A stretch of 64,000 nucleotides of DNA from a virus, in IMG/VR virus record IMGVR_UViG_3300020183_000008, positions 1-64,000 of that record. One strand, 5' to 3'. Of this stretch, positions 1-64,000 are shown piece by piece (positions within the stretch are counted from its first letter, which is position 1; each line of letters starts with the position of its first letter). Both the position numbers and the translations under genes were made by a program. The notes below the pieces were generated by a model. The model made no database searches and was not told the origin of the DNA. It saw only the letters and a program-made list of their open reading frames with translations.

Positions 1-3000
1 TGGTTCCCTGAACTCCAGTAGTTCCTTGGACTCCGGTTACACCTTGGACTCCGGTTACACCTTGGACTCCTGTCGTGCCTTGGACTCCGGTTGCACCTTG
101 AACGCCTGTGGTACCTTGAACACCTGTCTGACCTTGGACTCCAGTAGTACCTTGAACACCAGTTACACCTTGAACGCCGGTTTCACCCTGAACACCTTGA
201 ACCCCTGTGGTTCCTTGGACTCCTGTCGTGCCCTGAACTCCGGTAGTTCCTTGGACTCCGGTAGTTCCTTGGACTCCGGTTACACCTTGAACCCCTGTAG
301 ATCCTTGGACACCAGTTTGACCTTGAACTCCGGTGGAGCCTTGCACACCTGTCGTGCCTTGAACACCGGTTGTACCCTGAACACCGGTTGTACCCTGAAC
401 TCCTGTTACACCTTGTACACCAGTGGCTCCTTGAACTCCGGTAGTTCCCTGAACACCTGTCGTACCTTGGACTCCAGTAGAGCCTTGGACTCCCTGAACA
501 CCTGTGGTTCCTTGGACTCCTGTCTGACCCTGAACACCGGTTTGACCTTGGACTCCCGTGTTTCCTTGGACTCCTTGGACTCCAGTTGCACCTTGAACCC
601 CAGTTTGACCTTGGACGCCCGTAGCACCTTGGACACCCGTGGATCCTTGAACTCCTGTCGTGCCTTGAACACCTGTTACTCCCTGAACACCAGTGACACC
701 TTGGACTCCGGTAGCTCCCTGAACACCAGTTGTGCCTTGAACACCGGTTGTACCCTGAACTCCGGTTACACCTTGAACTCCTGTAGATCCTTGGATGCCT
801 TGGACTCCAGTTACACCTTGTACACCTGTGGCACCTTGAACTCCCGTGGTTCCCTGAACACCTGTGGTTCCTTGGACTCCAGTAGTACCTTGGACTCCTG
901 TCGTACCTTGAACTCCGGTTGTGCCTTGAACTCCAGTGTTGCCTTGGACTCCTGTGGTTCCTTGAACACCTGTATTTCCTTGGACACCGGTCGCTCCTTG
1001 GACACCGGTCGCTCCTTGGACTCCAGTTACCCCCTGAACACCTGTAGCACCTTGGACTCCGGTGGCTCCTTGGACTCCGGTGGCTCCTTGGACTCCTTGG
1101 ACCCCAGTAGTACCTTGCACACCCGTTGCACCCTGAACACCTGTTGCACCCTGAACACCCGTTGCACCCTGAACACCTGTAGTTCCTTGGACGCCGGTGG
1201 TTCCTTGAACTCCCGTGGAGCCTTGGACACCTGTCGTGCCCTGAACACCCGTAACACCTTGAACTCCAGTATTTCCTTGAACCCCAGTATTACCTTGGAC
1301 TCCAGTATTACCTTGAACCCCTTGAACCCCAGTCTGACCTTGGACTCCTGTAGTTCCCTGAACACCGGTCGTGCCTTGAATACCGGTAGCCCCTTGGACT
1401 CCCGTAGATCCTTGGACACCGGTAGCCCCTTGAACTCCTGTGGTTCCCTGAACCCCAGTTTGACCTTGGACGCCCGTAGACCCCTGAACCCCAGTAGATC
1501 CCTGAACACCTGTCGCGCCTTGAACACCAGTGGCTCCCTGAATTCCCGTAGAGCCTTGAACACCGGTTGTGCCTTGAACACCTGTCTGACCTTGGACACC
1601 AGTCTGACCTTGAACACCGGTCGTACCTTGATTTCCTTGCACACCAGTTGTGCCCTGAACCCCTGTTACACCTTGTACTCCAGTTGCACCTTGAACACCG
1701 GTTGTGCCTTGAACACCTGTCTGACCTTGGACACCAGTCTGACCTTGAACACCGGTAGCTCCTTGGACGCCAGTAGTCCCCTGAACTCCGGTTACGCCTT
1801 GAACTCCGGTTGCACCCTGAACTCCTGTAGTTCCCTGTACACCTGTCGTGCCCTGTACACCTTGGACACCAGTTTCACCCTGAACACCTGTGGTGCCTTG
1901 AATACCTGTTCTACCTTGGACACCGGTTGTACCTTGGACTCCTGTCGTGCCCTGTACACCTGTGGCTCCTTGAACTCCGGTGAAACCTTGAACTCCCGTA
2001 GCTCCTTGGACGCCCGTGGTTCCCTGAACACCGGTAGCTCCTTGAACACCTGTGACACCTTGGACACCGGTCGTACCTTGGACACCTGTTGTGCCTTGGA
2101 CTCCAGTCTGACCTTGGACTCCTGTGGTTCCTTGGACACCTGTGACACCTTGGACACCAGTCGATCCTTGAACTCCAGTGGTACCTTGGACTCCAGTGGT
2201 ACCTTGGACACCTGTGACACCTTGCACCCCTGTGTTGCCTTGAACACCTGTCGTGCCCTGAACCCCTGTTACACCTTGGACTCCAGTAGCTCCTTGGACT
2301 CCAGTAGCTCCTTGGACTCCAGTGGCACCTTGAACACCAGTAGCTCCTTGGACGCCAGTAGCTCCTTGGACGCCAGTAGCTCCTTGGACACCTGTGGCTC
2401 CTTGGATTCCCGTCGCTCCTTGGACTCCCGTAGTTCCCTCAACACCTGTCGCACCTTGGACTCCAGTAGATCCCTGCACACCTGTAAAGCCTTGGATACC
2501 GGTTTCACCTTGCACTCCAGTAGTGCCTTGCAAACCTGTGGTTCCTTGGAACCCTGTCGCACCTTGAACACCTGTCTGACCTTGAACACCGGTAGTACCT
2601 TGAATACCTGTAGTACCTTGAATACCTTGAACACCAGTAGATCCTTGGACACCAGTGTTGCCTTGAACACCTGTGGTGCCCTGAATTCCTTGGACACCAG
2701 TGACACCTTGGACTCCTTGTACACCAGTAGCACCTTGCACTCCGGTTGCACCTTGAACTCCTGTCGCACCTTGAACACCTGTGGTTCCTTGTAATCCTGT
2801 TGCGCCTTGTACACCAGTTGCACCTTGAACGCCTGTCGCACCTTGGACTCCAGTGTCACCTTGAACACCAGTTTCACCTTGGACCCCAGTTGATCCCTGC
2901 ACTCCTGTGGATCCTTGGACTCCTTGGACACCTGTCTGTCCTTGGACTCCCGTAGTGCCTTGGACTCCTGTGGAGCCTTGAACACCTGTCGTGCCTTGTA

Positions 3001-5929
3001 CTCCGGTTGCACCTTGAACACCTGTAACACCTTGAACACCAGTCTGACCCTGAACACCGGTCGCGCCTTGAACACCGGTTGCACCTTGAACACCGGTTGC
3101 ACCTTGGACTCCTGTCGTGCCTTGGACACCTGTGGTTCCCTGTACACCTGTCGTGCCCTGTACACCTGTGGTTCCTTGAACACCTGTAGTTCCTTGGACA
3201 CCAGTCGATCCTTGGACACCAGTTGTTCCTTGGACTCCGGTTACACCTTGAACCCCTGTAGATCCTTGGACACCAGTCGATCCTTGGACACCCGTTTGAC
3301 CTTGGACTCCTTGGACACCAGTTGTTCCTTGGACACCAGTTACACCTTGTACACCTGTAACGCCCTGTACTCCTGTGTTTCCTTGAACTCCGGTTGCACC
3401 TTGGACTCCAGTATTTCCTTGAACTCCAGTCGCGCCCTGAATACCTGTATTGCCTTGGACTCCGGTTGTGCCCTGAACTCCAGTTACACCTTGGACTCCA
3501 GTAGATCCTTGAACACCAGTAGTGCCCTGAACTCCAGTGCTACCTTGAACACCGGTAGCTCCTTGAACTCCGGTAGTGCCTTGAACTCCGGTAGTGCCTT
3601 GAACTCCGGTAGTGCCTTGAACACCAGTTTGACCTTGTACACCTGTATTTCCCTGAACACCGGTTACACCTTGGACTCCGGTTACACCTTGGACTCCTTG
3701 GACACCAGTTACACCTTGAACCCCAGTATTTCCTTGAACTCCAGTATTTCCTTGAACTCCAGTCGAACCTTGAACCCCAGTAAATCCTTGGACACCCGTT
3801 GTACCTTGGACTCCTGTGGAGCCTTGTACTCCGGTCGTGCCCTGAATACCTGTTTGACCTTGAACACCGGTTACACCTTGGACTCCTGTAGTTCCCTGAA
3901 CCCCAGTTTGACCTTGAACTCCGGTTACACCTTGGACTCCTGTAGTTCCCTGAACCCCAGTTTGACCTTGAACTCCGGTTACACCTTGGACTCCTGTGGT
4001 TCCCTGAACTCCGGTTGCACCTTGAACTCCAGTGGCTCCCTGAACACCAGTCGTACCTTGGACTCCGGTTGCACCTTGGACTCCTGTGGTTCCCTGAACT
4101 CCAGTAGTTCCTTGGACTCCGGTTACACCTTGGACTCCGGTTACACCTTGGACTCCTGTCGTGCCTTGGACTCCGGTTGCACCTTGAACGCCTGTGGTAC
4201 CTTGAACACCTGTGGTTCCTTGGAGCCCTGTGGATCCTTGAACACCTGTAGATCCTTGGACACCCGTTTGACCTTGGACTCCTGTTACACCTTGAACACC
4301 TTGGACTCCTGTTACACCTTGGACTCCCGTTGAGCCTTGTACTCCAGTTGAACCTTGAACACCGGTTGCACCTCGGATACCTGTAACACCTTGAACACCG
4401 GTTGCACCTTGGATACCTGTAACACCTTGAACACCTGTAACACCTTGGACTCCAGTTTCACCTTGAACACCTGTGGTTCCTTGGACACCGGTTCTACCTT
4501 GTACACCAGTTGTGCCCTGAACTCCTGTCACCCCTTGGACTCCAGTTTCACCCTGTACACCTGTGGTTCCTTGAACACCTGTAGTTCCTTGGACCCCAGT
4601 CGATCCTTGGACTCCTTGGACCCCAGTAGTACCTTGCACACCCGTTGCACCCTGAACACCTGTAGTTCCTTGAACACCTGTAGTTCCTTGAACACCAGTT
4701 GAGCCTTGGACTCCCGTAGTTCCCTGAACACCTGTCGTGCCTTGAACACCTGTTACACCTTGAACACCGGTTTGACCTTGTACTCCAGTGGCACCTTGGA
4801 CACCTGTAACACCTTGTACTCCGGTTACACCCTGAACACCTGTCGTGCCTTGGACTCCGGTTGCACCTTGAACACCTGTAACACCTTGAACACCTGTCGT
4901 GCCTTGAACACCGGTTGTACCCTGAACACCTGTCGTGCCTTGGACTCCTGTCGTACCTTGAACACCAGTGGCTCCTTGAACTCCGGTAGTTCCCTGAACA
5001 CCTGTCGTACCTTGGACTCCAGTAGAGCCTTGGACACCTGTGGTTCCCTGAACACCTGTGGTTCCTTGAACACCAGTTGAGCCTTGGACTCCCGTAGTTC
5101 CTTGAACACCCGTTGCACCTTGGACTCCTGTATTTCCTTGAACACCCTGAAGACCCGTTGTGCCTTGAATTCCTGTCATTCCCTGAACACCGGTTGCACC
5201 TTGGACACCTGTAGTCCCTTGAACTCCAGTGGCTCCTTGAACTCCGGTTACACCTTGAACACCTGTGGTTCCTTGGACACCTGTGGTTCCTTGTAACCCT
5301 GTGATGCCTTGAACTCCCGTGGAGCCTTGGACTCCGGTAGATCCTTGAACACCCGTGAAGCCTTGGACTCCAGTAGATCCTTGAACTCCCGTGGATCCTT
5401 GGATGCCAGTCGTACCTTGGACTCCGGTTACACCTTGGACTCCAGTGGCTCCTTGAACTCCTGTCGTGCCTTGGACTCCGGTCTGACCCTGGACTCCGGT
5501 TGCACCTTGAACACCAGTTGAGCCTTGCACTCCTGTGGTTCCCTGAACACCTGTGACTCCTTGGACACCCGTGGATCCTTGAACTCCTGTCTGCCCTTGT
5601 ACTCCCGTGGATCCTTGGACACCAGTGGATCCTTGCACTCCAGTAGTTCCTTGGACACCAGTGGATCCTTGCACTCCAGTAGTGCCTTGGACACCAGTGG
5701 ATCCTTGCACTCCAGTAGTTCCTTGGACTCCTGTGGCTCCTTGGACTCCTGTGGCTCCTTGGACTCCTGTGGCTCCTTGGACACCCGTGGCTCCTTGGAC
5801 TCCTGTGGCTCCTTGGACTCCTGTGGCTCCTTGGACTCCTGTAGCCCCATCAACACCAAACACACCCGTAGCCCCTTGGACTCCGGTTGCACCTTGAACA
5901 CCTGTAGTCCCTTGAACCCCAGTAACACC
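1..5929 (-). repeat. Collagen block 4 (18-bp coding tandem repeat, continues off the left edge)
   Basis: More than 1970 residues of G-x-T-G-V-Q collagen with no globular domain, so it is longer than the blocks bounded on both sides. Bases 1 to about 127 repeat almost exactly at about 4087-4213, evidence of a segmental duplication 4086 bases apart. Confidence 0.9.
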
Positions 5930-8900
5930 CATGTCACCAGCGGGTGCAAAAGAAACTACAACTTGCTGTCCGTTGACGAAATTGTTGGATGCATCAACGT
6001 AGTTTACGGTGATAATTCTCCAGTTAGAACCTCCAAACCCTGTACCATTTGTTACATTCGTAACTTTGAATTTAGCATAAACAGTCTGGTCGCTTCCTAA
6101 GTGGAAAATCAAATAGCCCTTAGTAGGATTCGTTGATTGTTTCCAAGAATCTAACCAACCTGAAACAGATGGATCGAGAGAGTCTAAGTTATTGAAAACA
6201 TCGATATAGATGAATCCAGGATTCATCGAGCTGACTGTACCAGATGAAAATCTAAAGTATGACCCACCTGGACGCGAGGCTGATGTACTGTCGGAGAAGT
6301 AATAATATTCACTATAACCGCTTATAGGACCTTGGCTTCCAGTGACACCTTGGACACCTGTAGCTCCTTGGATGCCTGTGGTACCTTGGACTCCAGTAGT
6401 ACCATCGATTCCGCGAACACCAGTTAAACCCTGAACTCCTGTTTGACCTTGAACACCGGTTTCACCTTGGACTCCAGTTACACCTTGAATTCCCTGAACA
6501 CCTGTCGTGCCTTGGACACCAGTGGCACCTTGGATGCCAGTTTCACCTTGGATCCCCGTGGTGCCTTGAACTCCTGTCTCACCTTGCACACCAGTGCTTC
6601 CCTGAACTCCTGTGGTGCCTTGGACGCCCGTAGCACCCTGTACACCTGTAGCACCCTGTACACCCGTAGCTCCCTGAACACCTGTGGCTCCTTGGACTCC
6701 AGTAGCTCCTTGGACGCCCGTAGCTCCCTGAACACCTGTGGCTCCTTGGACGCCCGTAGCTCCTTGGACGCCCGTAGCTCCTTGGACGCCCGTAGCTCCT
6801 TGGACGCCCGTAGCTCCTTGGATGCCTGTAGCTCCTTGGACTCCTGTTGTGCCTTGAATTCCGGTTTGACCTTGGACTCCCGTAGCCCCTTGGACACCAG
6901 TCTGACCTTGGACTCCTGTGGCTCCTTGGACTCCGGTTACGCCTTGCACCCCTGTCTCACCTTGAACACCAGTAGCACCTTGAACTCCGGTTGTGCCTTG
7001 AACTCCAGTGTTGCCTTGGACTCCTGTCGTGCCTTGAACTCCGGTTGTGCCTTGAACTCCAGTGTTGCCTTGGACTCCTGTCGTGCCTTGAACTCCAGTG
7101 GAACCTTGGACTCCCGTAGCTCCTTGAACACCAGTGGAACCTTGGACTCCCGTAGCTCCTTGAACACCAGTGGAACCTTGAACCCCCGTAGCTCCCTGAA
7201 CACCTGTTGTGCCTTGGACACCTGTGGTGCCTTGGACTCCAGTAGCTCCTTGGACACCTGCCGTGCCCTGAACCCCTGTTACACCTTGTACTCCAGTAGC
7301 TCCTTGGACTCCAGTAGCTCCTTGGACTCCTTGGACTCCTGTCGCTCCTTGGACTCCTGTCGTGCCTTGGACTCCAGTAGCTCCTTGGACACCTGTTACA
7401 CCTTGGACTCCAGTAGCACCTTGCACACCCGTTGCACCCTGAACACCGGTTGTACCCTGAACTCCTGTCGTGCCTTGGACTCCCGTGGTTCCTTGGACTC
7501 CAGTCGTCCCTTGTACACCGGTTTGACCTTGAATACCCGTAGATCCTTGGACACCTGTGGCTCCTTGGACTCCTGTCGCTCCTTGGACTCCTGTTGTGCC
7601 TTGGACTCCAGTAGCTCCTTGGACACCTGTTACACCTTGGACTCCAGTCGTACCCTGAACTCCAGTAAATCCTTGGATCCCTGTTTGACCTTGGACTCCA
7701 GTAGTTCCTTGGACTCCCGTTGTTCCCTGAATACCTGTGTTACCTTGGACTCCCGTCGTGCCTTGAATCCCGGTGGAGCCTTCAACTCCTGTCGTACCTT
7801 GGACACCGGTTACACCCTGAACCCCAGTCGCTCCTTGAACACCGGTTGTGCCTTGCACTCCCGTTGCACCCTGAACCCCAGTTGCTCCCTGAACACCGGT
7901 TGAGCCTTGCACTCCCGTTGCACCTTGAACTCCTGTCGTACCTTGGATACCGGTGACCCCTTGGACTCCGGTTAGACCTTGAACACCGGTGGTTCCTTGA
8001 ACTCCAGTAGCTCCTTGAACTCCAGTATTTCCTTGGACACCGGTGACCCCTTGGACTCCGGTTAGACCTTGAACACCGGTGGTTCCTTGAACTCCTTGGA
8101 CTCCGGTAGCTCCTTGAACTCCAGTATTTCCTTGGACACCTGTGGTGCCTTGGACTCCGGTAGCTCCTTGAACTCCAGTATTTCCTTGGACACCGGTGGT
8201 TCCTTGAACTCCAGTGGCTCCTTGGACACCTGTGGTGCCTTGGACTCCAGTTACACCTTGAACTCCCGTAGTTCCTTGAACTCCAGTAGCTCCTTGAACT
8301 CCAGTTGTACCTTGGACACCAGTAGCTCCTTGGACACCTGTTACGCCTTGGACTCCGGTTGCACCTTGAACCCCAGTGGTTCCCTGAACGCCTGTTGTGC
8401 CTTGGACTCCGGTAGCTCCTTGGATTCCGGTAGCTCCTTGGACTCCGGTAGCTCCTTGAACTCCAGTATTTCCTTGGACACCTGTGGTGCCTTGGACTCC
8501 CGTGGAGCCTTGGACACCTGTCGTGCCCTGAACACCCGTAACACCTTGAACTCCAGTATTTCCTTGGACACCGGTGGTTCCTTGAACTCCCGTGGAGCCT
8601 TGGACACCTGTCGTGCCCTGAACACCCGTAACACCTTGAACTCCAGTATTTCCTTGAACACCGGTCATTCCTTGGATACCCGTTGTTCCTTGGACACCTG
8701 TCGTGCCCTGAACACCCGTAACACCTTGAACTCCAGTATTTCCTTGAACACCGGTCATTCCTTGGATACCCGTTGTTCCTTGAACACCTGTCTGTCCTTG
8801 AAGACCTGTCTGACCTTGAACTCCCGTGGTTCCTTGAACTCCGGTTACACCTTGGACTCCGATTACGCCCTGAACTCCGGTTACACCCTGAACTCCGGTC

Positions 8901-11900
8901 GTGCCTTGAACTCCTTGGACACCTGTCGCACCTTGGACACCAGTAGCACCTTGAACACCAGTAGTGCCCTGAACTCCAGTGCTACCTTGAACACCGGTAG
9001 CTCCTTGAACACCGGTAGCTCCTTGAACTCCGGTAGTGCCTTGAATACCAGTCGTGCCTTGAATACCAGTCGTGCCTTGAATACCGGTTTCACCTTGGAC
9101 ACCAGTTGCACCTTGGACACCAGTTGTACCTTGGACACCGGTTACCCCTTGAATCCCCTGTACACCTGTGGATCCTTGCACACCGGTTGAGCCTTGAACA
9201 CCTGTCGTACCCTGGACACCAGTGGTTCCTTGAACTCCAGTGAACCCTTGAATACCTGTTACACCTTGGACTCCGGTTTCACCTTGTACACCTGTGGCTC
9301 CTTGAACTCCCGTGGAACCTTGAACTCCCGTAGCTCCTTGAACTCCTGTGGTTCCTTGAACTCCTGTGGTTCCTTGAACTCCCGTGGTTCCCTGAACACC
9401 AGTTACTCCTTGGACACCAGTTGCACCTTGGACACCAGTAGCACCTTGGACACCAGTTGCACCTTGGACACCTGTTTCACCCTGAATACCAGTCTGACCT
9501 TGCACACCTGTGGTGCCTTGGACTCCGGTAGTGCCTTGAACACCTGTGGTTCCTTGGACCCCTGTGGATCCCTGAACACCTGTGGTTCCTTGGACTCCAG
9601 TGGCACCCTGTACACCTGTAGATCCTTGAACTCCAGTGGAACCTTGAACTCCCGTAGCTCCTTGAACTCCAGTGGAACCTTGAACTCCCGTAGCTCCTTG
9701 AACACCCGTTGCACCTTGCACTCCAGTAGACCCTTGAACTCCGGTTGTGCCTTGCACTCCTGTTTCACCTTGGACTCCTTGAACACCAGTAGCTCCTTGA
9801 ACTCCTGTAGTTCCCTGAACACCAGTTTGACCTTGGACTCCGGTTTCACCTTGAACTCCTTGAACACCAGTTGTACCTTGCACTCCAGTCTGACCTTGGA
9901 CACCTGTCGTGCCTTGAACTCCTTGAACACCAGTTGTGCCTTGGACTCCGGTTGCCCCTTGAACCCCTGTAAATCCTTGAACACCTGTTAAACCCTGAAC
10001 TCCTTGAACACCTGTTAAACCCTGTACACCGGTTGTACCATCTACACCAAAAACACCGGTTGCACCCTGAACACCGGTTGTTCCAAAATCGCCTGCCGGT
10101 GCAAATGAGACGATCAATTCCTGATTATTTTGGAAAAGGTTTGATGCATCAACATAATTAACGGTAACGATTCTCCAGTTCGTTCCACCTAGACCTGTTC
10201 CATTTTCAACATTCAGAATTCTAAATTTTGCATAAATAGTCTGATTGTCACCTAGGTGGAAAATCAAATAACCTTTAGTAGGATTTGTTGATTGTTTCCA
10301 AGAGTCCAACCAACGATATACGGACTCATCGAGATTCGATGCAGTAAAGGCATCGATATAAACAAATCCTGGTGTCATCGTAGCCGGATTTGCCGCTGAA
10401 AATCTTACGAATGATGCACCAGGTCTTGATGCTGTGGTGCTAGTTGAAAATTTGTAATATTCACTATTTCCGCTGATAGGTCCTCGGTTACCTGTAGGTC
10501 CTTGCAAACCTGTGGCACCTTGGATTCCTGTTGTACCTTGAACTCCAGTCAAACCCTGAATTCCGGTGATCCCCTGAACACCAGTTTCACCTTGGACACC
10601 TGTGGCACCTTGAATTCCAGTGTCACCCTGAACTCCAGTTAAACCCTGAACTCCTTGGACACCTGTAGCTCCTTGGATTCCAGTTTCTCCTGTGCCTTGA
10701 ATACCTGTGGCTCCTTGAACACCCGTGCCACCACCAGGGATACCCGTAGCACCTTGGATTCCAGTTTCACCCTGTACCCCCTGTACCCCCGTGGTTCCTT
10801 GGACTCCTGTTGTGCCTTGGACTCCTGTCGTGCCTTGGACTCCTGTCGTGCCTTGGACTCCAGTAGTTCCCTGAACACCTGTCGTGCCTTGGACGCCAGT
10901 GGCACCTTGAATACCTGTTAAGCCAACTGGACCTTGAATACCGATTTGACCTGTCGCACCTTGAACGCCAGTAGACCCTTGCACTCCCGTGGTGCCTTGA
11001 ACGCCTGTTACACCTTGAACCCCTGTAGATCCTTGGACACCAGTAGATCCTTGAACACCAGTAGATCCTTGGACACCTGTAGCACCTTGAACACCAGTCT
11101 CACCTTGGACACCAGTATTACCTTGAATACCTGTGGAGCCTTGGACTCCAGTTTCACCTTGGATACCAGTCTCACCTTGCACCCCTGTGGAGCCTTGAAC
11201 ACCGGTTTCACCTTGGACTCCAGTGTTGCCTTGGACTCCTGTCGTGCCTTGAACTCCAGTGGAACCTTGGACTCCCGTAGCTCCTTGAACACCAGTGGAA
11301 CCTTGGACTCCCGTAGCTCCTTGAACACCAGTGGAACCTTGAACCCCCGTAGCTCCCTGAACACCTGTGGTTCCTTGGACTCCAGTAGCTCCTTGGACTC
11401 CAGTAGCTCCTTGGACTCCAGTAGCTCCTTGAACTCCAGTAGCTCCTTGAACTCCCGTAGCACCCTGAACACCTGTTGCACCCTGCACACCTGTCGTGCC
11501 TTGGACACCTGTGGTGCCTTGGACTCCAGTAGCTCCTTGGACACCTGTCGTGCCCTGAACCCCTGTTACACCTTGTACTCCCGTTGCACCCTGAACACCT
11601 GTCGTGCCTTGTACACCTGTGGTTCCTTGGACTCCAGTAGCTCCTTGGACTCCAGTCGTCCCTTGTACACCGGTTTGACCTTGAATACCCGTAGATCCTT
11701 GGACACCCGTGGCTCCTTGGACTCCTGTCGCTCCTTGGACTCCTGTCGTGCCTTGGACTCCAGTAGCTCCTTGGACACCTGTTACACCTTGGACTCCAGT
11801 AGCACCTTGCACACCCGTTGCACCCTGAACACCGGTTGTACCCTGAACTCCTGTCGTGCCTTGGACTCCCGTGGTTCCTTGGACTCCTGTCGTTCCTTGG

Positions 11901-14900
11901 ACCCCTGTGGATCCCTGAACCCCCGTGCTTCCTTGAACCCCAGTAGATCCCTGAACACCTGTCGCGCCTTGAACACCAGTGAAGCCTTGGACTCCTGTGG
12001 TGCCTTGAACTCCTGTAACACCTTGCACTCCTGTCGTGCCTTGCACACCGGTTGCACCTTGAACTCCTGTCGAACCTTGGACACCGGTTGCACCTTGGAC
12101 TCCTGTCGTGCCTTGGACTCCGGTTGCACCTTGAACGCCTGTGGTACCTTGAACACCTGTCTGACCTTGGACTCCAGTAGTACCTTGGACTCCTGTTGCC
12201 CCTTGGACACCAGTATCTCCTTGCACACCCCGAACACCGGTCTGACCTTGGACTCCAGTAGCACCTTGGACACCAGTTGAGCCTTGAACTCCAGTTAAAC
12301 CAACCGGACCTTGAATACCTATTTGACCAGTAGCACCTTGGACACCAGTTGCACCTTGAATACCGGTTGTGCCTTGCACTCCTGTGGTGCCTTGTACTCC
12401 CGTTGTTCCCTGAATACCCGTTGCACCTTGCACTCCAGTAGACCCTTGAACTCCGGTTGTGCCTTGCACTCCTGTTTCACCTTGCACACCTGTCGTGCCT
12501 TGTACTCCCGTTGTTCCCTGAATACCCGTTGCACCTTGCACTCCAGTAGACCCTTGAACTCCGGTTGTGCCTTGCACTCCTGTTTCACCTTGCACACCTG
12601 TCGTGCCTTGGACACCCGTTGCACCTTGCACTCCAGTAGACCCTTGAACACCCGTAGTGCCTTGGACTCCGGTAGCTCCTTGGACTCCAGTTGCACCTTG
12701 AACACCAGTCGTACCTTGGACTCCTGTGGTGCCTTGAACACCAGTTACTCCCTGAACTCCCGTAGCTCCCTGAACACCTGTCGTACCTTGGACTCCTGTA
12801 GCACCCTGAACACCTGTCGCGCCTTGAACACCAGTGAAGCCTTGGACTCCTGTGGTGCCTTGAACACCTGTAGTGCCTTGAACACCAGTTTCACCTTGGA
12901 CACCTGTTGTGCCTTGAACACCTGTAGTGCCTTGAACCCCAGTTTGACCTTGAACTCCGGTGGAGCCTTGCACACCTGTCGTGCCTTGAACACCGGTTGT
13001 ACCCTGAACACCGGTTGTACCCTGAACTCCTGTTACACCTTGTACACCAGTCGAACCCTGGACTCCTGTGGATCCTTGGACTCCAGTGTTACCTTGAACA
13101 CCAGTAGCTCCTTGGACTCCGGTTACACCTTGGACTCCCGTAGTGCCTTGGACACCCGTTGCACCTTGGACTCCGGTATTTCCTTGAACACCTGTGAATC
13201 CTTGCACACCAGTTAAACCAACAGGACCTTGAGTACCTATCTGACCGGTGACTCCTTGAACTCCTGTAGATCCTTGGACTCCGGTAGTACCCTGAACACC
13301 CTGAACACCGGTTGCACCTTGGACTCCCGTTGTGCCCTGTACTCCAGTAGCTCCTTGAACACCTGTGGTGCCTTGAATTCCGGTGGCACCCTGAACTCCG
13401 GTTACGCCTTGGACACCCGTCTCACCTTGAACTCCGGTGGTGCCTTGGACACCCGTGGTTCCTTGGACACCAGTTACACCTTGGACTCCAGTTTGTCCTT
13501 GAACACCCGTAGCACCCTCAACTCCGGTTGCACCTTGGACTCCAGTGGCACCCTGTACACCGGTGGTGCCTTGGACTCCAGTAGTTCCTTGGACTCCCGT
13601 TGTTCCCTGAATACCTGTGTTACCTTGGACTCCCGTCGTGCCTTGAATCCCGGTGGAGCCTTCAACTCCTGTCGCTCCTTGGACACCTGTTGTGCCTTGG
13701 ACTCCAGTTGTGCCTTGTACCCCAGTTTGACCTTGAACACCAGTTGAGCCTTGGACACCTGTAGTTCCCTGAACACCTGTCGCGCCTTGGACTCCTGTAT
13801 TTCCTTGAACACCTGTAGAACCTTGAACACCAGTCTGACCTTGGACACCTGTAGCTCCTTGAACACCAGTGGTTCCCTGAACACCGGTAGTTCCCTGAAC
13901 ACCAGTCTGACCTTGAACACCAGTAGTTCCATGAACACCAGTAGTTCCCTGAACACCAGTTACTCCTTGAAATCCAGTCTGACCTTGAACACCAGTAGCA
14001 CCTTGCACTCCTGTCGTGCCTTGGACTCCAGTTACGCCTTGGACTCCTGTCGTGCCTTGGACTCCCGTGGTGCCTTGCACTCCTGTCGTGCCTTGGACTC
14101 CAGTTACGCCTTGGACTCCTGTCGTGCCTTGGACTCCTGTCTGACCTTGGACACCAGTTACACCTTGTACACCGGTTACACCCTGTACTCCTGTGTTTCC
14201 TTGAACCCCAGTAGATCCCTGAACACCTGTCGCGCCTTGAACACCAGTGGCTCCCTGAATTCCCGTAGAGCCTTGAACTCCAGTTTCTCCTTGAATTCCT
14301 TGAACTCCGGTAGATCCTTGGACTCCTGTCTGACCCTGAATACCTGCCACACCCTGAACACCAGTAGCACCTTGATCACCTGCTGGAGCAAAGGTTACAA
14401 TCAACTGTTGACCATCTACGAACAAATCGGATGCATCGACATATTCAACCGTAACAAGACGCCAGTTTTCCCCACCGAAGCCGCTTCCATTTTCAACGCT
14501 AATAACTTTGAATTTTACGTAAACACTTTGATCATCACCTAGGTGGAAAATCAAATAACCCTTGGTGGAATTAGTTGCACTATCCCAACTATCGATCCAC
14601 GCCGCGACCGAAGGATCAAGAGATCCTTGGTTCGTAAAGGCATCGATATAAACGTAGCCTGGAGTCATCGAACTTGGGTCATCCGATGAAAATTTCACAT
14701 AAGTTCCACCAGGACGTGTTGCACTCGTATCTGAAGAGAATATGTAATATTCACTATACCCGCTGATAGGTCCTCGGTTACCGGTGACACCTTGGACACC
14801 GGTTGCACCTTGAATACCGGTCATTCCTTGAACACCGGTCATTCCTTGAACACCCTGAACACCGGTCGTACCTTGGACACCGGTTGCACCTTGCACTCCA

Positions 14901-17900
14901 GTCTCACCTTGTACACCGGTATCACCTTGTACACCTTGAACACCGGTCGTACCTTGGACACCGGTTGCACCTTGCACTCCAGTCTCACCTTGGACACCAG
15001 TGGTTCCTTGAACACCAGTAGCTCCCTGGACTCCTGTGGCTCCATCTACACCTGTAGCCCCTTGAACTCCCGTAGTTCCTTGGACTCCTGTAGCCCCCTG
15101 AACACCTGTCGTGCCTTGGACTCCTGTGGCACCCTGAACACCAGTGGCTCCTTGGACTCCCGTGGTTCCTTGGACACCTGTCGTTCCTTGGACACCTGTG
15201 GCACCATCTACACCAAAAACACCGGTTGCACCTTGAACTCCTGTAGCACCTTGCACACCCGTTGCACCCTGAACACCGGTTGTACCCTGAACTCCTGTCG
15301 TGCCTTGGACTCCCGTGGTTCCTTGGACACCTGTCGTTCCTTGGACCCCTGTGGATCCCTGAACCCCCGTGCTTCCTTGAACCCCAGTAGATCCCTGAAC
15401 ACCTGTGGTGCCTTGAACACCAGTTTCACCTTGGACACCGGTTGCACCTTGGACTCCTGTCGTGCCTTGAACACCTGTCTGACCTTGGACTCCAGTGGCT
15501 CCCTGAACTCCTGTTTCACCTTGAACACCTGTTTCACCTTGAACACCAGTTCTACCTTGGATGCCTGTCTGACCTTGGACACCTGTCGTGCCTTGCACAC
15601 CGGTTGCACCTTGGACTCCTGTCGTGCCTTGCACACCGGTTGCACCTTGGACTCCTGTCGTGCCTTGCACACCGGTTGCACCTTGAACTCCTGTCGAACC
15701 TTGCACACCGGTCTGACCTTGGACTCCAGTGGAGCCTTGAACACCAGTCTGACCTTGGACTCCTGTGGTGCCTTGAACACCAGTCTGACCTTGGACTCCA
15801 GTGGCTCCTTGGACACCTGTCTGTCCTTGGACTCCAGTGGCTCCTTGCACTCCCGTTGAACCTTGCACTCCCGTTGAACCTTGGACTCCTGTGGAACCTT
15901 GCACTCCCGTTGAACCTTGGACTCCCGTAGCCCCTTGGACTCCCGTTGAACCTTGGACTCCCGTAGCCCCTTGGACTCCTGTGGAACCTTGCACTCCCGT
16001 TGAACCTTGGACTCCTTGGACTCCAGTAGATCCTTGGACTCCCGTTTGACCTTGAACACCGGTCTGACCTTGGACTCCAGTAGCACCTTGGACACCAGTT
16101 GAGCCTTGAACTCCGGTTAAACCAACCGGACCTTGAATACCTATTTGACCAGTAGCACCTTGGACACCAGTAGCACCTTGGACACCAGTAGTGCCCTGTA
16201 CCCCTTGGACTCCTGTGGAACCTTGGACTCCTGTTGTGCCTTGGACTCCTGTGGCTCCCTGAACGCCTGTCGAACCTTGGACTCCGGTGGCTCCTTGGAC
16301 TCCGGTGGCTCCTTGGACTCCTGTAGTCCCTTGAACTCCAGTAGCACCTTGAACACCAGTTGATCCTTGAACTCCAGTAGCACCTTGAACACCAGTTGAT
16401 CCTTGAACACCAGTTGATCCTTGGACTCCCGTGGTGCCTTGAACACCGGTAGCTCCTTGGACCCCTGTAGTGCCTTGAACACCAGTTGATCCTTGGACCC
16501 CTGTAGTGCCTTGAACACCTGTAGCTCCTTGGACCCCTGTAGTGCCCTGTACACCTGTGGCACCTTGGACTCCTGTTTCACCTTGGACTCCTGTAGTTCC
16601 TTGAACTCCAGTCGATCCTTGGACACCGGTTCTACCTTGTACACCTGTAGCACCTTGGACACCCGTAGCGCCTTGGACTCCTGTCTGACCTTGGACACCA
16701 GTTACACCTTGGACACCTGTGGTTCCTTGGACACCTGTAGTGCCTTGCACTCCTGTGGTTCCTTGGACTCCAGTGGTGCCTTGAACGCCCGTGGTACCTT
16801 GGACTCCTTGAACCCCAGTGGCTCCTTGGACACCTGTTACACCTTGCACTCCCGTTGTGCCTTGGACTCCTGTTGCACCTTGAACGCCCGTGGTGCCTTG
16901 AACACCTGTATTTCCTTGAACACCTGTATTTCCTTGGACTCCTGTCGTGCCTTGGACTCCTGTCGTGCCTTGGACTCCTGTCGTGCCTTGCACTCCTGTC
17001 GTGCCTTGGACTCCAGTTACGCCTTGGACTCCTGTCTGACCTTGGACACCAGTTACACCTTGTACACCGGTTACACCCTGTACTCCTGTGTTTCCTTGAA
17101 CCCCAGTAGATCCCTGAACACCTGTCGCGCCTTGAACACCAGTGAAGCCTTGGACTCCTGTAGCACCCTGAACTCCGGTTGTTCCTTGAACACCAGTCTG
17201 ACCTTGGACACCTGTGTTACCTTGGACTCCAGTGGTGCCTTGAACACCAGTAGTTCCATGAACCCCAGTGGTGCCTTGAACACCGGTCTGACCTTGGACA
17301 CCAGTAGCACCTTGGACACCAGTTGAGCCTTGAACTCCGGTTAAACCAACCGGACCTTGAATACCTATTTGACCAGTAGCACCTTGGACACCAGTAGCAC
17401 CTTGGACACCAGTAGTGCCCTGTACACCTGTCGTGCCTTGGACTCCTGTCGTGCCTTGGACTCCTGTGGAACCTTGGACACCAGTTACACCTTGGACTCC
17501 TGTGGATCCCTGAACACCAGTGGCTCCTTGGACTCCTGTCGTGCCTTGGACTCCTGTGGAACCTTGGACACCAGTTACACCTTGGACTCCTGTGGATCCC
17601 TGAACACCAGTGGCTCCTTGGACACCAGTTGAGCCTTGAACACCAGTAGTTCCCTGAACCCCTGTCGCTCCCTGGACACCTGTGGCTCCTTGGACTCCAG
17701 TTGTTCCCTGAACTCCGGTAGTTCCTTGGACTCCCGTAGCTCCTTGGACTCCGGTTGTGCCTTGCACTCCTGTGGTTCCCTGCACCCCGGTTCTGCCTTG
17801 AACTCCAGTTTCACCTTGAACACCTGTCTGACCCTGTACTCCTGTGGCTCCCTGAACGCCTGTCGAACCTTGGACTCCGGTGGCTCCTTGGACTCCGGTG

Positions 17901-19780
17901 GCTCCTTGGACTCCTGTAGTCCCTTGAACTCCAGTAGCACCTTGAACACCAGTTGATCCTTGAACTCCAGTAGCACCTTGAACACCAGTTGATCCTTGAA
18001 CACCAGTTGATCCTTGGACTCCCGTGGTGCCTTGAACACCTGTTACACCTTGCACTCCCGTAGCACCTTGAACGCCCGTGGTGCCTTGAACACCTGTATT
18101 TCCTTGGACTCCTGTATTTCCTTGGACTCCTGTCGCGCCTTGGACTCCTGTCGCGCCTTGGACTCCTGTCGCGCCTTGAACCCCAGTGCTTCCTTGCACT
18201 CCCGTCTGACCCTGAACCCCAGTGCTTCCTTGCACTCCTGTAGCTCCTTGGACTCCTGTAGCTCCTTGGACTCCTGTGGCTCCTTGGACACCTGTCTGTC
18301 CTTGGACTCCCGTAGTGCCTTGGACACCTGTAGTGCCTTGCACTCCTGTGGTTCCTTGGACTCCAGTGGTGCCTTGAACGCCCGTGGTACCTTGGACTCC
18401 CGTAGTTCCCTGAACACCTGTCGTGCCTTGGACTCCTGTGGCACCCTGAACACCAGTGGCTCCTTGGACTCCCGTAGTTCCCTGAACACCTGTCGTGCCT
18501 TGGACTCCTGTAGAACCTTGTACACCAGTCGCACCTTGGACACCTGTAGCGCCTTGAACTCCTGTCGTGCCTTGGACTCCTGTAGAACCTTGTACACCTG
18601 TAGCGCCTTGGACACCAGTAGCACCTTGTACACCAGTCACACCGTACTGACCAGTTTGACCTTGAGCACCTTGAAGACCATCAGATCCGGTTACACCTTG
18701 AACACCAGTTTCACCTTGAACACCTGTTACACCTTGAACACCAGTTAAACCGACAATACCTGTGATACCTTGAACACCTGTTTGTCCGTAGATACCTGTA
18801 ATACCTTGAACACCTGTTTCACCAATAGCACCTTGCAAACCGGTTTCACCCGCAACACCGGTTTGACCTTGGACACCTGTAAATCCTGAAGGACCTTGTA
18901 CACCTTGTACACCTGTTGATCCTTGAACACCCGTGCGACCTTGAATACCCGTTGATCCTTGAACACCACCAACACCAGTAGCACCTTGAACACCAGTGAA
19001 ACCTGGACCTTGCAGACCTGTAGCACCCTGAACACCAGTGTTTCCGAGGGGACCTTGAACACCTGTCTGCCCAGCAACACCTTGAACACCTGTCTGCCCA
19101 GCGACCCCTGTGGCACCTTGGACACCAGTTTCACCTTGGACACCTGTAGATCCTTGAACTCCCTGAACTCCGGTAGCTCCTTGGACACCAGTGTCGCCTT
19201 GAACTCCGGTTGCACCCTGAACGCCGGTGGTTCCTTGAACACCTTGAACACCTGTGGTTCCTTGAACCCCAGTTCTTCCTTGGACACCTGTTACACCCTG
19301 AACTCCAGTTTGACCTTGAACACCTTGAACACCGGTACCACCTTGAAGACCTTGAGATCCTTGGATACCTTGCAATCCTTGGATACCGGTGTTGCCTTGA
19401 ACACCTTGGACTCCCGTGGTTCCCTGAACACCTGTGCTACCTTGAACACCCGTGGTTCCTGAAATACCTGTACTACCTTGAACACCAGTGAAACCTGGAC
19501 CTTGCAGACCTGTAGCACCTTGTGAGCCGATACCTGTCGTACCTTGCACACCAGTTACACCTTGCAGACCTCTAATACCCGTGGTGCCTTGTTGTGATTG
19601 AATCGTCGCAAACGAAGGCTTCCACTGTGAATCAGAAATGTCGAAGTAGTAAAACGCGTTAATGTTTTTAACGTAGCGTACTTCGTTTTCTTGAGGTGAG
19701 ACAACGCTAGATAAATCAGCGATGTTGTTTACAGCATAGGTGATTGCATAGGCTAATTGTTGGTAAAACGGAGTGCTCAT
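1..19780 (-). CDS. Giant collagen-like phage fibre protein (C-terminus beyond the window)
   Basis: A single frame opens at the ATG at 19780, with AGGA eight bases upstream. I found no in-frame stop down to base 1, giving at least 6593 codons. I checked the non-repeat segments codon by codon and scanned the repeats. Residues 1-64 are a non-collagenous head with several aromatic residues. Gly-Xaa-Yaa triplets begin at residue 65 and follow the hexapeptide G-x-T-G-V-Q, where x is V, T, A, S, N, E, Q or F. Three related globular domains of about 130 residues interrupt the collagen at about residues 1672-1800, 3103-3231 and 4486-4616. Proline is almost absent, and Thr or Gln occupies the Y position. 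Collagen triplets in phage proteins are known to form trimeric rods, so a long virion fibre is the likely role (inference). Frames on the opposite strand are by-products of the repeat. The C-terminus is not visible. Confidence 0.9.
5933..6330 (-). other. Interspersed globular domain C of the collagen protein
   Basis: The third copy, from S-G-Y-S-E-Y-Y-Y to S-F-A-P-A-G-D-M. Inside the domain it is closest to copy B, sharing the [12 protein letters not shown] core. Read in the collagen frame it contains no stop codon. Confidence 0.75.
6331..10084 (-). repeat. Collagen block 3 (18-bp coding tandem repeat)
   Basis: About 1250 residues of G-x-T-G-V-Q collagen between domains B and C. Near 6700-6850 there is a run of near-identical units with x = Ala, which suggests recent local expansion. 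Confidence 0.9.
10088..10479 (-). other. Interspersed globular domain B of the collagen protein
   Basis: The second copy of the roughly 130-residue domain, from S-G-N-S-E-Y-Y to S-F-A-P-A-G-D. It keeps [16 protein letters not shown] and Y-V-D-A-S. It lies about 4.3 kb after domain A and 4.15 kb before domain C in the direction of translation. Confidence 0.75.
10480..14371 (-). repeat. Collagen block 2 (18-bp coding tandem repeat)
   Basis: About 1290 residues of G-x-T-G-V-Q collagen between domains A and B. Sub-blocks recur elsewhere in the gene. For example, 11647-11800 matches 7495-7648 with two mismatches, and a stretch near 13594-13675 matches one near 7702-7795. Confidence 0.9.
14381..14772 (-). 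other. Interspersed globular domain A of the collagen protein
   Basis: About 130 non-collagenous residues entered through G-N-R-G-P-I-S-G and left through F-A-P-A-G-D. The domain shares with the other two copies the motifs S-E-Y-Y, P-G-x-V/I-Y-I-D, W-x-[16 protein letters not shown] and Y-V-D-A-S. It resembles domains I associate with marine phage fibre proteins (from memory, not searched). It may help trimer registration or receptor binding (inference). Confidence 0.75.
14773..19588 (-). repeat. Collagen block 1 (18-bp coding tandem repeat)
   Basis: About 1600 residues of uninterrupted Gly-Xaa-Yaa with the 18-bp, six-residue period G-x-T-G-V-Q. Near its N-terminal end the pattern is less regular, including a G-I-G-S break around 19530 and the only G-P-G triplet I noticed, around 19495. 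The block ends at the first globular domain. Confidence 0.9.
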
Positions 19781-19951
19781 TTATCCAGTCCTTTTGGAGC
19801 GTTGTGTTCTATGCTTTGTTCATTCTCAAATGGGAAAAGTATCATTTAATTATCGCTCAAAATTCCGCCGAAAACAAATTGCAAGTTTATCTATTCTAGG
19901 GAAATATAAAACAGACTAAACTTTCGAAATGAATTTGAAAAGGAAAAGTCT
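19781..19951. promoter_or_regulatory. Divergent intergenic region between the collagen and glycosyltransferase genes
   Basis: This 171-base gap separates the collagen gene (minus) from the first glycosyltransferase (plus). It holds an AGGA ribosome binding site for the collagen gene at 19789-19792 and an AAAAGGAAAAG site before the GTG at 19952. An AT-rich TATAAA-like hexamer near 19905 could be a -10 element for the plus gene. I see no convincing -35 box, terminator or RNA gene. Confidence 0.4.
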
Positions 19952-21436
19952 GTGAATACTCTTAGTCTTTGTATGATTGTCAAAAATGAAGAATCTACGA
20001 TCGAAAGATGCTTAAATTCAACGCAAGATGTTTGCGATGAAATCATCATAGTAGATACGGGAAGTACCGACCGCACCAAAGAAATATTAAAGTCTTTTCC
20101 AAAAGTGAAAATTTTCGATTTCACATGGGTAGAGGACTTCGCTGCGGCGCGTAACGAAAGTTTCCGACACGCAACGAGCGACTTAATGTTCTGGTTGGAT
20201 GCGGATGATGTACTCAAAGAAAAAGACGTCCAAATTCTTCGCAAATACAAAAGCACCCCCTTGAATCAATTAGCTGACTGCTACGTTGGTAAATATCAAT
20301 ATAGCCATGATAGTTATGACAATGTTCTAACAACGCTGATGCGAGAAAGAATCTTTAAAAGAAGCCCTTTAATTAAATGGAAATACAAAATTCACGAGTG
20401 TATCCCCCTCAACTGCTTCCGAAAAGTAGAAAATACAGATTTTGAAGTACACCACTACAAGACTGCCCCTCAAATTCAAAGATCTGAGGGTAGGAATTTA
20501 AGAATACTAAAAGCGTGCGTAGATGATCCATCCGAGCGGTGCCCGCGCTATGAATTTTATTATGCCAAAGAATTAGCTATCGTTAGAAAGTATGATGAAG
20601 CCGTAACATGGTTTAAGGAATACTTAAAGCACTGGGATTTTTTCGAAGATGCCCATTACGCTTATTATAAATTAGCTGAAATCGCTCTTGAGAAAAGAGA
20701 TTTCGATGAAGCAGTCAATCAATGCATGGATGCTTTAAAATTAGACATGCGGAAAGCCGACCTGTATTGCTTGCTAGGTTTGATTTTCATAAATCGTGAG
20801 CGTTGGGACTTGGCGAAATTCTGGTACGAGGCTGCTCTAAATATGCCAAGACCCGATGACTCATACGGATTCTTCGATATGGACAGACACACCTTCTCAC
20901 CAAACTTTCAGCTTTCTTATGTTTTTTATAAACTTGGAGATTTCGATTCTGCTTTAAAACATATCAACAGGTGTTTGCAATTTAGACCTAAAGACCATCA
21001 AGCTCTCGTGAACAAGGCTTTTATAGAAAAAGAACAAAAACTAAAAATAAGAAAGAATCACCACAACCTAGCTATTTATATCCCCTTCTCATTTGATGAG
21101 AACAACCCAAACATTAGAATTCGCAAACTGAATTTAGTTGAAGAACTCAAAAACAAAAATCTGGATGCAGATATCATTCAAGATTTTCCAAGTTTGATGA
21201 ACTATGACAGAATCATCGCGCATAGCCCCTTGAACCCCAAAGAGATGAGACTACTACAAAGAAGCGGGAAAGTGGTGTGCTTAGATATAGCTGAAGGGGT
21301 ATTCTCGAATTCATTTGATGAACAAATAAGCAAATATGATATAGTTTTATGCTCCTCTAGTAAAATCAAAGAATATTGCTTAAACTTGAACATGAATTCA
21401 GTTCATCTTCCTGATAGTCATGAGGCTTCAATATGA
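19952..21436 (+). CDS. GT2 glycosyltransferase with TPR region and a GT-B N-lobe-like tail
   Basis: The protein has 494 residues and a GTG start preceded by AAAAGGAAAAG. Residues 5-90 are a family 2 glycosyltransferase nucleotide-binding fold, with S-L-C-M-I-V-K-N-E-E at the start, D-T-G-S-T-D at 35-40 and the metal-binding D-A-D-D at 83-86. Residues about 190-350 look like tetratricopeptide repeats. Residues about 350-494 resemble the N-lobe of a GT-B glycosyltransferase, including N-P-N-I-R-I-R-K-L, which matches D-P-N-L-R-I-K-N-L in the intact GT-B gene at 25243. The gene overlaps the next by four bases (ATGA). It probably transfers sugars in the host cytoplasm. Its position beside the collagen gene suggests fibre glycosylation (inference). 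Confidence 0.8.
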   Translation: MNTLSLCMIVKNEESTIERCLNSTQDVCDEIIIVDTGSTDRTKEILKSFPKVKIFDFTWVEDFAAARNESFRHATSDLMFWLDADDVLKEKDVQILRKYKSTPLNQLADCYVGKYQYSHDSYDNVLTTLMRERIFKRSPLIKWKYKIHECIPLNCFRKVENTDFEVHHYKTAPQIQRSEGRNLRILKACVDDPSERCPRYEFYYAKELAIVRKYDEAVTWFKEYLKHWDFFEDAHYAYYKLAEIALEKRDFDEAVNQCMDALKLDMRKADLYCLLGLIFINRERWDLAKFWYEAALNMPRPDDSYGFFDMDRHTFSPNFQLSYVFYKLGDFDSALKHINRCLQFRPKDHQALVNKAFIEKEQKLKIRKNHHNLAIYIPFSFDENNPNIRIRKLNLVEELKNKNLDADIIQDFPSLMNYDRIIAHSPLNPKEMRLLQRSGKVVCLDIAEGVFSNSFDEQISKYDIVLCSSSKIKEYCLNLNMNSVHLPDSHEASI

Positions 21437-23778
21437 TTTCCGTTGTTTGGTGCGGAATGGGTGGCGGATCCTACGCCGCAAAACAATTGCGCCCAATGAT
21501 CGAATCTCTTGGTATGAAATTGACAATCATATCGGAATGGGCAGATGCGGATGTGCCCTGGAAAATAGATACATGGCAAGAAGAAGTTAAGAAGCATGAC
21601 ATCGTTATCTGCCCTACGGATCAAAACAAATTTCCATTCAAAGGGAATAACAAAGTCACCCATTTTATGGCTTTGGGTATGCCTGTCATCGCTTCACCTC
21701 TTCAGTCCTATAGAGAAATAATCGAACATGGCGTGTCGGGCTTCATCGCAGACAATTTCTCAGATTGGAAAAAGCATCTTAAAACTTTACGGGACAACCA
21801 CGATTTAAGAAAAACGATCGGTGAAACAGCGCGAAGTAAAGTGACAAAAGAATATTCGATCCAATCCACCGCTGATAAAGTTCTTTCTTTATTTGAAAAT
21901 CAGTCTAAAACTATTGATATCATCATCCCGAATTACAATAACACCCGCTATCTTCTCACGACACTCGAAAGCCTAAAACGCAACACTGTCGGTTTGTACA
22001 AGGTAGCCATCGTTGATTCATCTTCAGATGACATCTCACCGATAGAGAATTTCGTAGAGAAAAACTCAAATAATTTTTCCCTTTGGCGATTACCTGTACG
22101 TTCGTGCTTTTCAAAAGCCGTGAATTTAGGAATGTCTCGTACAGGTTCAAAATGGGTTATGGTGGGAAATAACGACTTGCTTTTTACCAAAGGATGGGAT
22201 GCCCCACTTCGAGAATTTTTAGAAAAAAATCCAAATGCTATGGTTCAACCTCTTTCGAATTGTGACAAAGGTTGGTTACATAACTATGAATTGAAAACAA
22301 AAAGCGGTCTCTCTTTGGAAGCTGGTATCCACAAGCTCGATACCGTGGACATCTTTGATATTGAACAAAGCACTCTAACTCGAAATGAAATCATCGAACG
22401 TGAAAAACTAGCATTTTATAGTGTTATTTTTGATCGTCGGTTATTAAGTCTAATCGGTGACCTTGATGAAGAGTTTCTGAATGGTGGCGAAGATTTCGAT
22501 TTTTGCTACCGAGCTCGGAAAGCGGGGTGGTCATTTTTTTCAATTCATAACTCTTTTGTTTTTCATTTTGGAGGAAAAACCCGAAAAGTCTCTGAAGATG
22601 AAAATTATGAGAGACACCATGAAGAAGATAGGTACAATAATTCGAGACTAAATCGAAAACTTTCAAAATCCGTTGTTGCATTTTATTTAGGCGCTGGTTG
22701 GGAAAAATGGGATGAAACAAATCTCATTTCTGGTGGTATTGGGGGAAGCGAAACAGCAGCGATCTGGATGGCAAGAGAATTGTCTAAGTTCGGCTATCAG
22801 GTAAAAGTTTTTGCTGATCCTGCACATGAACATCAGGACTCTAGTGGATTGGATGTTGAGTATATCCACTACAGTAAATTTAAAAGGTACGCTGAAAAAA
22901 CTTTCATCGACTTTTTAGTTTGCTCAAGAACAGTGGAACCTTTGCACGGGTTGATCCATGCTTATAGAAAATACGTGTGGATTCATGATGTGTTTATCGG
23001 TTCCAACCGAAACATGGATGTATGTCTCGATGATGTGACTAAATACCTCGTGTTGTCCGAATGGCACCGTGATTTTGTTTCTGAACATCACAGTATTCCC
23101 AAAAACAAAATCTTCATGACGACAAACGGCATAGATCCGAATAGATACGCTGAAGTCAACAACATCAAGAAGGTTCAAGGTCAAATCTTTTATTCTTCAT
23201 CCCCAGATAGAGGTCTGGATACGCTCTTGTATCTAGGTGAATATCTAAAAGATCGTGTACCTAATTTCAAAATCAAAGTCGCTTATGGCTTCAATAACTG
23301 GGAAAAAGCAGTTCTATTTAGAAATAATCCTAGAGAAGTTGAAGAAATGAGAAAGCTGAAAGAGGCTTTAAAGCGACCTTTCGTGGATTTCTTGGGACGT
23401 ATTGACCAGAATCAACTTGCAAAAGTTCAGATGGAATCATCGGCTTGGATGTACCCTAGCCGGTTCACTGAAACGAATTGCATCACAGCTATCGAGGCAG
23501 GTTGGTCTAAAAACGCGATTTTAGCGACACATCTTGCGGGTGTAACCACTACCGTAAAAGATGGAGGGACTCTTATCCACGGAGATGCATACACGAAAGA
23601 ATATCGAGAGAAATTCTTAAATGAAGCGGTAAAATTACTGAACGATCAAGAATACCTGATCGAGCAACAAGAACGAGCCTACGCCCGTATGCAAAGGTTT
23701 ACTTGGGCTAACGTCGCAAAACAATGGCATGAAATGTTCCAACAAGATGTTTACAAGGAAATTCAATGGTCACCTTAA
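21433..23778 (+). CDS. Multidomain glycosyltransferase: GT-B C-lobe-like, GT2, then GT-B/GT4
   Basis: The protein has 781 residues in three parts. Residues 1-150 look like the C-lobe of a GT-B enzyme (K-G-N-N-K-V-T-H-F-M-A-L-G-M-P-V-I-A-S-P), apparently completing the N-lobe at the end of the previous gene. Residues about 160-400 are a GT2 domain (I-D-I-I-I-P-N-Y-N-N, then G-G-E-D-F-D-F-C-Y-R-A-R-K-A-G-W). Residues about 415-770 are a fuller GT-B domain (G-G-S-E-T-A-A-I-W-M-A, S-S-P-D-R-G-L-D, and E-A-G-W-S-K-N-A-I near the end). Several transfer steps by one polypeptide are likely, but donor and acceptor are unknown. It overlaps the downstream methyltransferase by 13 bases. Confidence 0.85.
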   Translation: MISVVWCGMGGGSYAAKQLRPMIESLGMKLTIISEWADADVPWKIDTWQEEVKKHDIVICPTDQNKFPFKGNNKVTHFMALGMPVIASPLQSYREIIEHGVSGFIADNFSDWKKHLKTLRDNHDLRKTIGETARSKVTKEYSIQSTADKVLSLFENQSKTIDIIIPNYNNTRYLLTTLESLKRNTVGLYKVAIVDSSSDDISPIENFVEKNSNNFSLWRLPVRSCFSKAVNLGMSRTGSKWVMVGNNDLLFTKGWDAPLREFLEKNPNAMVQPLSNCDKGWLHNYELKTKSGLSLEAGIHKLDTVDIFDIEQSTLTRNEIIEREKLAFYSVIFDRRLLSLIGDLDEEFLNGGEDFDFCYRARKAGWSFFSIHNSFVFHFGGKTRKVSEDENYERHHEEDRYNNSRLNRKLSKSVVAFYLGAGWEKWDETNLISGGIGGSETAAIWMARELSKFGYQVKVFADPAHEHQDSSGLDVEYIHYSKFKRYAEKTFIDFLVCSRTVEPLHGLIHAYRKYVWIHDVFIGSNRNMDVCLDDVTKYLVLSEWHRDFVSEHHSIPKNKIFMTTNGIDPNRYAEVNNIKKVQGQIFYSSSPDRGLDTLLYLGEYLKDRVPNFKIKVAYGFNNWEKAVLFRNNPREVEEMRKLKEALKRPFVDFLGRIDQNQLAKVQMESSAWMYPSRFTETNCITAIEAGWSKNAILATHLAGVTTTVKDGGTLIHGDAYTKEYREKFLNEAVKLLNDQEYLIEQQERAYARMQRFTWANVAKQWHEMFQQDVYKEIQWSP

Positions 23779-24413
23779 ATGACTTGAAAGAAGCACCAGA
23801 ATATTTATCTCTGAAGGAAAAGGTAAAATCTTGCGGGTGTGATGATCCTGATGTGTTTGGTGATAGCTGTTATGGTGGATATTTACTTCAACAAAACGCT
23901 GAAGAGTTTGCCGCTCTTATTTATTTTTTGAAGAAACAGGGTCCATTCAACAATTACGTTGAAATCGGATCCGCATCAGGTGGAAATCTCCGCTTTATTT
24001 TTGAAAATGTGGGATTCTATAGAGCGTTTTCTTTCGATGATCTTATGCACCCACACGCTGTACACCAGCCTGGAAATTCTTGGCGTTTCGGTGAACGCTT
24101 AACCCGTTACATCGGGGATTCTCATCATATAGAAGCCGAAAAAATGTTATCAAGATGGTTAAATAAACAAGTCATCGACTGCGTTTTCATCGATGGAGAC
24201 CACTCGCTTTCAGGAGTTTTACAGGACTATGACATGGTAAAGCCCCACCTAACGGCAAGGTCTTTACTGATTTTTCACGACACGCATTCAATACCAGATA
24301 TTGGAATAGCTACGAAACATTTAATTGAGGGTAATGAAATTAAACCATTGGCTCATTTCGTAGCAGAACTTAATCGTTGTGGAATTCTTGTAGCTCAATT
24401 TTCAGGCAAGTAA
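23766..24413 (+). CDS. Class I SAM-dependent methyltransferase
   Basis: The protein has 215 residues. The SAM-binding motif V-E-I-G-S-A-S-G-G lies at 65-73. F-I-D-G-D-H-S at 141-147, followed by D-Y-D-M-V-K-P-H-L and I-F-H-D-T-H, fits the Methyltransf_24 type often found in sugar-modification clusters. It is the last gene of the three-gene glycosyltransferase operon and overlaps its neighbour. A sugar O-methyl capping step is a reasonable guess, because capping methylations are common on bacterial surface glycans. Its 3' end overlaps the convergent gene at 24395 by 19 bases. Confidence 0.8.
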   Translation: MVTLNDLKEAPEYLSLKEKVKSCGCDDPDVFGDSCYGGYLLQQNAEEFAALIYFLKKQGPFNNYVEIGSASGGNLRFIFENVGFYRAFSFDDLMHPHAVHQPGNSWRFGERLTRYIGDSHHIEAEKMLSRWLNKQVIDCVFIDGDHSLSGVLQDYDMVKPHLTARSLLIFHDTHSIPDIGIATKHLIEGNEIKPLAHFVAELNRCGILVAQFSGK

Positions 24414-24820
24414 CAAACCACACTTTTAGGTAGTTTCAAATCCTTCACCAAATCAGGTGAAATTTCACATTTCTCTTCCTTGCCGTAGTGAGGCTCTTTT
24501 TCAAGTAAATCGAACCATTCTTTGATGCTTTTCAATTTACCTGAGCCAGGACCAGCTTTCTCGCCAAGAGCCCATTTGAGCAAAACCACACCCGCTTCAG
24601 CGTAGGGGTTTGTATAGGCTCCACCGAACGCCTCCAGAAAAATGTAAGGGTTTTTGGATGCTAAATTTTTCCAAAAAGATTTTGATGAAGTCCCCGCTTC
24701 AGATTTAGATTTGAAAACTATAAAAGTTTTTCCTTCATCGCTTATTAACATGTGACCTGATTCAAATGGTTTATGCTCTTTAATCTGATAGTCTTTTTCA
24801 GCAACACGAATAGTTTTCAT
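24395..24820 (-). CDS. Hypothetical protein
   Basis: A 141-residue soluble protein I do not recognise. It is rich in Lys and Glu, with an aromatic stretch around residues 45-85 (F-W-K-N-L, F-G-G-A-Y, W-A-L-G-E). There is no signal peptide or membrane segment. It lies eight bases downstream of the next gene upstream and probably shares its transcript, the minus-strand set starting at 28024. The 3' end overlaps the methyltransferase on the other strand. Confidence 0.6.
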   Translation of the reverse strand: MKTIRVAEKDYQIKEHKPFESGHMLISDEGKTFIVFKSKSEAGTSSKSFWKNLASKNPYIFLEAFGGAYTNPYAEAGVVLLKWALGEKAGPGSGKLKSIKEWFDLLEKEPHYGKEEKCEISPDLVKDLKLPKSVVCYLPEN

Positions 24821-24827
24821 TTTTACC

Positions 24828-25232
24828 TCACTGAGTTACTTTTGATCCTTTTGTCATCAAAAAACGGTCGAGTTCTTCTTCTTCACTAATTTGGTCTAAA
24901 AATTCTCGCGTAACAAGAGGTAGATTAGTTTTGATAATCTCAGCTAATTGAATAGGTTCAATGTTACCTTTCAAGCAGTATAACATCGTCTGTAAAACTG
25001 TCTCATTGATATTTTTCAAAAGAGCATCATCTTTTAGAACACCACGCGCTGTCGCAATTAAGGATACATACAAAAAATGAACTCTTGCTAAAGAAATCAA
25101 CAAAGTGTTTTGAGGATCAGCCTCATCATCGATCAAAATATTAGCATACTCCGAAGATTTCGTGATAGCTTCTAAAACAGCCTCACCTATTTTTTCACCG
25201 ATTTCTTCGGCTTCCTCTTTTGGTTCTCGCAT
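24828..25232 (-). CDS. Hypothetical acidic helical protein
   Basis: A 134-residue, strongly acidic and probably all-helical protein. The N-terminus is charged (R-E-P-K-E-E-A-E-E-I), a hydrophobic helix lies around residues 44-65, and the C-terminus is acidic. It follows the GT-B gene by ten bases, with AAGGGT before the ATG. No family is recognised. Confidence 0.6.
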   Translation of the reverse strand: MREPKEEAEEIGEKIGEAVLEAITKSSEYANILIDDEADPQNTLLISLARVHFLYVSLIATARGVLKDDALLKNINETVLQTMLYCLKGNIEPIQLAEIIKTNLPLVTREFLDQISEEEELDRFLMTKGSKVTQ

Positions 25233-25242
25233 TTTTACCCTT

Positions 25243-26163
25243 TCAGAGACTTTCTATCAAAGCTGCCCATTTTTGTGCAATTTGAAATGAAGTGAACTCT
25301 TTTGATTTCTCATACCCTAAACTTAGAATCTTTAGTCTACCAGCTTCAGAAAGAGATGATATTCTAATCAAATTCGAAGTGATAGATTCAAAATTATGGT
25401 AGATAAATCCGTTCAAACCGTGGGTAATGGCGTTTCTATAGGATGGAATCGGAGCGGCGAGAGGTATTAACCCGTTCGCCCAGGATGTAATCACTTTGAT
25501 CAAACTTTTATTGACACCTGTGTTGAAATCATGGGCACACAAAGCCACATGAGCTTCCTGATATGGATTCAACCACCAATAAGGATTACCACCATAATCA
25601 TCAGAATCCCTGAAATAATCCCGACCATCGTTAGGGTATCCGATAACTTTTAAATGCCAGCCCGCATTTTCAATATGAGGTCGATACATTTCAGCTAAAC
25701 TGGGGTTACCACCTGAATATACGACTGTATTTAAATTATGTTTTTTCGGTCGAGGCATCGAGAAAAAAACATCATCAGCGGGGTCATCGATATGATAGCA
25801 GTGACCCATCTTGTTGAGAGTCTCCGTTGTATACGCAAGATTGGCGCTGACACATACGACGCCATCAACGGATGAGAAAATTTCTTTCTGTAAAGGAAAG
25901 CCAAAAATCGACTCCATGTGATGGAATAAAGTTTTTGTACCTTTAGCTTTCAAATATTCAATAGCTGAAAAAGTTTGTTCATCAACTGAACAAAAAATAG
26001 CAGCATCATAGTTGTCGAGATGAAGCGAGTTAGGGTGTACTATTCGACTGTCCCAACCCATCAGATTAAATTGGGTGTGAATCAAATTTTTGATGCGTAG
26101 ATTTGGATCCTTGAGATTAAAATAAGGTGCATCAAAAACCCAAGCTACTTTTTTGAAACTCAT
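25243..26163 (-). CDS. GT-B fold glycosyltransferase
   Basis: The chosen ATG at 26163 overlaps the upstream stop (ATGA) and gives 306 residues; an in-frame start 11 codons earlier is less likely. The N-lobe has D-P-N-L-R-I-K-N-L and N-Y-D-A-A-I-F-C. The C-lobe has V-V-Y-S-G-G-N-P-S, N-K-S-L-I-K-V-I-T-S-W-A-N-G and P-S-Y-R-N-A-I-T-H-G-L-N-G-F-I, the usual donor-binding region of GT4-like enzymes. It is the unsplit counterpart of the GT-B halves at 19952-21436 and 21433. The donor is unknown. Confidence 0.75.
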   Translation of the reverse strand: MSFKKVAWVFDAPYFNLKDPNLRIKNLIHTQFNLMGWDSRIVHPNSLHLDNYDAAIFCSVDEQTFSAIEYLKAKGTKTLFHHMESIFGFPLQKEIFSSVDGVVCVSANLAYTTETLNKMGHCYHIDDPADDVFFSMPRPKKHNLNTVVYSGGNPSLAEMYRPHIENAGWHLKVIGYPNDGRDYFRDSDDYGGNPYWWLNPYQEAHVALCAHDFNTGVNKSLIKVITSWANGLIPLAAPIPSYRNAITHGLNGFIYHNFESITSNLIRISSLSEAGRLKILSLGYEKSKEFTSFQIAQKWAALIESL

Positions 26164-26753
26164 AGCAAACCTAGTCTCTTTCGTTCTTGAGTCCAAAAGT
26201 CAGGTTTTACAACGCGAATTTTATAACGAATTTCATCGACTACATTCCAATAGGCTAATCTTGTTTTTTGTTGGACTTCAGGGGACTCCTGATAGAGATA
26301 TTCATATTCAGGAAAATAACCGAACTGAATTTCTTCAACTTCCAACGTGCATTTCAACCAAAATTCAGAAATGCTTCCCTTACGAACAAGAGTATTTCCA
26401 CAAGGCTTGTGAGTTGGGCTGAAGAAAGAAAAAGTGAATTCGTTGAATCTATTATTCGTATGGAAAGGATTCGCTACGGTGTGATGTGTATGCGCATACG
26501 GAACTTTGATATTCCAGATGATGTCTGGTTTAGACACACGCCACATCTCTTCTAAACAATGAACAAACCCTTTGACAGGATCGAGATGCTCCAAACAGTG
26601 AGATGAGTACAGCTCATCTACTGAATCATCCTCGAAAGGCAGAGGCTCTGTATTCAAGTCTACAACTCGGTGCACGCATGGATGCTCGAAACAATCAATA
26701 TTGATATAACCCGCAAGAGGAATCGGACCACCACCAAGTTCAATTTTTACCAT
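26160..26753 (-). CDS. Class I SAM-dependent methyltransferase
   Basis: The protein has 197 residues. The N-terminal motif I-E-L-G-G-G-P at 4-10 followed by G-Y-I-N-I-D is a SAM-binding loop. L-P-F-E-D-D-S-V-D-E-L at about 38-48 and S-S-H-C-L-E-H-L complete the Methyltransf_11-like signature. An AGGAG site precedes the ATG. It overlaps the bifunctional gene upstream by seven bases and the GT-B gene downstream by four, so the three are probably translationally coupled. The substrate is unknown; a glycan is likely from context. Confidence 0.8.
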   Translation of the reverse strand: MVKIELGGGPIPLAGYINIDCFEHPCVHRVVDLNTEPLPFEDDSVDELYSSHCLEHLDPVKGFVHCLEEMWRVSKPDIIWNIKVPYAHTHHTVANPFHTNNRFNEFTFSFFSPTHKPCGNTLVRKGSISEFWLKCTLEVEEIQFGYFPEYEYLYQESPEVQQKTRLAYWNVVDEIRYKIRVVKPDFWTQERKRLGLL

Positions 26754-28024
26754 TGTATTACTCCTAAACCACGTCCTAGTTTGAATTCGTAGTAATGTTT
26801 GCCTTTTTTATATTTTTCAAAGACTTCTTTTTTATCCGATTGAGTCCCACTGATAAATAAGTAACCACCCTCTTTTAGACTTGCCAAAGCCTCTGCGTAC
26901 TTCAAATCAGTCAAAAGGCTGTCGGAAAAATGTAACCAATCGACTGAATTAGGTTTCAAACTTTCCCAACGGGTTTCTGATGAAAAATTTGAATAGGTAG
27001 TATTCGTCGATGATAAAACTCCAACGGATCTAGCAATAGTATTCAGACCGCTTTGCAAGATAGCTTCACAAACTGTGAAATACAGAGTGCCCCTTTGGGT
27101 TCCGACCTCTAAAAACGATCCTTCTTTATTCTTCAGAAGCACTGAAAAAATCTGATAGAAAGGCTCGACGAGAGAAGAGAATTCGCAGCCTTTTAACCAG
27201 TTTAAGTCCGGTGTTTTTACGCAGCGACTTTCTTTCAAAACTGTTTCAAGATCAGATCCTTCACCCATCCTCAAACTTTCCAATTTGCGCGTGAGATTGT
27301 CAGCTTTAGTAGCTTTGGTGAACGAGCTAGGGTTATCTTGATTCGGATGTATATTCTCCATTTGAGGAGTCCATTTCATCCAAATTTTATCATACCAGAC
27401 GCTCTTGATGTCTTCGGCATGACTGAACGTCGTGATTTTTCGCAACATCTTCTCATCACTTCGAACATAAGAAAAATGATGGCAGATTAGCTCATCAGGG
27501 TAAAAAGTATGCCACGTATGACCGTGCTCTACGATTACAGCACGAGCTTTTGAAAAGCGCACAGACCCATCAGTTTTCGTAAAAGAGGGTAAAGCCTCGA
27601 CGAGATTAGCGACTGCCCATGAGCGAGTTTTCCAATAAACTTGATGCGGTGATAGGTACACTGAATGTATGTCGTTTTTGATTCTCTGAATTTGTATATG
27701 CAAATCACTGTGGTTGTACATCTCATCATCATCAACGATGAAACACCAACCAATACCTTTTTCTCTCAAATAGTGAAGACCAAAATTTCTTTGATCCTCT
27801 TCTGTCTTCCACGAACTGGAAACAATTTCTATTTTTTTGAGAGGATCGTAGATATTCAAAATAGTTTGATAGGTACTCAACAAACCTGCATCGTTTACTG
27901 AACCATTCCAAGGATGGAAATTCAGTAAAAAAACAATCTTATCTACGCAATAGTAACACCGTCTTACAGACTCGGCAAGATACCCTGAATCTTCGTACAC
28001 GACGTAAACAGCAGCGACCTTCAT
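26747..28024 (-). CDS. GT2-like glycosyltransferase fused to a methyltransferase-like domain
   Basis: The protein has 425 residues. The N-terminal half is GT2-like: the opening strand A-A-V-Y-V-V-Y at 4-10, R-N-F-G at 79-82 and the metal-binding D-D-D-E at 98-101. The C-terminal part (about 300-425) has F-L-E-V-G-T-Q-R-G-T, a SAM-loop-like motif, and later E-G-G-Y-L-F-I-S-G-T, typical of a class I methyltransferase fold. The start is supported by AGGAG eight bases upstream. It is the first gene of the minus-strand glycan operon and diverges from 28048. The methyltransferase half could be inactive. Confidence 0.7.
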   Translation of the reverse strand: MKVAAVYVVYEDSGYLAESVRRCYYCVDKIVFLLNFHPWNGSVNDAGLLSTYQTILNIYDPLKKIEIVSSSWKTEEDQRNFGLHYLREKGIGWCFIVDDDEMYNHSDLHIQIQRIKNDIHSVYLSPHQVYWKTRSWAVANLVEALPSFTKTDGSVRFSKARAVIVEHGHTWHTFYPDELICHHFSYVRSDEKMLRKITTFSHAEDIKSVWYDKIWMKWTPQMENIHPNQDNPSSFTKATKADNLTRKLESLRMGEGSDLETVLKESRCVKTPDLNWLKGCEFSSLVEPFYQIFSVLLKNKEGSFLEVGTQRGTLYFTVCEAILQSGLNTIARSVGVLSSTNTTYSNFSSETRWESLKPNSVDWLHFSDSLLTDLKYAEALASLKEGGYLFISGTQSDKKEVFEKYKKGKHYYEFKLGRGLGVIQW

Positions 28025-28033
28025 TGAATCTCC

Positions 28034-28039
28034 TATAAT
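28034..28039 (+). promoter_or_regulatory. TATAAT -10 element next to a start codon
   Basis: A perfect TATAAT lies eight bases before the ATG at 28048, with no ribosome binding site between and no clear -35 box. Transcription would start at or next to the ATG, giving a leaderless message. On the opposite strand the same bases lie within the AGGAG leader of the gene at 28024. Confidence 0.45.
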
Positions 28040-28047
28040 TTCTCATT

Positions 28048-28389
28048 ATGGTAGACAAAATTCGAGTGGTCAAGAAGATAGAAATTTCGGCGGAAAAGAT
28101 TAAAAAGGTCAGGGCTCAGAAACGGCTCACTGTCTTTTGGCAGATAATTTTTGAAAATTTCAAGGGTAAAAAATTCAAAATAAATGTCTCAAAAATACGA
28201 GTGGGTAGTGACCTAGCAAAATTACTGAACAAAAACCCATGGGCTTGGTTCGATGTAGGACCTTGTATCAACAAAAACATACCTCAAAAAAAAGATGTGT
28301 TTATTGTTGAGATTTGCGCGGGTTGGAACCTGATTCGAAGAAAAACAGCGGAGGAAAGGGTTAAAGAAATGCTTACAGGTCAAACGTGA
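28048..28389 (+). CDS. Hypothetical basic protein
   Basis: A 113-residue, lysine-rich protein I do not recognise. The first 27 residues are very basic. V-F-W-Q-I-I at 29-34 and N-P-W-A-W-F-D-V-G-P around 63-72 are distinctive. It begins eight bases after a TATAAT hexamer and is probably translated from a leaderless message. A decayed partial copy of its first 32 codons seems to lie at 29279-29338. A nucleic-acid-binding role is possible but not supported by a motif. Confidence 0.55.
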   Translation: MVDKIRVVKKIEISAEKIKKVRAQKRLTVFWQIIFENFKGKKFKINVSKIRVGSDLAKLLNKNPWAWFDVGPCINKNIPQKKDVFIVEICAGWNLIRRKTAEERVKEMLTGQT

Positions 28390-28850
28390 TGCACGCGGTC
28401 GTAGTCGCTGAAAAGATAGAAAATCTGGATGAATACTTATCAAGCCTCGATTTAGAATCTTGTGATCTGTATGTGCAAGAATGGTCGAAAAAAAGTATTA
28501 TTTTAGAATGCCTTCAAATCATCAAGAATAATTTCAAAAATGATGTATATTTAATCACAAAAAACATCCCTATCCCCGATTGGGCTTTTGAATTAGGTGC
28601 CACTGTATCTGTCTTATGGGATGATCAAAATCCCTCAGATTTAGCTGTTTGTAGTGGTGAGATAGAGATTGACTTATTTTCTAGCAAAAATCTGCATGTT
28701 TTAGATAACTTAAAAAATATCAAACACTTTTTATCCTTTGAAGACATCAAAGTTAATAAAAAGTGCCTAAAAAAGAATAAAAGAGAAATAGCCGTTATAC
28801 AGAACGCTGACTCAATAAATACAAATGACCCTCATGGTTATTTGCAATAG
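28389..28850 (+). CDS. Hypothetical protein
   Basis: About 153 residues. The ATG at 28389 overlaps the previous stop by one base (TGATG); a GTG one codon earlier is also possible. The sequence alternates short strands and helices (A-V-V-V-A-E-K-I near the start, D-V-Y-L-I-T-K around 53-59), suggesting an alpha/beta fold. It carries no motif I can assign. Its last 56 bases overlap the end of the convergent Dps-like gene. Confidence 0.5.
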   Translation: MHAVVVAEKIENLDEYLSSLDLESCDLYVQEWSKKSIILECLQIIKNNFKNDVYLITKNIPIPDWAFELGATVSVLWDDQNPSDLAVCSGEIEIDLFSSKNLHVLDNLKNIKHFLSFEDIKVNKKCLKKNKREIAVIQNADSINTNDPHGYLQ

Positions 28851-29208
28851 AAGCCATTAAATCGTTGCACCCGAGAGAACAATCTTTCGCTTCAACTTCA
28901 AGAAAATCTATAAGGTCTTGTTCAAGAAGAATCGCTTCATTTACGAACTCAACATTCTCTTTACACTCATACCGCAGTTTTTTTGCTTCTTCTGTAACTT
29001 TTTCCAAAACAGCGGGCAGATTAACAACTGCTCTGTTTTTAGTCAAAGCAATAGCTTTTTCTGCAACCCCATCGATTTCCGCATTCACGGAGTTATAAAG
29101 TCTCTCGAACAGCAAGTGATCTTGATAGAACAAAGAGCCTTTCACAGTCCAATGCGCGGTTTGATAATACAAAGCAAGAAGGCGAAGTTTCACAAGTAAT
29201 TCAAACAT
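28795..29208 (-). CDS. Dps-like ferritin (DNA-protection / iron-storage type)
   Basis: The ATG at 29208 has AGGA nine bases upstream and gives 137 residues; a TTG at 29226 is less likely. The Dps ferroxidase residues have exact family spacing: H19, H31, D46 and E50 (H-x11-H-x14-D-x3-E), with H-W at 19-20. Dps proteins oxidise Fe(II) with peroxide at subunit interfaces of a dodecamer and shield DNA. The usual basic N-terminal DNA-binding tail is missing, so iron or peroxide detoxification is more likely than DNA coating. It stands alone on the minus strand. Confidence 0.75.
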   Translation of the reverse strand: MFELLVKLRLLALYYQTAHWTVKGSLFYQDHLLFERLYNSVNAEIDGVAEKAIALTKNRAVVNLPAVLEKVTEEAKKLRYECKENVEFVNEAILLEQDLIDFLEVEAKDCSLGCNDLMASIANNHEGHLYLLSQRSV

Positions 29209-29278
29209 AATTAACAATCCTAACAATATCGTTTTAGAGTTTTTATAAAAAGATACATTTGTTTATATCCGCACACCT

Positions 29279-29345
29279 ATAGTAGACAAAAAAAGAATAA
29301 AAAAGTCAGAACTGTAAAAGGCTTGAGTTTTTTGGCAGTGGAAGG
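29279..29345 (+). pseudogene. Possible decayed duplicate of the 28048 gene start
   Basis: In one frame this stretch reads V-D-K at codons 2-4, then R-I-K-K and finally V-F-W-Q at codons 17-20, paralleling V-D-K, K-I-K-K and V-F-W-Q at the start of the 28048 protein. It lacks an ATG (ATA instead), has lost about 12 codons, and has stops at codons 13 and 16. It lies in the 170-base gap between the Dps-like gene and the oxygenase gene. Chance similarity in AT-rich DNA is possible. Confidence 0.35.
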
Positions 29346-29348
29346 GTG

Positions 29349-29389
29349 TTGACTTTATTCATTTCTCCGATAACCTACCCTAGACAGGG
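29349..29389 (+). promoter_or_regulatory. Possible promoter and small inverted repeat before the oxygenase gene
   Basis: TTGACT at 29349-29354 is followed 16 bases later by the weak -10 candidate TAACCT. The inverted repeat CCCT-AGAC-AGGG at about 29378-29389 sits just before the start codon at 29397. Confidence 0.3.
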
Positions 29390-29396
29390 CGGGTAA

Positions 29397-30110
29397 ATGA
29401 TAATTTTTAAAGACAATCAAGTAGATTTCCCTCTATATGTGATAAAAGATTTTCTGCCTGATCCATATTCACACAGACAAGTTTTACTGAACGCAGAAAT
29501 CTCTAATGTAAAAGGTTTCTTCACAGGTGATAACTTAATAGTAAGTGAAGACTTTTTACAAAGCACCTACAAATCGGTGCTTGAAACAGCTTTTTATATT
29601 TTGAATGATTATGTATGGGTTCCATTTTTAAGCACGGTAGACCAAAATACTGACTTTGAATGGCAAGCTATTCAATTTCGCAGACAAGAAGATGAAAATC
29701 ATAAGTCTATTTTAGCAGCTCATCACGACAGACTTGAGATTTTTGATTTTGACTCAGTAGGTCGACCGATTTTTGCACCATACACATTTTGGAGTTTCAT
29801 ATTTAGCACAACCCCAGAGGAAAAATCAGCAAAACTTTGCTTTTCTGAAAATAGAAAAGGAGAAAGATTCAGTAAAATTGAGCCTTATAAGAAACATTGC
29901 CAACAGGAAATGACAAATTTTGATGAGTGGAAAACCTATAAAGAAGTGGATTATGAATATAATTCAGCAATAATGTTTCCTGCTCATTTTTGGCATAGCG
30001 TAGTGAATATAAAATGTTCGAAAGAAAACCCAAGAACTATTTTTGCTAGTTGGTTCTACTCAGGGTATAACCATAAGTATAATCACTCAGGAATTTCTCA
30101 ACTAACTTAA
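29397..30110 (+). CDS. 2-oxoglutarate/Fe(II) oxygenase-like protein
   Basis: The protein has 237 residues. The likely iron triad is H109-x-D111 (A-A-H-H-D-R) and H200 in F-P-A-H-F-W-H-S-V, with R213 in N-P-R-T-I-F as the 2-oxoglutarate anchor 13 residues later. The order and spacing match 2OG dioxygenases of the DUF6445 type (my assignment from memory). Such enzymes hydroxylate proteins or small molecules. It is monocistronic, between a Dps-like gene and a convergent fibre-region gene. The substrate is unknown. Confidence 0.65.
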   Translation: MIIFKDNQVDFPLYVIKDFLPDPYSHRQVLLNAEISNVKGFFTGDNLIVSEDFLQSTYKSVLETAFYILNDYVWVPFLSTVDQNTDFEWQAIQFRRQEDENHKSILAAHHDRLEIFDFDSVGRPIFAPYTFWSFIFSTTPEEKSAKLCFSENRKGERFSKIEPYKKHCQQEMTNFDEWKTYKEVDYEYNSAIMFPAHFWHSVVNIKCSKENPRTIFASWFYSGYNHKYNHSGISQLT

Positions 30111-30168
30111 TCTTTACCTTACCAGATCGTTAAAAATACTCTCGGTGCAATTTGATCAAAAACATTTT

Positions 30169-30729
30169 TTAGCAATCCACACAGTGTTGAAATTTTTTCA
30201 AAGTTTTCATGAATAGGTACATCTGTTTTACAGGATTAGTACCCTCAATCAAAGAAACTTCAGGAGCCATAAATTTATCCCAAATTCTTCTATCACTTGT
30301 CATGTTTTGATAAATAGCCCAGTCAAACCCTGTCCATTGATAATAAATTTGTTCATCCGCAGCATAAACAAACCAAGGACTTACATCTAGCCTCCATCGC
30401 ACCCAAACAAGACTAACAGGATCGTACCTTGCTACATGATTTTCACTATTCGCCCAGTCACCCTCACCATCTGGAGGTAGAATAAAAATTCTGCTCTTAT
30501 CTAAATCCGAAAGTGGATTTGGAGGATATTTTTTTAAATTCCTTACAGAGTCAACTTCTGGACATAAAGGGCTGCCGTCGATAACCACACTTGTCGTGCC
30601 TATAAGACTGTTCTTCGAATCATCCTCAAAGATGTCAATCGATGCAACACACCTACGCTGCCATTTTTCATACGCAAAGTGAGAAATTGTAACAAAAGTT
30701 TCAGGTAGAATAAAATTTTTCAACGACAC
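30169..30729 (-). CDS. Hypothetical protein downstream of the glycine-rich adhesin
   Basis: About 186 residues from the GTG at 30729, chosen because GAGG lies eight bases before it; a GTG three codons earlier at 30738 is also open. It is rich in Trp and Tyr (W-V-R-W-R-L, W-F-V-Y-A, Y-Y-Q-W-T-G-F-D-W), with I-F-I-L-P-P-D-G around residue 84. It is the last gene of the structural minus-strand block and follows the adhesin-like gene closely, so a fibre accessory or chaperone is conceivable. No family is recognised. Confidence 0.6.
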   Translation of the reverse strand: MSLKNFILPETFVTISHFAYEKWQRRCVASIDIFEDDSKNSLIGTTSVVIDGSPLCPEVDSVRNLKKYPPNPLSDLDKSRIFILPPDGEGDWANSENHVARYDPVSLVWVRWRLDVSPWFVYAADEQIYYQWTGFDWAIYQNMTSDRRIWDKFMAPEVSLIEGTNPVKQMYLFMKTLKKFQHCVDC

Positions 30730-30739
30730 GAAATGCACC

Positions 30740-32245
30740 TCAATTAAATATTTTATATCTGAAAACTAAAAATCCATCGGAACCATCGGCACCTGAAGCA
30801 CCTACGTTTGCTGAAGTTACAGGGGAATCAGAGCCGACGACACCGCTGGATCCGCGCCCTTGCCCTCCAGCACCTACGCCTGAGTCTTCGGGTGCAGGTG
30901 ACACCTCAACGGTTCTTACTCTATGAAAACCCGCATTGCCGGTTACGTAATAATTTGAACCCTTCCCTCCTGCACTATAACCACTCCCCGCCCCAGAGCC
31001 CCCAGTTGCGGTTGAAGTTCCTATAGGAAGGGCTTCACTTCTTAACCCAGAGATACTTGGGAACAGAGATGGGATATAATTTGATGCTGTTGCTGAACCG
31101 TTACCTCCCGTGCTTCCTGCTCCAGATAAGGTACCTCCACTACCTCCGCCACCTCCAGCATAGGCTTGGTAAACAGAAAAGGTCAAACCTGAGTGAGCGT
31201 TCTCGGACCAATCGTTAGCGCCAAAACCAGGAGAACCTCCTGAAAATTGGTATGGAGTGGACGCACCACCTCTCCCACCGCTGCCGCCGTTACCATTAGA
31301 GCCTCCACCGCTACCGCCGCCACCACCTGCCAAGCCGCTGCCACCATCACCACCAGATTCACCATCTATATTGCTACTTCTTGATCTGGAGACACCGCCT
31401 CCACCACCACCATAGCCTGCACCCCCAGTAGCACCCTGTGTACTGCTCGCACCTACTCCACCATCACCACCCTTCCCACCAGAACCGTAGGTGCCTGCGA
31501 GGTACCCTGTGATTACTATCCCAAGATTCGTAACCTCCCCTATCCCGCCAGAGCCACCAACTACACCACCGGTGCCCCCCAGACCACCAGTGCCAGTGCC
31601 CCCAGTTTTTCCACTAGGCTGAACTGTTGACCCTGAATTTCCGTCATTAGGGGTTCCCGTCGGCAAGGCACCTTGATTCACGGTGCCACTAAAACCACCT
31701 GATCCACCTGAATAAGATGCAACCTTCGCACCATTATTGTCTAATAAATATGTTTCACCGCCTGAAGTTGGCGGGTTGAAATTTTCTAGAGCATTCCCTA
31801 TTGTGCCTTTGGGGCTGCCTCTTGCACCTTTACCACCAATAACTATTTGAAACTGTCCGTTTTGGTAAGCGCCTGAGAAAACAGTAGGGTTACTCAAACT
31901 GGAATAATCGGACAAATTACCTAGACCGCGACTTCCTGCGTAACCTGATGCGCCCCCCTGACCTCCATAAGAGGACTTACCTCCAGCACCCCCTGTCGCA
32001 GCACCACCATTACCACCTGCGCTACCATCGCTTCCCGTTCCTGCCGCTGATGCATCTGGATGTTTCGGACCAAAAGACCCATATAAACCAGCAGAACCGC
32101 CGCCGCCACCACCGATACCCCAAACCTTGATATCGTGCCCCGCAAGATTTGCAGGAAAGATGAAACTCGTTGATGAAGCGAACCGCTGTTCAACTTCAAC
32201 TGTCTTCTGAGTTACCAAAGCACCCATGATGGTTCCAACAAACAT
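30740..32245 (-). CDS. Glycine-rich adhesin-like tail protein
   Basis: The protein has 501 residues; a second ATG six codons in is possible. After an N-terminal beta segment (about 1-45, ending in I-K-V-W-G-I-G-G-G-G-G-G) most of the chain is runs of Gly with Ser, Ala and Thr. It ends in D-G-F-L-V-F-R-Y-K. This composition matches glycine-rich phage tail proteins; in T-even-type gp38 adhesins such runs pack as polyglycine II helices at the fibre tip. It is encoded one base after the preceding stop. Host-receptor contact at a fibre tip is the best guess. Confidence 0.65.
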   Translation of the reverse strand: MFVGTIMGALVTQKTVEVEQRFASSTSFIFPANLAGHDIKVWGIGGGGGGSAGLYGSFGPKHPDASAAGTGSDGSAGGNGGAATGGAGGKSSYGGQGGASGYAGSRGLGNLSDYSSLSNPTVFSGAYQNGQFQIVIGGKGARGSPKGTIGNALENFNPPTSGGETYLLDNNGAKVASYSGGSGGFSGTVNQGALPTGTPNDGNSGSTVQPSGKTGGTGTGGLGGTGGVVGGSGGIGEVTNLGIVITGYLAGTYGSGGKGGDGGVGASSTQGATGGAGYGGGGGGVSRSRSSNIDGESGGDGGSGLAGGGGGSGGGSNGNGGSGGRGGASTPYQFSGGSPGFGANDWSENAHSGLTFSVYQAYAGGGGGSGGTLSGAGSTGGNGSATASNYIPSLFPSISGLRSEALPIGTSTATGGSGAGSGYSAGGKGSNYYVTGNAGFHRVRTVEVSPAPEDSGVGAGGQGRGSSGVVGSDSPVTSANVGASGADGSDGFLVFRYKIFN

Positions 32246-32246
32246 A

Positions 32247-32723
32247 TTAAACTATCCCATGAATAGGTCCGATGATTGCGATACTTTGACTACCTACGTT
32301 CAAGTCTTGTCCAATACAGAAAACAGTGAATAGAGATGTAGTTGAGGTCATCTGCCCGTTCTGACCAGCTCCGTATTTGATTGGAATAGATGTAACCCCT
32401 GCATCACTAAAAGATGTAATGGTAATAACATCAGAAGATGCGCCAAAAACGAGAATCGAAATTGACTGACCATCACGAATATTATGCACTGCTATAGTGC
32501 GACTACCAGAACGAGCATCTCGAAAAGATGCGCCGAGAGAGGCATCAACAACACCTGTGGTTGTTATCGTTGATCCCAAATCAATATGCCTGTATTTTAC
32601 CGCTAAGTTTCTAATCATATCCGAGGTCACCGAGTTATCATTAAGATAACCTGTCGGTAATCGATCAGTAGGAGTCTTTCTTTTTATTGATGCTAAAGAT
32701 GAAAGTTTTTTAATGATAGGCAT
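32247..32723 (-). CDS. Putative virion or fibre-associated structural protein
   Basis: The protein has 158 residues: a basic N-terminus, a short linker with L-P-T-G-Y-L-N-D-N-S-V-T-S-D-M-I, then an all-beta stretch rich in Ser, Thr and Ile. The D-N-S-V-T-S-D-M-I type of motif is common near the start of phage fibre proteins. It lies between portal-side genes and the glycine-rich protein in one operon. Function not proven. Confidence 0.5.
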   Translation of the reverse strand: MPIIKKLSSLASIKRKTPTDRLPTGYLNDNSVTSDMIRNLAVKYRHIDLGSTITTTGVVDASLGASFRDARSGSRTIAVHNIRDGQSISILVFGASSDVITITSFSDAGVTSIPIKYGAGQNGQMTSTTSLFTVFCIGQDLNVGSQSIAIIGPIHGIV

Positions 32724-32975
32724 TTAATTAGACCCCTCTTCCGTATCTTCATCTCCAAGAAGCTCCGCTTTCAGTGCATCAATTTCTTCCTGAGAAATTT
32801 CGCGCTGACCCTCATCAAGGAGGGTGTCGATATTATCTAAAAGACTCATCAACTCCACAGGACTGATCGTTGCAGCTTCTTGTATACAAACCATAATGAG
32901 TTTTAATTCATCTTGATTAAGCACACACCTGTCGGTTAAGGCTTTCACATTCTGTATGAACTTCTCAGCAACCAT
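32724..32975 (-). CDS. Small acidic hypothetical protein
   Basis: An 83-residue, helical and very acidic protein (C-terminus A-E-L-L-G-D-E-D-T-E-E-G). It is directly downstream of the portal gene and its stop abuts the next start. Small acidic proteins in this position sometimes assist head assembly, but nothing in the sequence proves it. Confidence 0.55.
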   Translation of the reverse strand: MVAEKFIQNVKALTDRCVLNQDELKLIMVCIQEAATISPVELMSLLDNIDTLLDEGQREISQEEIDALKAELLGDEDTEEGSN

Positions 32976-32996
32976 TAAGACCTCAATATAAACTGA

Positions 32997-34685
32997 TTAA
33001 CTTTTTTTCTTCGCAGCGAAACGAGGATTACCACCATCTTGCTCTGGTGCAGCTTGTTTTTTCAAACCGATATCTTGTAAATGTTTGATGAAAAGGTCTT
33101 CGATGTTTGTTCCATCAGCAATCTTGGTCGCGACAGATTGATGCAAATTACGAAGCATTTCATTGTACGTTGAATCTTTCGGTGTGAAAAGGTCATCCTT
33201 GAGTTCTTTGAACGCAGCCTTGTCATCGATATTGAATAGATCGAGAATATAAGAAACTGGAACGGCACCTTTTTGATACAAATCAAGAAGCTGCCCAAAC
33301 ACTTCCCCGTTGTCTTTCAGTGCTAGACGACTGAAATTCAACTTTGGATAGAGTAGTTTTTTGTTTCCAAAAACATCGATCTCATAAAAACCTTTGCGTT
33401 TAGCGACAGGAGCGAAAATATACTCTTCTACAAAATCAGAAATTATTTCACGTAACTGTAGAAACTCTGTGTTGATAATTTCAAGATTCAGACGATTTCC
33501 TGCGTAGGTACCTTCCCCGCGCAGAATTTCGCTCGTGAAACCCAAAGCAACCATCATCCGCTTTTCGGTTTCTTCGTACTCCGATGTCAAGTCAAGCAAA
33601 CGATCGCTTGAACCGAATTCTTGCCAGTTAATTTCATAGTTAGCGATGATGGAGTAATCAGGGTCTTGCAAAGCTAAGTCCACTTGGGCTCTCAACTCTT
33701 CAACGTGCATTTGGGAAAGATTTTCACCCCAGACCACTCGAATAGGTGTCATGTGACGTGATGCGATGCTGGTCTGCGCTTGACGTAATTTTTCTCGATA
33801 AACCAGAGTGCCTAAAATAGGGTCTAACAACGACTGACCGATATCATCGTAGTAACTACCACCCCGTTTTAAAACATGGATAAAAGAACCCGTATGCGGA
33901 TCAGTGTCGAGTAGAATTTTACCATCCTTCATTGATTCAATGATCGCATCTGGAATATCTGAATCGACTTCCTCAGTCGCGCCCACAGTGTGCTCATGAT
34001 TTTTTGCATGAGCTGGAGGTATGACCTTCACATCAACCTTATCTGAAAACGGATAGGTAGTGACCTCGACAGAATCCGGAGGTAGGATGATAATTCGACT
34101 CCAACCACCATATTGCTTATTTCTATCGTATCTATCAACTGACAAAGGTTTGTCCTTAGAGAGCTGTTTTTTCTGCTCTGAAAGGGCTTCTTCGATTTCT
34201 TTGTCTAATTCTTTTATACTATCTTCGATTTCGGAATCTTCTATGAAAGGGTACGCAACCCCATGAAGATAGTATTCATAAACGATTTGACAAAGGCGTT
34301 CAAATAACCTCACTTTTTTGCACATTTTTTCAAAAAAGTTAAGAATAAATTGACACTGTTCAACATCACGACCATCCGGAGCGGAAAGACGCGTTTTAGA
34401 TAAAGGGATAGAAACTTTTAACTCTAAAGCCCTAGAAATAAATTCATCAGAAGATGCCAAATAACGATAAACAGCTCTTTTTTCTTTGAGGTTCTGCGGC
34501 TTTTCAAGAAAGTCGGTGCCTAGCTGAAAAGAAAAAATATTATTAGCACCAGATGACATGACATCAGCAGCAACGCGTTTGTTCATGTTCTGCGATGCGG
34601 TAGCATATTTCACATATCGTTTAGAACGAGATGGGTGCGGGTTCTTATCGGTTTGAATCACACTTCTTTTTTTACGTTCCGCCAT
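32997..34685 (-). CDS. Portal protein
   Basis: The protein has 562 residues, within the usual range for portals. Recognisable features are L-A-S-S-D-E-F-I-S-R-A-L-E in the N-terminal third, the S-R-H-M-T-P-I-R-V-V-W-G segment in the middle, and G-F-T-S-E-I-L-R-G-E-G-T-Y-A-G in the part leading to the crown helices. Twelve copies of a portal form the DNA gate at one capsid vertex and dock the terminase. The gene is two genes downstream of the terminase large subunit, the standard order. Its start overlaps the previous stop by one base. Confidence 0.85.
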   Translation of the reverse strand: MAERKKRSVIQTDKNPHPSRSKRYVKYATASQNMNKRVAADVMSSGANNIFSFQLGTDFLEKPQNLKEKRAVYRYLASSDEFISRALELKVSIPLSKTRLSAPDGRDVEQCQFILNFFEKMCKKVRLFERLCQIVYEYYLHGVAYPFIEDSEIEDSIKELDKEIEEALSEQKKQLSKDKPLSVDRYDRNKQYGGWSRIIILPPDSVEVTTYPFSDKVDVKVIPPAHAKNHEHTVGATEEVDSDIPDAIIESMKDGKILLDTDPHTGSFIHVLKRGGSYYDDIGQSLLDPILGTLVYREKLRQAQTSIASRHMTPIRVVWGENLSQMHVEELRAQVDLALQDPDYSIIANYEINWQEFGSSDRLLDLTSEYEETEKRMMVALGFTSEILRGEGTYAGNRLNLEIINTEFLQLREIISDFVEEYIFAPVAKRKGFYEIDVFGNKKLLYPKLNFSRLALKDNGEVFGQLLDLYQKGAVPVSYILDLFNIDDKAAFKELKDDLFTPKDSTYNEMLRNLHQSVATKIADGTNIEDLFIKHLQDIGLKKQAAPEQDGGNPRFAAKKKS

Positions 34686-35047
34686 TATTCCACCCCATCC
34701 TCTTCAGGTTTTAATTGGAGGATTTTATTTCTAACATTCTTATCAATCTTATTAGATGATTGATTACTTGAATTTTCCATTTTTAATTCAGGGAATCTTA
34801 CATTTGCAAGATGTTTAAGCACAACTTGTAAAGATGATATTTTTCTGTTCAAGCGAATCAATTCATTTTCGGCTGAACGAATCAGACTTTGATCTTGAAA
34901 ATTATCAGCGTACTGGTCACGATAAAACTTCTGAATATCAGAAACTTTTGCTGTCAGCTCATGCAAATCGCGCTCAATACGAGATGCATTTTCACAAACT
35001 TGCTTATGGTGATTTTTCGCTGAGGTTTGGTTAGACAACCTTTTCAT
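34685..35047 (-). CDS. Hypothetical coiled-coil protein between terminase and portal
   Basis: The protein has 120 residues. Residues about 20-85 carry a heptad pattern with charged residues and suggest a coiled coil; the C-terminal tail is polar and acidic. It overlaps terminase upstream by four bases and the portal downstream by one. A packaging accessory role is plausible from position only. Confidence 0.6.
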   Translation of the reverse strand: MKRLSNQTSAKNHHKQVCENASRIERDLHELTAKVSDIQKFYRDQYADNFQDQSLIRSAENELIRLNRKISSLQVVLKHLANVRFPELKMENSSNQSSNKIDKNVRNKILQLKPEEDGVE

Positions 35048-36894
35048 TTATACCTCTTATTGTAAAACACCGAATAAGGGCTTGAATTTTTACGCCGCAA
35101 ATTTCTTTTAGGATCGATATAACTCGTACCAAATGTTTGTTTACGGATTGTCTGAGATGCATTCGCTGAATCATACACGGCTGTCGAAGAAATATCCATA
35201 GACCCTTTCTGAACAGCCCATTGCGTAGCACACCACAACGCACGAACGAAACTATCAGATCGGTCATCGTGTTTACCCTCGATTTCAGGTGCAGCTACTA
35301 GAGTTATGTATTTTGATATGTACTCACTCTGAAGGTCAAGCACCTCAGAGATAAATTCACCGTTTTTATCTGATGTAGCCCCTTCATCAAATAACCTTAA
35401 TTTACCATCGATAACCTGTAACATGAAGTTGTTGTAAAGCTCTGAATTGATCCGACGGTCAAAATACATCATTTCGAATTGATTTAGACCTTTTTTATCA
35501 AGAGCCTGTTTTAAGGGCACCCCGTTATACTGGTCAAAAAGACCTTTTTGTATTGAAAACTCTCGACAGATGGATTCGATACGCTCGGAAATCATATCAA
35601 AATCAAGAAATTCCATGCCCGCGTAAGAACCTTTTCCTGCTTGCATGACTTCTTGATAATCCATTTCATATTTTGGAACGATCACTTCATCTATAAGATT
35701 ACCATTTAAATCAAAGACAGGCTCCTTGAAATGCTCGATATGTACCACTGAAAAAGCGGTCATGTCTTTTTTCAAACCGATGTCGACACCCATAAAGTGC
35801 AAGGTTCTTGGAGTACCCCGCATCTTAGGTTTCAAATCAGGCTCCACGCACCGCAAAAGTTGCTCCCTTGGCATCCAAGATTTCACGGTGTCTGAAAATT
35901 TAGCACCGATTTCACACCAATAGACATCAGGGTTTCTGCGGTACCGCTCTCTTAATTCTGATGAATCGATGTCGGGGTACATCTCCCAAGTAGGGACTTG
36001 AAACATGAGAATTTTTTCTGAACCAAAAGACTGGTTGTATAGCTCCCAGAGTTTCCCTTGTTTATTGAGAGGGGATGAAAGATTTAAAATCTTAGCATCT
36101 TTACCAAATGAAAGCGTCGATGGTGTCACGGCATCGTAGATCACTGTATCAGATGTATTCGCTGAACTATCCACGAAGTGCGCTTGCTCATCCATGATTA
36201 CCACCATGTTTGACATACCGCGCAAACCACGAGCAGAACACGGAGCGGCTTGAATGATTATTGAAGATGATTTGCTGTTTTGAGATTCAAGGTCTCTCAA
36301 GGTGCGCAAAGTCATGTATTGAAGAGTTGGAGGATTTTTGTACCGAGTAAAATAAGCACTGTGATCGATGTAGGCTGCGATATCGTTAAAAAGAAGTTGA
36401 GCTTGGTCTGTCGAGGTCGCTACGGTACTGATGTAAATTTCAGCATCATCAGTGATTCCATAGTGTTTTTGCGGGTGAGGCTTTTTGATTAACTTGTATG
36501 CTTCATAGGCAGAAACGATTGCACCAAGTTTGCTCTTTCCCGATCGTCTCCCACACACCAAAACTAATTCGTTTCTTCCAACAGAAAATACTTGTTCTCG
36601 AAGATTTGTACGACCTTCATTCCACAAATAGGAAAGGTATCCCTTCTCTGTAAAACGATACATCTCCTGTTCATTCAAATGATCTCGCACGATGATTATT
36701 TTTTCTTTATCATCGAGAGGTATGTTATCAAAGCATTTCAGAATTATCTTTTGAACAGGACGCAGGCAGGTGTTACCTGTCGTTTTATTCATGTTCAAAC
36801 CCCAAGGTGCTTCACAAAAAGTGATGATATCTACAGGTGGGGTATCCTGAGTGTTTTCTTTGCTAACTTGACCTACGATCTCTGAGAGATTCAT
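35044..36894 (-). CDS. terL: Terminase large subunit
   Basis: The protein has 616 residues. The ATPase domain has Walker A G-R-R-S-G-K-S at about 115-121 and Walker B V-V-I-M-D-E at 231-236. The nuclease domain starts with M-G-V-D-I-G-L-K-K-D (first acidic metal ligand D371) and later has E-G-K-H-D-D-R-S-D-S near residue 550. TerL docks on the portal, pumps DNA into the prohead and cuts it. The gene overlaps neighbours on both sides and heads the head-assembly cluster. Confidence 0.92.
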   Translation of the reverse strand: MNLSEIVGQVSKENTQDTPPVDIITFCEAPWGLNMNKTTGNTCLRPVQKIILKCFDNIPLDDKEKIIIVRDHLNEQEMYRFTEKGYLSYLWNEGRTNLREQVFSVGRNELVLVCGRRSGKSKLGAIVSAYEAYKLIKKPHPQKHYGITDDAEIYISTVATSTDQAQLLFNDIAAYIDHSAYFTRYKNPPTLQYMTLRTLRDLESQNSKSSSIIIQAAPCSARGLRGMSNMVVIMDEQAHFVDSSANTSDTVIYDAVTPSTLSFGKDAKILNLSSPLNKQGKLWELYNQSFGSEKILMFQVPTWEMYPDIDSSELRERYRRNPDVYWCEIGAKFSDTVKSWMPREQLLRCVEPDLKPKMRGTPRTLHFMGVDIGLKKDMTAFSVVHIEHFKEPVFDLNGNLIDEVIVPKYEMDYQEVMQAGKGSYAGMEFLDFDMISERIESICREFSIQKGLFDQYNGVPLKQALDKKGLNQFEMMYFDRRINSELYNNFMLQVIDGKLRLFDEGATSDKNGEFISEVLDLQSEYISKYITLVAAPEIEGKHDDRSDSFVRALWCATQWAVQKGSMDISSTAVYDSANASQTIRKQTFGTSYIDPKRNLRRKNSSPYSVFYNKRYK

Positions 36895-37598
36895 TAGTCC
36901 GCCTCAATTTTATCAGCGATTTCCGTGGCTCTATCTTCGAAATTTACCAAATTTTTCTGTAATTTCATGAAAAAAAGTTCTTTTTGCTCGTCACTCACAC
37001 CTTCAACCTGAGCCAAAGAATCTCGGACAAGACCGATTAGAAACTTAAAAACAGCTTGCATTTTTTTACCCTTGAGGTTCAAAACCTCATTCTGAGCAAG
37101 CTCGCGTTTAGTGACAATAAGATCCGCAATACTTTTTAAAACTATTGATCTCTGTTTTGCAATTTTTACAGTGTCAGCGGTTTTACCCTCATTGAAGGTT
37201 CTATCGAATTTCATACTCGCTGTTTCTTCAGCTATTTCTTCAATAAGTTTGTCAAGAAGTTCAAAAGAATTGGAACCTCTTCTGACAATCTTCAAAAGAT
37301 TGTCATCAGCAATATAGTCTCTCTTTTGTTGTCGAATTTCATCAACAATTTCTGGAGGGGGAGCCGGTACGATCTCTTGAGGTTGAGAATTTAACTGAGT
37401 TTGAGATGATTTGAATTTACTTGGAACAGATTCGATTTTTATCGAAGTGGCTAAACCTTGATTGACAGTTTGCTGCCGCTTCAATTCTTGCTGAATAATT
37501 TCTTCAGCCCGAGATTTTAAATCAGCGATATCTTCACCTGACTCAATCTCGAACTCAGGATAATTTGGATCAATTTCAGGTTTTTTATTATCGGGCAT
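36894..37598 (-). CDS. Hypothetical protein just upstream of terL
   Basis: The protein has 234 residues: a disordered, Gln- and Pro-rich N-terminal third (P-A-P-P-P-E-I-V around 77-84) and a helical C-terminal part. The stop and the terL start overlap by one base, where small terminase subunits often sit, so TerS is one possibility. I see no DNA-binding helix-turn-helix that would prove it. The start codon lies in the arm of a strong predicted hairpin at 37590-37623, with AGGA in the loop. Confidence 0.6.
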   Translation of the reverse strand: MPDNKKPEIDPNYPEFEIESGEDIADLKSRAEEIIQQELKRQQTVNQGLATSIKIESVPSKFKSSQTQLNSQPQEIVPAPPPEIVDEIRQQKRDYIADDNLLKIVRRGSNSFELLDKLIEEIAEETASMKFDRTFNEGKTADTVKIAKQRSIVLKSIADLIVTKRELAQNEVLNLKGKKMQAVFKFLIGLVRDSLAQVEGVSDEQKELFFMKLQKNLVNFEDRATEIADKIEAD

Positions 37599-37623
37599 AA
37601 AAATTCCTTTTAAAATGCCCGAT
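37590..37623 (-). promoter_or_regulatory. Hairpin over the start codon of the terL-upstream gene
   Basis: The arms ATCGGGCAT and ATGCCCGAT are a perfect 9-bp inverted repeat around a 16-base loop. On the message, the AGGA ribosome binding site is in the loop and the ATG at 37598 opens the 3' arm. The loop can extend the pairing through AAAA/TTTT. This could throttle translation of the downstream genes or serve as a processing or packaging signal. Confidence 0.45.
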
Positions 37624-37628
37624 CAGGT

Positions 37629-39278
37629 TCAGATGTATTTAGAAATACTATCGTCTAGCCCACTTTCCTCAAGCTCAACTTCAAGATTTTTGTCTACGGT
37701 TACCGCGACCTTATTATTGGTCACTTTAATTTCTGAAACCGTAGATGTGGAAGCCGATTTATTCGCATACACCGTGAAAGACCGATCAAGCCTTGTGCAA
37801 AGCACACCTTTATTATAGGGGCAGGATGAACATTCTTTTTTTGCTGCAATCTTCGCGTGTGTATTGATTTTATGGGGAGACTGGCACGGAGTATCAAACA
37901 AAGTTGCCTGAACAACAGATGTTGTTTCAAAATACGATTTAACAATCTGAGAGATTGTGGTGGAACTCACCCTCTCGTTATGCTTCAGGATAGAAGTCAA
38001 AGGGTGACCCATGCGTAATTGAGTTTCTATCTGATCTTTATTACGAACAGACTCCGATGCTAATTTAGGGTCAAAACCATCTAGGTCGAAATCAGATTCC
38101 ATTTCAAATTTATTTTCATGCAGAGCTTTTTTACTTTGATTAACATCAAGAAAAGCCTTTTTGGTTACCCCGACAGGATTCGAAGATAATTCTTTAGAGT
38201 CGTATTTTTTACCAGCTCTTTTTAGGTTTTTTTCCCATTCCGATACAGGAATTTGTGATAAATTTGAAATTATTTTTTTACCCAAAGTTTTTTCATCGAT
38301 CGGAGTATATTTTTTTCGAGAATCAGCAAGAACATATTTAACATTAGGGTTATGTTTAGCAAAAAACTTTCGTGCATCTTCGATGTTTGTAAAAGGTTCC
38401 ATCTCTACAAACACGCGACCGATACTTCCGACAAGATCTGCATATTTTCTAATTACACTGCTATAACTTTCAATCGATGACCCGTAACGCGATGTGACGT
38501 ACTCTTTGAAAAGAGAGGGCTCCATCCCCGCGCTAAGTCTTTTCGAAAGATCAGCAGCGATATCTCGCGCTTCTTTCGAAACAGTAGATTCAGATGTTTT
38601 ACTCTTTAAAACCACTCTCTTGGATTCATCATGGTAAACTACAGAGTTGGCTTGAGCTTTTTTGGATGAAACTGACAAAAATGCGTTTTGTAATTCAACC
38701 TTCGATGAAATCTCATACCCTGATGCAATTTTTCCTGAGGAAACAAGGTGTTGCTTGTAATGAGTTAAAGTTTTTTGATCAAAATTTACTTCAGATACGA
38801 GAGCCTTTTTATAAAGGCGACAGAACCCACCTTGATTCTGAGAACAACCTCCACAAGACGCCATCTTTTTAGCGAATGTCGCAACACGGTTGTTTCTGAG
38901 TAACTTAGAACCATCTTCGCATGAAGAAAAAGCGGCTGGATCAATGTAAACATTTCCCAACAACCCTTCCTCAGAAGATAATTTCTTTATCTCCCTTTCA
39001 GCCACAGCACGAATCTCAGGTGAAACATTTGCGAAGACTGTACGCTCAATATGTTCCATCGAACGACCTAACATCAGTTCACGCTTGGCGTTAGCGATGA
39101 TCGAAGTTACCTCTTCAAAGTTAGCTTTTCTTTTTTTCGGTGGTTCAAAGGAGAACGCATCTGCGAGAGCATCAAGCTGTTCATGAGATTGATTTTTTGA
39201 GAAAGGGGCGTTTTGTTTATCGTTAGCCTCAAGCCACTCGTGGTCTACCAAAAAGGAATCGATATTTTTATTGGACAT
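37629..39278 (-). CDS. Hypothetical protein with two C-x2-C-x6-C motifs
   Basis: A 549-residue protein I do not recognise. Two similar cysteine motifs, C-G-G-C-S-Q-N-Q-G-G-F-C and C-S-S-C-P-Y-N-K-G-V-L-C, lie about 330 residues apart, each followed by a basic R-L stretch. They suggest paired metal-binding or Fe-S elements. The region between is Lys- and Ser-rich and mostly helical. It sits in the packaging operon upstream of terL, so a large virion or packaging-associated protein is likely, but this rests on position. Confidence 0.6.
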   Translation of the reverse strand: MSNKNIDSFLVDHEWLEANDKQNAPFSKNQSHEQLDALADAFSFEPPKKRKANFEEVTSIIANAKRELMLGRSMEHIERTVFANVSPEIRAVAEREIKKLSSEEGLLGNVYIDPAAFSSCEDGSKLLRNNRVATFAKKMASCGGCSQNQGGFCRLYKKALVSEVNFDQKTLTHYKQHLVSSGKIASGYEISSKVELQNAFLSVSSKKAQANSVVYHDESKRVVLKSKTSESTVSKEARDIAADLSKRLSAGMEPSLFKEYVTSRYGSSIESYSSVIRKYADLVGSIGRVFVEMEPFTNIEDARKFFAKHNPNVKYVLADSRKKYTPIDEKTLGKKIISNLSQIPVSEWEKNLKRAGKKYDSKELSSNPVGVTKKAFLDVNQSKKALHENKFEMESDFDLDGFDPKLASESVRNKDQIETQLRMGHPLTSILKHNERVSSTTISQIVKSYFETTSVVQATLFDTPCQSPHKINTHAKIAAKKECSSCPYNKGVLCTRLDRSFTVYANKSASTSTVSEIKVTNNKVAVTVDKNLEVELEESGLDDSISKYI

Positions 39279-39283
39279 GATTA

Positions 39284-40072
39284 TTAGATAACCTCATTTT
39301 TGAACAGTCTGCTGATGACTATGTTACCATCTTCATCAGTTTCCATAGCCCACAAGTCACGCTCACTCTTATGAATGAGAACATTCTCACTGATCTTAGT
39401 AAAATTATGTAAATCAGCGACTTTTATTTTAGTTCTTTCACCTGATGCATTTTTCAAATAAACATCAACAGAGTCATCGGTTCCCCAAATGAAGTTATCA
39501 AAAAAACTCATGCGTAATCTCTCCTTTGTAGGACCATCTGTTGGATTCAATAAAGACCCGTTAGCCCATTCCGGATTTTCCGCATCCGGTTCAACTGGAA
39601 CACTAAATGGTTCCTTTATAGATGCAGGTAAATCAGTAGAATCTCCCGATAGGGATTCCAAGCTACTCGGCATAAAACCGAAACTTTCGAAACTAGGGTG
39701 CTGAGTTGTCTCGGCATCTTGATAATAGAACAAATTTCTATGCGGGTAAGCAACCTCAGCAAAACGCAAAGCTACCTTATCAGCAATATCCGAGAAATAA
39801 ATTTCATTCGGGAACGGTCTCATCGAATCTGAAAATTGACGAGACCATTCTTTTAGCGCGTGCCACATTAAATGTTTTTGTTTTATATCATCAGTACGGT
39901 CGTACAGTTTCCGAACGAAAGAGGGGTGTAGTTGCCTATACGGATTATCTACACGCTCTCCTGGAAGTTGGGAACGTGTATTTTCTTTAGATAAATCAAC
40001 AGGTGCCTTGTTTGGGCACGATGGATCTGTATCCGATTTTTTACGCATCAGAGACTCCTCAAATACACTCAT
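39284..40072 (-). CDS. Hypothetical protein
   Basis: A 262-residue polar protein without a recognised family. The N-terminal 45 residues look disordered, the middle has aromatic clusters (Y-P-H-R-N-L-F-Y-Y-Q), and the C-terminus is beta-rich (V-D-V-Y-L-K-N, D-E-D-G-N-I-V-I-S-R). It lies three bases downstream of the sigma-like gene and five bases upstream of the double-cysteine-motif gene, so it is part of the same minus-strand operon. Confidence 0.55.
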   Translation of the reverse strand: MSVFEESLMRKKSDTDPSCPNKAPVDLSKENTRSQLPGERVDNPYRQLHPSFVRKLYDRTDDIKQKHLMWHALKEWSRQFSDSMRPFPNEIYFSDIADKVALRFAEVAYPHRNLFYYQDAETTQHPSFESFGFMPSSLESLSGDSTDLPASIKEPFSVPVEPDAENPEWANGSLLNPTDGPTKERLRMSFFDNFIWGTDDSVDVYLKNASGERTKIKVADLHNFTKISENVLIHKSERDLWAMETDEDGNIVISRLFKNEVI

Positions 40073-40075
40073 TAT

Positions 40076-40696
40076 TTATTTTTTATTGGAGTTAGGAATT
40101 CTGATGTCAACGTAATCTCTATTCTTATGTTCCCATTTCGGTAGAGATATCTCATGCAATATATTAAAATTATTAGAAATTTTTGTGAAAGCATCAAAAT
40201 ATCTATCAAGATCAGAATTTAATTTACATTTATCTTCTAAAATTTTCAGACATTTCATAAAACGGTGACGCACACGAGATTGGGTCATTCCGACGATACC
40301 TGCAACCTGTGACTGACAAGTCGTCCGATATAATTCCCACATAATAACAAGATCAACTTCCTCTTCAATCACTCCAGTGAGTTCCTCAAACATTTCGTTT
40401 CGAGTGAATTTTGGAATAGAAATCAAAAATTTAAGTCGTTCTCTTGCCCGAGCAATACGATGCGATACTCCACCCTGAGACAAATTGAGAATTTTAGCGA
40501 TCTCTTTTTGGTCTTTTTTAAGAATGTGGTACATCAAGATTAGATCAGCCTCTTTTTTTGGCAACATAGCCAAATAAGGCTTCAAATCATCGAGAGAGTA
40601 TTTCGAAGGTCCGAAAAAAGGGATTCGGTCTTCCGTTGAAAATCGCGACTCTAACTCAGTAGAGTCGATGCTTTGAACAAAGATAGAACCCCCCAT
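40076..40696 (-). CDS. Sigma-factor-region-4-like regulator with two helix-turn-helix domains
   Basis: 206 residues from the ATG at 40696; a GTG one codon earlier is possible. Residues about 45-92 match sigma-70 region 4, with the helix-turn-helix Q-K-E-I-A-K-I-L-N-L-S-Q-G-G-V-S-H-R-I followed by A-R-A-R-E-R-L. A second, weaker copy at about 112-155 has Q-V-A-G-I-V-G-M-T-Q-S-R-V-R-H-R-F. Region 4 contacts -35 promoter DNA and the polymerase beta flap. I see no region 2, so it is probably a DNA-binding co-regulator rather than a full sigma factor. It overlaps nothing and follows the NusG-like gene by nine bases. Confidence 0.7.
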   Translation of the reverse strand: MGGSIFVQSIDSTELESRFSTEDRIPFFGPSKYSLDDLKPYLAMLPKKEADLILMYHILKKDQKEIAKILNLSQGGVSHRIARARERLKFLISIPKFTRNEMFEELTGVIEEEVDLVIMWELYRTTCQSQVAGIVGMTQSRVRHRFMKCLKILEDKCKLNSDLDRYFDAFTKISNNFNILHEISLPKWEHKNRDYVDIRIPNSNKK

Positions 40697-40705
40697 CACA
40701 TCACC

Positions 40706-41362
40706 TCAAAAAAACGTCACAACGTCACTCTCATCGTCCTCCACTACGGTGACTGATAGGAATGAAGCAGATACGGTAATATTTCTGGACTTTAAGCTAG
40801 TAACATCGATTATGCACAAATTATCTTTTTTTACTACCTTAACGACCTTGCCTATTAAATTTTTGTAGAGACCATCAAGAATTCTTACCGTATCACCTAC
40901 TTTTACAAGGCTCGCATCTTTTGCAATTTTATTAAATTGGTCAAAAAGATTCTTGATCTGATCTTCAGGTACAATCTGAACGGCTTGCGTTGAAGGGTCA
41001 CAAACGACACCCTCAAAAAACTTACTGTCCTTTAATTTATAGTAGGGTAAACCAACTCTATGTTTAATAAAAAAATAACCGCTTAACAAAACGATATTCC
41101 GCTCAAAGAATTCTTCATCTTGGTAATGAATAGGAATAAAAACATCTACATCGGATTTACCTAAATTTTTAATCACAAGCTCTTTGAGCATACCGATGTT
41201 ACGTTCAGTTTCACCCCTTTGGGTGAGTTCCAAAGCAACCCAGCCTTCTTTGTAAACTTCAGGGGATCTTACTTTCTTGACCTTTTTGCTATGAGGGTTT
41301 TTTCTCACAGCTTTTAGTGGCTTTTTTGTTGCTTTAAATTTTTCGGATGTTTTATTCGCCAT
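40706..41362 (-). CDS. NusG/RfaH-like transcription elongation factor
   Basis: The protein has 218 residues. A basic 35-residue extension precedes an NGN-like domain (G-W-V-A-L-E-L at 40-46, F-I-P-I at 75-78, V-L-L-S-G-Y-F-F-I-K at 91-100). A KOW domain follows at about 153-203 (V-K-V-G-D-T-V-R-I-L-D-G-L, then I-G-K-V-V). NusG proteins bind the polymerase clamp and suppress pausing, and RfaH-type paralogues act on chosen operons. A phage copy could drive processive transcription of long late genes such as the 20-kb collagen gene (inference). The start lies eight bases after a TATAAT inside a small palindrome. Confidence 0.75.
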   Translation of the reverse strand: MANKTSEKFKATKKPLKAVRKNPHSKKVKKVRSPEVYKEGWVALELTQRGETERNIGMLKELVIKNLGKSDVDVFIPIHYQDEEFFERNIVLLSGYFFIKHRVGLPYYKLKDSKFFEGVVCDPSTQAVQIVPEDQIKNLFDQFNKIAKDASLVKVGDTVRILDGLYKNLIGKVVKVVKKDNLCIIDVTSLKSRNITVSASFLSVTVVEDDESDVVTFF

Positions 41363-41365
41363 ATA

Positions 41366-41379
41366 GCCTAATTATAGGC
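41366..41379 (-). promoter_or_regulatory. TATAAT -10 element in a palindrome before the NusG-like gene
   Basis: GCCTA-ATTA-TAGGC is a perfect inverted repeat with five-base arms. On the minus strand it contains TATAAT (41376-41371), eight bases before the ATG at 41362. Transcription would start at about the ATG. The symmetry could be an operator for autoregulation. Confidence 0.4.
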
Positions 41380-41389
41380 GAATAGAAAT

Positions 41390-42811
41390 TTAACGATTTT
41401 TATCCTTGAGATATCGTTCAGCGGTGTCAAAAGACACAGGCTCCGAAAGAGGGTCGGAAGACTTCTGTTTCTTAGGCTTTACATTATTTTCTGTCGGTGC
41501 ATCTTTCTTCTTTCGAAGCAATTTATAGTTGTCATGATTTCTCAAATCTATGTTTGATTCGTGTTTAACTTGTACATCATCCGAACCTTCGTAATGGAAA
41601 CCTGATTTAGTCACTTTTTCTTTTGGTGGAGGTCTAATTTCAGGTGAAGAGTCGTTAATCGATGATCCGTTTAATACAATAGACTCAATCGTAGGCACTT
41701 CAATTTTGTCAAAAAGCGCATCTTCTGATATGTGAAAAGTTTCATGATGAATCTTTACCGGATTTATTTCAAAAGACAAACCGTTCACTAAACGAGATGC
41801 TTCAAGAATAAGATGTTTTAAGTAAATACCATCGACAGGTTTTTCAATTCGAAGCAAAAGATGGGAGATTGCCAAAAAATCTTTCCCAGAATGAGCCACT
41901 CTCTCCATATCTTCTGAAAATATAAAAGACTCTGAGTTTCTAGCTTTAATTCGGATAGCTTCTAAATCCAACAAAGTATTTAAAACTTTGTCGAATAACG
42001 ATGTGCTATCCATTTTTGAAACCAAACCATCCAAAATGCTAATCACCTTTGCAGGTTCATTTAAAGAGTCGATCAAAGTCAAAATATCTTTAACTTCAGA
42101 TAGATGGAAATAAATTTCGACATCTTCTTTATTGATATTTCTATTGAAGCTAAGGAATTCCATCACGTTCAAAGCATCGCGAATATGAGGAGCGGTAATC
42201 TGCGCTATCAAATGTAACGCATCCTCATCAGCGGTTAGATTTTCTGTCTCAGCTATCTTCTTTAAATGGTTTTTCAACTGATCAGCTCTGACGGGTGTAC
42301 TGTGGATTCTCCAACACCGACTTCGCACCGTTTCAAGCATTTTTTCAGGCTCGTTGGTGCAAAAAATAAAAACGTGGTGAGCTACACCCTCTTCAAGAAT
42401 TTTCAATAAAGCGTTGTAGCCTTGTTTTGTGATATTATGAGCTTCATCAATGTTAGTTACTTTGTAACGTGAGCCTACAGCTTGATAACTCACCTGCTCG
42501 CGAAGAGTTCGTATAGAATCAACATCGCCATTACTAGCTGCATCAATTTCTTGATAGTTGATGTTCTGGTCTTTTTCAAAATCAACGCAAGATGAGCATA
42601 CCCCACAAGGCTCTTGATCTTGTGTCCTATTTTTACAAAGCATCGCTTTAGCAAAAACACGGCTCGCTGAGGTCTTCCCTGAACCAAAAGAACCAGTGAA
42701 AATCAAAGGTACAACGGCACCCCTTTTTAGAATTTCTTTCAAAATGACTATGTTTGATTCTTGCCCAATCAAGTCTTTGAATGTACGGGGGCGGTATTTC
42801 TTCGAAAACAT
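41390..42811 (-). CDS. dnaX: DNA polymerase III gamma/tau-like clamp loader subunit
   Basis: The protein has 473 residues. Walker A G-S-F-G-S-G-K-T lies at about 40-47. The zinc module uses C69, C72 and C75, with C59 the likely fourth ligand. I-D-E-A-H-N at 121-126 is Walker B and S-R-C at 164-166 is the arginine-finger motif, so the AAA+ core is that of bacterial DnaX. The tail is short and Lys/Pro-rich, with no obvious tau-type polymerase-binding domain. It loads the sliding clamp onto primed DNA. The clamp gene directly upstream shares one base with it. I saw no slippery A-AAA-AAG-type site for frameshifting. Confidence 0.88.
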   Translation of the reverse strand: MFSKKYRPRTFKDLIGQESNIVILKEILKRGAVVPLIFTGSFGSGKTSASRVFAKAMLCKNRTQDQEPCGVCSSCVDFEKDQNINYQEIDAASNGDVDSIRTLREQVSYQAVGSRYKVTNIDEAHNITKQGYNALLKILEEGVAHHVFIFCTNEPEKMLETVRSRCWRIHSTPVRADQLKNHLKKIAETENLTADEDALHLIAQITAPHIRDALNVMEFLSFNRNINKEDVEIYFHLSEVKDILTLIDSLNEPAKVISILDGLVSKMDSTSLFDKVLNTLLDLEAIRIKARNSESFIFSEDMERVAHSGKDFLAISHLLLRIEKPVDGIYLKHLILEASRLVNGLSFEINPVKIHHETFHISEDALFDKIEVPTIESIVLNGSSINDSSPEIRPPPKEKVTKSGFHYEGSDDVQVKHESNIDLRNHDNYKLLRKKKDAPTENNVKPKKQKSSDPLSEPVSFDTAERYLKDKNR

Positions 42812-43887
42812 TATGCTCCAAACACTGTCGTCACAAAGTGTAGGTTATCTTTCTTGTAAACGAAAATCTTACCCTCAGTTTTAAATTCCACAGAGTCTTC
42901 GGTGTCAAGAGAACCGAGGAGTTCAAGAATGAATTTAAAATTCAAAGAGATGTTAAAATTTTCAGGTGATTCACTTTTAACACTGACTCTGCTCCGACCC
43001 GTTTGTTCATTGTAGGCTGTGATTTCCGTTGAATCCGTAAAAATCGAAAACTTCGCCACCGAGTTTTGTTTGTCCGTTGATTTGATCATCTTCAGGGCTC
43101 TCAAAAGCTCAGCCCTCGGAAAATTGACTGATCTTGTCGCAGAGGCAGAAAACGCTGAATCAGGATTCATAAACGGGATATCTGAAAGAGGGGTTCTTAC
43201 CTCATAATTTTCGAAGCAAGCGATCAAGGTGTTTTTCTCAATCGAAAAACCTAGCATCTTCTCAGAAGCCATCATTTTTGCCAAAAAGCAAGGCACAACA
43301 ATTTTTTTACTGATTTTATCTACGCTTTCAAATCCCAACTCAATTTTTGAAGCTCGGTTAGGCTGGATGGCTTTAAAAGTAATCAACTTTTTTTCAGGAT
43401 CGGATGATGAAAGATCAACCGACAAGCCTAACATTTTCGGTTTACTAGGGTCATCACTCATCGTGTGCAAAATCTTCGGTATTTCTTTTGATGAATTAAA
43501 AAGAAACTTGATTTGAGGTGTGGTGGGAGAAATTACATCGATGTCGATGTCCGATGTTTTGATTTCTAACTGAACCTTATTCGATGATACCTTTAGAAGG
43601 TTATCTTCCAAACACATAGAAACTTCACCATTCAGATAATCAAGCGCCCCTAACAATTTTTCAGCCACTATTGTTACAGAACCTTCTTTATCCACTTGGA
43701 AATCGGAGTCTTCTTGTTTGGTATATGTCCAACGGTAATCTGTTTCTCCGTTCGTCGTGACTAAAGAAATAGAATTTTTAGTCGCAGCCAATTTAATGAC
43801 TTTACCGTACTCAGATTTCTCGATGAGACCTTTAGAAACTTTTGCGAGTCCATCTTTGATGATTTCAAACAATACAGTGAAATTCAT
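42811..43887 (-). CDS. dnaN: DNA polymerase sliding clamp (beta-clamp-like)
   Basis: The protein has 358 residues, close to the usual 370 of bacterial beta clamps. It shows the three-domain alternation of strands and helices, an opening helix rich in hydrophobics, and a C-terminus (D-N-L-H-F-V-T-T-V-F-G) like the closing strand of DnaN. The pairing with a DnaX-like clamp loader gene supports the assignment. The clamp tethers polymerase to DNA as a ring. It overlaps the RdgC-like gene upstream by four bases. Confidence 0.8.
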   Translation of the reverse strand: MNFTVLFEIIKDGLAKVSKGLIEKSEYGKVIKLAATKNSISLVTTNGETDYRWTYTKQEDSDFQVDKEGSVTIVAEKLLGALDYLNGEVSMCLEDNLLKVSSNKVQLEIKTSDIDIDVISPTTPQIKFLFNSSKEIPKILHTMSDDPSKPKMLGLSVDLSSSDPEKKLITFKAIQPNRASKIELGFESVDKISKKIVVPCFLAKMMASEKMLGFSIEKNTLIACFENYEVRTPLSDIPFMNPDSAFSASATRSVNFPRAELLRALKMIKSTDKQNSVAKFSIFTDSTEITAYNEQTGRSRVSVKSESPENFNISLNFKFILELLGSLDTEDSVEFKTEGKIFVYKKDNLHFVTTVFGA

Positions 43888-44915
43888 ACTTCGACCTCCG
43901 ATTTAATCTTTTCCTTGGCATCTTCATGAGCTTGTTCCCAAAAGTCACTTTCTTTTTTAGTGCCTCGGATTTCGCTGAATTCATCCACCAATTTTTTAAC
44001 TTTGGTGACTATTTCTTGTAAAGAATTGTACCGTTCAAACAACGCTGATTCTACATCCTCGTGTACGATCTCAGGTTTAAATTTGACTTGCTTCAGAGAC
44101 CAATTTCCACGTGAGAGGGAAACATCCGTTTTTTTTTCATTATCCCTAATCGAAAAATAAAGAGCATCTACCACACGGTCTTTATAACTTGAGAACCATG
44201 CTTCGGTTGGAAGCTCTTGGTCACTTTTAATCGTGATCGTAGAAACACCATCATAAAATTTTGCACTTTGAGCGACCCAGCCGCGCTCAGGCTCGGAAAC
44301 AGACTTGTTCAAAATCCAAGTCAATAACGCGTTTTGATAATTCTCCTTAGTACCTTTTGTCGCAGTTTCGATAGCCTCAGGTGACCAAACAGATAGCTCC
44401 GGCTCAGAAATTGACCTCACGCACTCACAAAAGTGATAAATAAACCCATCAACCTCATGAGCGTTAGTGGCTCCAAGAAACACAAGACCTTCTTGGAAAT
44501 TGAATAGAACCTCGGATACTTTTTCGATGGGTTGAGATTCAGCGTACATGCGCGAAAGAACTTCTTCTTTCGCGTACCTTTTTTCATCTTTCGTAAGTCT
44601 CTTCTTCTTTTTTCCGCTCTCTTGATTCGAAACCATTTGACGTAATTCAGATTTATACAACTTCCTGAAGAGACCTTTAGAAATCTTCTTTTTGTCATGC
44701 CTCAAACCAAAACCTAAAACACCGTTGCTATACGCAACCGAGAAATCGAAGGGATCGTTTATTTTACAGAAGCCAAAAGCCTCCATATCACCTGATCCTT
44801 TGATGTCCTTGATTCTGCCTTTGGATAAGGCGTTTTCAATCTCGACGGGCTTACATTTTTTTAAACCTTCTACTGAAATTACAGTAAAATTTGCTGCTTT
44901 TTTAATCAAACCCAT
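43884..44915 (-). CDS. RdgC-like recombination-associated protein
   Basis: The protein has 343 residues. The N-terminal half has the RdgC layout: an opening beta strand, then an F-S-V-A-Y-S-N-G-V-L-G-F-G-L segment. Next comes the K-K-I-S-K-G-L-F-R-K helix, a Lys-rich linker and a second strand pair ending before V-D-G-F-I-Y-H-F. RdgC in gamma-proteobacteria is a DNA-binding ring that limits RecA. Relatives in phages are known; here it sits between TOPRIM and clamp genes, so a replication or recombination role fits. The C-terminal half diverges. The assignment rests on pattern, not on a search. Confidence 0.6.
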   Translation of the reverse strand: MGLIKKAANFTVISVEGLKKCKPVEIENALSKGRIKDIKGSGDMEAFGFCKINDPFDFSVAYSNGVLGFGLRHDKKKISKGLFRKLYKSELRQMVSNQESGKKKKRLTKDEKRYAKEEVLSRMYAESQPIEKVSEVLFNFQEGLVFLGATNAHEVDGFIYHFCECVRSISEPELSVWSPEAIETATKGTKENYQNALLTWILNKSVSEPERGWVAQSAKFYDGVSTITIKSDQELPTEAWFSSYKDRVVDALYFSIRDNEKKTDVSLSRGNWSLKQVKFKPEIVHEDVESALFERYNSLQEIVTKVKKLVDEFSEIRGTKKESDFWEQAHEDAKEKIKSEVEV

Positions 44916-45595
44916 CAGAAAATCCCCTTAAAACCAGAGTCATAGCGTTGTGATAAAGTCCGGATAAATCGTTCTCGCCCAACCTTTTTCAATAAGTCGT
45001 TGGCATCTTTTACCCCATCAGAAAAAACGATAGCTTCCATCGAACCTATGTTCATTCCCTTGGATCGCAATTCGGCGGACATTTTATCTTGCATTATCAT
45101 CCCCCACTTGTCTTTGTCTAGGCAGAACCATACAGTTTTTGCATACCTTTTAAGAAACCGTATGTGACCGGATGAAAGTTTGTTGCCCATCAAACTCAAG
45201 ACATTAGGCTTGAAAAGAGAAAAAGAAACAGCATCGAAGGTACCCTCAACGAGAAAGACCTCTTCTGTTTCCCAGATTGATTCGAGCGAGCACCTATTCA
45301 ACCCAAAAAATTGATATCTAGCGTCAGGCATAAACCACTTGTGGTGCCTTTTTTGTTGAAGACTGCGCAATTCAAAACCAACGGGTTGTAGCAAGTCATC
45401 AAATATCGGAAGCAAGATAGCTGTTTCAATCGACCTAGGGATCCCAAAGTCGTTACAATCCTTAAAATTCTTTTTATAGAGCCCGATTTGAAACGGGTCG
45501 CTGTCCGCTACTGTCAATCCTCGCGATGATATGTAATCGCGAAACAGAGCATCATTTTTATTAGAGTGCTTTTCTAAAAATTTATTGAGAGTCAC
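44915..45595 (-). CDS. TOPRIM-domain protein (DnaG-like primase fragment)
   Basis: The protein has 226 residues. The TOPRIM glutamate is E117 in F-L-V-E-G-T-F-D-A; the acidic pair D160-x-D162 is in F-C-L-D-K-D-K-W-G. The preceding L-L-P-I-F-D, P-V-G-F-E-L-R-S-L and F-F-G-L-N resemble the DnaG catalytic core. There is no zinc-binding N-terminus and no helicase. It may be the catalytic part of a primase working with another protein, or a small TOPRIM nuclease. It starts seven bases after the upstream gene's stop. Confidence 0.7.
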   Translation of the reverse strand: MTLNKFLEKHSNKNDALFRDYISSRGLTVADSDPFQIGLYKKNFKDCNDFGIPRSIETAILLPIFDDLLQPVGFELRSLQQKRHHKWFMPDARYQFFGLNRCSLESIWETEEVFLVEGTFDAVSFSLFKPNVLSLMGNKLSSGHIRFLKRYAKTVWFCLDKDKWGMIMQDKMSAELRSKGMNIGSMEAIVFSDGVKDANDLLKKVGRERFIRTLSQRYDSGFKGIF

Positions 45596-45602
45596 AGAAC
45601 CA

Positions 45603-45905
45603 TTATTGACTCATGTAGGGCATCATGGCAACCCCCAACCGCACTAATTCTGTATTTAGTCGATGAGTGATTTCACGGATGACAACATTTTCATCAACGG
45701 CATCTCCGCACAGGATTTTTGCGGAGATACTATCCACAACGTCCGAAACTATTTCAGGAAACACATCTTTTTTGAAGCGATCGGCAACATCCGTGCCTTT
45801 TTTTGGATTCTTCGGATAAGATCTTATGATATGATTCTCTAATCTGAGAAAACCAGACAGCTTGAGAAGACAAGTTTCAACTCTTTTTTCATTCCAACCC
45901 GACAT
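45603..45905 (-). CDS. Hypothetical protein heading the replication operon
   Basis: About 100 residues. An ATG at 45911 is also open, but the -10 hexamer TATTAT would put the transcript start at the ATG at 45905. It is helical and mixed-charge, with K-M-S-G-W-N-E-K-R-V-E at the start and a Pro/Lys stretch around 35-40. Possibly a small DNA-binding protein or primase accessory; no family is recognised. It is divergent from the plus operon. Confidence 0.55.
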   Translation of the reverse strand: MSGWNEKRVETCLLKLSGFLRLENHIIRSYPKNPKKGTDVADRFKKDVFPEIVSDVVDSISAKILCGDAVDENVVIREITHRLNTELVRLGVAMMPYMSQ

Positions 45906-45910
45906 CTTCA

Positions 45911-45917
45911 TATAATA
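45911..45917. promoter_or_regulatory. Overlapping divergent -10 elements
   Basis: The seven bases TATAATA read as TATAAT on plus (45911-45916) and TATTAT on minus (45917-45912). The plus GTG is at 45923 and a minus ATG at 45905, so each start codon is six bases from its -10. Both messages would be leaderless and share one melting site. No -35 box is evident. Confidence 0.5.
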
Positions 45918-45922
45918 GCAAC

Positions 45923-46216
45923 GTGTTGGTTTATACTTGTAAAAATAAAGATTGTAAAAAGTACCTGATTAACGGTGATGCACTTTGCAAAGTGATTTCC
46001 GAAAAAGGAGAGGCGTCTCTTGACTTAGAGACAGGTCTCTACACATCCAACGAAAATGAACCTATTTCAGGTCAGGTGCGATGTTTTCACTGTAACAAGC
46101 ACGCCTTGAAAAAAGAAATGTTGTCGCTCGACTGTGAAAAAAGCGAATTGCTGAGGGATCTAGATAACATAGAATCAGAAATTGATAATTTGATGAAGAT
46201 CATGGGGGGTGCATGA
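45923..46216 (+). CDS. Small protein with paired Cys motifs
   Basis: The protein has 97 residues and a GTG start directly after the shared -10. Two cysteine pairs (C6 and C11; C-F-H-C at about 54-57) suggest a zinc ribbon. The C-terminal 35 residues are a predicted coiled coil (L-L-R-D-L-D-N-I-E-S-E-I). It is the first gene of the DnaJ/radical SAM operon and overlaps DnaJ by four bases. Possibly an adapter or regulator; no family is recognised. Confidence 0.6.
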   Translation: MLVYTCKNKDCKKYLINGDALCKVISEKGEASLDLETGLYTSNENEPISGQVRCFHCNKHALKKEMLSLDCEKSELLRDLDNIESEIDNLMKIMGGA

Positions 46217-47073
46217 ACCCCTTCGAAATTCTAGGTTTATCCGATGATGTGACACTGGAGCAAATAAAAAAACGCTACAGACAACTGAGTCTGGAACATC
46301 ACCCCGACAGAGGGGGTGACATCGAAAAATTCAGATCAATCACGGATGCTTACTCTTTAATCAACAGTGAGCAAAACTTAAAAAATTACCGTTCTCGAAA
46401 AAATTCTATTTTTTCTTGGGACTCCGATCTTGAATCCTTTTTCGGTGACATGTTCAACGCAAAAAAACCACCTGCTCGCCGCACGATTTACACAGATGTT
46501 TACATTTCTTTCGAAGAATCTTTCACAGGATGCACCAAACATGTTTTTTATCAGGAAGTTAAAACTTGTCGAGCTTGCGGGGGTGTAGGGGCATCATCTT
46601 TTGATCCTCAAGGAAACGTAGTAAAAACATGCAACGATTGTTTAGGAGCCGGGTTTACTAACCAAACTCATCAAGCAGAGTTAAATATACCGCGCAGTGT
46701 CGCGGATGGTCATCAACTTGTAGCCGCTGATGATGTTGTAGCCACAATCCACATCGTTCCTCACGGGGACATGACCCGAAAAGGATTGGATGTGCTATCG
46801 ATGCTAAAGGTTTCTTTAAGAGATGTATTTAATGGAAGCAGGCTGCACCTTCAAACTTTGCATGGTGAAGTCGCATTTGACTTGCCACGGTGTCTCCAAC
46901 CTGACAAGATAATCAGATTAAAGAAAAAGGGATTTTTTGATGTGCGTCGGAACACCTACGGTGACCATTTGTTGACTATAAAACTTGTTATCCCTGAGTT
47001 TTCTGATGAAAATTGTGAAAAGATTGTGAGGTGCTTGGATGAAATCCAAACGAGAGAATCAAAAACTAGCTGA
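46213..47073 (+). CDS. dnaJ: DnaJ-like co-chaperone
   Basis: The protein has 286 residues. The J-domain at 1-60 has the essential H-P-D at 30-32, and a short linker leads to the client-binding part. Only two C-x2-C-x-G-x-G repeats (C119/C122 and C140/C143) are present instead of four, enough for one zinc site. The two C-terminal beta domains seem shortened. DnaJ recruits DnaK and stimulates its ATPase through H-P-D. It overlaps its neighbours and sits upstream of the radical SAM genes. Chaperoning of a large or modified phage protein is a reasonable inference. Confidence 0.85.
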   Translation: MNPFEILGLSDDVTLEQIKKRYRQLSLEHHPDRGGDIEKFRSITDAYSLINSEQNLKNYRSRKNSIFSWDSDLESFFGDMFNAKKPPARRTIYTDVYISFEESFTGCTKHVFYQEVKTCRACGGVGASSFDPQGNVVKTCNDCLGAGFTNQTHQAELNIPRSVADGHQLVAADDVVATIHIVPHGDMTRKGLDVLSMLKVSLRDVFNGSRLHLQTLHGEVAFDLPRCLQPDKIIRLKKKGFFDVRRNTYGDHLLTIKLVIPEFSDENCEKIVRCLDEIQTRESKTS

Positions 47074-47596
47074 AGAGCCTCTTTTCGTACAGTTCCTCAA
47101 TTCTAAAATCGACTACAACGCAGTGGATTCTTTTTTACTGCGGCTTGAATCAATATTCCCAGAACACGAAGACAAGAAGATTGTCAAGGAGCATCGTGAA
47201 TCTTTGAAGGATCATCATTTGGAAGGTTACAAACTTGTCCAAACAAAATTCAAGGATCACATCGATTACATTCTCTCGTACAAAAACTTCGATTCAGGAT
47301 TCTCATCATGGGCTAACTTTTATCTGTCTAGCTTGCGAGAAAACAAAAGCGAGGATAAAAAAGGTAACTTAGAACGCAGGGTAAGAATTGGAGACAAGAA
47401 CGGTGATTGGTTTTCAGGCATCTTGCTCTACAACTTTAGTCTTTTTTGCCGTTACTATGGAACAGATTTGATTCGCAGATGTGACTCGAAAGTGTATTTC
47501 GTTACTCGTTCGAAATGGGATAAATATTGTTCAGATGAATGCAAAAAAGCGAAGTCATGTAAATACTCAACATCTTCTGTTAAGGTAGAAACATGA
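47039..47596 (+). CDS. Hypothetical protein with a C-terminal zinc-finger-like motif
   Basis: The protein has 185 residues. The last 50 carry F-C-R-Y-Y-G, then R-R-C and Y-C-S-D-E-C-K-K-A, a spacing like CGNR-type zinc fingers. The N-terminal 130 residues are helical and charged. GAGG before the ATG supports the start, which lies 35 bases inside dnaJ. It overlaps the first radical SAM gene by four bases, so co-translation is likely. A DNA- or protein-binding adapter is possible. Confidence 0.6.
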   Translation: MKSKRENQKLAEEPLFVQFLNSKIDYNAVDSFLLRLESIFPEHEDKKIVKEHRESLKDHHLEGYKLVQTKFKDHIDYILSYKNFDSGFSSWANFYLSSLRENKSEDKKGNLERRVRIGDKNGDWFSGILLYNFSLFCRYYGTDLIRRCDSKVYFVTRSKWDKYCSDECKKAKSCKYSTSSVKVET

Positions 47597-48696
47597 AAGA
47601 ACTGATGATCTATCTAAAAACAACAGAAACCTGCCAATTAAATTGTAACCACTGTTTTACTAGCGGCTCAAAGGGTCGAAAGATATTCTTCGATCCAGAC
47701 AAGGTGATATCTTTTTTACAAAGATTAAACAAAACTTTCCCGTGCATTGAAAACGGAGGTACGATATCTTTTCACGGAGGTGAGCCTCTAATCGCACCTT
47801 TGGAAGATATCAAAAAAGTTTATCGAACTTGTAAAGATTTATGGAACGATCCAAAAAAACCACAATCCAAAGTCGCTTGGACTTTTCAGTCTAACCTTGT
47901 TTTTCCTTTGACGGATGAAAAGATAGAACTTATCGATGAAGTTACAGAGAAAAGACAATTTGGAACATCATGGGATTCAAAGATCCGTTTCCCAACGCTG
48001 AAAGCAGAACAGTTATGGGAAAAAAATGTTCGCACCCTTGTGGACAGAGGTTACCCTGTCACGGTGATGGTTTCTTTATCAAAACATGCGCTTGAAAAAG
48101 AACCAAAAGAAATCATACAAAAAATGATAGACCTAGGTATCAAATTTATAGCTTTTGAAAGAATAACAAACAACGGCAATGCAAAAATAAATGATGGATT
48201 GACCCCATCGAACAGAGATTTAGATGCCTACATGTTAAAAATGTGGGAACAAACACTCAAGTACAACTACCAAGAAAAAATCCACAACATTCTTTTAGAT
48301 GGTGTGGTCACATCTTTTTTAAACTCCGCTCACACAGGAGAAAGATGTCGAAACTGTGAGCAAAAAATATTTACCTTGAACGCTGATGGAACAATATCAG
48401 GATGTCCAAATTCAGCGGTAGAAAAGCCCTACGCTCAAATCGACTGGAAGATTTACGACATAATCTTTAGCAAAGGTCGGATGAAAGAAATCGCATGTGA
48501 AGCTGTGAGAAACCCGTTGTGCGCAACGTGCGAAGTAAGGGACATCTGTAACGGGGATTGTCATCAGCTCGCGTGGGAAGGTGATATTTGTGCAGCACCT
48601 AAAAGTCTGATGAAAAAAATAAAAACAAATTTACATTCAAACGATTATTATCATCAGTACGATGATTTGCAGAGATTTAAGGAGGCATCTTTATGA
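47593..48696 (+). CDS. Radical SAM/SPASM enzyme 1
   Basis: The protein has 367 residues. The radical SAM cluster motif C14-x3-C18-x2-C21 is at the N-terminus and G-G-E-P at 62-65 binds the SAM amino group. The C-terminal part has C252, C255, C271, C310, C313, C319, C323 and C333, enough for two auxiliary [4Fe-4S] clusters of the SPASM type. Radical SAM/SPASM enzymes generally modify peptides or protein side chains. It overlaps its neighbours by four bases and shares an operon with a Cys/His-tailed protein and three further radical SAM enzymes. Confidence 0.88.
   Translation: MKELMIYLKTTETCQLNCNHCFTSGSKGRKIFFDPDKVISFLQRLNKTFPCIENGGTISFHGGEPLIAPLEDIKKVYRTCKDLWNDPKKPQSKVAWTFQSNLVFPLTDEKIELIDEVTEKRQFGTSWDSKIRFPTLKAEQLWEKNVRTLVDRGYPVTVMVSLSKHALEKEPKEIIQKMIDLGIKFIAFERITNNGNAKINDGLTPSNRDLDAYMLKMWEQTLKYNYQEKIHNILLDGVVTSFLNSAHTGERCRNCEQKIFTLNADGTISGCPNSAVEKPYAQIDWKIYDIIFSKGRMKEIACEAVRNPLCATCEVRDICNGDCHQLAWEGDICAAPKSLMKKIKTNLHSNDYYHQYDDLQRFKEASL
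48678..48685 (+). promoter_or_regulatory. Strong ribosome binding site (TAAGGAGG)
   Basis: A near-perfect complement of the 16S rRNA 3' end seven bases before the ATG at 48693. It is stronger than other sites in this operon and suggests that this gene is made in larger amounts than the enzymes around it. Confidence 0.6.
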
Positions 48697-49469
48697 GCGA
48701 AGTAATTACAAAAAGAGTGAAAGCTCCTCTGAGTGTTGATGAAATGAAGGATGCTTTTCTTAATAAAGCCGACAGAGACGCAGGTAAAATCAAATATATC
48801 GTTGATTACGTAAACAGCACTATCAAAGGTGATATTCTCCTTCAATATCTATCAAACCTCGAAATTCAAGCGGATTTTGATTTTACAGGAACATCTAAGC
48901 AAGAGAGATTCGACTTTCTTTTGACTTACTTCAAGATGAAAACAATCATCAAGAATAAAGATCTTAATTATGCTGCGAGTGCAGTCGTACTTCGAAGTAA
49001 AGATTTTTCAGGTGAATTCCTGAAGCAAGACTTTCTGACCAATGAAGAGGTCGATGAATTTTATACTTTGCACAAAAATTTAGTGGATAAATGGTCTTTG
49101 ATTGTTGATTCAAGTCTATTGCTATTGATTAGAGTTTCATCACCTCAAACAAGTTTGGATGCATACGAAGATATTTTGGATCCAAATTACTGCGGTGTTA
49201 ATTTTGTCAATCTTTACAATATTTCAGGTTTCTTCAATATTTTTACATCACGCCCTGCAATAAGTGAATTGAAATGGTTCACACACCAGTTCGAAAATTT
49301 TGCTTTTAATAATCAACTCCTATTCAAAATAATCAGCGATTCTGATGAGAGTTTCTTATCATCTTTTAATATGATGCGAGCGACTTTAAATGAGACTTTC
49401 TCAAAAGAATTTTTAGACCAACTAGATCAAGAATTTGATAAATTAGGAAAAGAAAATGCTATTACCTAA
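48693..49469 (+). CDS. Hypothetical protein in the radical SAM operon
   Basis: A 258-residue, mostly helical protein without a recognised family. There are short Phe- and Asn-rich stretches, only one cysteine (in N-Y-C-G-V-N, about 167), and no signal peptide. Its ribosome binding site is the best in the operon. It stands between the first radical SAM gene and the zinc ribbon plus Cys/His-tail pair. It could be a substrate scaffold, leader-binding partner or virion protein (inference). Confidence 0.6.
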   Translation: MSEVITKRVKAPLSVDEMKDAFLNKADRDAGKIKYIVDYVNSTIKGDILLQYLSNLEIQADFDFTGTSKQERFDFLLTYFKMKTIIKNKDLNYAASAVVLRSKDFSGEFLKQDFLTNEEVDEFYTLHKNLVDKWSLIVDSSLLLLIRVSSPQTSLDAYEDILDPNYCGVNFVNLYNISGFFNIFTSRPAISELKWFTHQFENFAFNNQLLFKIISDSDESFLSSFNMMRATLNETFSKEFLDQLDQEFDKLGKENAIT

Positions 49470-49635
49470 AAAACAATATGACGATCGCCTTAAAATATGC
49501 GCATCTTGCCCAAATTACATAAAAGTGCTTGGCATTGGTAGGTGTAAAATTTGCGGTTGCATTATGGCTGTTAAGGCTAAAATATCAGCTACAAAATGCC
49601 CTATCGAAAAATGGGACAAAAAGGGAGAGATGTAA
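49456..49635 (+). CDS. Small zinc-ribbon protein (DUF6171-like)
   Basis: The protein has 59 residues. The motif C15-A-S-C18, then C30-K-I-C33-G-C35 and K-C-P-I-E-K-W at the end, is a pattern I recall from small proteins found in many tailed phages. Four Cys can bind one zinc. The ATG follows AGGAAAAG, overlaps the previous gene by 14 bases, and the stop shares one base with the next start. The function of the family is not known to me. Confidence 0.65.
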   Translation: MLLPKKQYDDRLKICASCPNYIKVLGIGRCKICGCIMAVKAKISATKCPIEKWDKKGEM

Positions 49636-50225
49636 TGGCTACAGTAGGTGCAACCATCACAAGAACTACAATGAAAGATGATGGTAATTCTATACCGAAT
49701 GATCGCAACCCTCGCGCAGTGTGGTTTAGAGAGTCGAATGGAGTTCCTGTCGCTAACCCCCAAGGTGCTTGGAACTATTTCACGCCTGCGACCAACACAG
49801 AAAGATGCGCAGTTTATTTAGGTTATAAAGTAGCTACTTATAGCGAGGCTAACTACGGAGCCGCACAATCCCTCATTACAGCATCCACGATTGTAACAAA
49901 TTTCAGAGAATTAGCTAAAAGATGCACACGGTTTCAATATTTACAACATGGCGCTCAAACCAGGTCTTGTACGACTCGTTTTGACATAAATTTCGGTAAC
50001 CGTATCATAGCTAGAGATGTAGAAAATGCTAGTTTGAATTCCCAGATAGATACAATCACAGGTCCGGCGACCGGATCTATTATTTCAGCATCAGCCTTGA
50101 ATGCTTTTGTGACAAACTTGAATAACAAAGCAGCGGAATCTCTAAATATACAAAATTACTGTGACCACACTTTTTGCCACTGCTCATGTCACTCTAGTTG
50201 TCACGCTAGTCGAGCTCGACGATAG
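49635..50225 (+). CDS. Cys/His-tailed protein, candidate substrate of the radical SAM enzymes
   Basis: 196 residues from the ATG at 49635, which follows AGGGAGAG. Residues 1-165 look like a soluble domain rich in Asn, Ala and Thr, with three scattered Cys (58, 97, 112). The C-terminus is a dense tail: C176, H178, C181, H182, C183, C185, H186, C189, H190, then an Arg-rich end (S-R-A-R-R). The segment T-G-S-I-I-S-A-S-A-L-N-A-F before it resembles sequences near the C-terminus of phage tail proteins (from memory). The gene is followed by three radical SAM genes. A substrate of a RiPP-like modification or a metal-binding virion tip is a hypothesis; neither is proven. Confidence 0.7.
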   Translation: MATVGATITRTTMKDDGNSIPNDRNPRAVWFRESNGVPVANPQGAWNYFTPATNTERCAVYLGYKVATYSEANYGAAQSLITASTIVTNFRELAKRCTRFQYLQHGAQTRSCTTRFDINFGNRIIARDVENASLNSQIDTITGPATGSIISASALNAFVTNLNNKAAESLNIQNYCDHTFCHCSCHSSCHASRARR

Positions 50226-50234
50226 GAATTTGTG

Positions 50235-51383
50235 ATGAGAAAACCTTCAATTCCCACAATAAAAGATGGGTCGAACAACTATTCGGATTTTCTCGAAGCA
50301 AAATATCAGAGTCCAGTTGATGAAAACTATATCAAAAATCTTTTGAAAAAAAAGATCCCTGATGAAGCTGAAATTGAAGTCAGTCTTTTTCAGATCTGTG
50401 GTTTGAAGTGCGCTTTTTGTTGGCAAGACCACGATGATGCAACGGGTTTAAACTCTATTGTTGATAAATTTGATCCCATCTCCGCATTCGTTCAAAAAAA
50501 CCCATCGAAAAAATTCAATGTCCCTTTGATGGGCGGTGAATTGTTCGAAGATTCCAGAACATCTCAGCATTATGAAGACTACTTTACGCTCATAACAAGG
50601 GTAGATGATTTTGCTAGATCTATTGGCAAAAGAATGAAATGGATTCTGGTATCCAACTTATCTTTCAAAAACGCACAACCGGTTTTAGATTTCACAAATC
50701 GCTTAACAGAAGCAAAAAGTGATTGGTGCCTCAGTAGTTCTTTAGACTTCCACGGTAGACCCGTCGCACATTCGATCGAGACTCTCTGGCATAAAAACAT
50801 CATGCTATTCGAAAATAAAATAGCAACAATCAACATGGTTCTAACAGGACCAACCATCCGACGCTTTTTAAATCATGAAACTGATAGATCCTATTTTGAT
50901 CATCTTTATAATTCAGGTTTTCCTCTATCTTTCGACTACTACACACCGGAATCAAATGCAGCGTTGTTGATCCCATCAGATGAAGAATTACTAAATTTCT
51001 TCATCGAAATAGCGGAAAAATACCCGAAAATGGAACCGATGAGTGACTGGTTGAATAATGAACATAACACCATGAGTTGCCTGAGTCTTAACAAACTCAC
51101 TATTTTACCTAACAATCGCATGGTTACTTGTCGACAGTTGGCTTACAAGCCTGAAGATTTCCAAAATAAAATCCACTACGAAAGTAACGCCAACATAATC
51201 GAATCTTTCATCACAAAAAAAGAATGCTTATCCTGCCCTTACTTCAGTAGATGCGGGTTTTCTTGTTTTGTTTTAGATGACCATGTATATTTTTCCAGAA
51301 AACAAAAACTCAAAGAGTGCCTTTACAAAATGATGTTCAGACATATAGAGGCGAAAAATGGATTTAATAATCAAACCAACTGA
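50235..51383 (+). CDS. Radical SAM/SPASM enzyme 2
   Basis: 382 residues from the ATG at 50235, with AGGA six bases before it; a GTG one codon earlier is also open. The cluster motif C55-x3-C59-x2-C62 lies unusually far from the N-terminus after a charged 50-residue extension, which could bind a leader peptide. G-G-E at 100-102 follows. Auxiliary cysteines are C282, C299, C331, C334, C340, C344 and C362. The gene directly follows the Cys/His-tailed protein and overlaps the next enzyme by 26 bases. Confidence 0.85.
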   Translation: MRKPSIPTIKDGSNNYSDFLEAKYQSPVDENYIKNLLKKKIPDEAEIEVSLFQICGLKCAFCWQDHDDATGLNSIVDKFDPISAFVQKNPSKKFNVPLMGGELFEDSRTSQHYEDYFTLITRVDDFARSIGKRMKWILVSNLSFKNAQPVLDFTNRLTEAKSDWCLSSSLDFHGRPVAHSIETLWHKNIMLFENKIATINMVLTGPTIRRFLNHETDRSYFDHLYNSGFPLSFDYYTPESNAALLIPSDEELLNFFIEIAEKYPKMEPMSDWLNNEHNTMSCLSLNKLTILPNNRMVTCRQLAYKPEDFQNKIHYESNANIIESFITKKECLSCPYFSRCGFSCFVLDDHVYFSRKQKLKECLYKMMFRHIEAKNGFNNQTN

Positions 51384-52413
51384 GGTTTGCAATTTCGCTT
51401 GCACTTTTTGCAGCTCGACAAAAATAGCAGATCGTAAAAATCAAGTTTTAGACTTAAATCTCATTTTTGATTTTCTCAAGAGATTCCCTCAAACCAACAC
51501 AATCATCGTGAACGGAGGGGATCCCTTAGTTATAAATCCAAGTTATTATTGGAAAATAATCGAATACCTTGACCAAAACGACCTTCCTGCAATTATTAGT
51601 TTTACGACAAACCTTTGGGATTTTTACAAAAAACCTGAAAAATGGCTAGATTTGTTTAGAAACTACAGACGGCTACAAGTCGCCACATCATTCAATTACG
51701 GTGATACCCGAAGAATTTCAAAAAACAGGGTTTTCACAGAAGATGATTTTTGGAAAATTAGTGACTTGATGAAAGAACTCGTTGGGTATCGACCTGGTTT
51801 CATTTCAGTCATCACTGAAGAAAACGAGGATACAGCGATTGATAATGTTCGACTCGCCAAAAAAATGGGTGTTGAGTGTAAACTAAATTACGCTATGGCT
51901 TCAGGTGCCCAAAACAAGCCTTTTTTACTTTCCAAAATTTATAAAATTTACCTTCAAATTTACAGGCAAGGTTTAGCACCTTGGGAATTCAATACCAAAC
52001 AAATGACTGCACGTTTGAAAGATGTCCCAACTGTATGCCCACTAAATAGAAATTGCGATTCAGGGATTCGATGCCTTCAACCGAACGGAGCGTACCATTC
52101 TTGCGGAGCGTTCGGAGATGACAATTTCGAAGACAACAAAAAATACGAGATCGATTTCAAGAAAGAAGTTTATGAAAAGCAATTTTTCTTACCGTTGAAA
52201 CAGGACTATACGATTCAAAGAATGAAAGACGAATGCCTCACTTGCCCCATGTTTAAGATATGTAACGGTTGCCATAAGACAATCAAGGACTACAAAAATC
52301 TAAATCTCGTGGAAGAGCATTGCTCTTTGATGAAAGAAATAGCACCTGAGATTATAGAAACTAAACTTTTTGCACCAGATATTGTTAAACAAATAGCTGA
52401 ATTACCATTATGA
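51358..52413 (+). CDS. Radical SAM/SPASM enzyme 3
   Basis: The protein has 351 residues. C11-x3-C15-x2-C18 is the radical SAM motif and G-G-D-P at 53-56 the SAM-binding loop. C227, C233, C239 and C249, then C293, C296, C302, C305 and C322 support auxiliary clusters. It lacks the N-terminal extension of enzyme 2. The gene overlaps enzyme 2 upstream by 26 bases and enzyme 4 downstream by four (ATGA), so the three should be made together, possibly as a complex. Confidence 0.85.
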   Translation: MDLIIKPTEVCNFACTFCSSTKIADRKNQVLDLNLIFDFLKRFPQTNTIIVNGGDPLVINPSYYWKIIEYLDQNDLPAIISFTTNLWDFYKKPEKWLDLFRNYRRLQVATSFNYGDTRRISKNRVFTEDDFWKISDLMKELVGYRPGFISVITEENEDTAIDNVRLAKKMGVECKLNYAMASGAQNKPFLLSKIYKIYLQIYRQGLAPWEFNTKQMTARLKDVPTVCPLNRNCDSGIRCLQPNGAYHSCGAFGDDNFEDNKKYEIDFKKEVYEKQFFLPLKQDYTIQRMKDECLTCPMFKICNGCHKTIKDYKNLNLVEEHCSLMKEIAPEIIETKLFAPDIVKQIAELPL

Positions 52414-53333
52414 ACATATCATTAAACCCTAGCTACCTTTGTAATTTGCGATGTGAATTCTGCTATCTAGGTGAAAAATTAGGTGACCCTAAGCGCATCG
52501 ACCTTCAGGTGTTGGATCAGAGACTCGCGGCTGTTAACGAAATTTCAAAAATCGAACAAATTGACCTGTACGGTGGTGAAATTCTTATACTACCCGATGA
52601 TTACTTGAGACAGCTTATGAATGTGATAAAAAATCACTATCAAGGGTCAATAAATTTAATAACAAATCTTACAAAAATGAAAAGATGGTTTATCGAGAGA
52701 GATGATATTGAATTATCAGTTTCTTTTGATTTCGAAGCTAGATCCGCTTTTCAAAATACTTTAAATAATTTGATGACACTCAAAAAGCCTGTGTCGATAT
52801 TGATGCTCGCATCACCTAAATTGATGAGTTTAGATTTTGAAGAAATGCTAAATATTCTAAATCGAATACCTTGCATCCAATCCGTAGAGATAAAGCCTTA
52901 CTCATCGAATCAATACAACCAACTCGAAACAAAATTCTCTGAATACGAAAGTTTTGTAAAGAAATTTGTTGTTGCTTTCGAAACAGAGAAACTCAAGCCT
53001 TTCTTAACGAACGTGCAGTATATCCAAGATTCCATCAGCCTTGAAAGAAATGCTTTTTCCGACAATCATATCTACATAACACCATCTGGAAAATTCGGTG
53101 TATTAGAATTCGATGATAAAGACCATGAATTTTTCTTAGAATTAGATTCTCTCGATGACTATTACGCTTGGGCAACAAAAGAAAAAATGAAAATCAAAAA
53201 CAATTATTTTTGTTCTGAATGCAAATGGCAAGGGCATTGCCTTACAGAGCACTACAGAGAAGTCAAAGATATTACCCATTCATGCAATGGATTCAAACAC
53301 CTGTTGGAGTGGTATGAAAATGCGGGAACATAA
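52410..53333 (+). CDS. Radical SAM enzyme 4 with shortened SPASM region
   Basis: The protein has 307 residues. C11-x3-C15-x2-C18 and G-G-E at 55-57 are intact. At the C-terminus only C268, C271, C277 and C292 remain, so it may carry one auxiliary cluster (Twitch-like) instead of two. It is the shortest of the four. It overlaps the next gene by 20 bases. Different cluster content within one operon suggests a division of labour between enzymes. Confidence 0.82.
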   Translation: MNISLNPSYLCNLRCEFCYLGEKLGDPKRIDLQVLDQRLAAVNEISKIEQIDLYGGEILILPDDYLRQLMNVIKNHYQGSINLITNLTKMKRWFIERDDIELSVSFDFEARSAFQNTLNNLMTLKKPVSILMLASPKLMSLDFEEMLNILNRIPCIQSVEIKPYSSNQYNQLETKFSEYESFVKKFVVAFETEKLKPFLTNVQYIQDSISLERNAFSDNHIYITPSGKFGVLEFDDKDHEFFLELDSLDDYYAWATKEKMKIKNNYFCSECKWQGHCLTEHYREVKDITHSCNGFKHLLEWYENAGT

Positions 53334-53853
53334 AATTAGACAAGCGTTGTATCACAAAATAGCAAATCTCGATGACATACTCGATGATGTAGAAAAGCTA
53401 GAGCCTGTCGTATATCGAGAGAATGAGTCCGACAGAGATACAGCCCTCACCATCATCAGATATTTCCGTGAGGAAATCAGAGAACTTATCTACCCAGCTA
53501 AACCGTTCGTAGTGGCTCTCGTTTACGCGTGTCTTTTAGAAAGACACTTTTGTGAGCCTTTTTATGAATCGATATCCGACCCTGATTTGCTACATGGAAA
53601 TGATAAATGGTTCAAACCGTATTGTGATGAAACCAAAGACATTTACGACCATGCAATTTTTCATCTAGGGGCTGAATTGGATTTCATCGTTAGTGATGAA
53701 TTACAATACATACCTTCACAAATCAGGTCGACTATTGAATATTTCAAAAAAGAATTTTTAATTGAAACTAACTACTTACCTGTGCTGCCGAATCCACCTT
53801 CACCTCTGTCCGACTCATCTAATTCAGACACAACGGTGAAATCTAAATCATAG
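53314..53853 (+). CDS. Hypothetical last protein of the radical SAM operon
   Basis: About 179 residues. The start at 53314 was chosen because GGAG lies five bases upstream and the ATG overlaps the radical SAM gene; a start 27 bases earlier is open. It is mostly helical (F-V-V-A-L-V-Y-A-C-L-L-E-R), with a Pro- and Ser-rich tail (P-N-P-P-S-P-L-S-D-S). The tail is encoded opposite the essential motif V of dUTPase; the genes overlap by 82 bases. No family is recognised. Confidence 0.55.
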   Translation: MKMREHKIRQALYHKIANLDDILDDVEKLEPVVYRENESDRDTALTIIRYFREEIRELIYPAKPFVVALVYACLLERHFCEPFYESISDPDLLHGNDKWFKPYCDETKDIYDHAIFHLGAELDFIVSDELQYIPSQIRSTIEYFKKEFLIETNYLPVLPNPPSPLSDSSNSDTTVKSKS

Positions 53854-54203
53854 TCTTTGACAAGTTTGATCTGACCAATTCTTTCACCGATATAAAATGG
53901 TTGCGCATCTTCTCTCACACGGCGAAATCTGTATTCAATTTCACCCCGATATGAATGGTCGATTACACCCACTGAATTTGCAAGAATCCAGCCAGTTTTT
54001 GAAATAGATGAGCGAGGGAAAGCCAGAAAGCTATAACCCTCAGGTGGTTGAACAGCGATTCCTGTTTTGACTCTTAAAAATTCAGGAGTCTCTTCTACGA
54101 TATCTGCAAAAACATCCCACGCAGCATCATCGCTATGAGCACGTTTAGGAGGCAGAGAACTACCCCGAAGCAATTTTACTTTGACTTGAAATTTTGAAGA
54201 CAT
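53772..54203 (-). CDS. dut: dUTP pyrophosphatase (dUTPase)
   Basis: The protein has 143 residues, the usual length for a trimeric dUTPase. All five motifs are visible: D-A-A-W-D-V-F near 26-32, P-R-S-S-I at 63-67, G-V-I-D-H-S-Y-R-G-E-I at 79-89, G-E-R-I-G-Q at 106-111 and G-E-G-G-F-G-S-T-G at 134-142. It hydrolyses dUTP to dUMP, keeping uracil out of phage DNA. A strong GAGGGGG site precedes the ATG. It stands alone on the minus strand, and its message would start at a TATTCT element shared with the divergent gene. Confidence 0.95.
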   Translation of the reverse strand: MSSKFQVKVKLLRGSSLPPKRAHSDDAAWDVFADIVEETPEFLRVKTGIAVQPPEGYSFLAFPRSSISKTGWILANSVGVIDHSYRGEIEYRFRRVREDAQPFYIGERIGQIKLVKDYDLDFTVVSELDESDRGEGGFGSTGK

Positions 54204-54224
54204 CTGTAACCCCCTCTGATGTGC

Positions 54225-54231
54225 TAGAATA
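54225..54231. promoter_or_regulatory. Overlapping divergent -10 elements between dUTPase and the oxygenase
   Basis: TAGAATA reads as TAGAAT on plus (54225-54230), preceded by TGC as an extended -10, and as TATTCT on minus (54231-54226). The plus ATG at 54236 is five bases downstream, implying a leaderless oxygenase message. The dUTPase message would have a leader of about 15-20 bases containing GAGGGGG. Confidence 0.45.
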
Positions 54232-54235
54232 ACTT

Positions 54236-54841
54236 ATGCTAAACGATTTTTTCCGTAAAGGCTTTTACACAAATTGTTTAGAAAAAACACATTGTGATGA
54301 AATGCTACACATAGTCCAGTCCATAAATTTTATAGAAAGCCTAGATTACAGAGATGTTGGTTACAAACCACCTCTTATTGCTGAATGGGATGATATCGAT
54401 GATCCCATCGTGTCTGCTCATAACTGCCAAGAAAACTTGAAAAAGTATTGGTTAAAATTCAAAGAATACCTAAAACCTTTAGAAAATATAGCGGGTAGAT
54501 TCGACTCCGGTTCTGTAATTGTCAATAACTTCCCAAAAGGTCACGGTATGAATTGGCATTCAGACACGGTTGACACAGCGTTTGTGCAAATGCTCATATA
54601 TTTGTCAAAAGATTATTTTGACAAAGATGATGGGGGTTATTTGCAAATAGGTGATAGTTTTATCCTACCTAATCATGCTACGATGGTCATTATGAACAAT
54701 ATCTCACCTACAATGTTACATAGGGTAGAGCCGCTCATCACAGAAAAAGAGCGATTGACCGTTGTCTTTCGATACGGGTACATGAACAACACCCTTACAA
54801 AAAAAAGGCTTCTCACCATGAAAGGTGAAATCCGTGATTGA
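54236..54841 (+). CDS. 2-oxoglutarate/Fe(II) oxygenase (prolyl-4-hydroxylase-like)
   Basis: The protein has 201 residues. The iron ligands are H108-x-D110 in G-M-N-W-H-S-D and H162 in T-M-L-H-R-V. R173 in E-K-E-R-L-T-V-V-F-R-Y is the likely 2-oxoglutarate anchor, and the spacing fits the P4H-like fold. Such enzymes hydroxylate proline or other side chains. The sequence G-H-G-M-N-W-H-S-D is typical. It is the first gene of a three-gene operon and is followed by a paralogue without the metal ligands. The substrate is unknown; collagen-like or other virion proteins are candidates. Confidence 0.85.
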   Translation: MLNDFFRKGFYTNCLEKTHCDEMLHIVQSINFIESLDYRDVGYKPPLIAEWDDIDDPIVSAHNCQENLKKYWLKFKEYLKPLENIAGRFDSGSVIVNNFPKGHGMNWHSDTVDTAFVQMLIYLSKDYFDKDDGGYLQIGDSFILPNHATMVIMNNISPTMLHRVEPLITEKERLTVVFRYGYMNNTLTKKRLLTMKGEIRD

Positions 54842-55439
54842 ATTGGATCTCACAAGTTACTTTCACAAAGGCTACACCGTTACCGATTTAGGATCGGATG
54901 TCGATGGAATCCTAGCTGATATGAGAAATCAAAATTGGGTTGAAAAAGATGACCTTTTGAAACCGGATTGGGACAATCATTCACATCTCAATAAAGCTAC
55001 TGATTATCTTTATGATGCTGTCAGAGATTTCTCTCAGTCCGGCTATTATTCGTGGTTCACGAAAATTTACGGTGGATTTACGCAGCGAACCATCATGGCG
55101 AGAAAATGGACAGGTCAAAGCACGAACTGGTTCAACGAATCTCGTCTAGGGGCATTCAACGCAAATATTCTCTTTCTCGGTAAAGGTGACCCGACCGTAA
55201 GCCTTCAAATCGGACAAGCCGATTGTGATGAAAATGGTCGAATCGAAGGTGTGATTGAGAATGTTTCAACAATTCACCCTAAACACGGAACACTGGTTAC
55301 CTTGTACAACATAAACCCTTGCGTTGTTCGAAGATTTTTGAACGAAGAAAACACAGGGGAATGGTATACTCTGCATTTCTATCTTGGATTTATTGAAAAC
55401 ACTCTGTTGAGAGAGGTTTCAGGTGTTCCACTTATTTAA
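54834..55439 (+). CDS. Catalytically dead paralogue of the 2OG oxygenase
   Basis: 201 residues from the GTG at 54834, with AAAGGTG before it; the start overlaps the upstream stop by eight bases. It aligns end to end with the previous protein (F-H-K-G-Y near 10-14, N-W-F-N-E-S at 98-103, L-Q-I-G around 124-127, H-G-T-L-V-T-L-Y-N-I-N-P near 151-162). The iron ligands are lost: H108 and D110 correspond to F100 and E102, H162 to R166, and the 2-oxoglutarate Arg to Trp. It may pair with the active copy as a structural or substrate-binding subunit. Confidence 0.65.
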   Translation: MIELDLTSYFHKGYTVTDLGSDVDGILADMRNQNWVEKDDLLKPDWDNHSHLNKATDYLYDAVRDFSQSGYYSWFTKIYGGFTQRTIMARKWTGQSTNWFNESRLGAFNANILFLGKGDPTVSLQIGQADCDENGRIEGVIENVSTIHPKHGTLVTLYNINPCVVRRFLNEENTGEWYTLHFYLGFIENTLLREVSGVPLI

Positions 55440-56364
55440 AAATACCTATCTCGACATTCAGGGTACATCCAATCCGACCGGTTTTAAGGCACTCTCAACT
55501 GATAATTTCACGATCAAAGATGTAGCTGCTTTAAAAAGTAACGAAAAAATAATTTATTCTGTACCGAAATTTACTTTCACAAAAATTGTGATCGAATACA
55601 TTAAAGAATTGTTCCCTAGTGCATACCCACCGTTGATCATGGAAATTTACGGGATTGTTATGGCGAGAATGACCTATCAGCTCGCCTACCTCACGGATAA
55701 TCAAACAAGAAACACTTATATTGATTGTAATCTTCCATCGGATTCAATAAAAGTTCTGTTGGAAATAACAAAATATAAAGGTTTATTTGAAGGTGATTTC
55801 AAAAGACATGTTGGTATAGAATGGTTACTTTGTGATTATTTCAATGATGGGATTTATTCAGATGAATTTCAAAAAAGATTTCGAGAACTTTTGGTAAAAA
55901 ATATTGTTTACTCGGTTCAAGAGATAAAACATGAAATGTTGTATAAAGTTTTTAATCTTCCGAAAATGTACTTGAACTATAACAACGTAGAAGAATTGTT
56001 TTCAAAAGATATCGGAGTCCAATTCTTATTCGACCCTAGCCTAAACAACGCGACTCACCTTATGACTCGATATAAGATCGAAGACATAGCGGATTTGTTT
56101 CATACATTTACCAAAATGTATAACAAGGGGTACGACAAAGCCAAATACCAAGAAATGACTCTTTTAAGTCTTTTCCTACTCAAAGCGATCTCTTGTTTAA
56201 AATCAGGGAATTGCGATGCGATGATGAAAGAAGAAATACAAAGAGATTTCTCTATTATTTTTGGACATCATCGATTCATGAGAAAAATCAATTGTCTTTT
56301 GATAGATTGGATTTACCAACAAAAAAGGCAAAAAAATAAAGAACTTGAAGTATTAATTCTTTAA
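55423..56364 (+). CDS. Hypothetical protein after the oxygenase pair
   Basis: The protein has 313 residues and a GTG start six bases after GAGAGG, overlapping the paralogue gene by 17 bases. It is mostly helical and rich in Lys, Tyr and Phe, with no signal peptide, metal motif or recognised family. The co-operonic position suggests a role with the oxygenases. The 3' end overlaps the convergent acetyltransferase gene by 12 bases. Confidence 0.6.
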   Translation: MFHLFKNTYLDIQGTSNPTGFKALSTDNFTIKDVAALKSNEKIIYSVPKFTFTKIVIEYIKELFPSAYPPLIMEIYGIVMARMTYQLAYLTDNQTRNTYIDCNLPSDSIKVLLEITKYKGLFEGDFKRHVGIEWLLCDYFNDGIYSDEFQKRFRELLVKNIVYSVQEIKHEMLYKVFNLPKMYLNYNNVEELFSKDIGVQFLFDPSLNNATHLMTRYKIEDIADLFHTFTKMYNKGYDKAKYQEMTLLSLFLLKAISCLKSGNCDAMMKEEIQRDFSIIFGHHRFMRKINCLLIDWIYQQKRQKNKELEVLIL

Positions 56365-56979
56365 CTTTAATAATTTCGCAGGCACACCCACATAAACACC
56401 TGCTTGTGATAAGTCGGAAACGACTGCGCTTTGTGCACCTGTCGATACATCATCCGCGATCACGATTTCCTCGCGGATCGCCGTCCCTGTACCTAAAGTC
56501 ACATTCTTGCCAACAATTACATTACCTGAAACATGAGTGCCAGGATTAACGGTAACAAAATCACGCAAAACAGAATCATGCCCTACAGTGCAACTGATGT
56601 TTAAAACAACGTAGTCACCTATCGAGACATTTGTCGTTACGATGCAATTTGGAGCAATTATACCACCCACACCCAAAATAGCATCCTGAACTAAAGATTT
56701 GGGGTGGACATAGGTAGGTGCCGGTTTCAAACCAACTGAAAGAGCCTTTTCCACCATAACTCTTTTAGCGTTAGGACTTCCTATTCCGATGATAAATAAA
56801 TGCACACCGTATTCAGTAAAATCCCAATTTTTAACCACAGGATAAACTCTATTATTGAGTTTTAGTTCAGAGGTATCTGTAACATCATCTACAAAAATAA
56901 AGTCGGTGTATTGACCTTGTAAATGCCAATACACCTCTCGCGCTAAACCACCTGCACCTAGTATTACAATCTTGCTCAT
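56353..56979 (-). CDS. NeuD-type sugar O/N-acetyltransferase
   Basis: The protein has 208 residues. The N-terminal nucleotide-binding-like part has I-L-G-A-G-G-L-A-R-E at 6-15. From about residue 95 it is a left-handed beta-helix of hexapeptide turns (G-G-I-I-A-P-N, I-G-D-Y-V, V-G-K-N-V, I-A-D-D-V), ending in V-Y-V-G-V-P-A-K-L-L-K. This is the layout of NeuD/PglD enzymes, which use acetyl-CoA on sialic-acid-type or bacillosamine sugars. It is separate from the glycan cassette but could contribute to the same virion glycan. A TAGCTT hexamer with TGG in front lies six bases before the ATG. Confidence 0.82.
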   Translation of the reverse strand: MSKIVILGAGGLAREVYWHLQGQYTDFIFVDDVTDTSELKLNNRVYPVVKNWDFTEYGVHLFIIGIGSPNAKRVMVEKALSVGLKPAPTYVHPKSLVQDAILGVGGIIAPNCIVTTNVSIGDYVVLNISCTVGHDSVLRDFVTVNPGTHVSGNVIVGKNVTLGTGTAIREEIVIADDVSTGAQSAVVSDLSQAGVYVGVPAKLLKLKN

Positions 56980-56985
56980 GAGACT

Positions 56986-56991
56986 AAGCTA
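56986..56991 (-). promoter_or_regulatory. Possible extended -10 element before the acetyltransferase
   Basis: TGG-TAGCTT lies six bases before the ATG at 56979. It matches the pattern of -10-like hexamers next to start codons seen at 28034, 41371, 45911 and 54225, but TAGCTT is a weak match to TATAAT. Confidence 0.25.
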
Positions 56992-57014
56992 CCACGAGAA
57001 TAAACCACTGTCTA

Positions 57015-58370
57015 TCAGGCGTACCTTGCGGTGTTCGCAAGTTGAGCAACATCTGAAAAGAGGGCATAACGAGCGAAATTCAAACTATAAAGAGAAAAAT
57101 TGTCAAACCAGACCGTACCGGGATTCACATCCACAGCAATAACAGCGCGAACGAATCTAGCGTTTGCGGGGAATTGGTTGACGCTTCCCCCTTCATTACG
57201 GCAAAGATTTTGCGAATAACCATCAGCAAAAGTTGTCGCCGTAAAAGTAGTGCTGTTTAGCAACCAATATTCCTGATTCGCCGCAGGAGTGATATAATTC
57301 AAATCCTTATCATAAAAACGGCACCCTACACGAATGGTGCCTGTGCCACCGTTCACGCGAGTTTGAACTACACCACCAATCCCTTGAGTGGGGGATGCTG
57401 GGAAATGAGACCTAGCGTGAACATTCGAAAGAGAACCATCGCTAACATTTAAGGTATCTACTGTCGCTTCCCAAATGCCTGTGCCAGTAATCGAATACGT
57501 TCCAAAACCCATTGCAGAAGTAGATGAACTATCAAATGAAAGAGTTCCTGAACCTGAAACTCTTCTCCAAAAATTCACGCACGCTTGCTTGTTCGCCCAA
57601 TTTATTGGAGTGAGCGTAAAAGGGGTATTTGTTACGACTTGAGTGAAATTTAAATAAATAGTTGTTGTAGAAATCGCATGACCTACTGTGACAACATAAC
57701 CGTTCAAAGGACGCACGTTTGTAATCGCACCGGCTGTCGTGCTTAAAAAATAATTTTGACCTGCGTTCAAACCAGTCGTAGGAGCAAGACCTGAGAAATA
57801 AACATCCCCTGTGCTACCTGAAACATTCTGAATCATACCGAGAGCGAATTGGTTTACACTCGTAGCACCTACAGGAACGTATGCACCTGCTCCAGACAAA
57901 GCAGTGGGATCCCATCTTACGATTTGTCCATTGGAACAACCCGATTGAGATTGAGAACGACGAATATCAGGATTTGCTTCTTCAGTACGAAGATTTACAA
58001 GAAGGGTCGTCTCGTTCAAAGCAACACCAACGGTAATTACCAATCCATGCTCAGGTCTTGTTGATGTGATAGATCCAGCGGAAGACTGACTGAGATAATA
58101 AATAGTTCCCGCTACAAGTCCGGAATACCCCGTAATTCGACCATCTTGTACGATCAAATCACCCGTACCACCATTTACGTTGACAACAACACCTGCGGCT
58201 TGCGCGTTCGTGAAATTGTTAGCTTGCGCAGGTACATAGGCAGAACCATTAAATCGAACAACTTGCCCGCTAGTCACACCAGAAATGGGTACATCCAACA
58301 AGTACGCTGTATTTACGCGCTCGTCATCACCTCTAACCCAGTATATTGTACTTCTCGGAATCCGTGGCAT
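57015..58370 (-). CDS. Tail fibre or virion-surface protein with repeated beta domains
   Basis: The protein has 451 residues. Two repeats of about 90 residues near 75-130 and 180-245 share G-x-x-Y-Y/F-L-S, G-x-I-T, a P-x-x-G-x-V/L-T/V-V-G core and a closing Ile/Leu-rich strand. The C-terminal third is different, beta-rich and Asn-rich (N-F-W-R-R-V-S-G-S-G). Repeats of this kind are common in phage fibres and head decorations. A GAGG site precedes the ATG. It is the last gene of the baseplate block. Confidence 0.6.
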   Translation of the reverse strand: MPRIPRSTIYWVRGDDERVNTAYLLDVPISGVTSGQVVRFNGSAYVPAQANNFTNAQAAGVVVNVNGGTGDLIVQDGRITGYSGLVAGTIYYLSQSSAGSITSTRPEHGLVITVGVALNETTLLVNLRTEEANPDIRRSQSQSGCSNGQIVRWDPTALSGAGAYVPVGATSVNQFALGMIQNVSGSTGDVYFSGLAPTTGLNAGQNYFLSTTAGAITNVRPLNGYVVTVGHAISTTTIYLNFTQVVTNTPFTLTPINWANKQACVNFWRRVSGSGTLSFDSSSTSAMGFGTYSITGTGIWEATVDTLNVSDGSLSNVHARSHFPASPTQGIGGVVQTRVNGGTGTIRVGCRFYDKDLNYITPAANQEYWLLNSTTFTATTFADGYSQNLCRNEGGSVNQFPANARFVRAVIAVDVNPGTVWFDNFSLYSLNFARYALFSDVAQLANTARYA

Positions 58371-58395
58371 AAAAACCTCAATTATTAGGCATTTA

Positions 58396-60429
58396 TCAAA
58401 TTGTATTGCAGGTCACAGAAACGGATCCCAAAAGAGGTAACCCTGTCATATAATCTTTGTGCCCCGCTGGACCGTTATTCACAACACCCCCTTGAGCCAA
58501 ACTTCCAATTTTAACCAAAGGAGCATTCAACTCAATTTGTAATGCTTTCAAACTCAATCTTAATGCAGATAAGTTCATTACCCCAGCGAGAGTCGAAATC
58601 GTTACATTTCCAACCAAAGTTTTCAAATCTATGTTCCCTACACCCACCTGAACTTTGAAATTACCCACACCAATTTTAGTTTCTCGCTTACCGAGAAGAA
58701 TATCTTCGGTGATGGTACCTGCTAACATTTTCGTTTTTTTACTACCTAAGAGCATTTCTAGTTCTTTATTACCTAATAGAATTCTCTCGAAATCAGCAGT
58801 CGTACTACCTTTCGTTACGTTCGGGCTTGCAATCACCACCCTCCTACCAAAACCGATGTTGGTCTGTTGGTCGAGAGTGATGTTTTCACGCAACCCACCA
58901 CCGTAATTGTTGCTTTTATCTTCAACAAAGTTGTCTACTTTTTTACCCAAGACACGATGCTCTAGTTTACCATTTACTTGAACAATTTCATCGCCTCGTA
59001 TTTCAGTATACCGACTACCCTCGATGACCATATCTACGTTGCCCGCTAAACGTATTCTAGCTGCATTTCTTTGTGTATCTGTACCTGCAACCTCAAGATT
59101 CAAACCTTTTTCTAACAACAAGTCGAGAGATCTACTGCGGGTACTTTCCGCACCGAAACGCATCCGTACACCACCCTCGGTATCCAACAACAGGCTCCGA
59201 CCATCTGATGATTGTTTTCCGATAACCATCTTCAGTGAACCGAGTAAACCTATGTTCGCTGATCTTCCTGAGCCCATAGGATAGATCGCGGAAGACCTGT
59301 CTAATGAAAACTCTAGTACGCCCTCTTTGTTAAACGACAAACTTGTTTTTGTGTTCGGTAGTTTTACTTGAAAAGCAGTTGCTTGTTTTTCATCACCGTT
59401 GATACCGTTTGAAGTTTCGACAGGTATATCATCGGTGATTATGTCTTTTCTATTGTCAGAAGAAAACACAACGGATCTTAAAATTTTTCCGTATTTGTAT
59501 TTCCCTTCTTTGGAAATGGGATCGTTCCCTACCAAAGTACCGAGAGAAAAAGATACTAAAGGTTTTTTTACAATTCCATCTTTGTCGGATCCTGAACCTG
59601 AAATCAAAGGATCTTGGTTTGAATAAACAGATTCTTCAGGCGCACCTACGCTATCATCAGCGGTTTCTAATAAATCAAGTCTAAACTCAGTGAATGATTT
59701 TACTCCCGCAGCTCCGTATGGAGACTCACCATAAGGAAAGTTGAGATGCTTCGGTGAATTTGTAACTCTGAAAAACTTTCTTCCATCTGCAAGATATCGA
59801 ACAGCAGGGTTAAATTGATTTGAGAACTCAGGATGATCGATCAACTCATTTCTATGGATTAAACCAAAATTTAAGCGCCCTGCTTTTGAATTCAAAGTTT
59901 GATTTACAGCAAGAAACGACATCACGTTTGAAAAACTGTCGAGATTTATTTCATTAAAACTAGAATCTTGGAGGAAAATAGACCTGTCTATGCGAACATC
60001 AGAACCATGTTTAGATGAAATCAGAAACTCACCTGGATATAGCTTCCACTGCTTTAATCGTGAAAGAAGCCGCAAATTATCAGCATCCGAGATATTCGTG
60101 CTGCGTAACCTAAAAGGGTCAAAAAGATAAGAAAAATAAGGAGAAACGGGCAGGAATCCCTCAACAATCGGCAGACCCTCACCAACCGTATTATGCATGT
60201 AAGAAACAATCGCGATTGAACCTTCAGTAGGCATACCTCCCATAAAGGAACCTACAAAAGAATTCATGTTCGAGAAAGGCACGGCTGTGCTGAAAGCATC
60301 CGCATCCAAAAAACGAATATCAACGGTCATCCTAAAATAGTCTACCCGAATGACCTCAGCGTATCTTTTTCTTTGTGAATCTACTTTATTTTTGAAATTG
60401 GAATAAGGTTTTCTATCAAACTTAGACAT
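58396..60429 (-). CDS. Baseplate spike protein (gpV/VgrG-like, OB fold plus beta-helix)
   Basis: 677 residues from the ATG at 60429, overlapping the upstream stop by one base. The N-terminal 120 residues resemble an OB fold (Y-A-E-V-I-R-V-D-Y, G-S-I-A-I-V-S-Y-M, L-P-I-V-E-G-F). The C-terminal third has short repeated turns (L-L-G-N-K-E-L-E-M-L-L-G, L-L-G-K-R-E-T-K-I-G, V-G-N-V-T-I), suggesting a triple-stranded beta-helix needle. Spike trimers pierce the outer envelope when the tail contracts. It is followed by a fibre gene and preceded by the hub. Confidence 0.7.
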   Translation of the reverse strand: MSKFDRKPYSNFKNKVDSQRKRYAEVIRVDYFRMTVDIRFLDADAFSTAVPFSNMNSFVGSFMGGMPTEGSIAIVSYMHNTVGEGLPIVEGFLPVSPYFSYLFDPFRLRSTNISDADNLRLLSRLKQWKLYPGEFLISSKHGSDVRIDRSIFLQDSSFNEINLDSFSNVMSFLAVNQTLNSKAGRLNFGLIHRNELIDHPEFSNQFNPAVRYLADGRKFFRVTNSPKHLNFPYGESPYGAAGVKSFTEFRLDLLETADDSVGAPEESVYSNQDPLISGSGSDKDGIVKKPLVSFSLGTLVGNDPISKEGKYKYGKILRSVVFSSDNRKDIITDDIPVETSNGINGDEKQATAFQVKLPNTKTSLSFNKEGVLEFSLDRSSAIYPMGSGRSANIGLLGSLKMVIGKQSSDGRSLLLDTEGGVRMRFGAESTRSRSLDLLLEKGLNLEVAGTDTQRNAARIRLAGNVDMVIEGSRYTEIRGDEIVQVNGKLEHRVLGKKVDNFVEDKSNNYGGGLRENITLDQQTNIGFGRRVVIASPNVTKGSTTADFERILLGNKELEMLLGSKKTKMLAGTITEDILLGKRETKIGVGNFKVQVGVGNIDLKTLVGNVTISTLAGVMNLSALRLSLKALQIELNAPLVKIGSLAQGGVVNNGPAGHKDYMTGLPLLGSVSVTCNTI

Positions 60430-62618
60430 CAATTTTTACCTTTTCCAGAAGTATTGTTCTTCGCAGATGAGGGGGATGCGTTAGCTATTGTACCTGATTT
60501 GTCTCTACTAGATTTATTTTTAGTCTTCGTTGGAGATGGTACATCTTTTCTTTCCGCAGTCGGAGTCATGTTAGAGAGTTTTCTTGTAATTGTTAATCTT
60601 TGATTTGATGTATCTAAATTCAAAGAAGTTTTCTTAGGCTGAATCTGACCTTTTGAATCTAGTAGAAGATTTGATCCATAAGATATAACACCAACTAAAT
60701 CATAACCATCGGTGTCAGTGATGGGTTGAACCCCTGAGTTGAAAAAATCTCCATCAGAAGTTCTAGCTTTAGTCACTTGTCTTCTTTGGTTCATTTTCGT
60801 GCCTGTGCCCTTGATTTTATTGGCACTTTCTAAGGACTGCTTTTCGTTTGATAACTCATCATAATCTAGCTTATTTAACTGCGCTTGATTTGATGTCGTG
60901 CTCGGTCTCATGACCATGTTAGGACCGTACGGGCTTTTATATCGGAACGCTTCTAATGTAAGAGTCGTTCTCGCTGAACTACCGAAAGATAAGCTATGGC
61001 TAATTCCAGTGACATACGCGAAACAATTTTTCTCTTCGAAATAAATAGGGTAACCCAATTTTATCTCTGGAGTCAGAGGAATAGTAATTGAACCTGTCAT
61101 TCTTCTTGCATTGTGTCTATCCATTTCGTTCTGAGCGTATATTGCAAGAAGTTTTGATTGGTCAGACTCTTTAAATGAACCCACCATCTGTAAATCAGTT
61201 GTTTGCGCTCGAATACCGTATTTTTCAGCTAGTCGAGCATCAAAAGCGACACCGACATGTTGAATCTCTCCCGCTGTAGAAAATTCTTGCGTCAAAGATC
61301 CACGTACCGAAAAAAGCGTGAAAACATCATCCGATTCATCAATAGAGAAATCAAATATATCTTCATCTTTAATAACAAAAGGTCTATATGCTCGAACATC
61401 GATGTTGAAAAAAGGAGGCTTAAATACTATTTGACCATCGAGAGACATATAAAATTCATAGCCGATGTAATCTTTACAGGTTGTCGCGATGTCAAATAAT
61501 GAACTGAAAGATGAATTATCGACGGTATCAATATCAGCTATTTGACCATAAGGTGCAGCATTATCGATGAGTTGCTGCATCATCCTATCCAACCCAGAGT
61601 TATCAAAAGATGTTGATACTGATGCATCGACCGCATCATCGACATCTCTTAAACTCTGTGAAATAGATGATGCACCTTCAGTGCCTAGAACAACTGATTG
61701 AGACTTACTGTCTTTTCTGCTTTCAAGCTGAATGTTTGCCGATCGAAACTCAGATGCGTTTACTTTATCCTGAGGGTCTAAACGATTTTTTTGTTTGTTT
61801 AATTGTTCACCTCGGCTACCCTTATAACCAAAAATGATCAAATCAATAAAATTCGTATCATTGTTTTGGTCTAACCCAAACCTCTTAGTCCAATAATCAG
61901 CCAAAATATCATTCTGAAGATTTACCAAATCTTTTTTTGAAATTGGTTCATAGGTAGTAGACCTAAGAGCGCCGGTAAAAGATATTGTATTGAATGTTTC
62001 TGGGACGAAAGCTGCATTTATTGGAGTACCATCAGGAGATTTTCTTTGACCCCCGAACGCAAAATTGACTATCTCTTTGATAATTTCTTTTGGATTTTTT
62101 TTCTTAAAAACACCCACATACGGAACTGATGCAGCCCCCGTGTTTTCCATAGCCAAAACACTAGGACGTAAATTCATTTTTGTTATCTGCATCCAATAAA
62201 GCATATCAACACACTGAATTGAAAGAGTGTGTGTTTCACCTGAATAACTTTCATTGACAGACCTAACTATACCATGAAACTGCTGATAAGGTGGGGGTAA
62301 TTCAAGAACACCAGAAGAATTGACCGTGTGGAATCGACCTTTTAAGAAAATCTTAACTTCCATCATAGGTTTTATGATCGTTTGACCATCGGAAAAATAC
62401 TTTGAATACTCGCTTCTAGGCACTGATATTTCAAAAGACGCTGATGCAGGTGGAGCATCCACGTTTCCATTGATAGATAAGTTTGTTATATCATCGTTGA
62501 AATTTACACGCTCACCTTTTGAAGACTCAATATAACTTAACTGATTGATTAAAATGAAACCATCTGGCGCATATCTTTGCACTATCTTATGGGTATAAGT
62601 TTGCTTCAGATGTTTCAT
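60429..62618 (-). CDS. Baseplate hub protein (gpD/gp27-like)
   Basis: The protein has 729 residues. The N-terminal part has hub-like beta elements (F-H-G-I-V-R-S-V-N-E near 106-115). The middle (about 390-560) has Y-M-S-L-D-G-Q-I-V-F-K-P and Y-P-I-Y-F-E-E-K-N, then Y-V-T-G-I-S-H-S-L-S-F-G-S, the strand pattern of phage hub proteins of the late-control gpD type. The C-terminal 170 residues are polar and disordered. It overlaps the baseplate gene upstream by four bases and the spike gene by one, as expected for a hub and spike pair. The assignment is from layout and short motifs. Confidence 0.65.
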   Translation of the reverse strand: MKHLKQTYTHKIVQRYAPDGFILINQLSYIESSKGERVNFNDDITNLSINGNVDAPPASASFEISVPRSEYSKYFSDGQTIIKPMMEVKIFLKGRFHTVNSSGVLELPPPYQQFHGIVRSVNESYSGETHTLSIQCVDMLYWMQITKMNLRPSVLAMENTGAASVPYVGVFKKKNPKEIIKEIVNFAFGGQRKSPDGTPINAAFVPETFNTISFTGALRSTTYEPISKKDLVNLQNDILADYWTKRFGLDQNNDTNFIDLIIFGYKGSRGEQLNKQKNRLDPQDKVNASEFRSANIQLESRKDSKSQSVVLGTEGASSISQSLRDVDDAVDASVSTSFDNSGLDRMMQQLIDNAAPYGQIADIDTVDNSSFSSLFDIATTCKDYIGYEFYMSLDGQIVFKPPFFNIDVRAYRPFVIKDEDIFDFSIDESDDVFTLFSVRGSLTQEFSTAGEIQHVGVAFDARLAEKYGIRAQTTDLQMVGSFKESDQSKLLAIYAQNEMDRHNARRMTGSITIPLTPEIKLGYPIYFEEKNCFAYVTGISHSLSFGSSARTTLTLEAFRYKSPYGPNMVMRPSTTSNQAQLNKLDYDELSNEKQSLESANKIKGTGTKMNQRRQVTKARTSDGDFFNSGVQPITDTDGYDLVGVISYGSNLLLDSKGQIQPKKTSLNLDTSNQRLTITRKLSNMTPTAERKDVPSPTKTKNKSSRDKSGTIANASPSSAKNNTSGKGKN

Positions 62619-63937
62619 CCGTTTGACCTGCTCTTCTGTTTAGAGACAAAATCCAAAATGTAGCTCATCTTTGCGTTTTCATTTGAAGGAAGATTCGCGT
62701 AAAACTGTTCGGCTTCTTCAGCATCACGAAAATCCACCTTGAGACTCGCTCTTGCGTTATTAGAACCACCAGCTTGATATATAAAAGGTTTGGTTGAATC
62801 TCTTTTGCCTAAAGCTGAAACTAGAGTAGGAAACAGAGTCTCTTTTGGATTCTCGAAAACAGTTTTATTAGGTTCAGTGAATAGTGCATTTTGACTCGAT
62901 TTTGGAGATTCCCCTGAAGCTCTGAGAGCGGCTTCTATCGCACTAAACTCATCGGCAACGTAATTTGATTGATCTGTCAAATTATTCGCTGATATTCCTG
63001 TATCTACTTCACGATGATTACTCGATGACACACCCATTAAATCAAAAAGACTTACAATCGAGCTACAGTTAAAAGTAAAGCTGTAGTTCAATGTAAAAGG
63101 ATTTTCAGCATCTTCTGTTATTTCAAAAGATTCAAAATTACCGATGAAAATATCCTCAGCGTAAATTATGATTATATGACCTACATCAAGTATTCTGTTT
63201 CTACTTGAGGGAACCACATCTTCACCGTAAGATGTACCTACAACACATCCGTTGTTTTTGTATATTTGGACAAGGTTCATGAAGTTTGTGTATGATGCGG
63301 CTTGCCATCGTTCTAATCGAGTCAAACCTGTCTCAGCAGTGTAAAAACCGCTAATAACACCGCTCGCTGAAATCTGCTCAAGGTCATCGCCCCAACGCTC
63401 GGTCTTTATACCATTTCTCGTCCAAATGTTTTGCTGAACTTTTGATACGCTTCGTGACCAAGAAGAGGGGTTAACGAAAAGCATCAAATCTTGTGGAGGT
63501 GTTTTTTTAGCTGTTGCTGGGAGCGCGACCTTAAAAACCATAGGGAAAATAGGTGCTTTTGATGCAAATACAGGGGTGAGTGATTTTGCTTTTCTGTCAG
63601 CCTGCCAAACATCTAAGGTGTCTAGCTGTGTAAAAATAGCATCATTAGAAAGAACTACAGGGATAGAATCTGTATTTCCATCGAAATTAGGATCGTAGGT
63701 TTTAGGTGGTTTGTTTCTTGGGTCTAAGTTATTTTTGTATTGGTTTATCAAATCACCATAATTACTTACAGTATCATTCGTGTAAATATCAGAAGCAAAA
63801 CTTTTTGCTTCACCGATTACATCCGAATTGAATTTACTTAACGACCCTTTTCGGTCATCTAAATATTTTTGAAGTTTGTTCGTTGAAGATTGAAGGTCAC
63901 TCGCTGAACTGACTAAAGATTGACTGATTTTACTCAT
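62615..63937 (-). CDS. Baseplate or tail protein
   Basis: The protein has 440 residues. The N-terminus is helical and Ser-rich. The middle has L-F-V-N-P-S-S-W-S-R-S, W-G-D-D-L-E-Q-I-S-A-S-G and N-P-F-T-L-N-Y-S-F-T-F-N-C, elements I associate with baseplate proteins next to hub genes. The end of the truncated neighbour has the similar segment K-P-F-N-Y-N-F-N-F-N-F, so the two are probably paralogues. It overlaps both neighbours and belongs to the minus-strand baseplate operon. Confidence 0.65.
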   Translation of the reverse strand: MSKISQSLVSSASDLQSSTNKLQKYLDDRKGSLSKFNSDVIGEAKSFASDIYTNDTVSNYGDLINQYKNNLDPRNKPPKTYDPNFDGNTDSIPVVLSNDAIFTQLDTLDVWQADRKAKSLTPVFASKAPIFPMVFKVALPATAKKTPPQDLMLFVNPSSWSRSVSKVQQNIWTRNGIKTERWGDDLEQISASGVISGFYTAETGLTRLERWQAASYTNFMNLVQIYKNNGCVVGTSYGEDVVPSSRNRILDVGHIIIIYAEDIFIGNFESFEITEDAENPFTLNYSFTFNCSSIVSLFDLMGVSSSNHREVDTGISANNLTDQSNYVADEFSAIEAALRASGESPKSSQNALFTEPNKTVFENPKETLFPTLVSALGKRDSTKPFIYQAGGSNNARASLKVDFRDAEEAEQFYANLPSNENAKMSYILDFVSKQKSRSNG

Positions 63938-64000
63938 ACCTCAACCGTCGTCCTATGAACTTCGAAGTTAAAATTAAAGTTATAATTAAAAGGTTTTTCA
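63934..64000 (-). CDS. Partial CDS: C-terminal end of a baseplate or tail protein
   Basis: Only the last 21-22 codons are in the window. They end in H-R-T-T-V-E-V with a TGA that overlaps the next ATG (ATGA). The segment K-P-F-N-Y-N-F-N-F-N-F-E-V resembles N-P-F-T-L-N-Y-S-F-T-F-N-C in the next gene, suggesting a tandem duplication. The rest lies beyond the right edge. Confidence 0.5.
   Translation of the reverse strand, partial: EKPFNYNFNFNFEVHRTTVEV

Follow-up and report, generated by a model that had tools for sequence, protein, structure and literature searches.

Among the closest described systems are the E. coli prophage side-tail fibres EPclA-D (PMC3368898), for which a trimeric tail-fibre role has been proposed. 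As in the gene described here, their Gly-X-Y blocks are both separated and flanked by globular phage-fibre domains, but their longest collagen domain has 322 aa, compared with more than 6,100 aa in one, nearly proline-free chain. The tail fibre of Pelagibacter phage HTVC010P, in which relatives of our insert domain (25% identity, E=8e-4) are followed by a short collagen-like stretch, has just 448 residues versus at least 6,593 codons here. A precedent for length is found in the huge phages, with predicted proteins reaching 7,694 aa, some tentatively structural, although collagen is unmentioned in the main text of that report (PMC7162821).

Outside phages, SgtA of C. difficile (GT + TPR, gene upstream of bclA3) O-GlcNAcylates threonines of BclA3 in vitro (PMC7157674). 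This pair resembles our locus in that a collagen protein rich in Y-position threonine is encoded beside a GT-A + TPR enzyme. BclA of Bacillus bears a trimeric, TNF-like head, whose fold is similar to that modelled for the fibre tip of a relative described below. Both BclA3 and BclA are spore surface filaments and not phage proteins; moreover, BclA3 has 58 kDa and GPT triplets, whereas our locus has GVQG-x-T units, giant size and another GT orientation. Micrometre-long triple helices are known from the cuticle collagens of annelids and Riftia, and the Riftia collagen helix is stabilised by glycosylated Y-position threonine. These are proteins of the animal extracellular matrix, and their likeness to a phage fibre is convergent.

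A giant collagen-like gene

The window analysed here covers positions 1-64000 of a viral contig of 155,270 bp and contains portal and terminase genes as phage context. A minus-strand frame opens with the ATG at 19780, upstream of which a Shine-Dalgarno-like AAAAGGA is located, and proceeds through 6,593 codons with zero stops down to base 2 (translation 19780 -> 2), exactly as a sequence-only reading had claimed. The gene end, which that reading had placed outside the window, lies beyond the contig itself, which stops here, and not merely beyond the window. The frame comprises 2,040 Gly-X-Y triplets (93% of the codons; longest run 659 triplets) and gives 136 matches to PF01391 over the Pfam cut-off (E to 2.5e-11); by its long uninterrupted Gly-X-Y repeats the product is a member of this collagen-like protein family, and triple helix formation by the chain is putative. 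The visible part computes to 603 kDa and not to the >650 kDa given earlier. Long frames on the opposite strand were correctly noticed and correspond to antisense ORFs of up to 930 aa.

The non-collagen parts of the frame are an N-terminus of 64 residues and one globular domain that occurs in three copies; the latter had rightly been described as non-repetitive inserts in the same frame (all coordinates that follow refer to the minus strand). The N-terminal domain (19589..19780), a candidate for virion attachment, shares 54% identity with its counterpart in the homologue from jumbo phage G001 (see below) and matches phrog_3904, tail fiber, weakly (E=0.0021, 17.4 bits). It is followed by collagen block 1 (aa 65-1672; 14765..19588), with a longest run of 470 triplets, and by insert 1 (aa 1673-1800; 14381..14764). 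The insert model hits domains in viral proteins labelled 'collagen triple helix repeat', with E-values as low as 7e-8. According to the analysis of Gly-X-Y runs, block 2 (aa 1801-3102; 10475..14380) reaches 406 triplets. Inserts 2 (aa 3103-3229; 10094..10474) and 3 (aa 4487-4614; 5939..6322), which are 65% and 69% identical to insert 1, enclose block 3 (aa 3230-4486; 6323..10093) with its 419 triplets, and block 4 (aa 4615 onward; 2..5938) runs off the contig with 659 uninterrupted triplets. Against the PDB, the insert model gave no significant match; Pfam scans of the N-terminus and the insert gave none to the PfN, Pf2 and PfC domains of EPclA-D.

Among the GVQGxT units, third codon positions differ at 60%, first at 11% and second at 7.5%, and the 275 GVQGTT units are encoded by 129 different 18-mers. 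Because the variation concentrates at third positions and the GVQGTT codings are so varied, the frame is not open by chance; the pattern indicates that selection acts on it at the protein level.

Contig ends and repeats

The gene continues beyond base 1. The contig starts with an exact 127-bp repeat (1..127) whose second copy is located at 4087..4213, and its far end is likewise an exact 127-bp repeat, so that both terminations look like an assembly-graph break, which is the probable cause. Only three exact repeat pairs are longer than 127 bp, all of them inside the gene: 203 bp (17838-18040/16245-16447), 175 bp (11713-11887/7327-7501) and 152 bp (11217-11368/7056-7207). Since these pairs exceed 127 bp, modules may be misordered or miscounted at the three sites, and the count of 6,593 codons is exact only if the short-read assembly holds there. 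Self-closure of the contig as a way to reach the stop was rejected, its ends sharing no 15-mer. When viral contigs were probed with the C-terminal domain of the relative, the relative alone was returned and not the 3' end of the window gene.

Relatives carrying the locus

The same gene and locus occur in three further contigs, which supports the earlier proposal that a collagen-like fibre is encoded by a single phage gene, at least 6,593 codons long and open at its 3' end. Viral contigs were matched in a scan with a two-row N-terminal alignment; scans with an insert alignment or with the single N-terminus gave no matches. The relatives comprise the jumbo phage G001 (355,874 bp; terminase 69% identical) and two smaller contigs. 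In all four contigs the same two glycosyltransferases face the collagen gene, with neighbours and orientation kept. The 485-kb phage LR745208 was rejected as a carrier of the locus: its terminase is 37% identical, and it showed no collagen match.

The ends of the G001 contig share 87 bp, and their in-frame joining yields a homologue of 3,082 residues. Its predicted TNF/C1q-like tip is seen only in this relative and is absent from the window contig, together with the missing 3' end. The C-terminus was modelled as all-beta, resembling TNF-like lectins (Z ~10), a cyanophage tail-fibre domain (8.3) and BclA (Z about 8.2, 14% identity; tip model pLDDT 60); confidence in the structure models is modest (pLDDT 60-65). 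Sequence searches of the PDB with the insert and tip of the relative returned nothing significant.

Adjacent glycosyltransferases and their linkage to collagen genes

The fibre gene had been recognised from the sequence, its mass misjudged, and the two adjoining glycosyltransferases overlooked. The first of these (19952..21436, plus strand; 494 aa) is divergent from the collagen gene with a start-to-start gap of 171 bp. Pfam assigns a GT2 domain (8e-26) followed by TPR repeats, and the best natural PDB matches are GmaR and SunS (1.8e-22), i.e. its closest PDB relatives are protein or peptide glycosyltransferases. Identity as a SunS peptide S-glycosyltransferase was rejected, with 84.9 bits versus the NCBIfam TIGR04195 cut-off of 350 bits. 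As judged by sequence, the gene has the SgtA-type architecture, a GT-A (GT2) domain and then TPR repeats, as well as the SgtA-type neighbourhood, a collagen-like gene adjoining it in four contigs. By analogy, it is a putative collagen O-glycosyltransferase that may transfer GlcNAc from UDP-GlcNAc to Thr/Ser. The second (21433..23778, plus strand; 781 aa), a GT4-GT2-GT4 fusion according to Pfam, is a candidate for glycan extension. In both relatives the GT2-TPR gene is 57% and the fusion 61% identical.

Genomic linkage of the GT2-TPR family to collagen genes is evident from the loci of its homologues: a collagen run was found near 37/77 viral homologues versus 1/64 control loci, where kinship was handled by clustering alone and the controls represent one gene family for the viral comparison. 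In bacteria, 43/80 loci combine a homologue with a collagen run. At the viral loci, the run lies downstream of the GT in 23/25 clusters and on the same strand in 23/25, with a median gap of 946 bp. At the loci of GT homologues in Manatee Spring podovirus, Alexandra and PaBG, no collagen run occurs within 8 kb, which makes the pairing a common rather than a universal one. In the literature searched, which covered few subscription journals, no description of a collagen-linked phage glycosyltransferase was found. The window GT is divergent from its collagen gene, whereas in most other phages the GT is upstream on the same strand.

Proposed fibre and alternative explanations

Taking together the frame, its architecture, the conserved locus and the enzyme-collagen linkage, all established from sequence, we favour as the best reading (probability roughly 0.6) a tail fibre that is modular and trimeric, probably O-glycosylated on Thr, and of a collagen length that would be a record. 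The frame product would be the subunit of a trimeric collagen-like fibre on the tail of a jumbo phage, with the short N-terminal domain as virion anchor. The Gly-X-Y blocks, each running unbroken for hundreds of triplets, would form a rod that is interrupted by globular beta domains, and the TNF/C1q-like tip, known from the relative alone, would initiate folding of the trimer and make contact with the host surface. As the chain is almost without proline (32/6,593 visible residues), fibre stability must come from elsewhere: the GT2-TPR enzyme may put a sugar on Y-position threonine in nearly every second triplet, and the second glycosyltransferase may lengthen that glycan. With 0.286 nm per residue, a fully helical chain would extend to ~1.75 micrometres.

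For the tail position, the neighbourhood had to be read in the relative, the far side of the gene being missing from the window contig. There, a baseplate-wedge gene (phrog_6, 1.1e-22) is encoded ~8.8 kb upstream of the fibre gene on the same strand, which by sequence places the latter within a tail or baseplate module. Together with the prevalence of tail-fibre families among matches of the collagen proteins encoded at GT-linked loci of other phages, and with the weak tail-fibre PHROG match of the N-terminus, we infer a tail fibre. These observations make it unlikely that the protein serves as a whisker or as a head fibre decorating the capsid, working like the collagen-like capsid spike SPP1 gp12 (PMC7602432) at far greater length, even though one of the genes downstream of the fibre in the relative has a head/packaging PHROG match. 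A role of both glycosyltransferases in superinfection exclusion, through changes to glycans on the host surface, or in the modification of phage DNA, with the fibre adjacency merely reflecting a host-interaction cassette, would agree with PHROG labels such as O-antigen conversion and with the reading of glycosyltransferases in the pelagimyophage host-recognition cluster (PMC7029224); the protein- or peptide-acting PDB relatives, the collagen linkage at viral and bacterial loci and the SgtA precedent render it somewhat unlikely.

A further question is whether a real collagen-like gene was inflated or scrambled in length, by joining modules of one gene or of several strains at repeats, the true size being closer to the relative's 3,000 residues. 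The long repeat pairs within the gene, the 127-bp repeats at both contig ends, the closure of the relative's gene at 3,082 aa and the fact that every one of the four contigs ends inside the gene would fit such an artefact. It is nevertheless unlikely, since synonymous sites differ strongly between the repeat units, just 698 of 19,680 100-mers in the frame recur, 6,593 codons are read without a frameshift, and graph breaks normally shorten or collapse arrays instead of inventing ~19 kb of distinct sequence.

Beyond the tail fibre as such, we put forward as a tentative proposal, possible but short of probable, that the phage makes a collagen fibre on the micrometre scale, longer than any other known from viruses or bacteria, out of one giant chain, that dense Thr O-glycosylation by the phage's own SgtA-like enzyme replaces proline, and that many phage tail fibres share such enzyme-collagen pairing as a general trait, so far unrecognised. 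If true, phage collagen would be extended >10-fold beyond the 322-aa domain of the E. coli prophage fibres, which raises the question how a virion carries and folds a fibre possibly longer than its host cell. A testable rule would follow, i.e. that many phage collagen fibres are paired with a cognate protein glycosyltransferase; proline-poor, glycan-stabilised collagens would become available as material, and broken collagen genes in short-read assemblies would in part be accounted for.

Variation of the collagen gene

L023 and G001 are identical over 9,994 bp upstream, yet show an in-frame difference within the collagen part, reflecting either strain variation or assembly. We propose that the gene may grow, shrink and swap domains by whole triplets, by which the glycine register would be kept. 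Between the collagen genes of G001 and L024, all indels (15/15) are multiples of three residues.

Reading frame and composition of the fibre gene

Minus-strand translation starting with the ATG at 19780 and ending at base 2 gave 6,593 codons with zero stops, in agreement with the continuous minus-strand frame proposed in the sequence-only reading. Its placement of the gene end outside the window also holds: since the window begins at base 1 of the 155,270-bp contig, the stop is absent from the record as well. Antisense frames reach 930 aa, matching the long false frames it described, whereas its mass of more than 650 kDa was too high for the visible chain (computed 603 kDa, pI 4.2). Gly-X-Y accounts for 6,120 of the 6,593 residues (2,040 triplets), with Gln or Thr at Y in 1,986 triplets and a G-V-Q-G-x-T rhythm; the visible part has 32 prolines and no cysteine.

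The array is under selection as a protein: between paired GVQGxT units, 11% of first, 7.5% of second and 60% of third codon positions differ, and there are 129 distinct spellings among 275 GVQGTT units. Repeat units far apart in the array are nearly as similar (0.735) as close ones (0.75), so the array is old and mixed; it also contains some larger recent duplications of 203, 175 and 152 bp.

The two contig ends have no 15-mer in common. Bases 1-127 are an exact copy of 4087-4213, and the far end is also an exact 127-bp repeat. These repeats probably mark an assembly-graph break at k=127, and the fibre gene therefore extends past base 1. The three repeat pairs longer than 127 bp are the sites at which the assembled order or the number of copies may be incorrect. 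At the right end (153.6-155.27 kb), the peptide EAAQPRLYEYEYEGMKFYMEEKKPQGVRLPAGKALFT recurs in at least two frames, apparently representing a second repetitive gene family.

Related fibre loci

Via the terminase (69% identity) we reached G001, a 355,874-bp phage contig sharing the terminase-to-portal gene order. At the right end of G001 a collagen frame runs for 2,814 codons, and the N-terminus it encodes shares 54% identity with that of the window fibre; the left end has a collagen frame closing with a stop. The first 87 bp of G001 equal its last 87 bp, and once the ends are joined, 3,082 residues can be read without a stop. With the N-terminal alignment as probe, two further contigs (L023 and L024) were found to carry the gene, with 987 and 1,461 codons up to the contig end. 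Between G001 and L024, all indel lengths (15/15) are multiples of three residues, one of 99 residues containing an extra domain, and the G001 inserts are unlike those of the window fibre; the fibre therefore varies its length in register and swaps domains. Upstream of the fibre gene, L023 and G001, from two metagenomes, are identical over 9,994 bp; their collagen parts differ by a duplicated in-frame block, which reflects either a rapid change in length or an effect of assembly. A Dps/ferritin-like protein at 28795-29226 (minus strand; E 7e-7, below cut-off) has a 55% identical homologue in G001.

Window inserts 2 and 3 are 65% and 69% identical to insert 1. The insert model (pLDDT 65) matches domains of phage and giant-virus proteins named collagen triple helix repeat (E to 7e-8); sequence relatives of the insert also occur in the tail fibre of a Pelagibacter phage, where a short collagen stretch follows them. 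For the G001 tip an eight-strand fold is predicted (pLDDT 60), the best structural neighbours being TNF-like lectins (Z about 10), a tail-fibre domain from a cyanophage (8.3) and the Bacillus collagen protein BclA (about 8). A Z near 8 may by itself reflect a common arrangement; the match is more telling because several collagen-tip proteins agree.

Glycosyltransferases and collagen genes

In all four contigs two glycosyltransferases face the fibre gene (19952-21436 and 21433-23778 in the window, both plus strand), with 57% and 61% identity to those of the relatives. The first combines GT2 and TPR parts; among natural proteins in the PDB it is closest to GmaR and SunS, which are protein or peptide glycosyltransferases. 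SunS itself was ruled out (84.9 bits, cut-off 350). The layout of the enzyme is that of C. difficile SgtA, whose gene lies immediately upstream of bclA3 and which in vitro modifies threonines in BclA3 collagen peptides with beta-O-GlcNAc (PMC7157674).

Outside this lineage, collagen runs (at least 10 GXY triplets) occurred at 37 of 77 viral loci with GT2-TPR homologues and at 1 of 64 control loci around ribonucleotide reductase in viral contigs (Fisher p=2.6e-11). After merging to 56 clusters, 25 had a run, downstream in 23 and on the same strand in 23 (median gap 946 bp); 20 had one within 2.5 kb, versus 8.7 expected for random placement. Bacterial loci, mostly Firmicutes, had runs in 43 of 80, with 71% Thr at Y. 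Across these comparisons, shared ancestry was accounted for through clustering only. Gene neighbourhoods show the enzyme family to be linked to collagen genes. Some phage loci (L065, 11326-19062; L092, L094 and L096) contain multiple distinct collagen-like genes or runs, which would fit a single enzyme acting on a group of fibres.

Proposed fibre and other features

Frame, architecture and conserved locus are evident at the sequence level. The product is most likely a trimeric tail fibre: its chains would trimerise into a collagen rod on the tail, with O-glycans on Y-position threonines replacing proline as stabiliser. We infer trimer, tail position and glycosylation; a baseplate-wedge protein is encoded upstream of the fibre gene in G001. 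With every visible triplet helical, the length of the rod would come to about 1.75 micrometres (0.286 nm per residue); alternatively, the inserts may serve as hinges.

Collagen-like phage fibres, giant phage proteins and collagen O-glycosyltransferases are already known separately. Giant phage proteins reach 7,694 aa (PMC7162821), and the longest collagen domain in E. coli prophage fibres has 322 aa (PMC3368898). In the literature searched we found no description of a collagen phage fibre of this size or of phage collagen paired with an SgtA-like enzyme.

RmlA-, RmlB- and RmlD-like dTDP-rhamnose synthesis genes adjoin another glycosyltransferase at 76704-79761 of the contig, outside the window (RmlD above its cut-off, the RmlB-like and RmlA-like genes below theirs), and could supply a fibre glycan. 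Family matches also revealed three radical-SAM proteins close together on the plus strand (47593-48696, 51358-52413 and 52410-53333), a cluster unusual for a phage; the families they match best are for the most part peptide-modifying maturases, and every match falls far short of the curated cut-off.

Follow-up and report, generated by a model that had tools for sequence, protein, structure and literature searches.

Several described systems resemble the locus reported here. The Hxs system combines a target with His-x-Ser repeats (HxsA) with several neighbouring radical SAM enzymes (HxsB/HxsC). In ranthipeptides/SCIFF (CteB), Cxxx-repeat and FibroRumin peptides, Cys recurs at every fourth residue and a SPASM-type maturase adjoins its target. 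The anaerobic sulfatase-maturating enzyme, a radical SAM/SPASM protein that forms formylglycine, acts on Cys/Ser of a larger protein. Among phages, many radical SAM genes per genome are known from the Campylobacter phages CP220 and CPt10; CP220 was reported to contain eleven, read by its authors as serving host metabolism at low oxygen (PMC2853527), and DT01 six, read as serving DNA repair or metabolism (PMC8541153). S74 chaperone fibre proteins are common to predatory bacteria and phages, as in the MAT fibres of Bdellovibrio bacteriovorus, described in a paper that does not mention radical SAM (PMC10769870).

We analysed a 64,000-nucleotide stretch of a virus record (IMGVR_UViG_3300020183_000008), referred to here as the window, whose 196-aa protein (i.e., the tail protein) terminates in CDHTFCHCSCHSSCHASRARR (Table 1). 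The conserved unit, referred to here as the cassette, links up to four radical SAM enzymes (rSAM1 to rSAM4), g258 and g188 to one tail protein, and is carried by large phages and by some bacteria related to Bdellovibrio. Our data indicate, with a probability of roughly 60%, that it is a RiPP-like cassette whose enzymes modify the C-terminal tail of a protein associated with fibres or the baseplate.

Table 1. Features of the cassette and its surroundings in the window; full loci are the fully flanked loci found via rSAM3.
Feature	Position	Strand	Description	Occurrence
97-aa Cys-rich protein, DnaJ-like protein, 185-aa protein	45923..47596	+	Upstream operon members	Lineage-specific
rSAM1	47593..48696	+	Radical SAM, SPASM-type C-terminus; core	35/35 full loci
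g258 (phrog_20767)	48693..49469	+	Universal partner	35/35 full loci
59-aa ORF	49456..49635	+	Cys-rich (zinc-type)	Lineage-specific
Tail protein, 196 aa	49635..50225	+	Divergent folded body and conserved C-terminal tail; presumed substrate	
Tail coding sequence, CDHTFCHCSCHSSCHASRARR	50160..50222	+	Presumed modified region	
rSAM2	50235..51383	+	Radical SAM, SPASM-like end	31/35 full loci; missing where tail lacks RxRR
rSAM3	51358..52413	+	Radical SAM, SPASM-like end; core	
rSAM4	52410..53333	+	Radical SAM, short auxiliary-cluster end	31/35 full loci; missing jointly with rSAM2
g188 (phrog_20737)	53320..53853	+	Partner	30/35 full loci
2OG-Fe(II) oxygenase	54236..54841	+	Optional accessory	

Unlike HxsA, the tail carries C-H-x-S units and an R-x-R-R end, and the cassette lies in a phage or fibre context. 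The tail proteins did not match the HxsA model and the enzymes scored far below the HxsC cut-off (24.6 versus 267.9 bits), which places the cassette outside the His-Xaa-Ser family. It differs from the Cys-repeat RiPPs in having a long folded body instead of a short leader, several enzymes, and Cys that is sometimes almost absent; tail matches to the FibroRumin model (best E 0.0092, 2 of 78 members) and the Cxxx model (0.049, one member) are chance-level at best, and the model matches do not make the tail a ranthipeptide, Cxxx-repeat or FibroRumin target. rSAM3, whose nearest solved sequence is an anaerobic sulfatase-maturating enzyme, aligns to it over almost its full length at an E value of only 2.6e-5, but the cassette contains no sulfatase and the tail no sulfatase motif. 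The enzymes of CP220 and CPt10 are only remotely similar and have other neighbours, e.g., nucleotide-sugar transferases. The sequence-only reading had called four such enzymes in one phage operon unusual and knew of no described phage system like it; multiple radical SAM genes in a single phage had already been noted in CP220 and DT01, but were interpreted there in terms of metabolism or DNA repair.

The four radical SAM genes that had been proposed are all intact, and each encodes a CxxxCxxC motif and a GG[E/D] loop (CQLNCNHC and HGGEP in rSAM1, CGLKCAFC and MGGEL in rSAM2, CNFACTFC and NGGDP in rSAM3, CNLRCEFC and YGGEI in rSAM4). Together with profile matches to the phage radical SAM family phrog_1802 (E values of 4e-56, 1e-32, 2e-50 and 1e-36 for rSAM1 to rSAM4, respectively), these motifs place all four in the radical SAM superfamily. 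The rSAM2 reading frame opens at a GTG at 50232, with the ATG at 50235. SPASM-like cysteines had been attributed to every enzyme; they are visible at the C-termini of rSAM1, rSAM2 and rSAM3, which score 26.8, 16.4 and 19.7 bits where the curated TIGR04085 (SPASM) cut-off is 27, while rSAM4 does not match TIGR04085 and ends in a short CxxCx5C...C only. Each enzyme class forms one separate conserved clade in which CxxxCxxC is intact throughout. Enzymes that act on proteins and peptides are among the solved sequences nearest to rSAM1 and rSAM3; among solved structures, rSAM1 is nearest to 5wgg, which we take to be CteB.

Since the genes between 45923 and 53853 lie on one strand and overlap or sit at most 9 bases apart, they likely share one transcript. 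The 59-aa ORF and the tail gene overlap at stop and start codon (TAATG), and the 196-residue protein with its Cys-rich end directly precedes rSAM2 to rSAM4, as first described. DnaJ, the zinc proteins and the 185-aa protein, also listed as operon members at that stage, are indeed present but are not core, being common only to the window and its nearest relative (L126), and we rejected DnaJ and the zinc proteins as parts of the system for this reason. Comparison with relatives places the start of g188 at 53320, not 53287. The predicted fold of g258 is confident and had no match in the PDB. 2OG-Fe(II) oxygenase-like genes occur in 13 of 80 rSAM3 loci, and oxygenases or dihydrofolate-reductase-like genes were also seen in some loci.

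A plain similarity search found no close relatives of the tail protein because its body diverges, and relatives were recovered by motif and enzyme searches instead. In a set without motif bias, identity is 76% for the tail versus 26% for the body, and the tail codons show free synonymous variation. The tail follows a near-invariant C-terminal pattern, (C-H-x-S)n-R-x-R-R, in which the repeat number ranges from 2 to 5 and the fourth repeat position, Ser, is almost as conserved as Cys and His. Cys is not the invariant unit of the tail, since one bacterial chromosomal tail is WCHSSHSSHSSHSSRGRR, with a single Cys. Such single-Cys variants, a Ser nearly as conserved as Cys/His that metal binding does not require, and an Arg end that tracks enzyme content make it unlikely that the tail merely binds metal (Zn, Fe, Cu or a CxxxCH haem-like site) at a spike or fibre tip and stays unmodified, with the enzymes modifying another part of the same structure, e.g., the fibre or the protein's body. 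In favour of such a motif, Cys and His alternate in the tail, phage spike tips are established to contain metal ions, and g258, g188 or the fibre could also be substrates.

We scanned viral DNA for CHxxCHxxCHxxRxRR and found 120 stretches, 114 of which form the extreme C-terminus of a protein. All 114 of these tails lie in records that also encode these radical SAM enzymes. A tail gene is likewise present in every one of the 35 fully flanked loci found via rSAM3, usually immediately after rSAM1, and tail gene and enzymes share a strand throughout (64/64). Only 7 of 50,697 phage records contain relatives of rSAM1 and rSAM3, and yet such enzymes accompany every C-terminal tail from the scan, an association far beyond chance. 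The co-occurrence of gene set and tail that the sequence-only reading had suggested checking is seen across genomes, and no enzyme-free viral record with the tail was found, in agreement with its proposal of the Cys/His tail as the enzymes' target. Furthermore, the loci whose tails lack RxRR are precisely those without rSAM2 and rSAM4, which hints that the enzymes divide the work between them; this co-absence is confined to one clade and thus amounts to one event.

Under a different reading, the enzymes synthesise a small molecule or a metabolic product, and the tail protein is a structural protein that is encoded nearby but unrelated to them. The published interpretations of CP220 and DT01 would favour this, as would the oxygenases or dihydrofolate-reductase-like genes of some loci. 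We regard it as improbable because the tail-enzyme association is two-way, in phages and bacterial chromosomes alike, and because the tail is conserved far above the body; moreover, the enzymes of CP220 have barely any match to this family and the 100 kb of CP220 scanned contain no such tail, and CP220 was rejected as a second example.

As in a RiPP, maturase genes lie beside a conserved repeat core. The earlier description of a phage RiPP-like system stands for the tail-enzyme linkage, but the cassette is not confined to phages, and Pfam, NCBIfam and PHROGs recognised no leader, RRE or protease/exporter among the window genes and the g258 and tail families; g258 could still harbour a divergent RRE. 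The tail is probably the substrate of the enzymes, and the body probably serves as recognition domain and anchor, replacing a short leader. Even the minimal form has rSAM1 and rSAM3, and these two plausibly act on the Cys-His-x-Ser repeats, and rSAM2 and/or rSAM4 on the Arg end. The product plausibly belongs to, or assembles onto, the host-attachment fibres or baseplate of phages and the fibre-like surface structures of Bdellovibrionota. We speculate that the enzymes alter the exposed tail irreversibly by SPASM-type chemistry (a thioether, a C-C link of His/Ser, or Cys/Ser oxidation or epimerisation), which might harden it or create a binding surface.

Gene context associates the tail protein with the virion or fibres, its gene sitting in virion or fibre clusters. 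In Atu_ph07, the tail gene (gp170) bounds a virion-protein cluster (CDS 170-215) defined by mass spectrometry, and this boundary suggests that gp170 itself was detected. Tail-fibre or virion structural genes lie directly upstream in L146, L152, Phosso and SURPRISE13, an arrangement that is not uniform across loci. On Bdellovibrionota chromosomes the cassette lies beside fibre-chaperone (Peptidase_S74) genes, which are at most 10 kb away in all 7 testable bacterial loci. Against a fibre location, Peptidase_S74 was found in only 11 of 28 phage records, and none in the window's own record; one S74 protein adjoining a cassette has a type IV pilin-like N-terminus. This virion and fibre context speaks against cleavage of the tail as a secreted or injected RiPP (toxin, signal or metallophore), which would make the cassette a peptide natural-product pathway and not a virion modification. 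A C-terminal repeat core beside maturases resembles a RiPP, some loci contain two tandem tail genes, and the R-x-R-R end is basic, but structure prediction gives the body, with good confidence, a folded domain (it matched no PDB fold) instead of a short leader, and the cassette has no conserved protease, exporter or immunity gene, leaving cleavage very unlikely.

Tentatively, the tail proteins could form a new class of radical-SAM-modified attachment proteins with a covalently remodelled (Cys)-His-x-Ser/Arg fibre tip, the cassette being exchanged between phages and predatory bacteria because both must grip bacterial surfaces. A role in host-attachment fibres, which we consider probable, had to our knowledge not been assigned to these enzymes before; the open-access literature searched contained no description of such a cassette. 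If tail modification is right, a phage structural protein is matured by radical SAM chemistry, and we know of no virion that carries such a modification. Orphan radical SAM genes of large phages, hitherto filed under metabolism, would gain a function, the C-terminal tag could be used as a simple marker and probe, and the cassette would offer an enzyme set together with its natural repeat substrate, enzyme content and tail sequence varying in concert. Its position beside S74 fibre genes in Bdellovibrionota would then point to a common chemistry of bacterial capture.

Misbinned phage contigs likely lie behind some MAG loci, and two MAG contigs (G029 and G030) contain tail-sheath genes as well. 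They do not explain all bacterial loci, since some are flanked by genes for SecA, pyruvate kinase and acyl-CoA dehydrogenase. Most motif matches in bacterial genomes (80 loci analysed) were chance occurrences inside reading frames. Wherever these 80 loci held a genuine C-terminal RxRR tail, the enzymes adjoined it, except in L252, where the contig ends.

The record containing the window (155,270 bp) carries the four radical SAM enzymes (rSAM1-rSAM4) and the 196-aa Cys-rich-ended tail protein that the sequence-only reading had described, with motifs intact and a phrog_1802 match in all four enzymes. Between 45923 and 53853, neighbouring plus-strand genes overlap or are separated by no more than 9 bases, and the cassette genes are probably co-transcribed. 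DnaJ and the zinc proteins, which the sequence-only reading had placed in the operon, are not core, nor is a 185-aa protein, since these are common only to the window lineage and its nearest relative, L126.

Cassette-region genes in the window and S74-adjoining small proteins in Bdellovibrionota loci
Feature	Locus	Position	Strand	Remarks
rSAM1	window	47593-48696	+	CxxxCxxC and GG[E/D] intact; phrog_1802 match
g258 (phrog_20767)	window	48693-49469	+	between rSAM1 and rSAM2
59-aa zinc-type ORF	window	49456-49635	+	between rSAM1 and rSAM2
196-aa tail protein	window	49635-50225	+	between rSAM1 and rSAM2; C-terminus CDHTFCHCSCHSSCHASRARR
rSAM2	window	50235-51383	+	CxxxCxxC and GG[E/D] intact; phrog_1802 match
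rSAM3	window	51358-52413	+	CxxxCxxC and GG[E/D] intact; phrog_1802 match
rSAM4	window	52410-53333	+	CxxxCxxC and GG[E/D] intact; phrog_1802 match
g188 (phrog_20737)	window	53320-53853		
GRHWVKVK-type small protein	L297	6151-6705		
GRHWVKVK-type small protein	L298	10695-11324		
GRHWVKVK-type small protein	L301	8547-9149		
GRHWVKVK-type small protein	L310	19330-19884		
GRHWVKVK-type small protein	L312	10929-11528		

Tail and enzymes are linked in both directions. A DNA pattern for CHxxCHxxCHxxRxRR returned at least 120 stretches from IMG/VR; among the matches listed, the motif was the extreme C-terminus of an ORF in 114, with radical SAM genes in the same locus for 108 and elsewhere in the record (at least four matches each) for the other six. 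Starting instead from rSAM3, we fetched 80 loci, 35 with full flanks. All 35 contained rSAM1, g258 and a tail, which was standard in 34 and a variant, CHYSCFTSSCHFSRGRR, in the other (L130); rSAM2 and rSAM4 were present in 31, g188 in 30 and a cupin/JmjC-type protein in 26. The most frequent order was cupin, rSAM1, tail, g258, rSAM2, rSAM3, rSAM4, g188, and tail gene and rSAM3 were co-oriented in 64/64. A tblastn search detected g258 and g188 in no phage record that lacked the enzymes. A variant cassette combines two tandem short tail proteins (about 125-145 aa) with several copies of a fifth class, rSAM5 (L006, L030, L038, L039, L043, L059, L066, L070, L073, L091-L093, L095, L103). Just downstream of the window's cassette (54236-56364) come genes for a 2OG-Fe(II) oxygenase and for two further proteins, both uncharacterised; the 313-aa one of the two was seeded with family g351, found in 15 of the 35 full loci.

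Among 50,697 phage records, rSAM3 matched seven: Sinorhizobium phage Phosso, Agrobacterium phage Atu_ph07 (two records), Burkholderia phages FLC6, FLC8 and SURPRISE13, and Pseudomonas phage DT01. The four loci examined, those of Phosso, Atu_ph07, SURPRISE13 and DT01, each have next to rSAM1 an otherwise divergent protein with the same type of C-terminus (DYCHTSCHASCHSSRSRR, DFCHSSCHASCHNSRSRR, VCHSSCHTSCHGSRGRR, ICHTSCHTSCHSARGRR). Furthermore, phrog_35144 matched 74 of 78 aligned tail-protein members, in the window protein over the tail only.

Across the enzyme-derived loci, a set free of motif bias, mean identity was 76% in the tail versus 26% in the body. Synonymous codons at invariant tail positions vary freely (TGC/TGT, CAC/CAT, Arg codons), and the tail is selected as protein. 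Its repeated unit is C-H-x-S, in 2 to 5 copies; L126 ends CHCSCHSSCHSSCHSSCHSSRARR. Two chromosomal variants, YCHSNHCSHSNHGSRGRR and WCHSSHSSHSSHSSRGRR, reveal His-x-Ser with the Arg end as the deepest common element and Cys beyond the first as dispensable.

Each of rSAM1-5 forms a separate split (support ≥0.995) and CxxxCxxC is kept in all sampled copies, so evolution has kept these enzymes as distinct activities. Protein- or peptide-acting enzymes are among the solved sequences closest to them: rSAM1 was nearest to 5wgg (CteB), ChlB and anaerobic sulfatase-maturating enzyme, rSAM3 to sulfatase-maturating enzyme and, in the core only, lysine 2,3-aminomutase, and rSAM4 to viperin-type cores. 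A search of solved sequences found none near rSAM2, whose very weak match to ryptide maturases (E=0.0045) is a curiosity only. Six loci that form one clade (support 100/100) have rSAM1 and rSAM3 only, even across their whole records; here the tail terminates in CHGSI or CHGSL and lacks RxRR. We infer a division of labour in which rSAM2 or rSAM4 may act on the Arg end, a lead rather than proof because the RxRR-less clade is a single evolutionary event.

The cassette would work like a radical SAM RiPP system, with the tail as the likely enzyme substrate. The RiPP-like reading stands to that extent; the cassette fell outside the described target families tested, the His-Xaa-Ser system being closest in motif. 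Radical SAM gene groups have already been reported in phages (CP220, DT01, FLC6, SURPRISE13, RP31), read as metabolism or left unexplained, so the claim that no such phage system was described needs narrowing: in the open-access papers searched, neither the tail, nor a virion protein modified by radical SAM enzymes, nor the cassette in Bdellovibrionota was described.

The structure prediction of the tail protein (78 sequences; mean pLDDT 82, pTM 0.76) was confident over most of the body and not in the tail, and that of g258 was very good (pLDDT 91, pTM 0.85); neither model matched the PDB. Significant matches of the tail protein in a viral library were phage proteins, including a 296-aa Atu_ph07 protein. 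In part of the set (Atu_ph07, Phosso, SURPRISE13, L146, L152, L199) the cassette comes after genes for virion structure or tail fibres, and the tail protein is probably located at fibres. Atu_ph07 virion proteins identified by mass spectrometry cluster at CDS 31-76, 170-215 and 284-329 (PMC6102473). CDS numbering agrees with locus tags (lysozyme gp141, sheath gp140), and the tail protein is gp170; it was presumably itself detected, being the boundary gene of the second cluster. The window's minus strand holds one frame (2-19780) of at least 6,593 aa that runs past the window start, in which a few globular inserts, themselves recurrent, interrupt collagen-like G-x-T-G-V-Q-G repeats. This is probably a giant gene for a collagen-like fibre; it also accounts for the numerous long TTG/GTG ORFs on the two strands.

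The cassette is not confined to phages. A motif scan of bacterial and archaeal genomes (257 Gb) gave 88 matches; the 80 loci analysed were mostly chance matches, with real tails and enzymes in a minority, several in Bdellovibrionota (Bacteriovorax MedPE-SWde; Halobacteriovoraceae SAT2788, on a 382-kb contig; Bdellovibrionaceae UBA2316). A further scan, with rSAM3 present in 8 of 95 family members, added Bdellovibrionota contigs of up to 593 kb. SecA, pyruvate kinase and acyl-CoA dehydrogenase are among the flanking genes, and those Bdellovibrionota genomes that were searched for a tail-sheath gene yielded none. Phage and bacterial copies interleave in the rSAM3 tree, consistent with repeated exchange, although several bacterial branches are long and there may have been a single origin.

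All seven Bdellovibrionota loci with enough contig have, 3-10 kb from the cassette, a gene for Peptidase_S74, the self-cleaving chaperone of tail fibres in phages (chance expectation about 1-3% each). One such S74 protein has a type IV pilin-like N-terminus. S74 fibres are established devices of Bdellovibrio prey recognition (PMC10769870). A second conserved small protein, ending (V/N)GRHWVKVK or close variants, adjoins the S74 gene and is possibly another fibre component.

Follow-up and report, generated by a model that had tools for sequence, protein, structure and literature searches.

Small proteins encoded directly behind fibre genes are known from the T-even phages, in which gp38 is specified by a small gene immediately after the fibre gene and has been proposed to sit on the fibre end. 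We know of no radical-SAM enzymes or CHxS tail for gp38. In the radical-SAM/SPASM RiPP systems (DarE, PapB, GrrM, YhhB and others), a ribosomal substrate is encoded beside enzymes that carry CxxxCxxC and the full SPASM Cys set, its core is C-terminal and repeated, and 2OG oxygenases are present in some. The His-Xaa-Ser (Hxs) system combines recurring HxS triplets with several radical-SAM enzymes. The MAT fibres of Bdellovibrio are trimeric S74 fibres used for prey recognition (PMC10769870), and the main text of that paper contains neither 'radical' nor 'post-translational'.

The locus described here was found in a stretch of 64,000 nucleotides (the window), taken from the virus record IMGVR_UViG_3300020183_000008, which is 155,270 bases long. 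It encodes P0001, a protein ending in CHxS repeats, beside several radical-SAM enzymes, and has features in common with each of the systems above. As in the RiPP systems, the gene of a presumed ribosomal substrate with a repeated C-terminal core neighbours those of CxxxCxxC enzymes, with the SPASM Cys set complete, and of a 2OG oxygenase. Unlike in those systems, the CHxS substrates are 120-360 aa long without apparent export or cleavage, and the system is phage-borne, fibre-linked and contains no enzyme reaching a family cut-off. It works like a radical-SAM RiPP system, although a released peptide is an improbable product. The tail shares recurring HxS triplets with Hxs, but the CHxS repeats are four residues long and P0001 matches no Hxs substrate model (0 NCBIfam families at E ≤ 0.1); among the Hxs enzymes, HxsC scored 24.6 and 19.1 bits against 267.9, and HxsB was absent from the best 25 families. 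S74 proteins are found near the CHxS module in Bdellovibrionota-family genomes, but unlike the MATs with their signal peptides these neighbours mostly have a prepilin start, and P0001 itself lacks S74 (no Pfam match). The likeness to gp38, by description only, is that in many relatives of P0001 the tail gene is small and lies shortly after a fibre gene, mostly with rSAM1 between them. Judged by sequence, the CHxS system fits no named family tested, whether Hxs, sulfatase maturase or RiPP equivalogs.

Translation of P0001 gave a C-terminal end of CHCSCHSSCHASRARR, in which residues 176-190 read CDHTFCHCSCHSSCH, that is, five Cys and four His in 15 residues, followed by ASRARR and the stop. This composition, the Arg-rich end and the claim that nothing in the window is denser in Cys and His formed the original prediction, and all of this held. 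Among window ORFs of at least 40 aa, of which those scoring at least 6 were listed, the maximum was 9 Cys+His within 16 residues at the P0001 C-terminus, and the runners-up reached 6 (31948-32130, with His only, and 49515-49763, antisense to the P0001 gene). The density is not a composition effect, since 0 of 20,000 shuffles of the P0001 residues reached 9 Cys+His in 15. P0001 starts with ATG at 49635, in a TAATG overlap with the stop of the upstream 59-aa gene; a longer frame opens at 49596. What the prediction missed is that the tail is one case of a larger repeated module, CHxS-CHxS-CHxS-RxRR. The conserved part of the Cys/His end consists of residues 181-196 only, and C176-F180 and C183 occur in few copies.

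The body of P0001 had been thought to resemble phage structural proteins; this was not borne out, as we obtained no Pfam match, no NCBIfam family at E ≤ 0.1 and no PDB match by sequence or fold. The sole PHROG match, phrog_35144, is confined to the last 23 residues, a first sign that the tail is conserved independently of the body. Since a structural model of the body (pLDDT 74.9) gave no usable PDB match and no solved fold in the fold searches, there is no structural pointer to a fibre. Fold matches in BFVD were family members and three 504-660 aa proteins of Myoviridae sp. ctijX18. A zinc finger was considered for the tail and rejected, as no family matched and the enzymes would be left unexplained. 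A c-type haem site was likewise rejected, since the CxxxCH spacing is not the usual one for such sites.

Table 1. Features of the P0001 gene cluster (window coordinates)
Feature	Position	Strand	Basis
rSAM1, radical-SAM/SPASM enzyme 1, co-occurs with tail in relatives	47593..48696	+	family searches; cluster ligands invariant in 44 sequences
Conserved partner, phrog_20767, 258 aa	48693..49469	+	PHROG match; AlphaFold2 pLDDT 90.1
59-aa Cys-rich protein, DUF6171; stop overlaps P0001 start	49456..49635	+	family match
P0001, CHxS-tail protein, presumed substrate, 196 aa plus stop	49635..50225	+	translation
Cys/His-dense stretch, P0001 residues 176-190	50160..50204	+	translation
Conserved module CHxS-CHxS-CHxS-RxRR, P0001 residues 181-196	50175..50222	+	family alignment, tail tally
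rSAM2, radical-SAM enzyme 2	50232..51383	+	phrog_1802
rSAM3, radical-SAM enzyme 3	51358..52413	+	PF04055, phrog_1802
Radical-SAM enzyme 4	52410..53333	+	PF04055, phrog_1802
188-aa accessory protein	53287..53853	+	phrog_20737; related ORFs in 22/72 single-copy-type loci
2OG-Fe(II) oxygenase, candidate further modifier	54236..54841	+	PF13640
204-aa ORF, without family match	54825..55439	+	grouped with oxygenase only in search seeded partly by itself
313-aa accessory protein	55423..56364	+	related ORFs in 56/72 single-copy-type loci

The P0001 gene is flanked by four radical-SAM genes, three downstream and one upstream beyond the genes for the 59-aa protein and the phrog_20767 partner (Table 1). 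The model of this partner had no close PDB match, the best rows (Z ~4, 58-65 residues, rmsd ~3-4, within residues 1-67) being not above background. An ORF that we take to be DnaJ-like (phrog_14336, 46213-47073) lies just upstream of the cluster, and a presumably dUTPase-like ORF is located within it on the opposite strand, at 53772-54203 (-). Having a core-like C-terminus beside radical-SAM/SPASM enzymes whose weak best matches are RiPP maturases, the locus could be read as encoding a released RiPP, the modified C-terminus being an antibacterial or superinfection peptide and the body a long leader. This is very unlikely in our view, as the body is large and conserved and nothing follows the module in the protein. 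Scans of ten cluster proteins with Pfam and NCBIfam also gave no peptidase, transporter, export or leader-protease family, and the linkage to fibres described below (25 of 40 clusters) points away from release.

Searches with single sequences did not uncover the family. P0001 found no direct relatives in IMG/VR and none among phage records by tblastn (best E 6), where it missed the tail genes of cultured phages; rSAM1 found no relatives in IMG/VR, and a type-B protein (L126) and a marine protein (L174) found none in phage records. A profile search for C-terminal Cys/His tails had been proposed with the original prediction, and motif scanning combined with profile searching succeeded in revealing a widespread family. 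A scan of IMG/VR DNA for CHxxCHxxCHxxRxR, whose totals are lower bounds, brought the tail ORFs ending exactly in this motif plus Arg-stop to at least 130, in at least 108 loci (at least 118 distinct). With later loci included, there are at least 194 tail copies with at least 145 different DNA sequences. Across these copies both Cys codons and both His codons are used at every tail position and the Arg codons are mixed too. Since DNA and codons vary in this way, selection acts at the protein level, and we rejected the idea that the tail arose by repetition or recombination of DNA. In these counts we left out L006, L166, L172 and stretches in which the motif does not end an open frame, and removed Atu_ph07 duplicates (L155, L239 and L240, and L276 also from the 194-copy and 81-locus counts); the loci are not independent, several contigs being near-copies.

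The scan pattern itself fixes eight tail residues. Beyond these, the 118 distinct tails listed have Ser at -13 in 109, Ser or Asn at -9 in 115, Ser at -5 in 106 and Gly at -3 in 106 cases; the last Arg, found in 118 of 118, was demanded in that tally, but it had been universal in earlier true tails without being demanded. In a 74-row alignment, from which open-ended frames were left out, the mean share of the top residue was 0.86 over 16 tail columns vs 0.42 for the 154 columns of the body; the pattern itself fixes the majority of the invariant tail residues. The columns independent of the pattern gave 1.0 for the last Arg, 0.88 for Ser at 184 and 192, and 0.86 for position 194. Thus the body of the P0001 family diverges while its tail is constant. 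A profile made without the window matched the whole of P0001 at 1.4e-24 and the body alone at 5.9e-11. Two layouts were observed: the protein is encoded either once behind rSAM1, mostly with a length of 170-360 aa, or as a tandem pair whose members have about 125-140 aa. Some copies have four or five repeats (L157, L111). No account of the module was found in the open-licence papers searched, where a text search with the tail peptide matched unrelated words only. As far as these searches go, (CHxS)n, usually followed by RxRR-stop, is a widespread and previously undescribed C-terminal module.

We then approached the family from the enzyme, searching IMG/VR with 44 aligned rSAM1 sequences. The best 80 loci comprised 44 with strict tails, 27 with variant tails, nine in which the contig ends early and none without a tail, the labels strict, none and cut being assigned by script and the 27 variants and nine undecidable loci sorted by eye. 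A CH-repeat tail was therefore present in 71 of 71 decidable loci, so that the arrangement that marks RiPPs, a precursor gene beside a dedicated modifying enzyme, occurs in all of them; the same domain without a Cys/His tail in the same operon was found in none. Among the variants, 23 end in CHSN-CHxx-CHGS-I/L without RxRR, three read CHSxCHSSHSSRNRR, with the third Cys missing, and one has a broken third repeat (CHSSCHSNVTCYNSRGRR). The Arg end is thus dispensable, and so is a complete set of three repeats. The CHGS-I/L tails correspond to one enzyme clade in the rSAM1 tree.

The association also holds from the side of the tail, since none of the 81 listed loci with at least 6 kb downstream of the tail lacks a radical-SAM ORF. 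Half of the tail ORFs listed (75 of 149) stand directly behind a radical-SAM ORF at a spacing of -26 to +46 nt, often overlapping; the others are of the tandem type, lie at contig ends or are separated from the enzyme by a further gene, which is the case in the window. An iterated profile placed the phrog_20767 partner in 162 of the 172 loci having the partner or at least 1.2 kb downstream. Among 50,697 phage records, rSAM1, rSAM2 and rSAM3 each match the same seven, all with a tail gene, which represent six phages: FLC6, FLC8, SURPRISE13/S13, Atu_ph07 (twice), Phosso and pPa_SNUABM_DT01. In all six cultured phages the gene right after rSAM1 ends in CHxSCHxSCHx(S/A)RxRR. Such two-way co-occurrence is what an enzyme and its substrate would show. 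The pairing of radical-SAM enzyme and tail substrate that it implies is strongly supported, and it is very probable that the clustered enzymes modify the P0001 tail.

It could be argued that the tail is a bare metal site: its Cys and His would hold Zn, Fe or Cu and cap a fibre or spike with no covalent modification, and the radical-SAM enzymes would have another target close by. In favour, CHxxCHxxCH offers many ligands, the P0001 model places the tail after a strand, and metal-capped phage spikes exist. A Cys-crosslinked cap may likewise be considered. A bare metal site would not be expected to keep company with rSAM1 at every decidable locus (71 of 71) across very different genomes and also on chromosomes among housekeeping genes, and it leaves the fixed Ser and the terminal RxRR unexplained; we therefore consider it unlikely.

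SPASM auxiliary clusters are bound by a Cys pattern of Cx9-15Gx4C, Cx2Cx5Cx3C and a final C. In rSAM1 this set is complete (C255, G266, C271, C310, C313, C319, C323 and C333), and all of these residues are invariant in 44 sequences, as are C14, C18 and C21 of the CxxxCxxC motif that binds the SAM cluster. rSAM1 reached no curated NCBIfam cut-off, the SPASM model scoring 26.8 bits against a cut-off of 27. Checked for an RRE or PqqD-like domain, it was found to begin at the radical-SAM core without an N-terminal extension. The nearest solved relatives, all weak, were 8vpo (a radical-SAM protein without a specific name), 4k36 (anSME, E 2.7e-8) and 5wgg. Candidates for the bond made at the tail are a cross-link from Cys to His or to the backbone, oxidation of Cys or Ser, or capture of a metal by the modified site.

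One form of Cys oxidation would be the formation of formylglycine, in which rSAM1 acts on tail Cys as anSME does and the resulting aldehydes couple to amines of the host surface. Sulfatases are modified at Cx(P/A)SR, which the last repeat, CHxSR, resembles, and anSME is both among the closest solved relatives and the second NCBIfam match. Its score, however, is far under the family cut-off (44.5 vs 349). We take the catalytic base of anSME to be Asp277, beside an auxiliary-cluster Cys (PCDF). On alignment with 4k36, GCPN of rSAM1 falls on PCDF, so that Pro occupies the position of the Asp and the catalytic residue of sulfatase maturases is absent. This weakens the formylglycine reading, which we regard as quite improbable.

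In many relatives the genes in front of the tail point to tail fibres. Of 40 tail clusters (39 records), 25 are preceded in the same orientation, at no more than 3 kb, by a phrog_19602 fibre C-terminal chaperone domain, vs 0.83 expected; of the other 15, 12 had no phrog_19602 match in the record and three had one elsewhere only. In most of the 25, rSAM1 lies between the fibre gene and the tail gene; tandem-type tails start 76-149 bases behind the fibre end, and in one record with both layouts a fibre precedes each. Five aligned phrog_19602 fibre ends match the phi29-type preneck appendage protein (3gqh, E 3.4e-4). Marine loci have, in order, a large structural-type gene, a phrog_473 virion protein, a tail fibre whose end is chaperone-like and self-cleaving, a 2OG oxygenase and/or cupin, rSAM1, the tail, the partner and more radical-SAM genes. 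S74 is not a general phage neighbour, being present in nine of 39 phage or viral records and mostly not near the tail. The fibre link holds for most relatives but is not seen in the window's genome: its own record yielded neither the phrog_19602 fibre domain nor S74, and the upstream neighbours are not fibre genes. Elsewhere in the window, a 6,593-aa open frame occupies 2-19780 (-), and its 15000-19780 part matches many tail-fibre and collagen-like minor-tail PHROGs. Some tandem tail proteins of ~127 aa directly behind a fibre end (L217 4689-5452, L215 11196-11953 and similar) are accompanied by a different radical-SAM set, many members of which have CxxxCxGC.

Genes for fibre chaperones of the Tfa type are usually located directly downstream of fibre genes, which is also where the tail gene lies in many relatives. 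P0001 might accordingly be an assembly chaperone that stays outside the particle. This proposal gives no reason for several radical-SAM genes, and in Atu_ph07 the tail gene falls within a cluster of virion-protein genes, so we think it improbable. According to the Atu_ph07 report, 131 virion proteins were identified and three clusters hold most of them, one being CDS 170-215 (PMC6102473). The CHxS-tail protein is gp170, the first gene of that cluster, and the numbering in that text agrees with RefSeq at gp181 and gp198. All three clusters are exactly 46 genes wide as given there, so the start at 170 may be a window edge of that analysis. A virion location of the tail protein is suggested by this proteomics cluster. 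The expectation of a modified virion protein rather than a secreted peptide is thus supported in part, by the radical-SAM pairing, the fibre neighbourhood and the Atu_ph07 cluster, presence in the virion being putative.

In the consulted portions of the FLC6, S13 and DT01 papers, radical-SAM genes are classed as annotated, accessory or metabolic, and a substrate is not named. The receptor of S13 (SURPRISE13) is stated there to be flagella (PMC11898562), which neither supports nor opposes an attachment tip. The Campylobacter phages CP220 and CPt10 have 11-12 radical-SAM genes, five in an exchangeable module, and no known substrate (PMC2853527).

Taken with the cluster composition, these observations suggest a mechanism. 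P0001 would be made ribosomally, and the radical-SAM/SPASM enzymes encoded beside it, chiefly rSAM1, would then change the chemistry of its CHxS-CHxS-CHxS-RxRR end; the 2OG-Fe(II) oxygenase perhaps finishes the modification, and the phrog_20767 partner may help. The body would stay attached and join an attachment fibre that is trimeric and self-chaperoned. The distal end is the most probable site, and a modified, Arg-capped finger would then face the bacterial surface. We strongly infer action on the repeats from the co-occurrence of tail and enzymes; that the carrier joins the fibre is suggested by gene position in relatives, and that the tip faces the target cell by the need of phages and predators alike to hold a bacterial surface. 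That P0001-type proteins are surface or virion proteins linked to fibres is likely, and we consider an attachment role at the fibre tip to be evenly balanced. The reading as a whole, in which a surface protein associated with the fibre, probably with its tip, is modified at the C-terminus by phage- and predator-borne radical-SAM enzymes and serves bacterial attachment, is one that we favour with some reserve. The radical-SAM genes of phages, so far listed as metabolic extras without a substrate, would gain a defined 16-residue target, and it would become testable why large phages carry many of them. If true, covalent peptide chemistry would be added to the means by which phages hold cells, and a new group of enzymes acting on a very short repeated motif (CHxS) would be recognised.

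The module is not restricted to viruses. The CHxS motif was found in 19 stretches of genome contigs, of which 16 are true C-termini, and nine genomes reached through Bdellovibrionota-type loci carry the tail protein (one record without a group name). In three of them (G001-G003) the full module lies amid ordinary chromosomal genes, the flanking genes including pyruvate kinase and Ada; ribosomal protein S20, acyl-CoA dehydrogenase and thiolase; and methionyl-tRNA synthetase. A T4-type capsid gave no match in the nine genomes, a weak result as the same search matched nothing in its controls. The strict tail pattern was present in five of 95 genomes of one family, so its occurrence is sporadic. 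In a quick rSAM1 tree of 61 sequences, which is limited by long branches and short contigs (L259, L368), six Bdellovibrionota-family rows are scattered among phage rows, forcing at least three changes, and the window's rSAM1 belongs to a supported ten-member group whose other members are four Bdellovibrionota-family rows and five phage rows.

Peptidase_S74 proteins, most with a prepilin (N_methyl) start, stand beside the module in G001-G004, and in the five genomes with long contigs (G001-G005) the same contig encodes both the tail and S74, at most about 16 kb apart. Prepilin-like starts were found in five of 200 ORFs of the chromosomal loci, all in the module-side group. Tentatively, viruses and predator-group bacteria may share a repeatedly exchanged radical-SAM cassette that rebuilds the exposed fibre tip into a novel modified peptide (cross-linked, aldehyde-bearing or metal-holding), host or prey then being gripped by a post-translational group instead of unmodified amino acids. 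This would be the first case of a virion protein modified by radical-SAM enzymes that a virus encodes. With such a cassette also lying beside chromosomal prepilin-S74 fibres, phage adsorption and bacterial predation would have a tool in common.

The prepilin-S74 proteins, encoded at L353 16158-17192, L356 5058-6242, L357 9628-10917 and L365 12547-16215, are possible pilus-fibre chimeras. A companion of ~200 aa occurs at L356 6253-6804, L353 17198-17824, L357 10929-11525, L365 14646-15245 and L259 1563-2156, 51-63% identical to the first alignment row. Pfam scans of three of these companions gave no match, and a profile search found matches in two loci only, both from Bdellovibrionota genomes. 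Its identification as a phage fibre C-terminal domain, which it resembles by eye, was rejected, the profile comparison being not significant (5.8% probability, E 0.0065). ORFs of 100-136 aa with a twin-Arg-like start adjoin the prepilin-S74 genes at L356 4675-5070, L357 9214-9594, L353 17931-18230 and L365 12140-12547.
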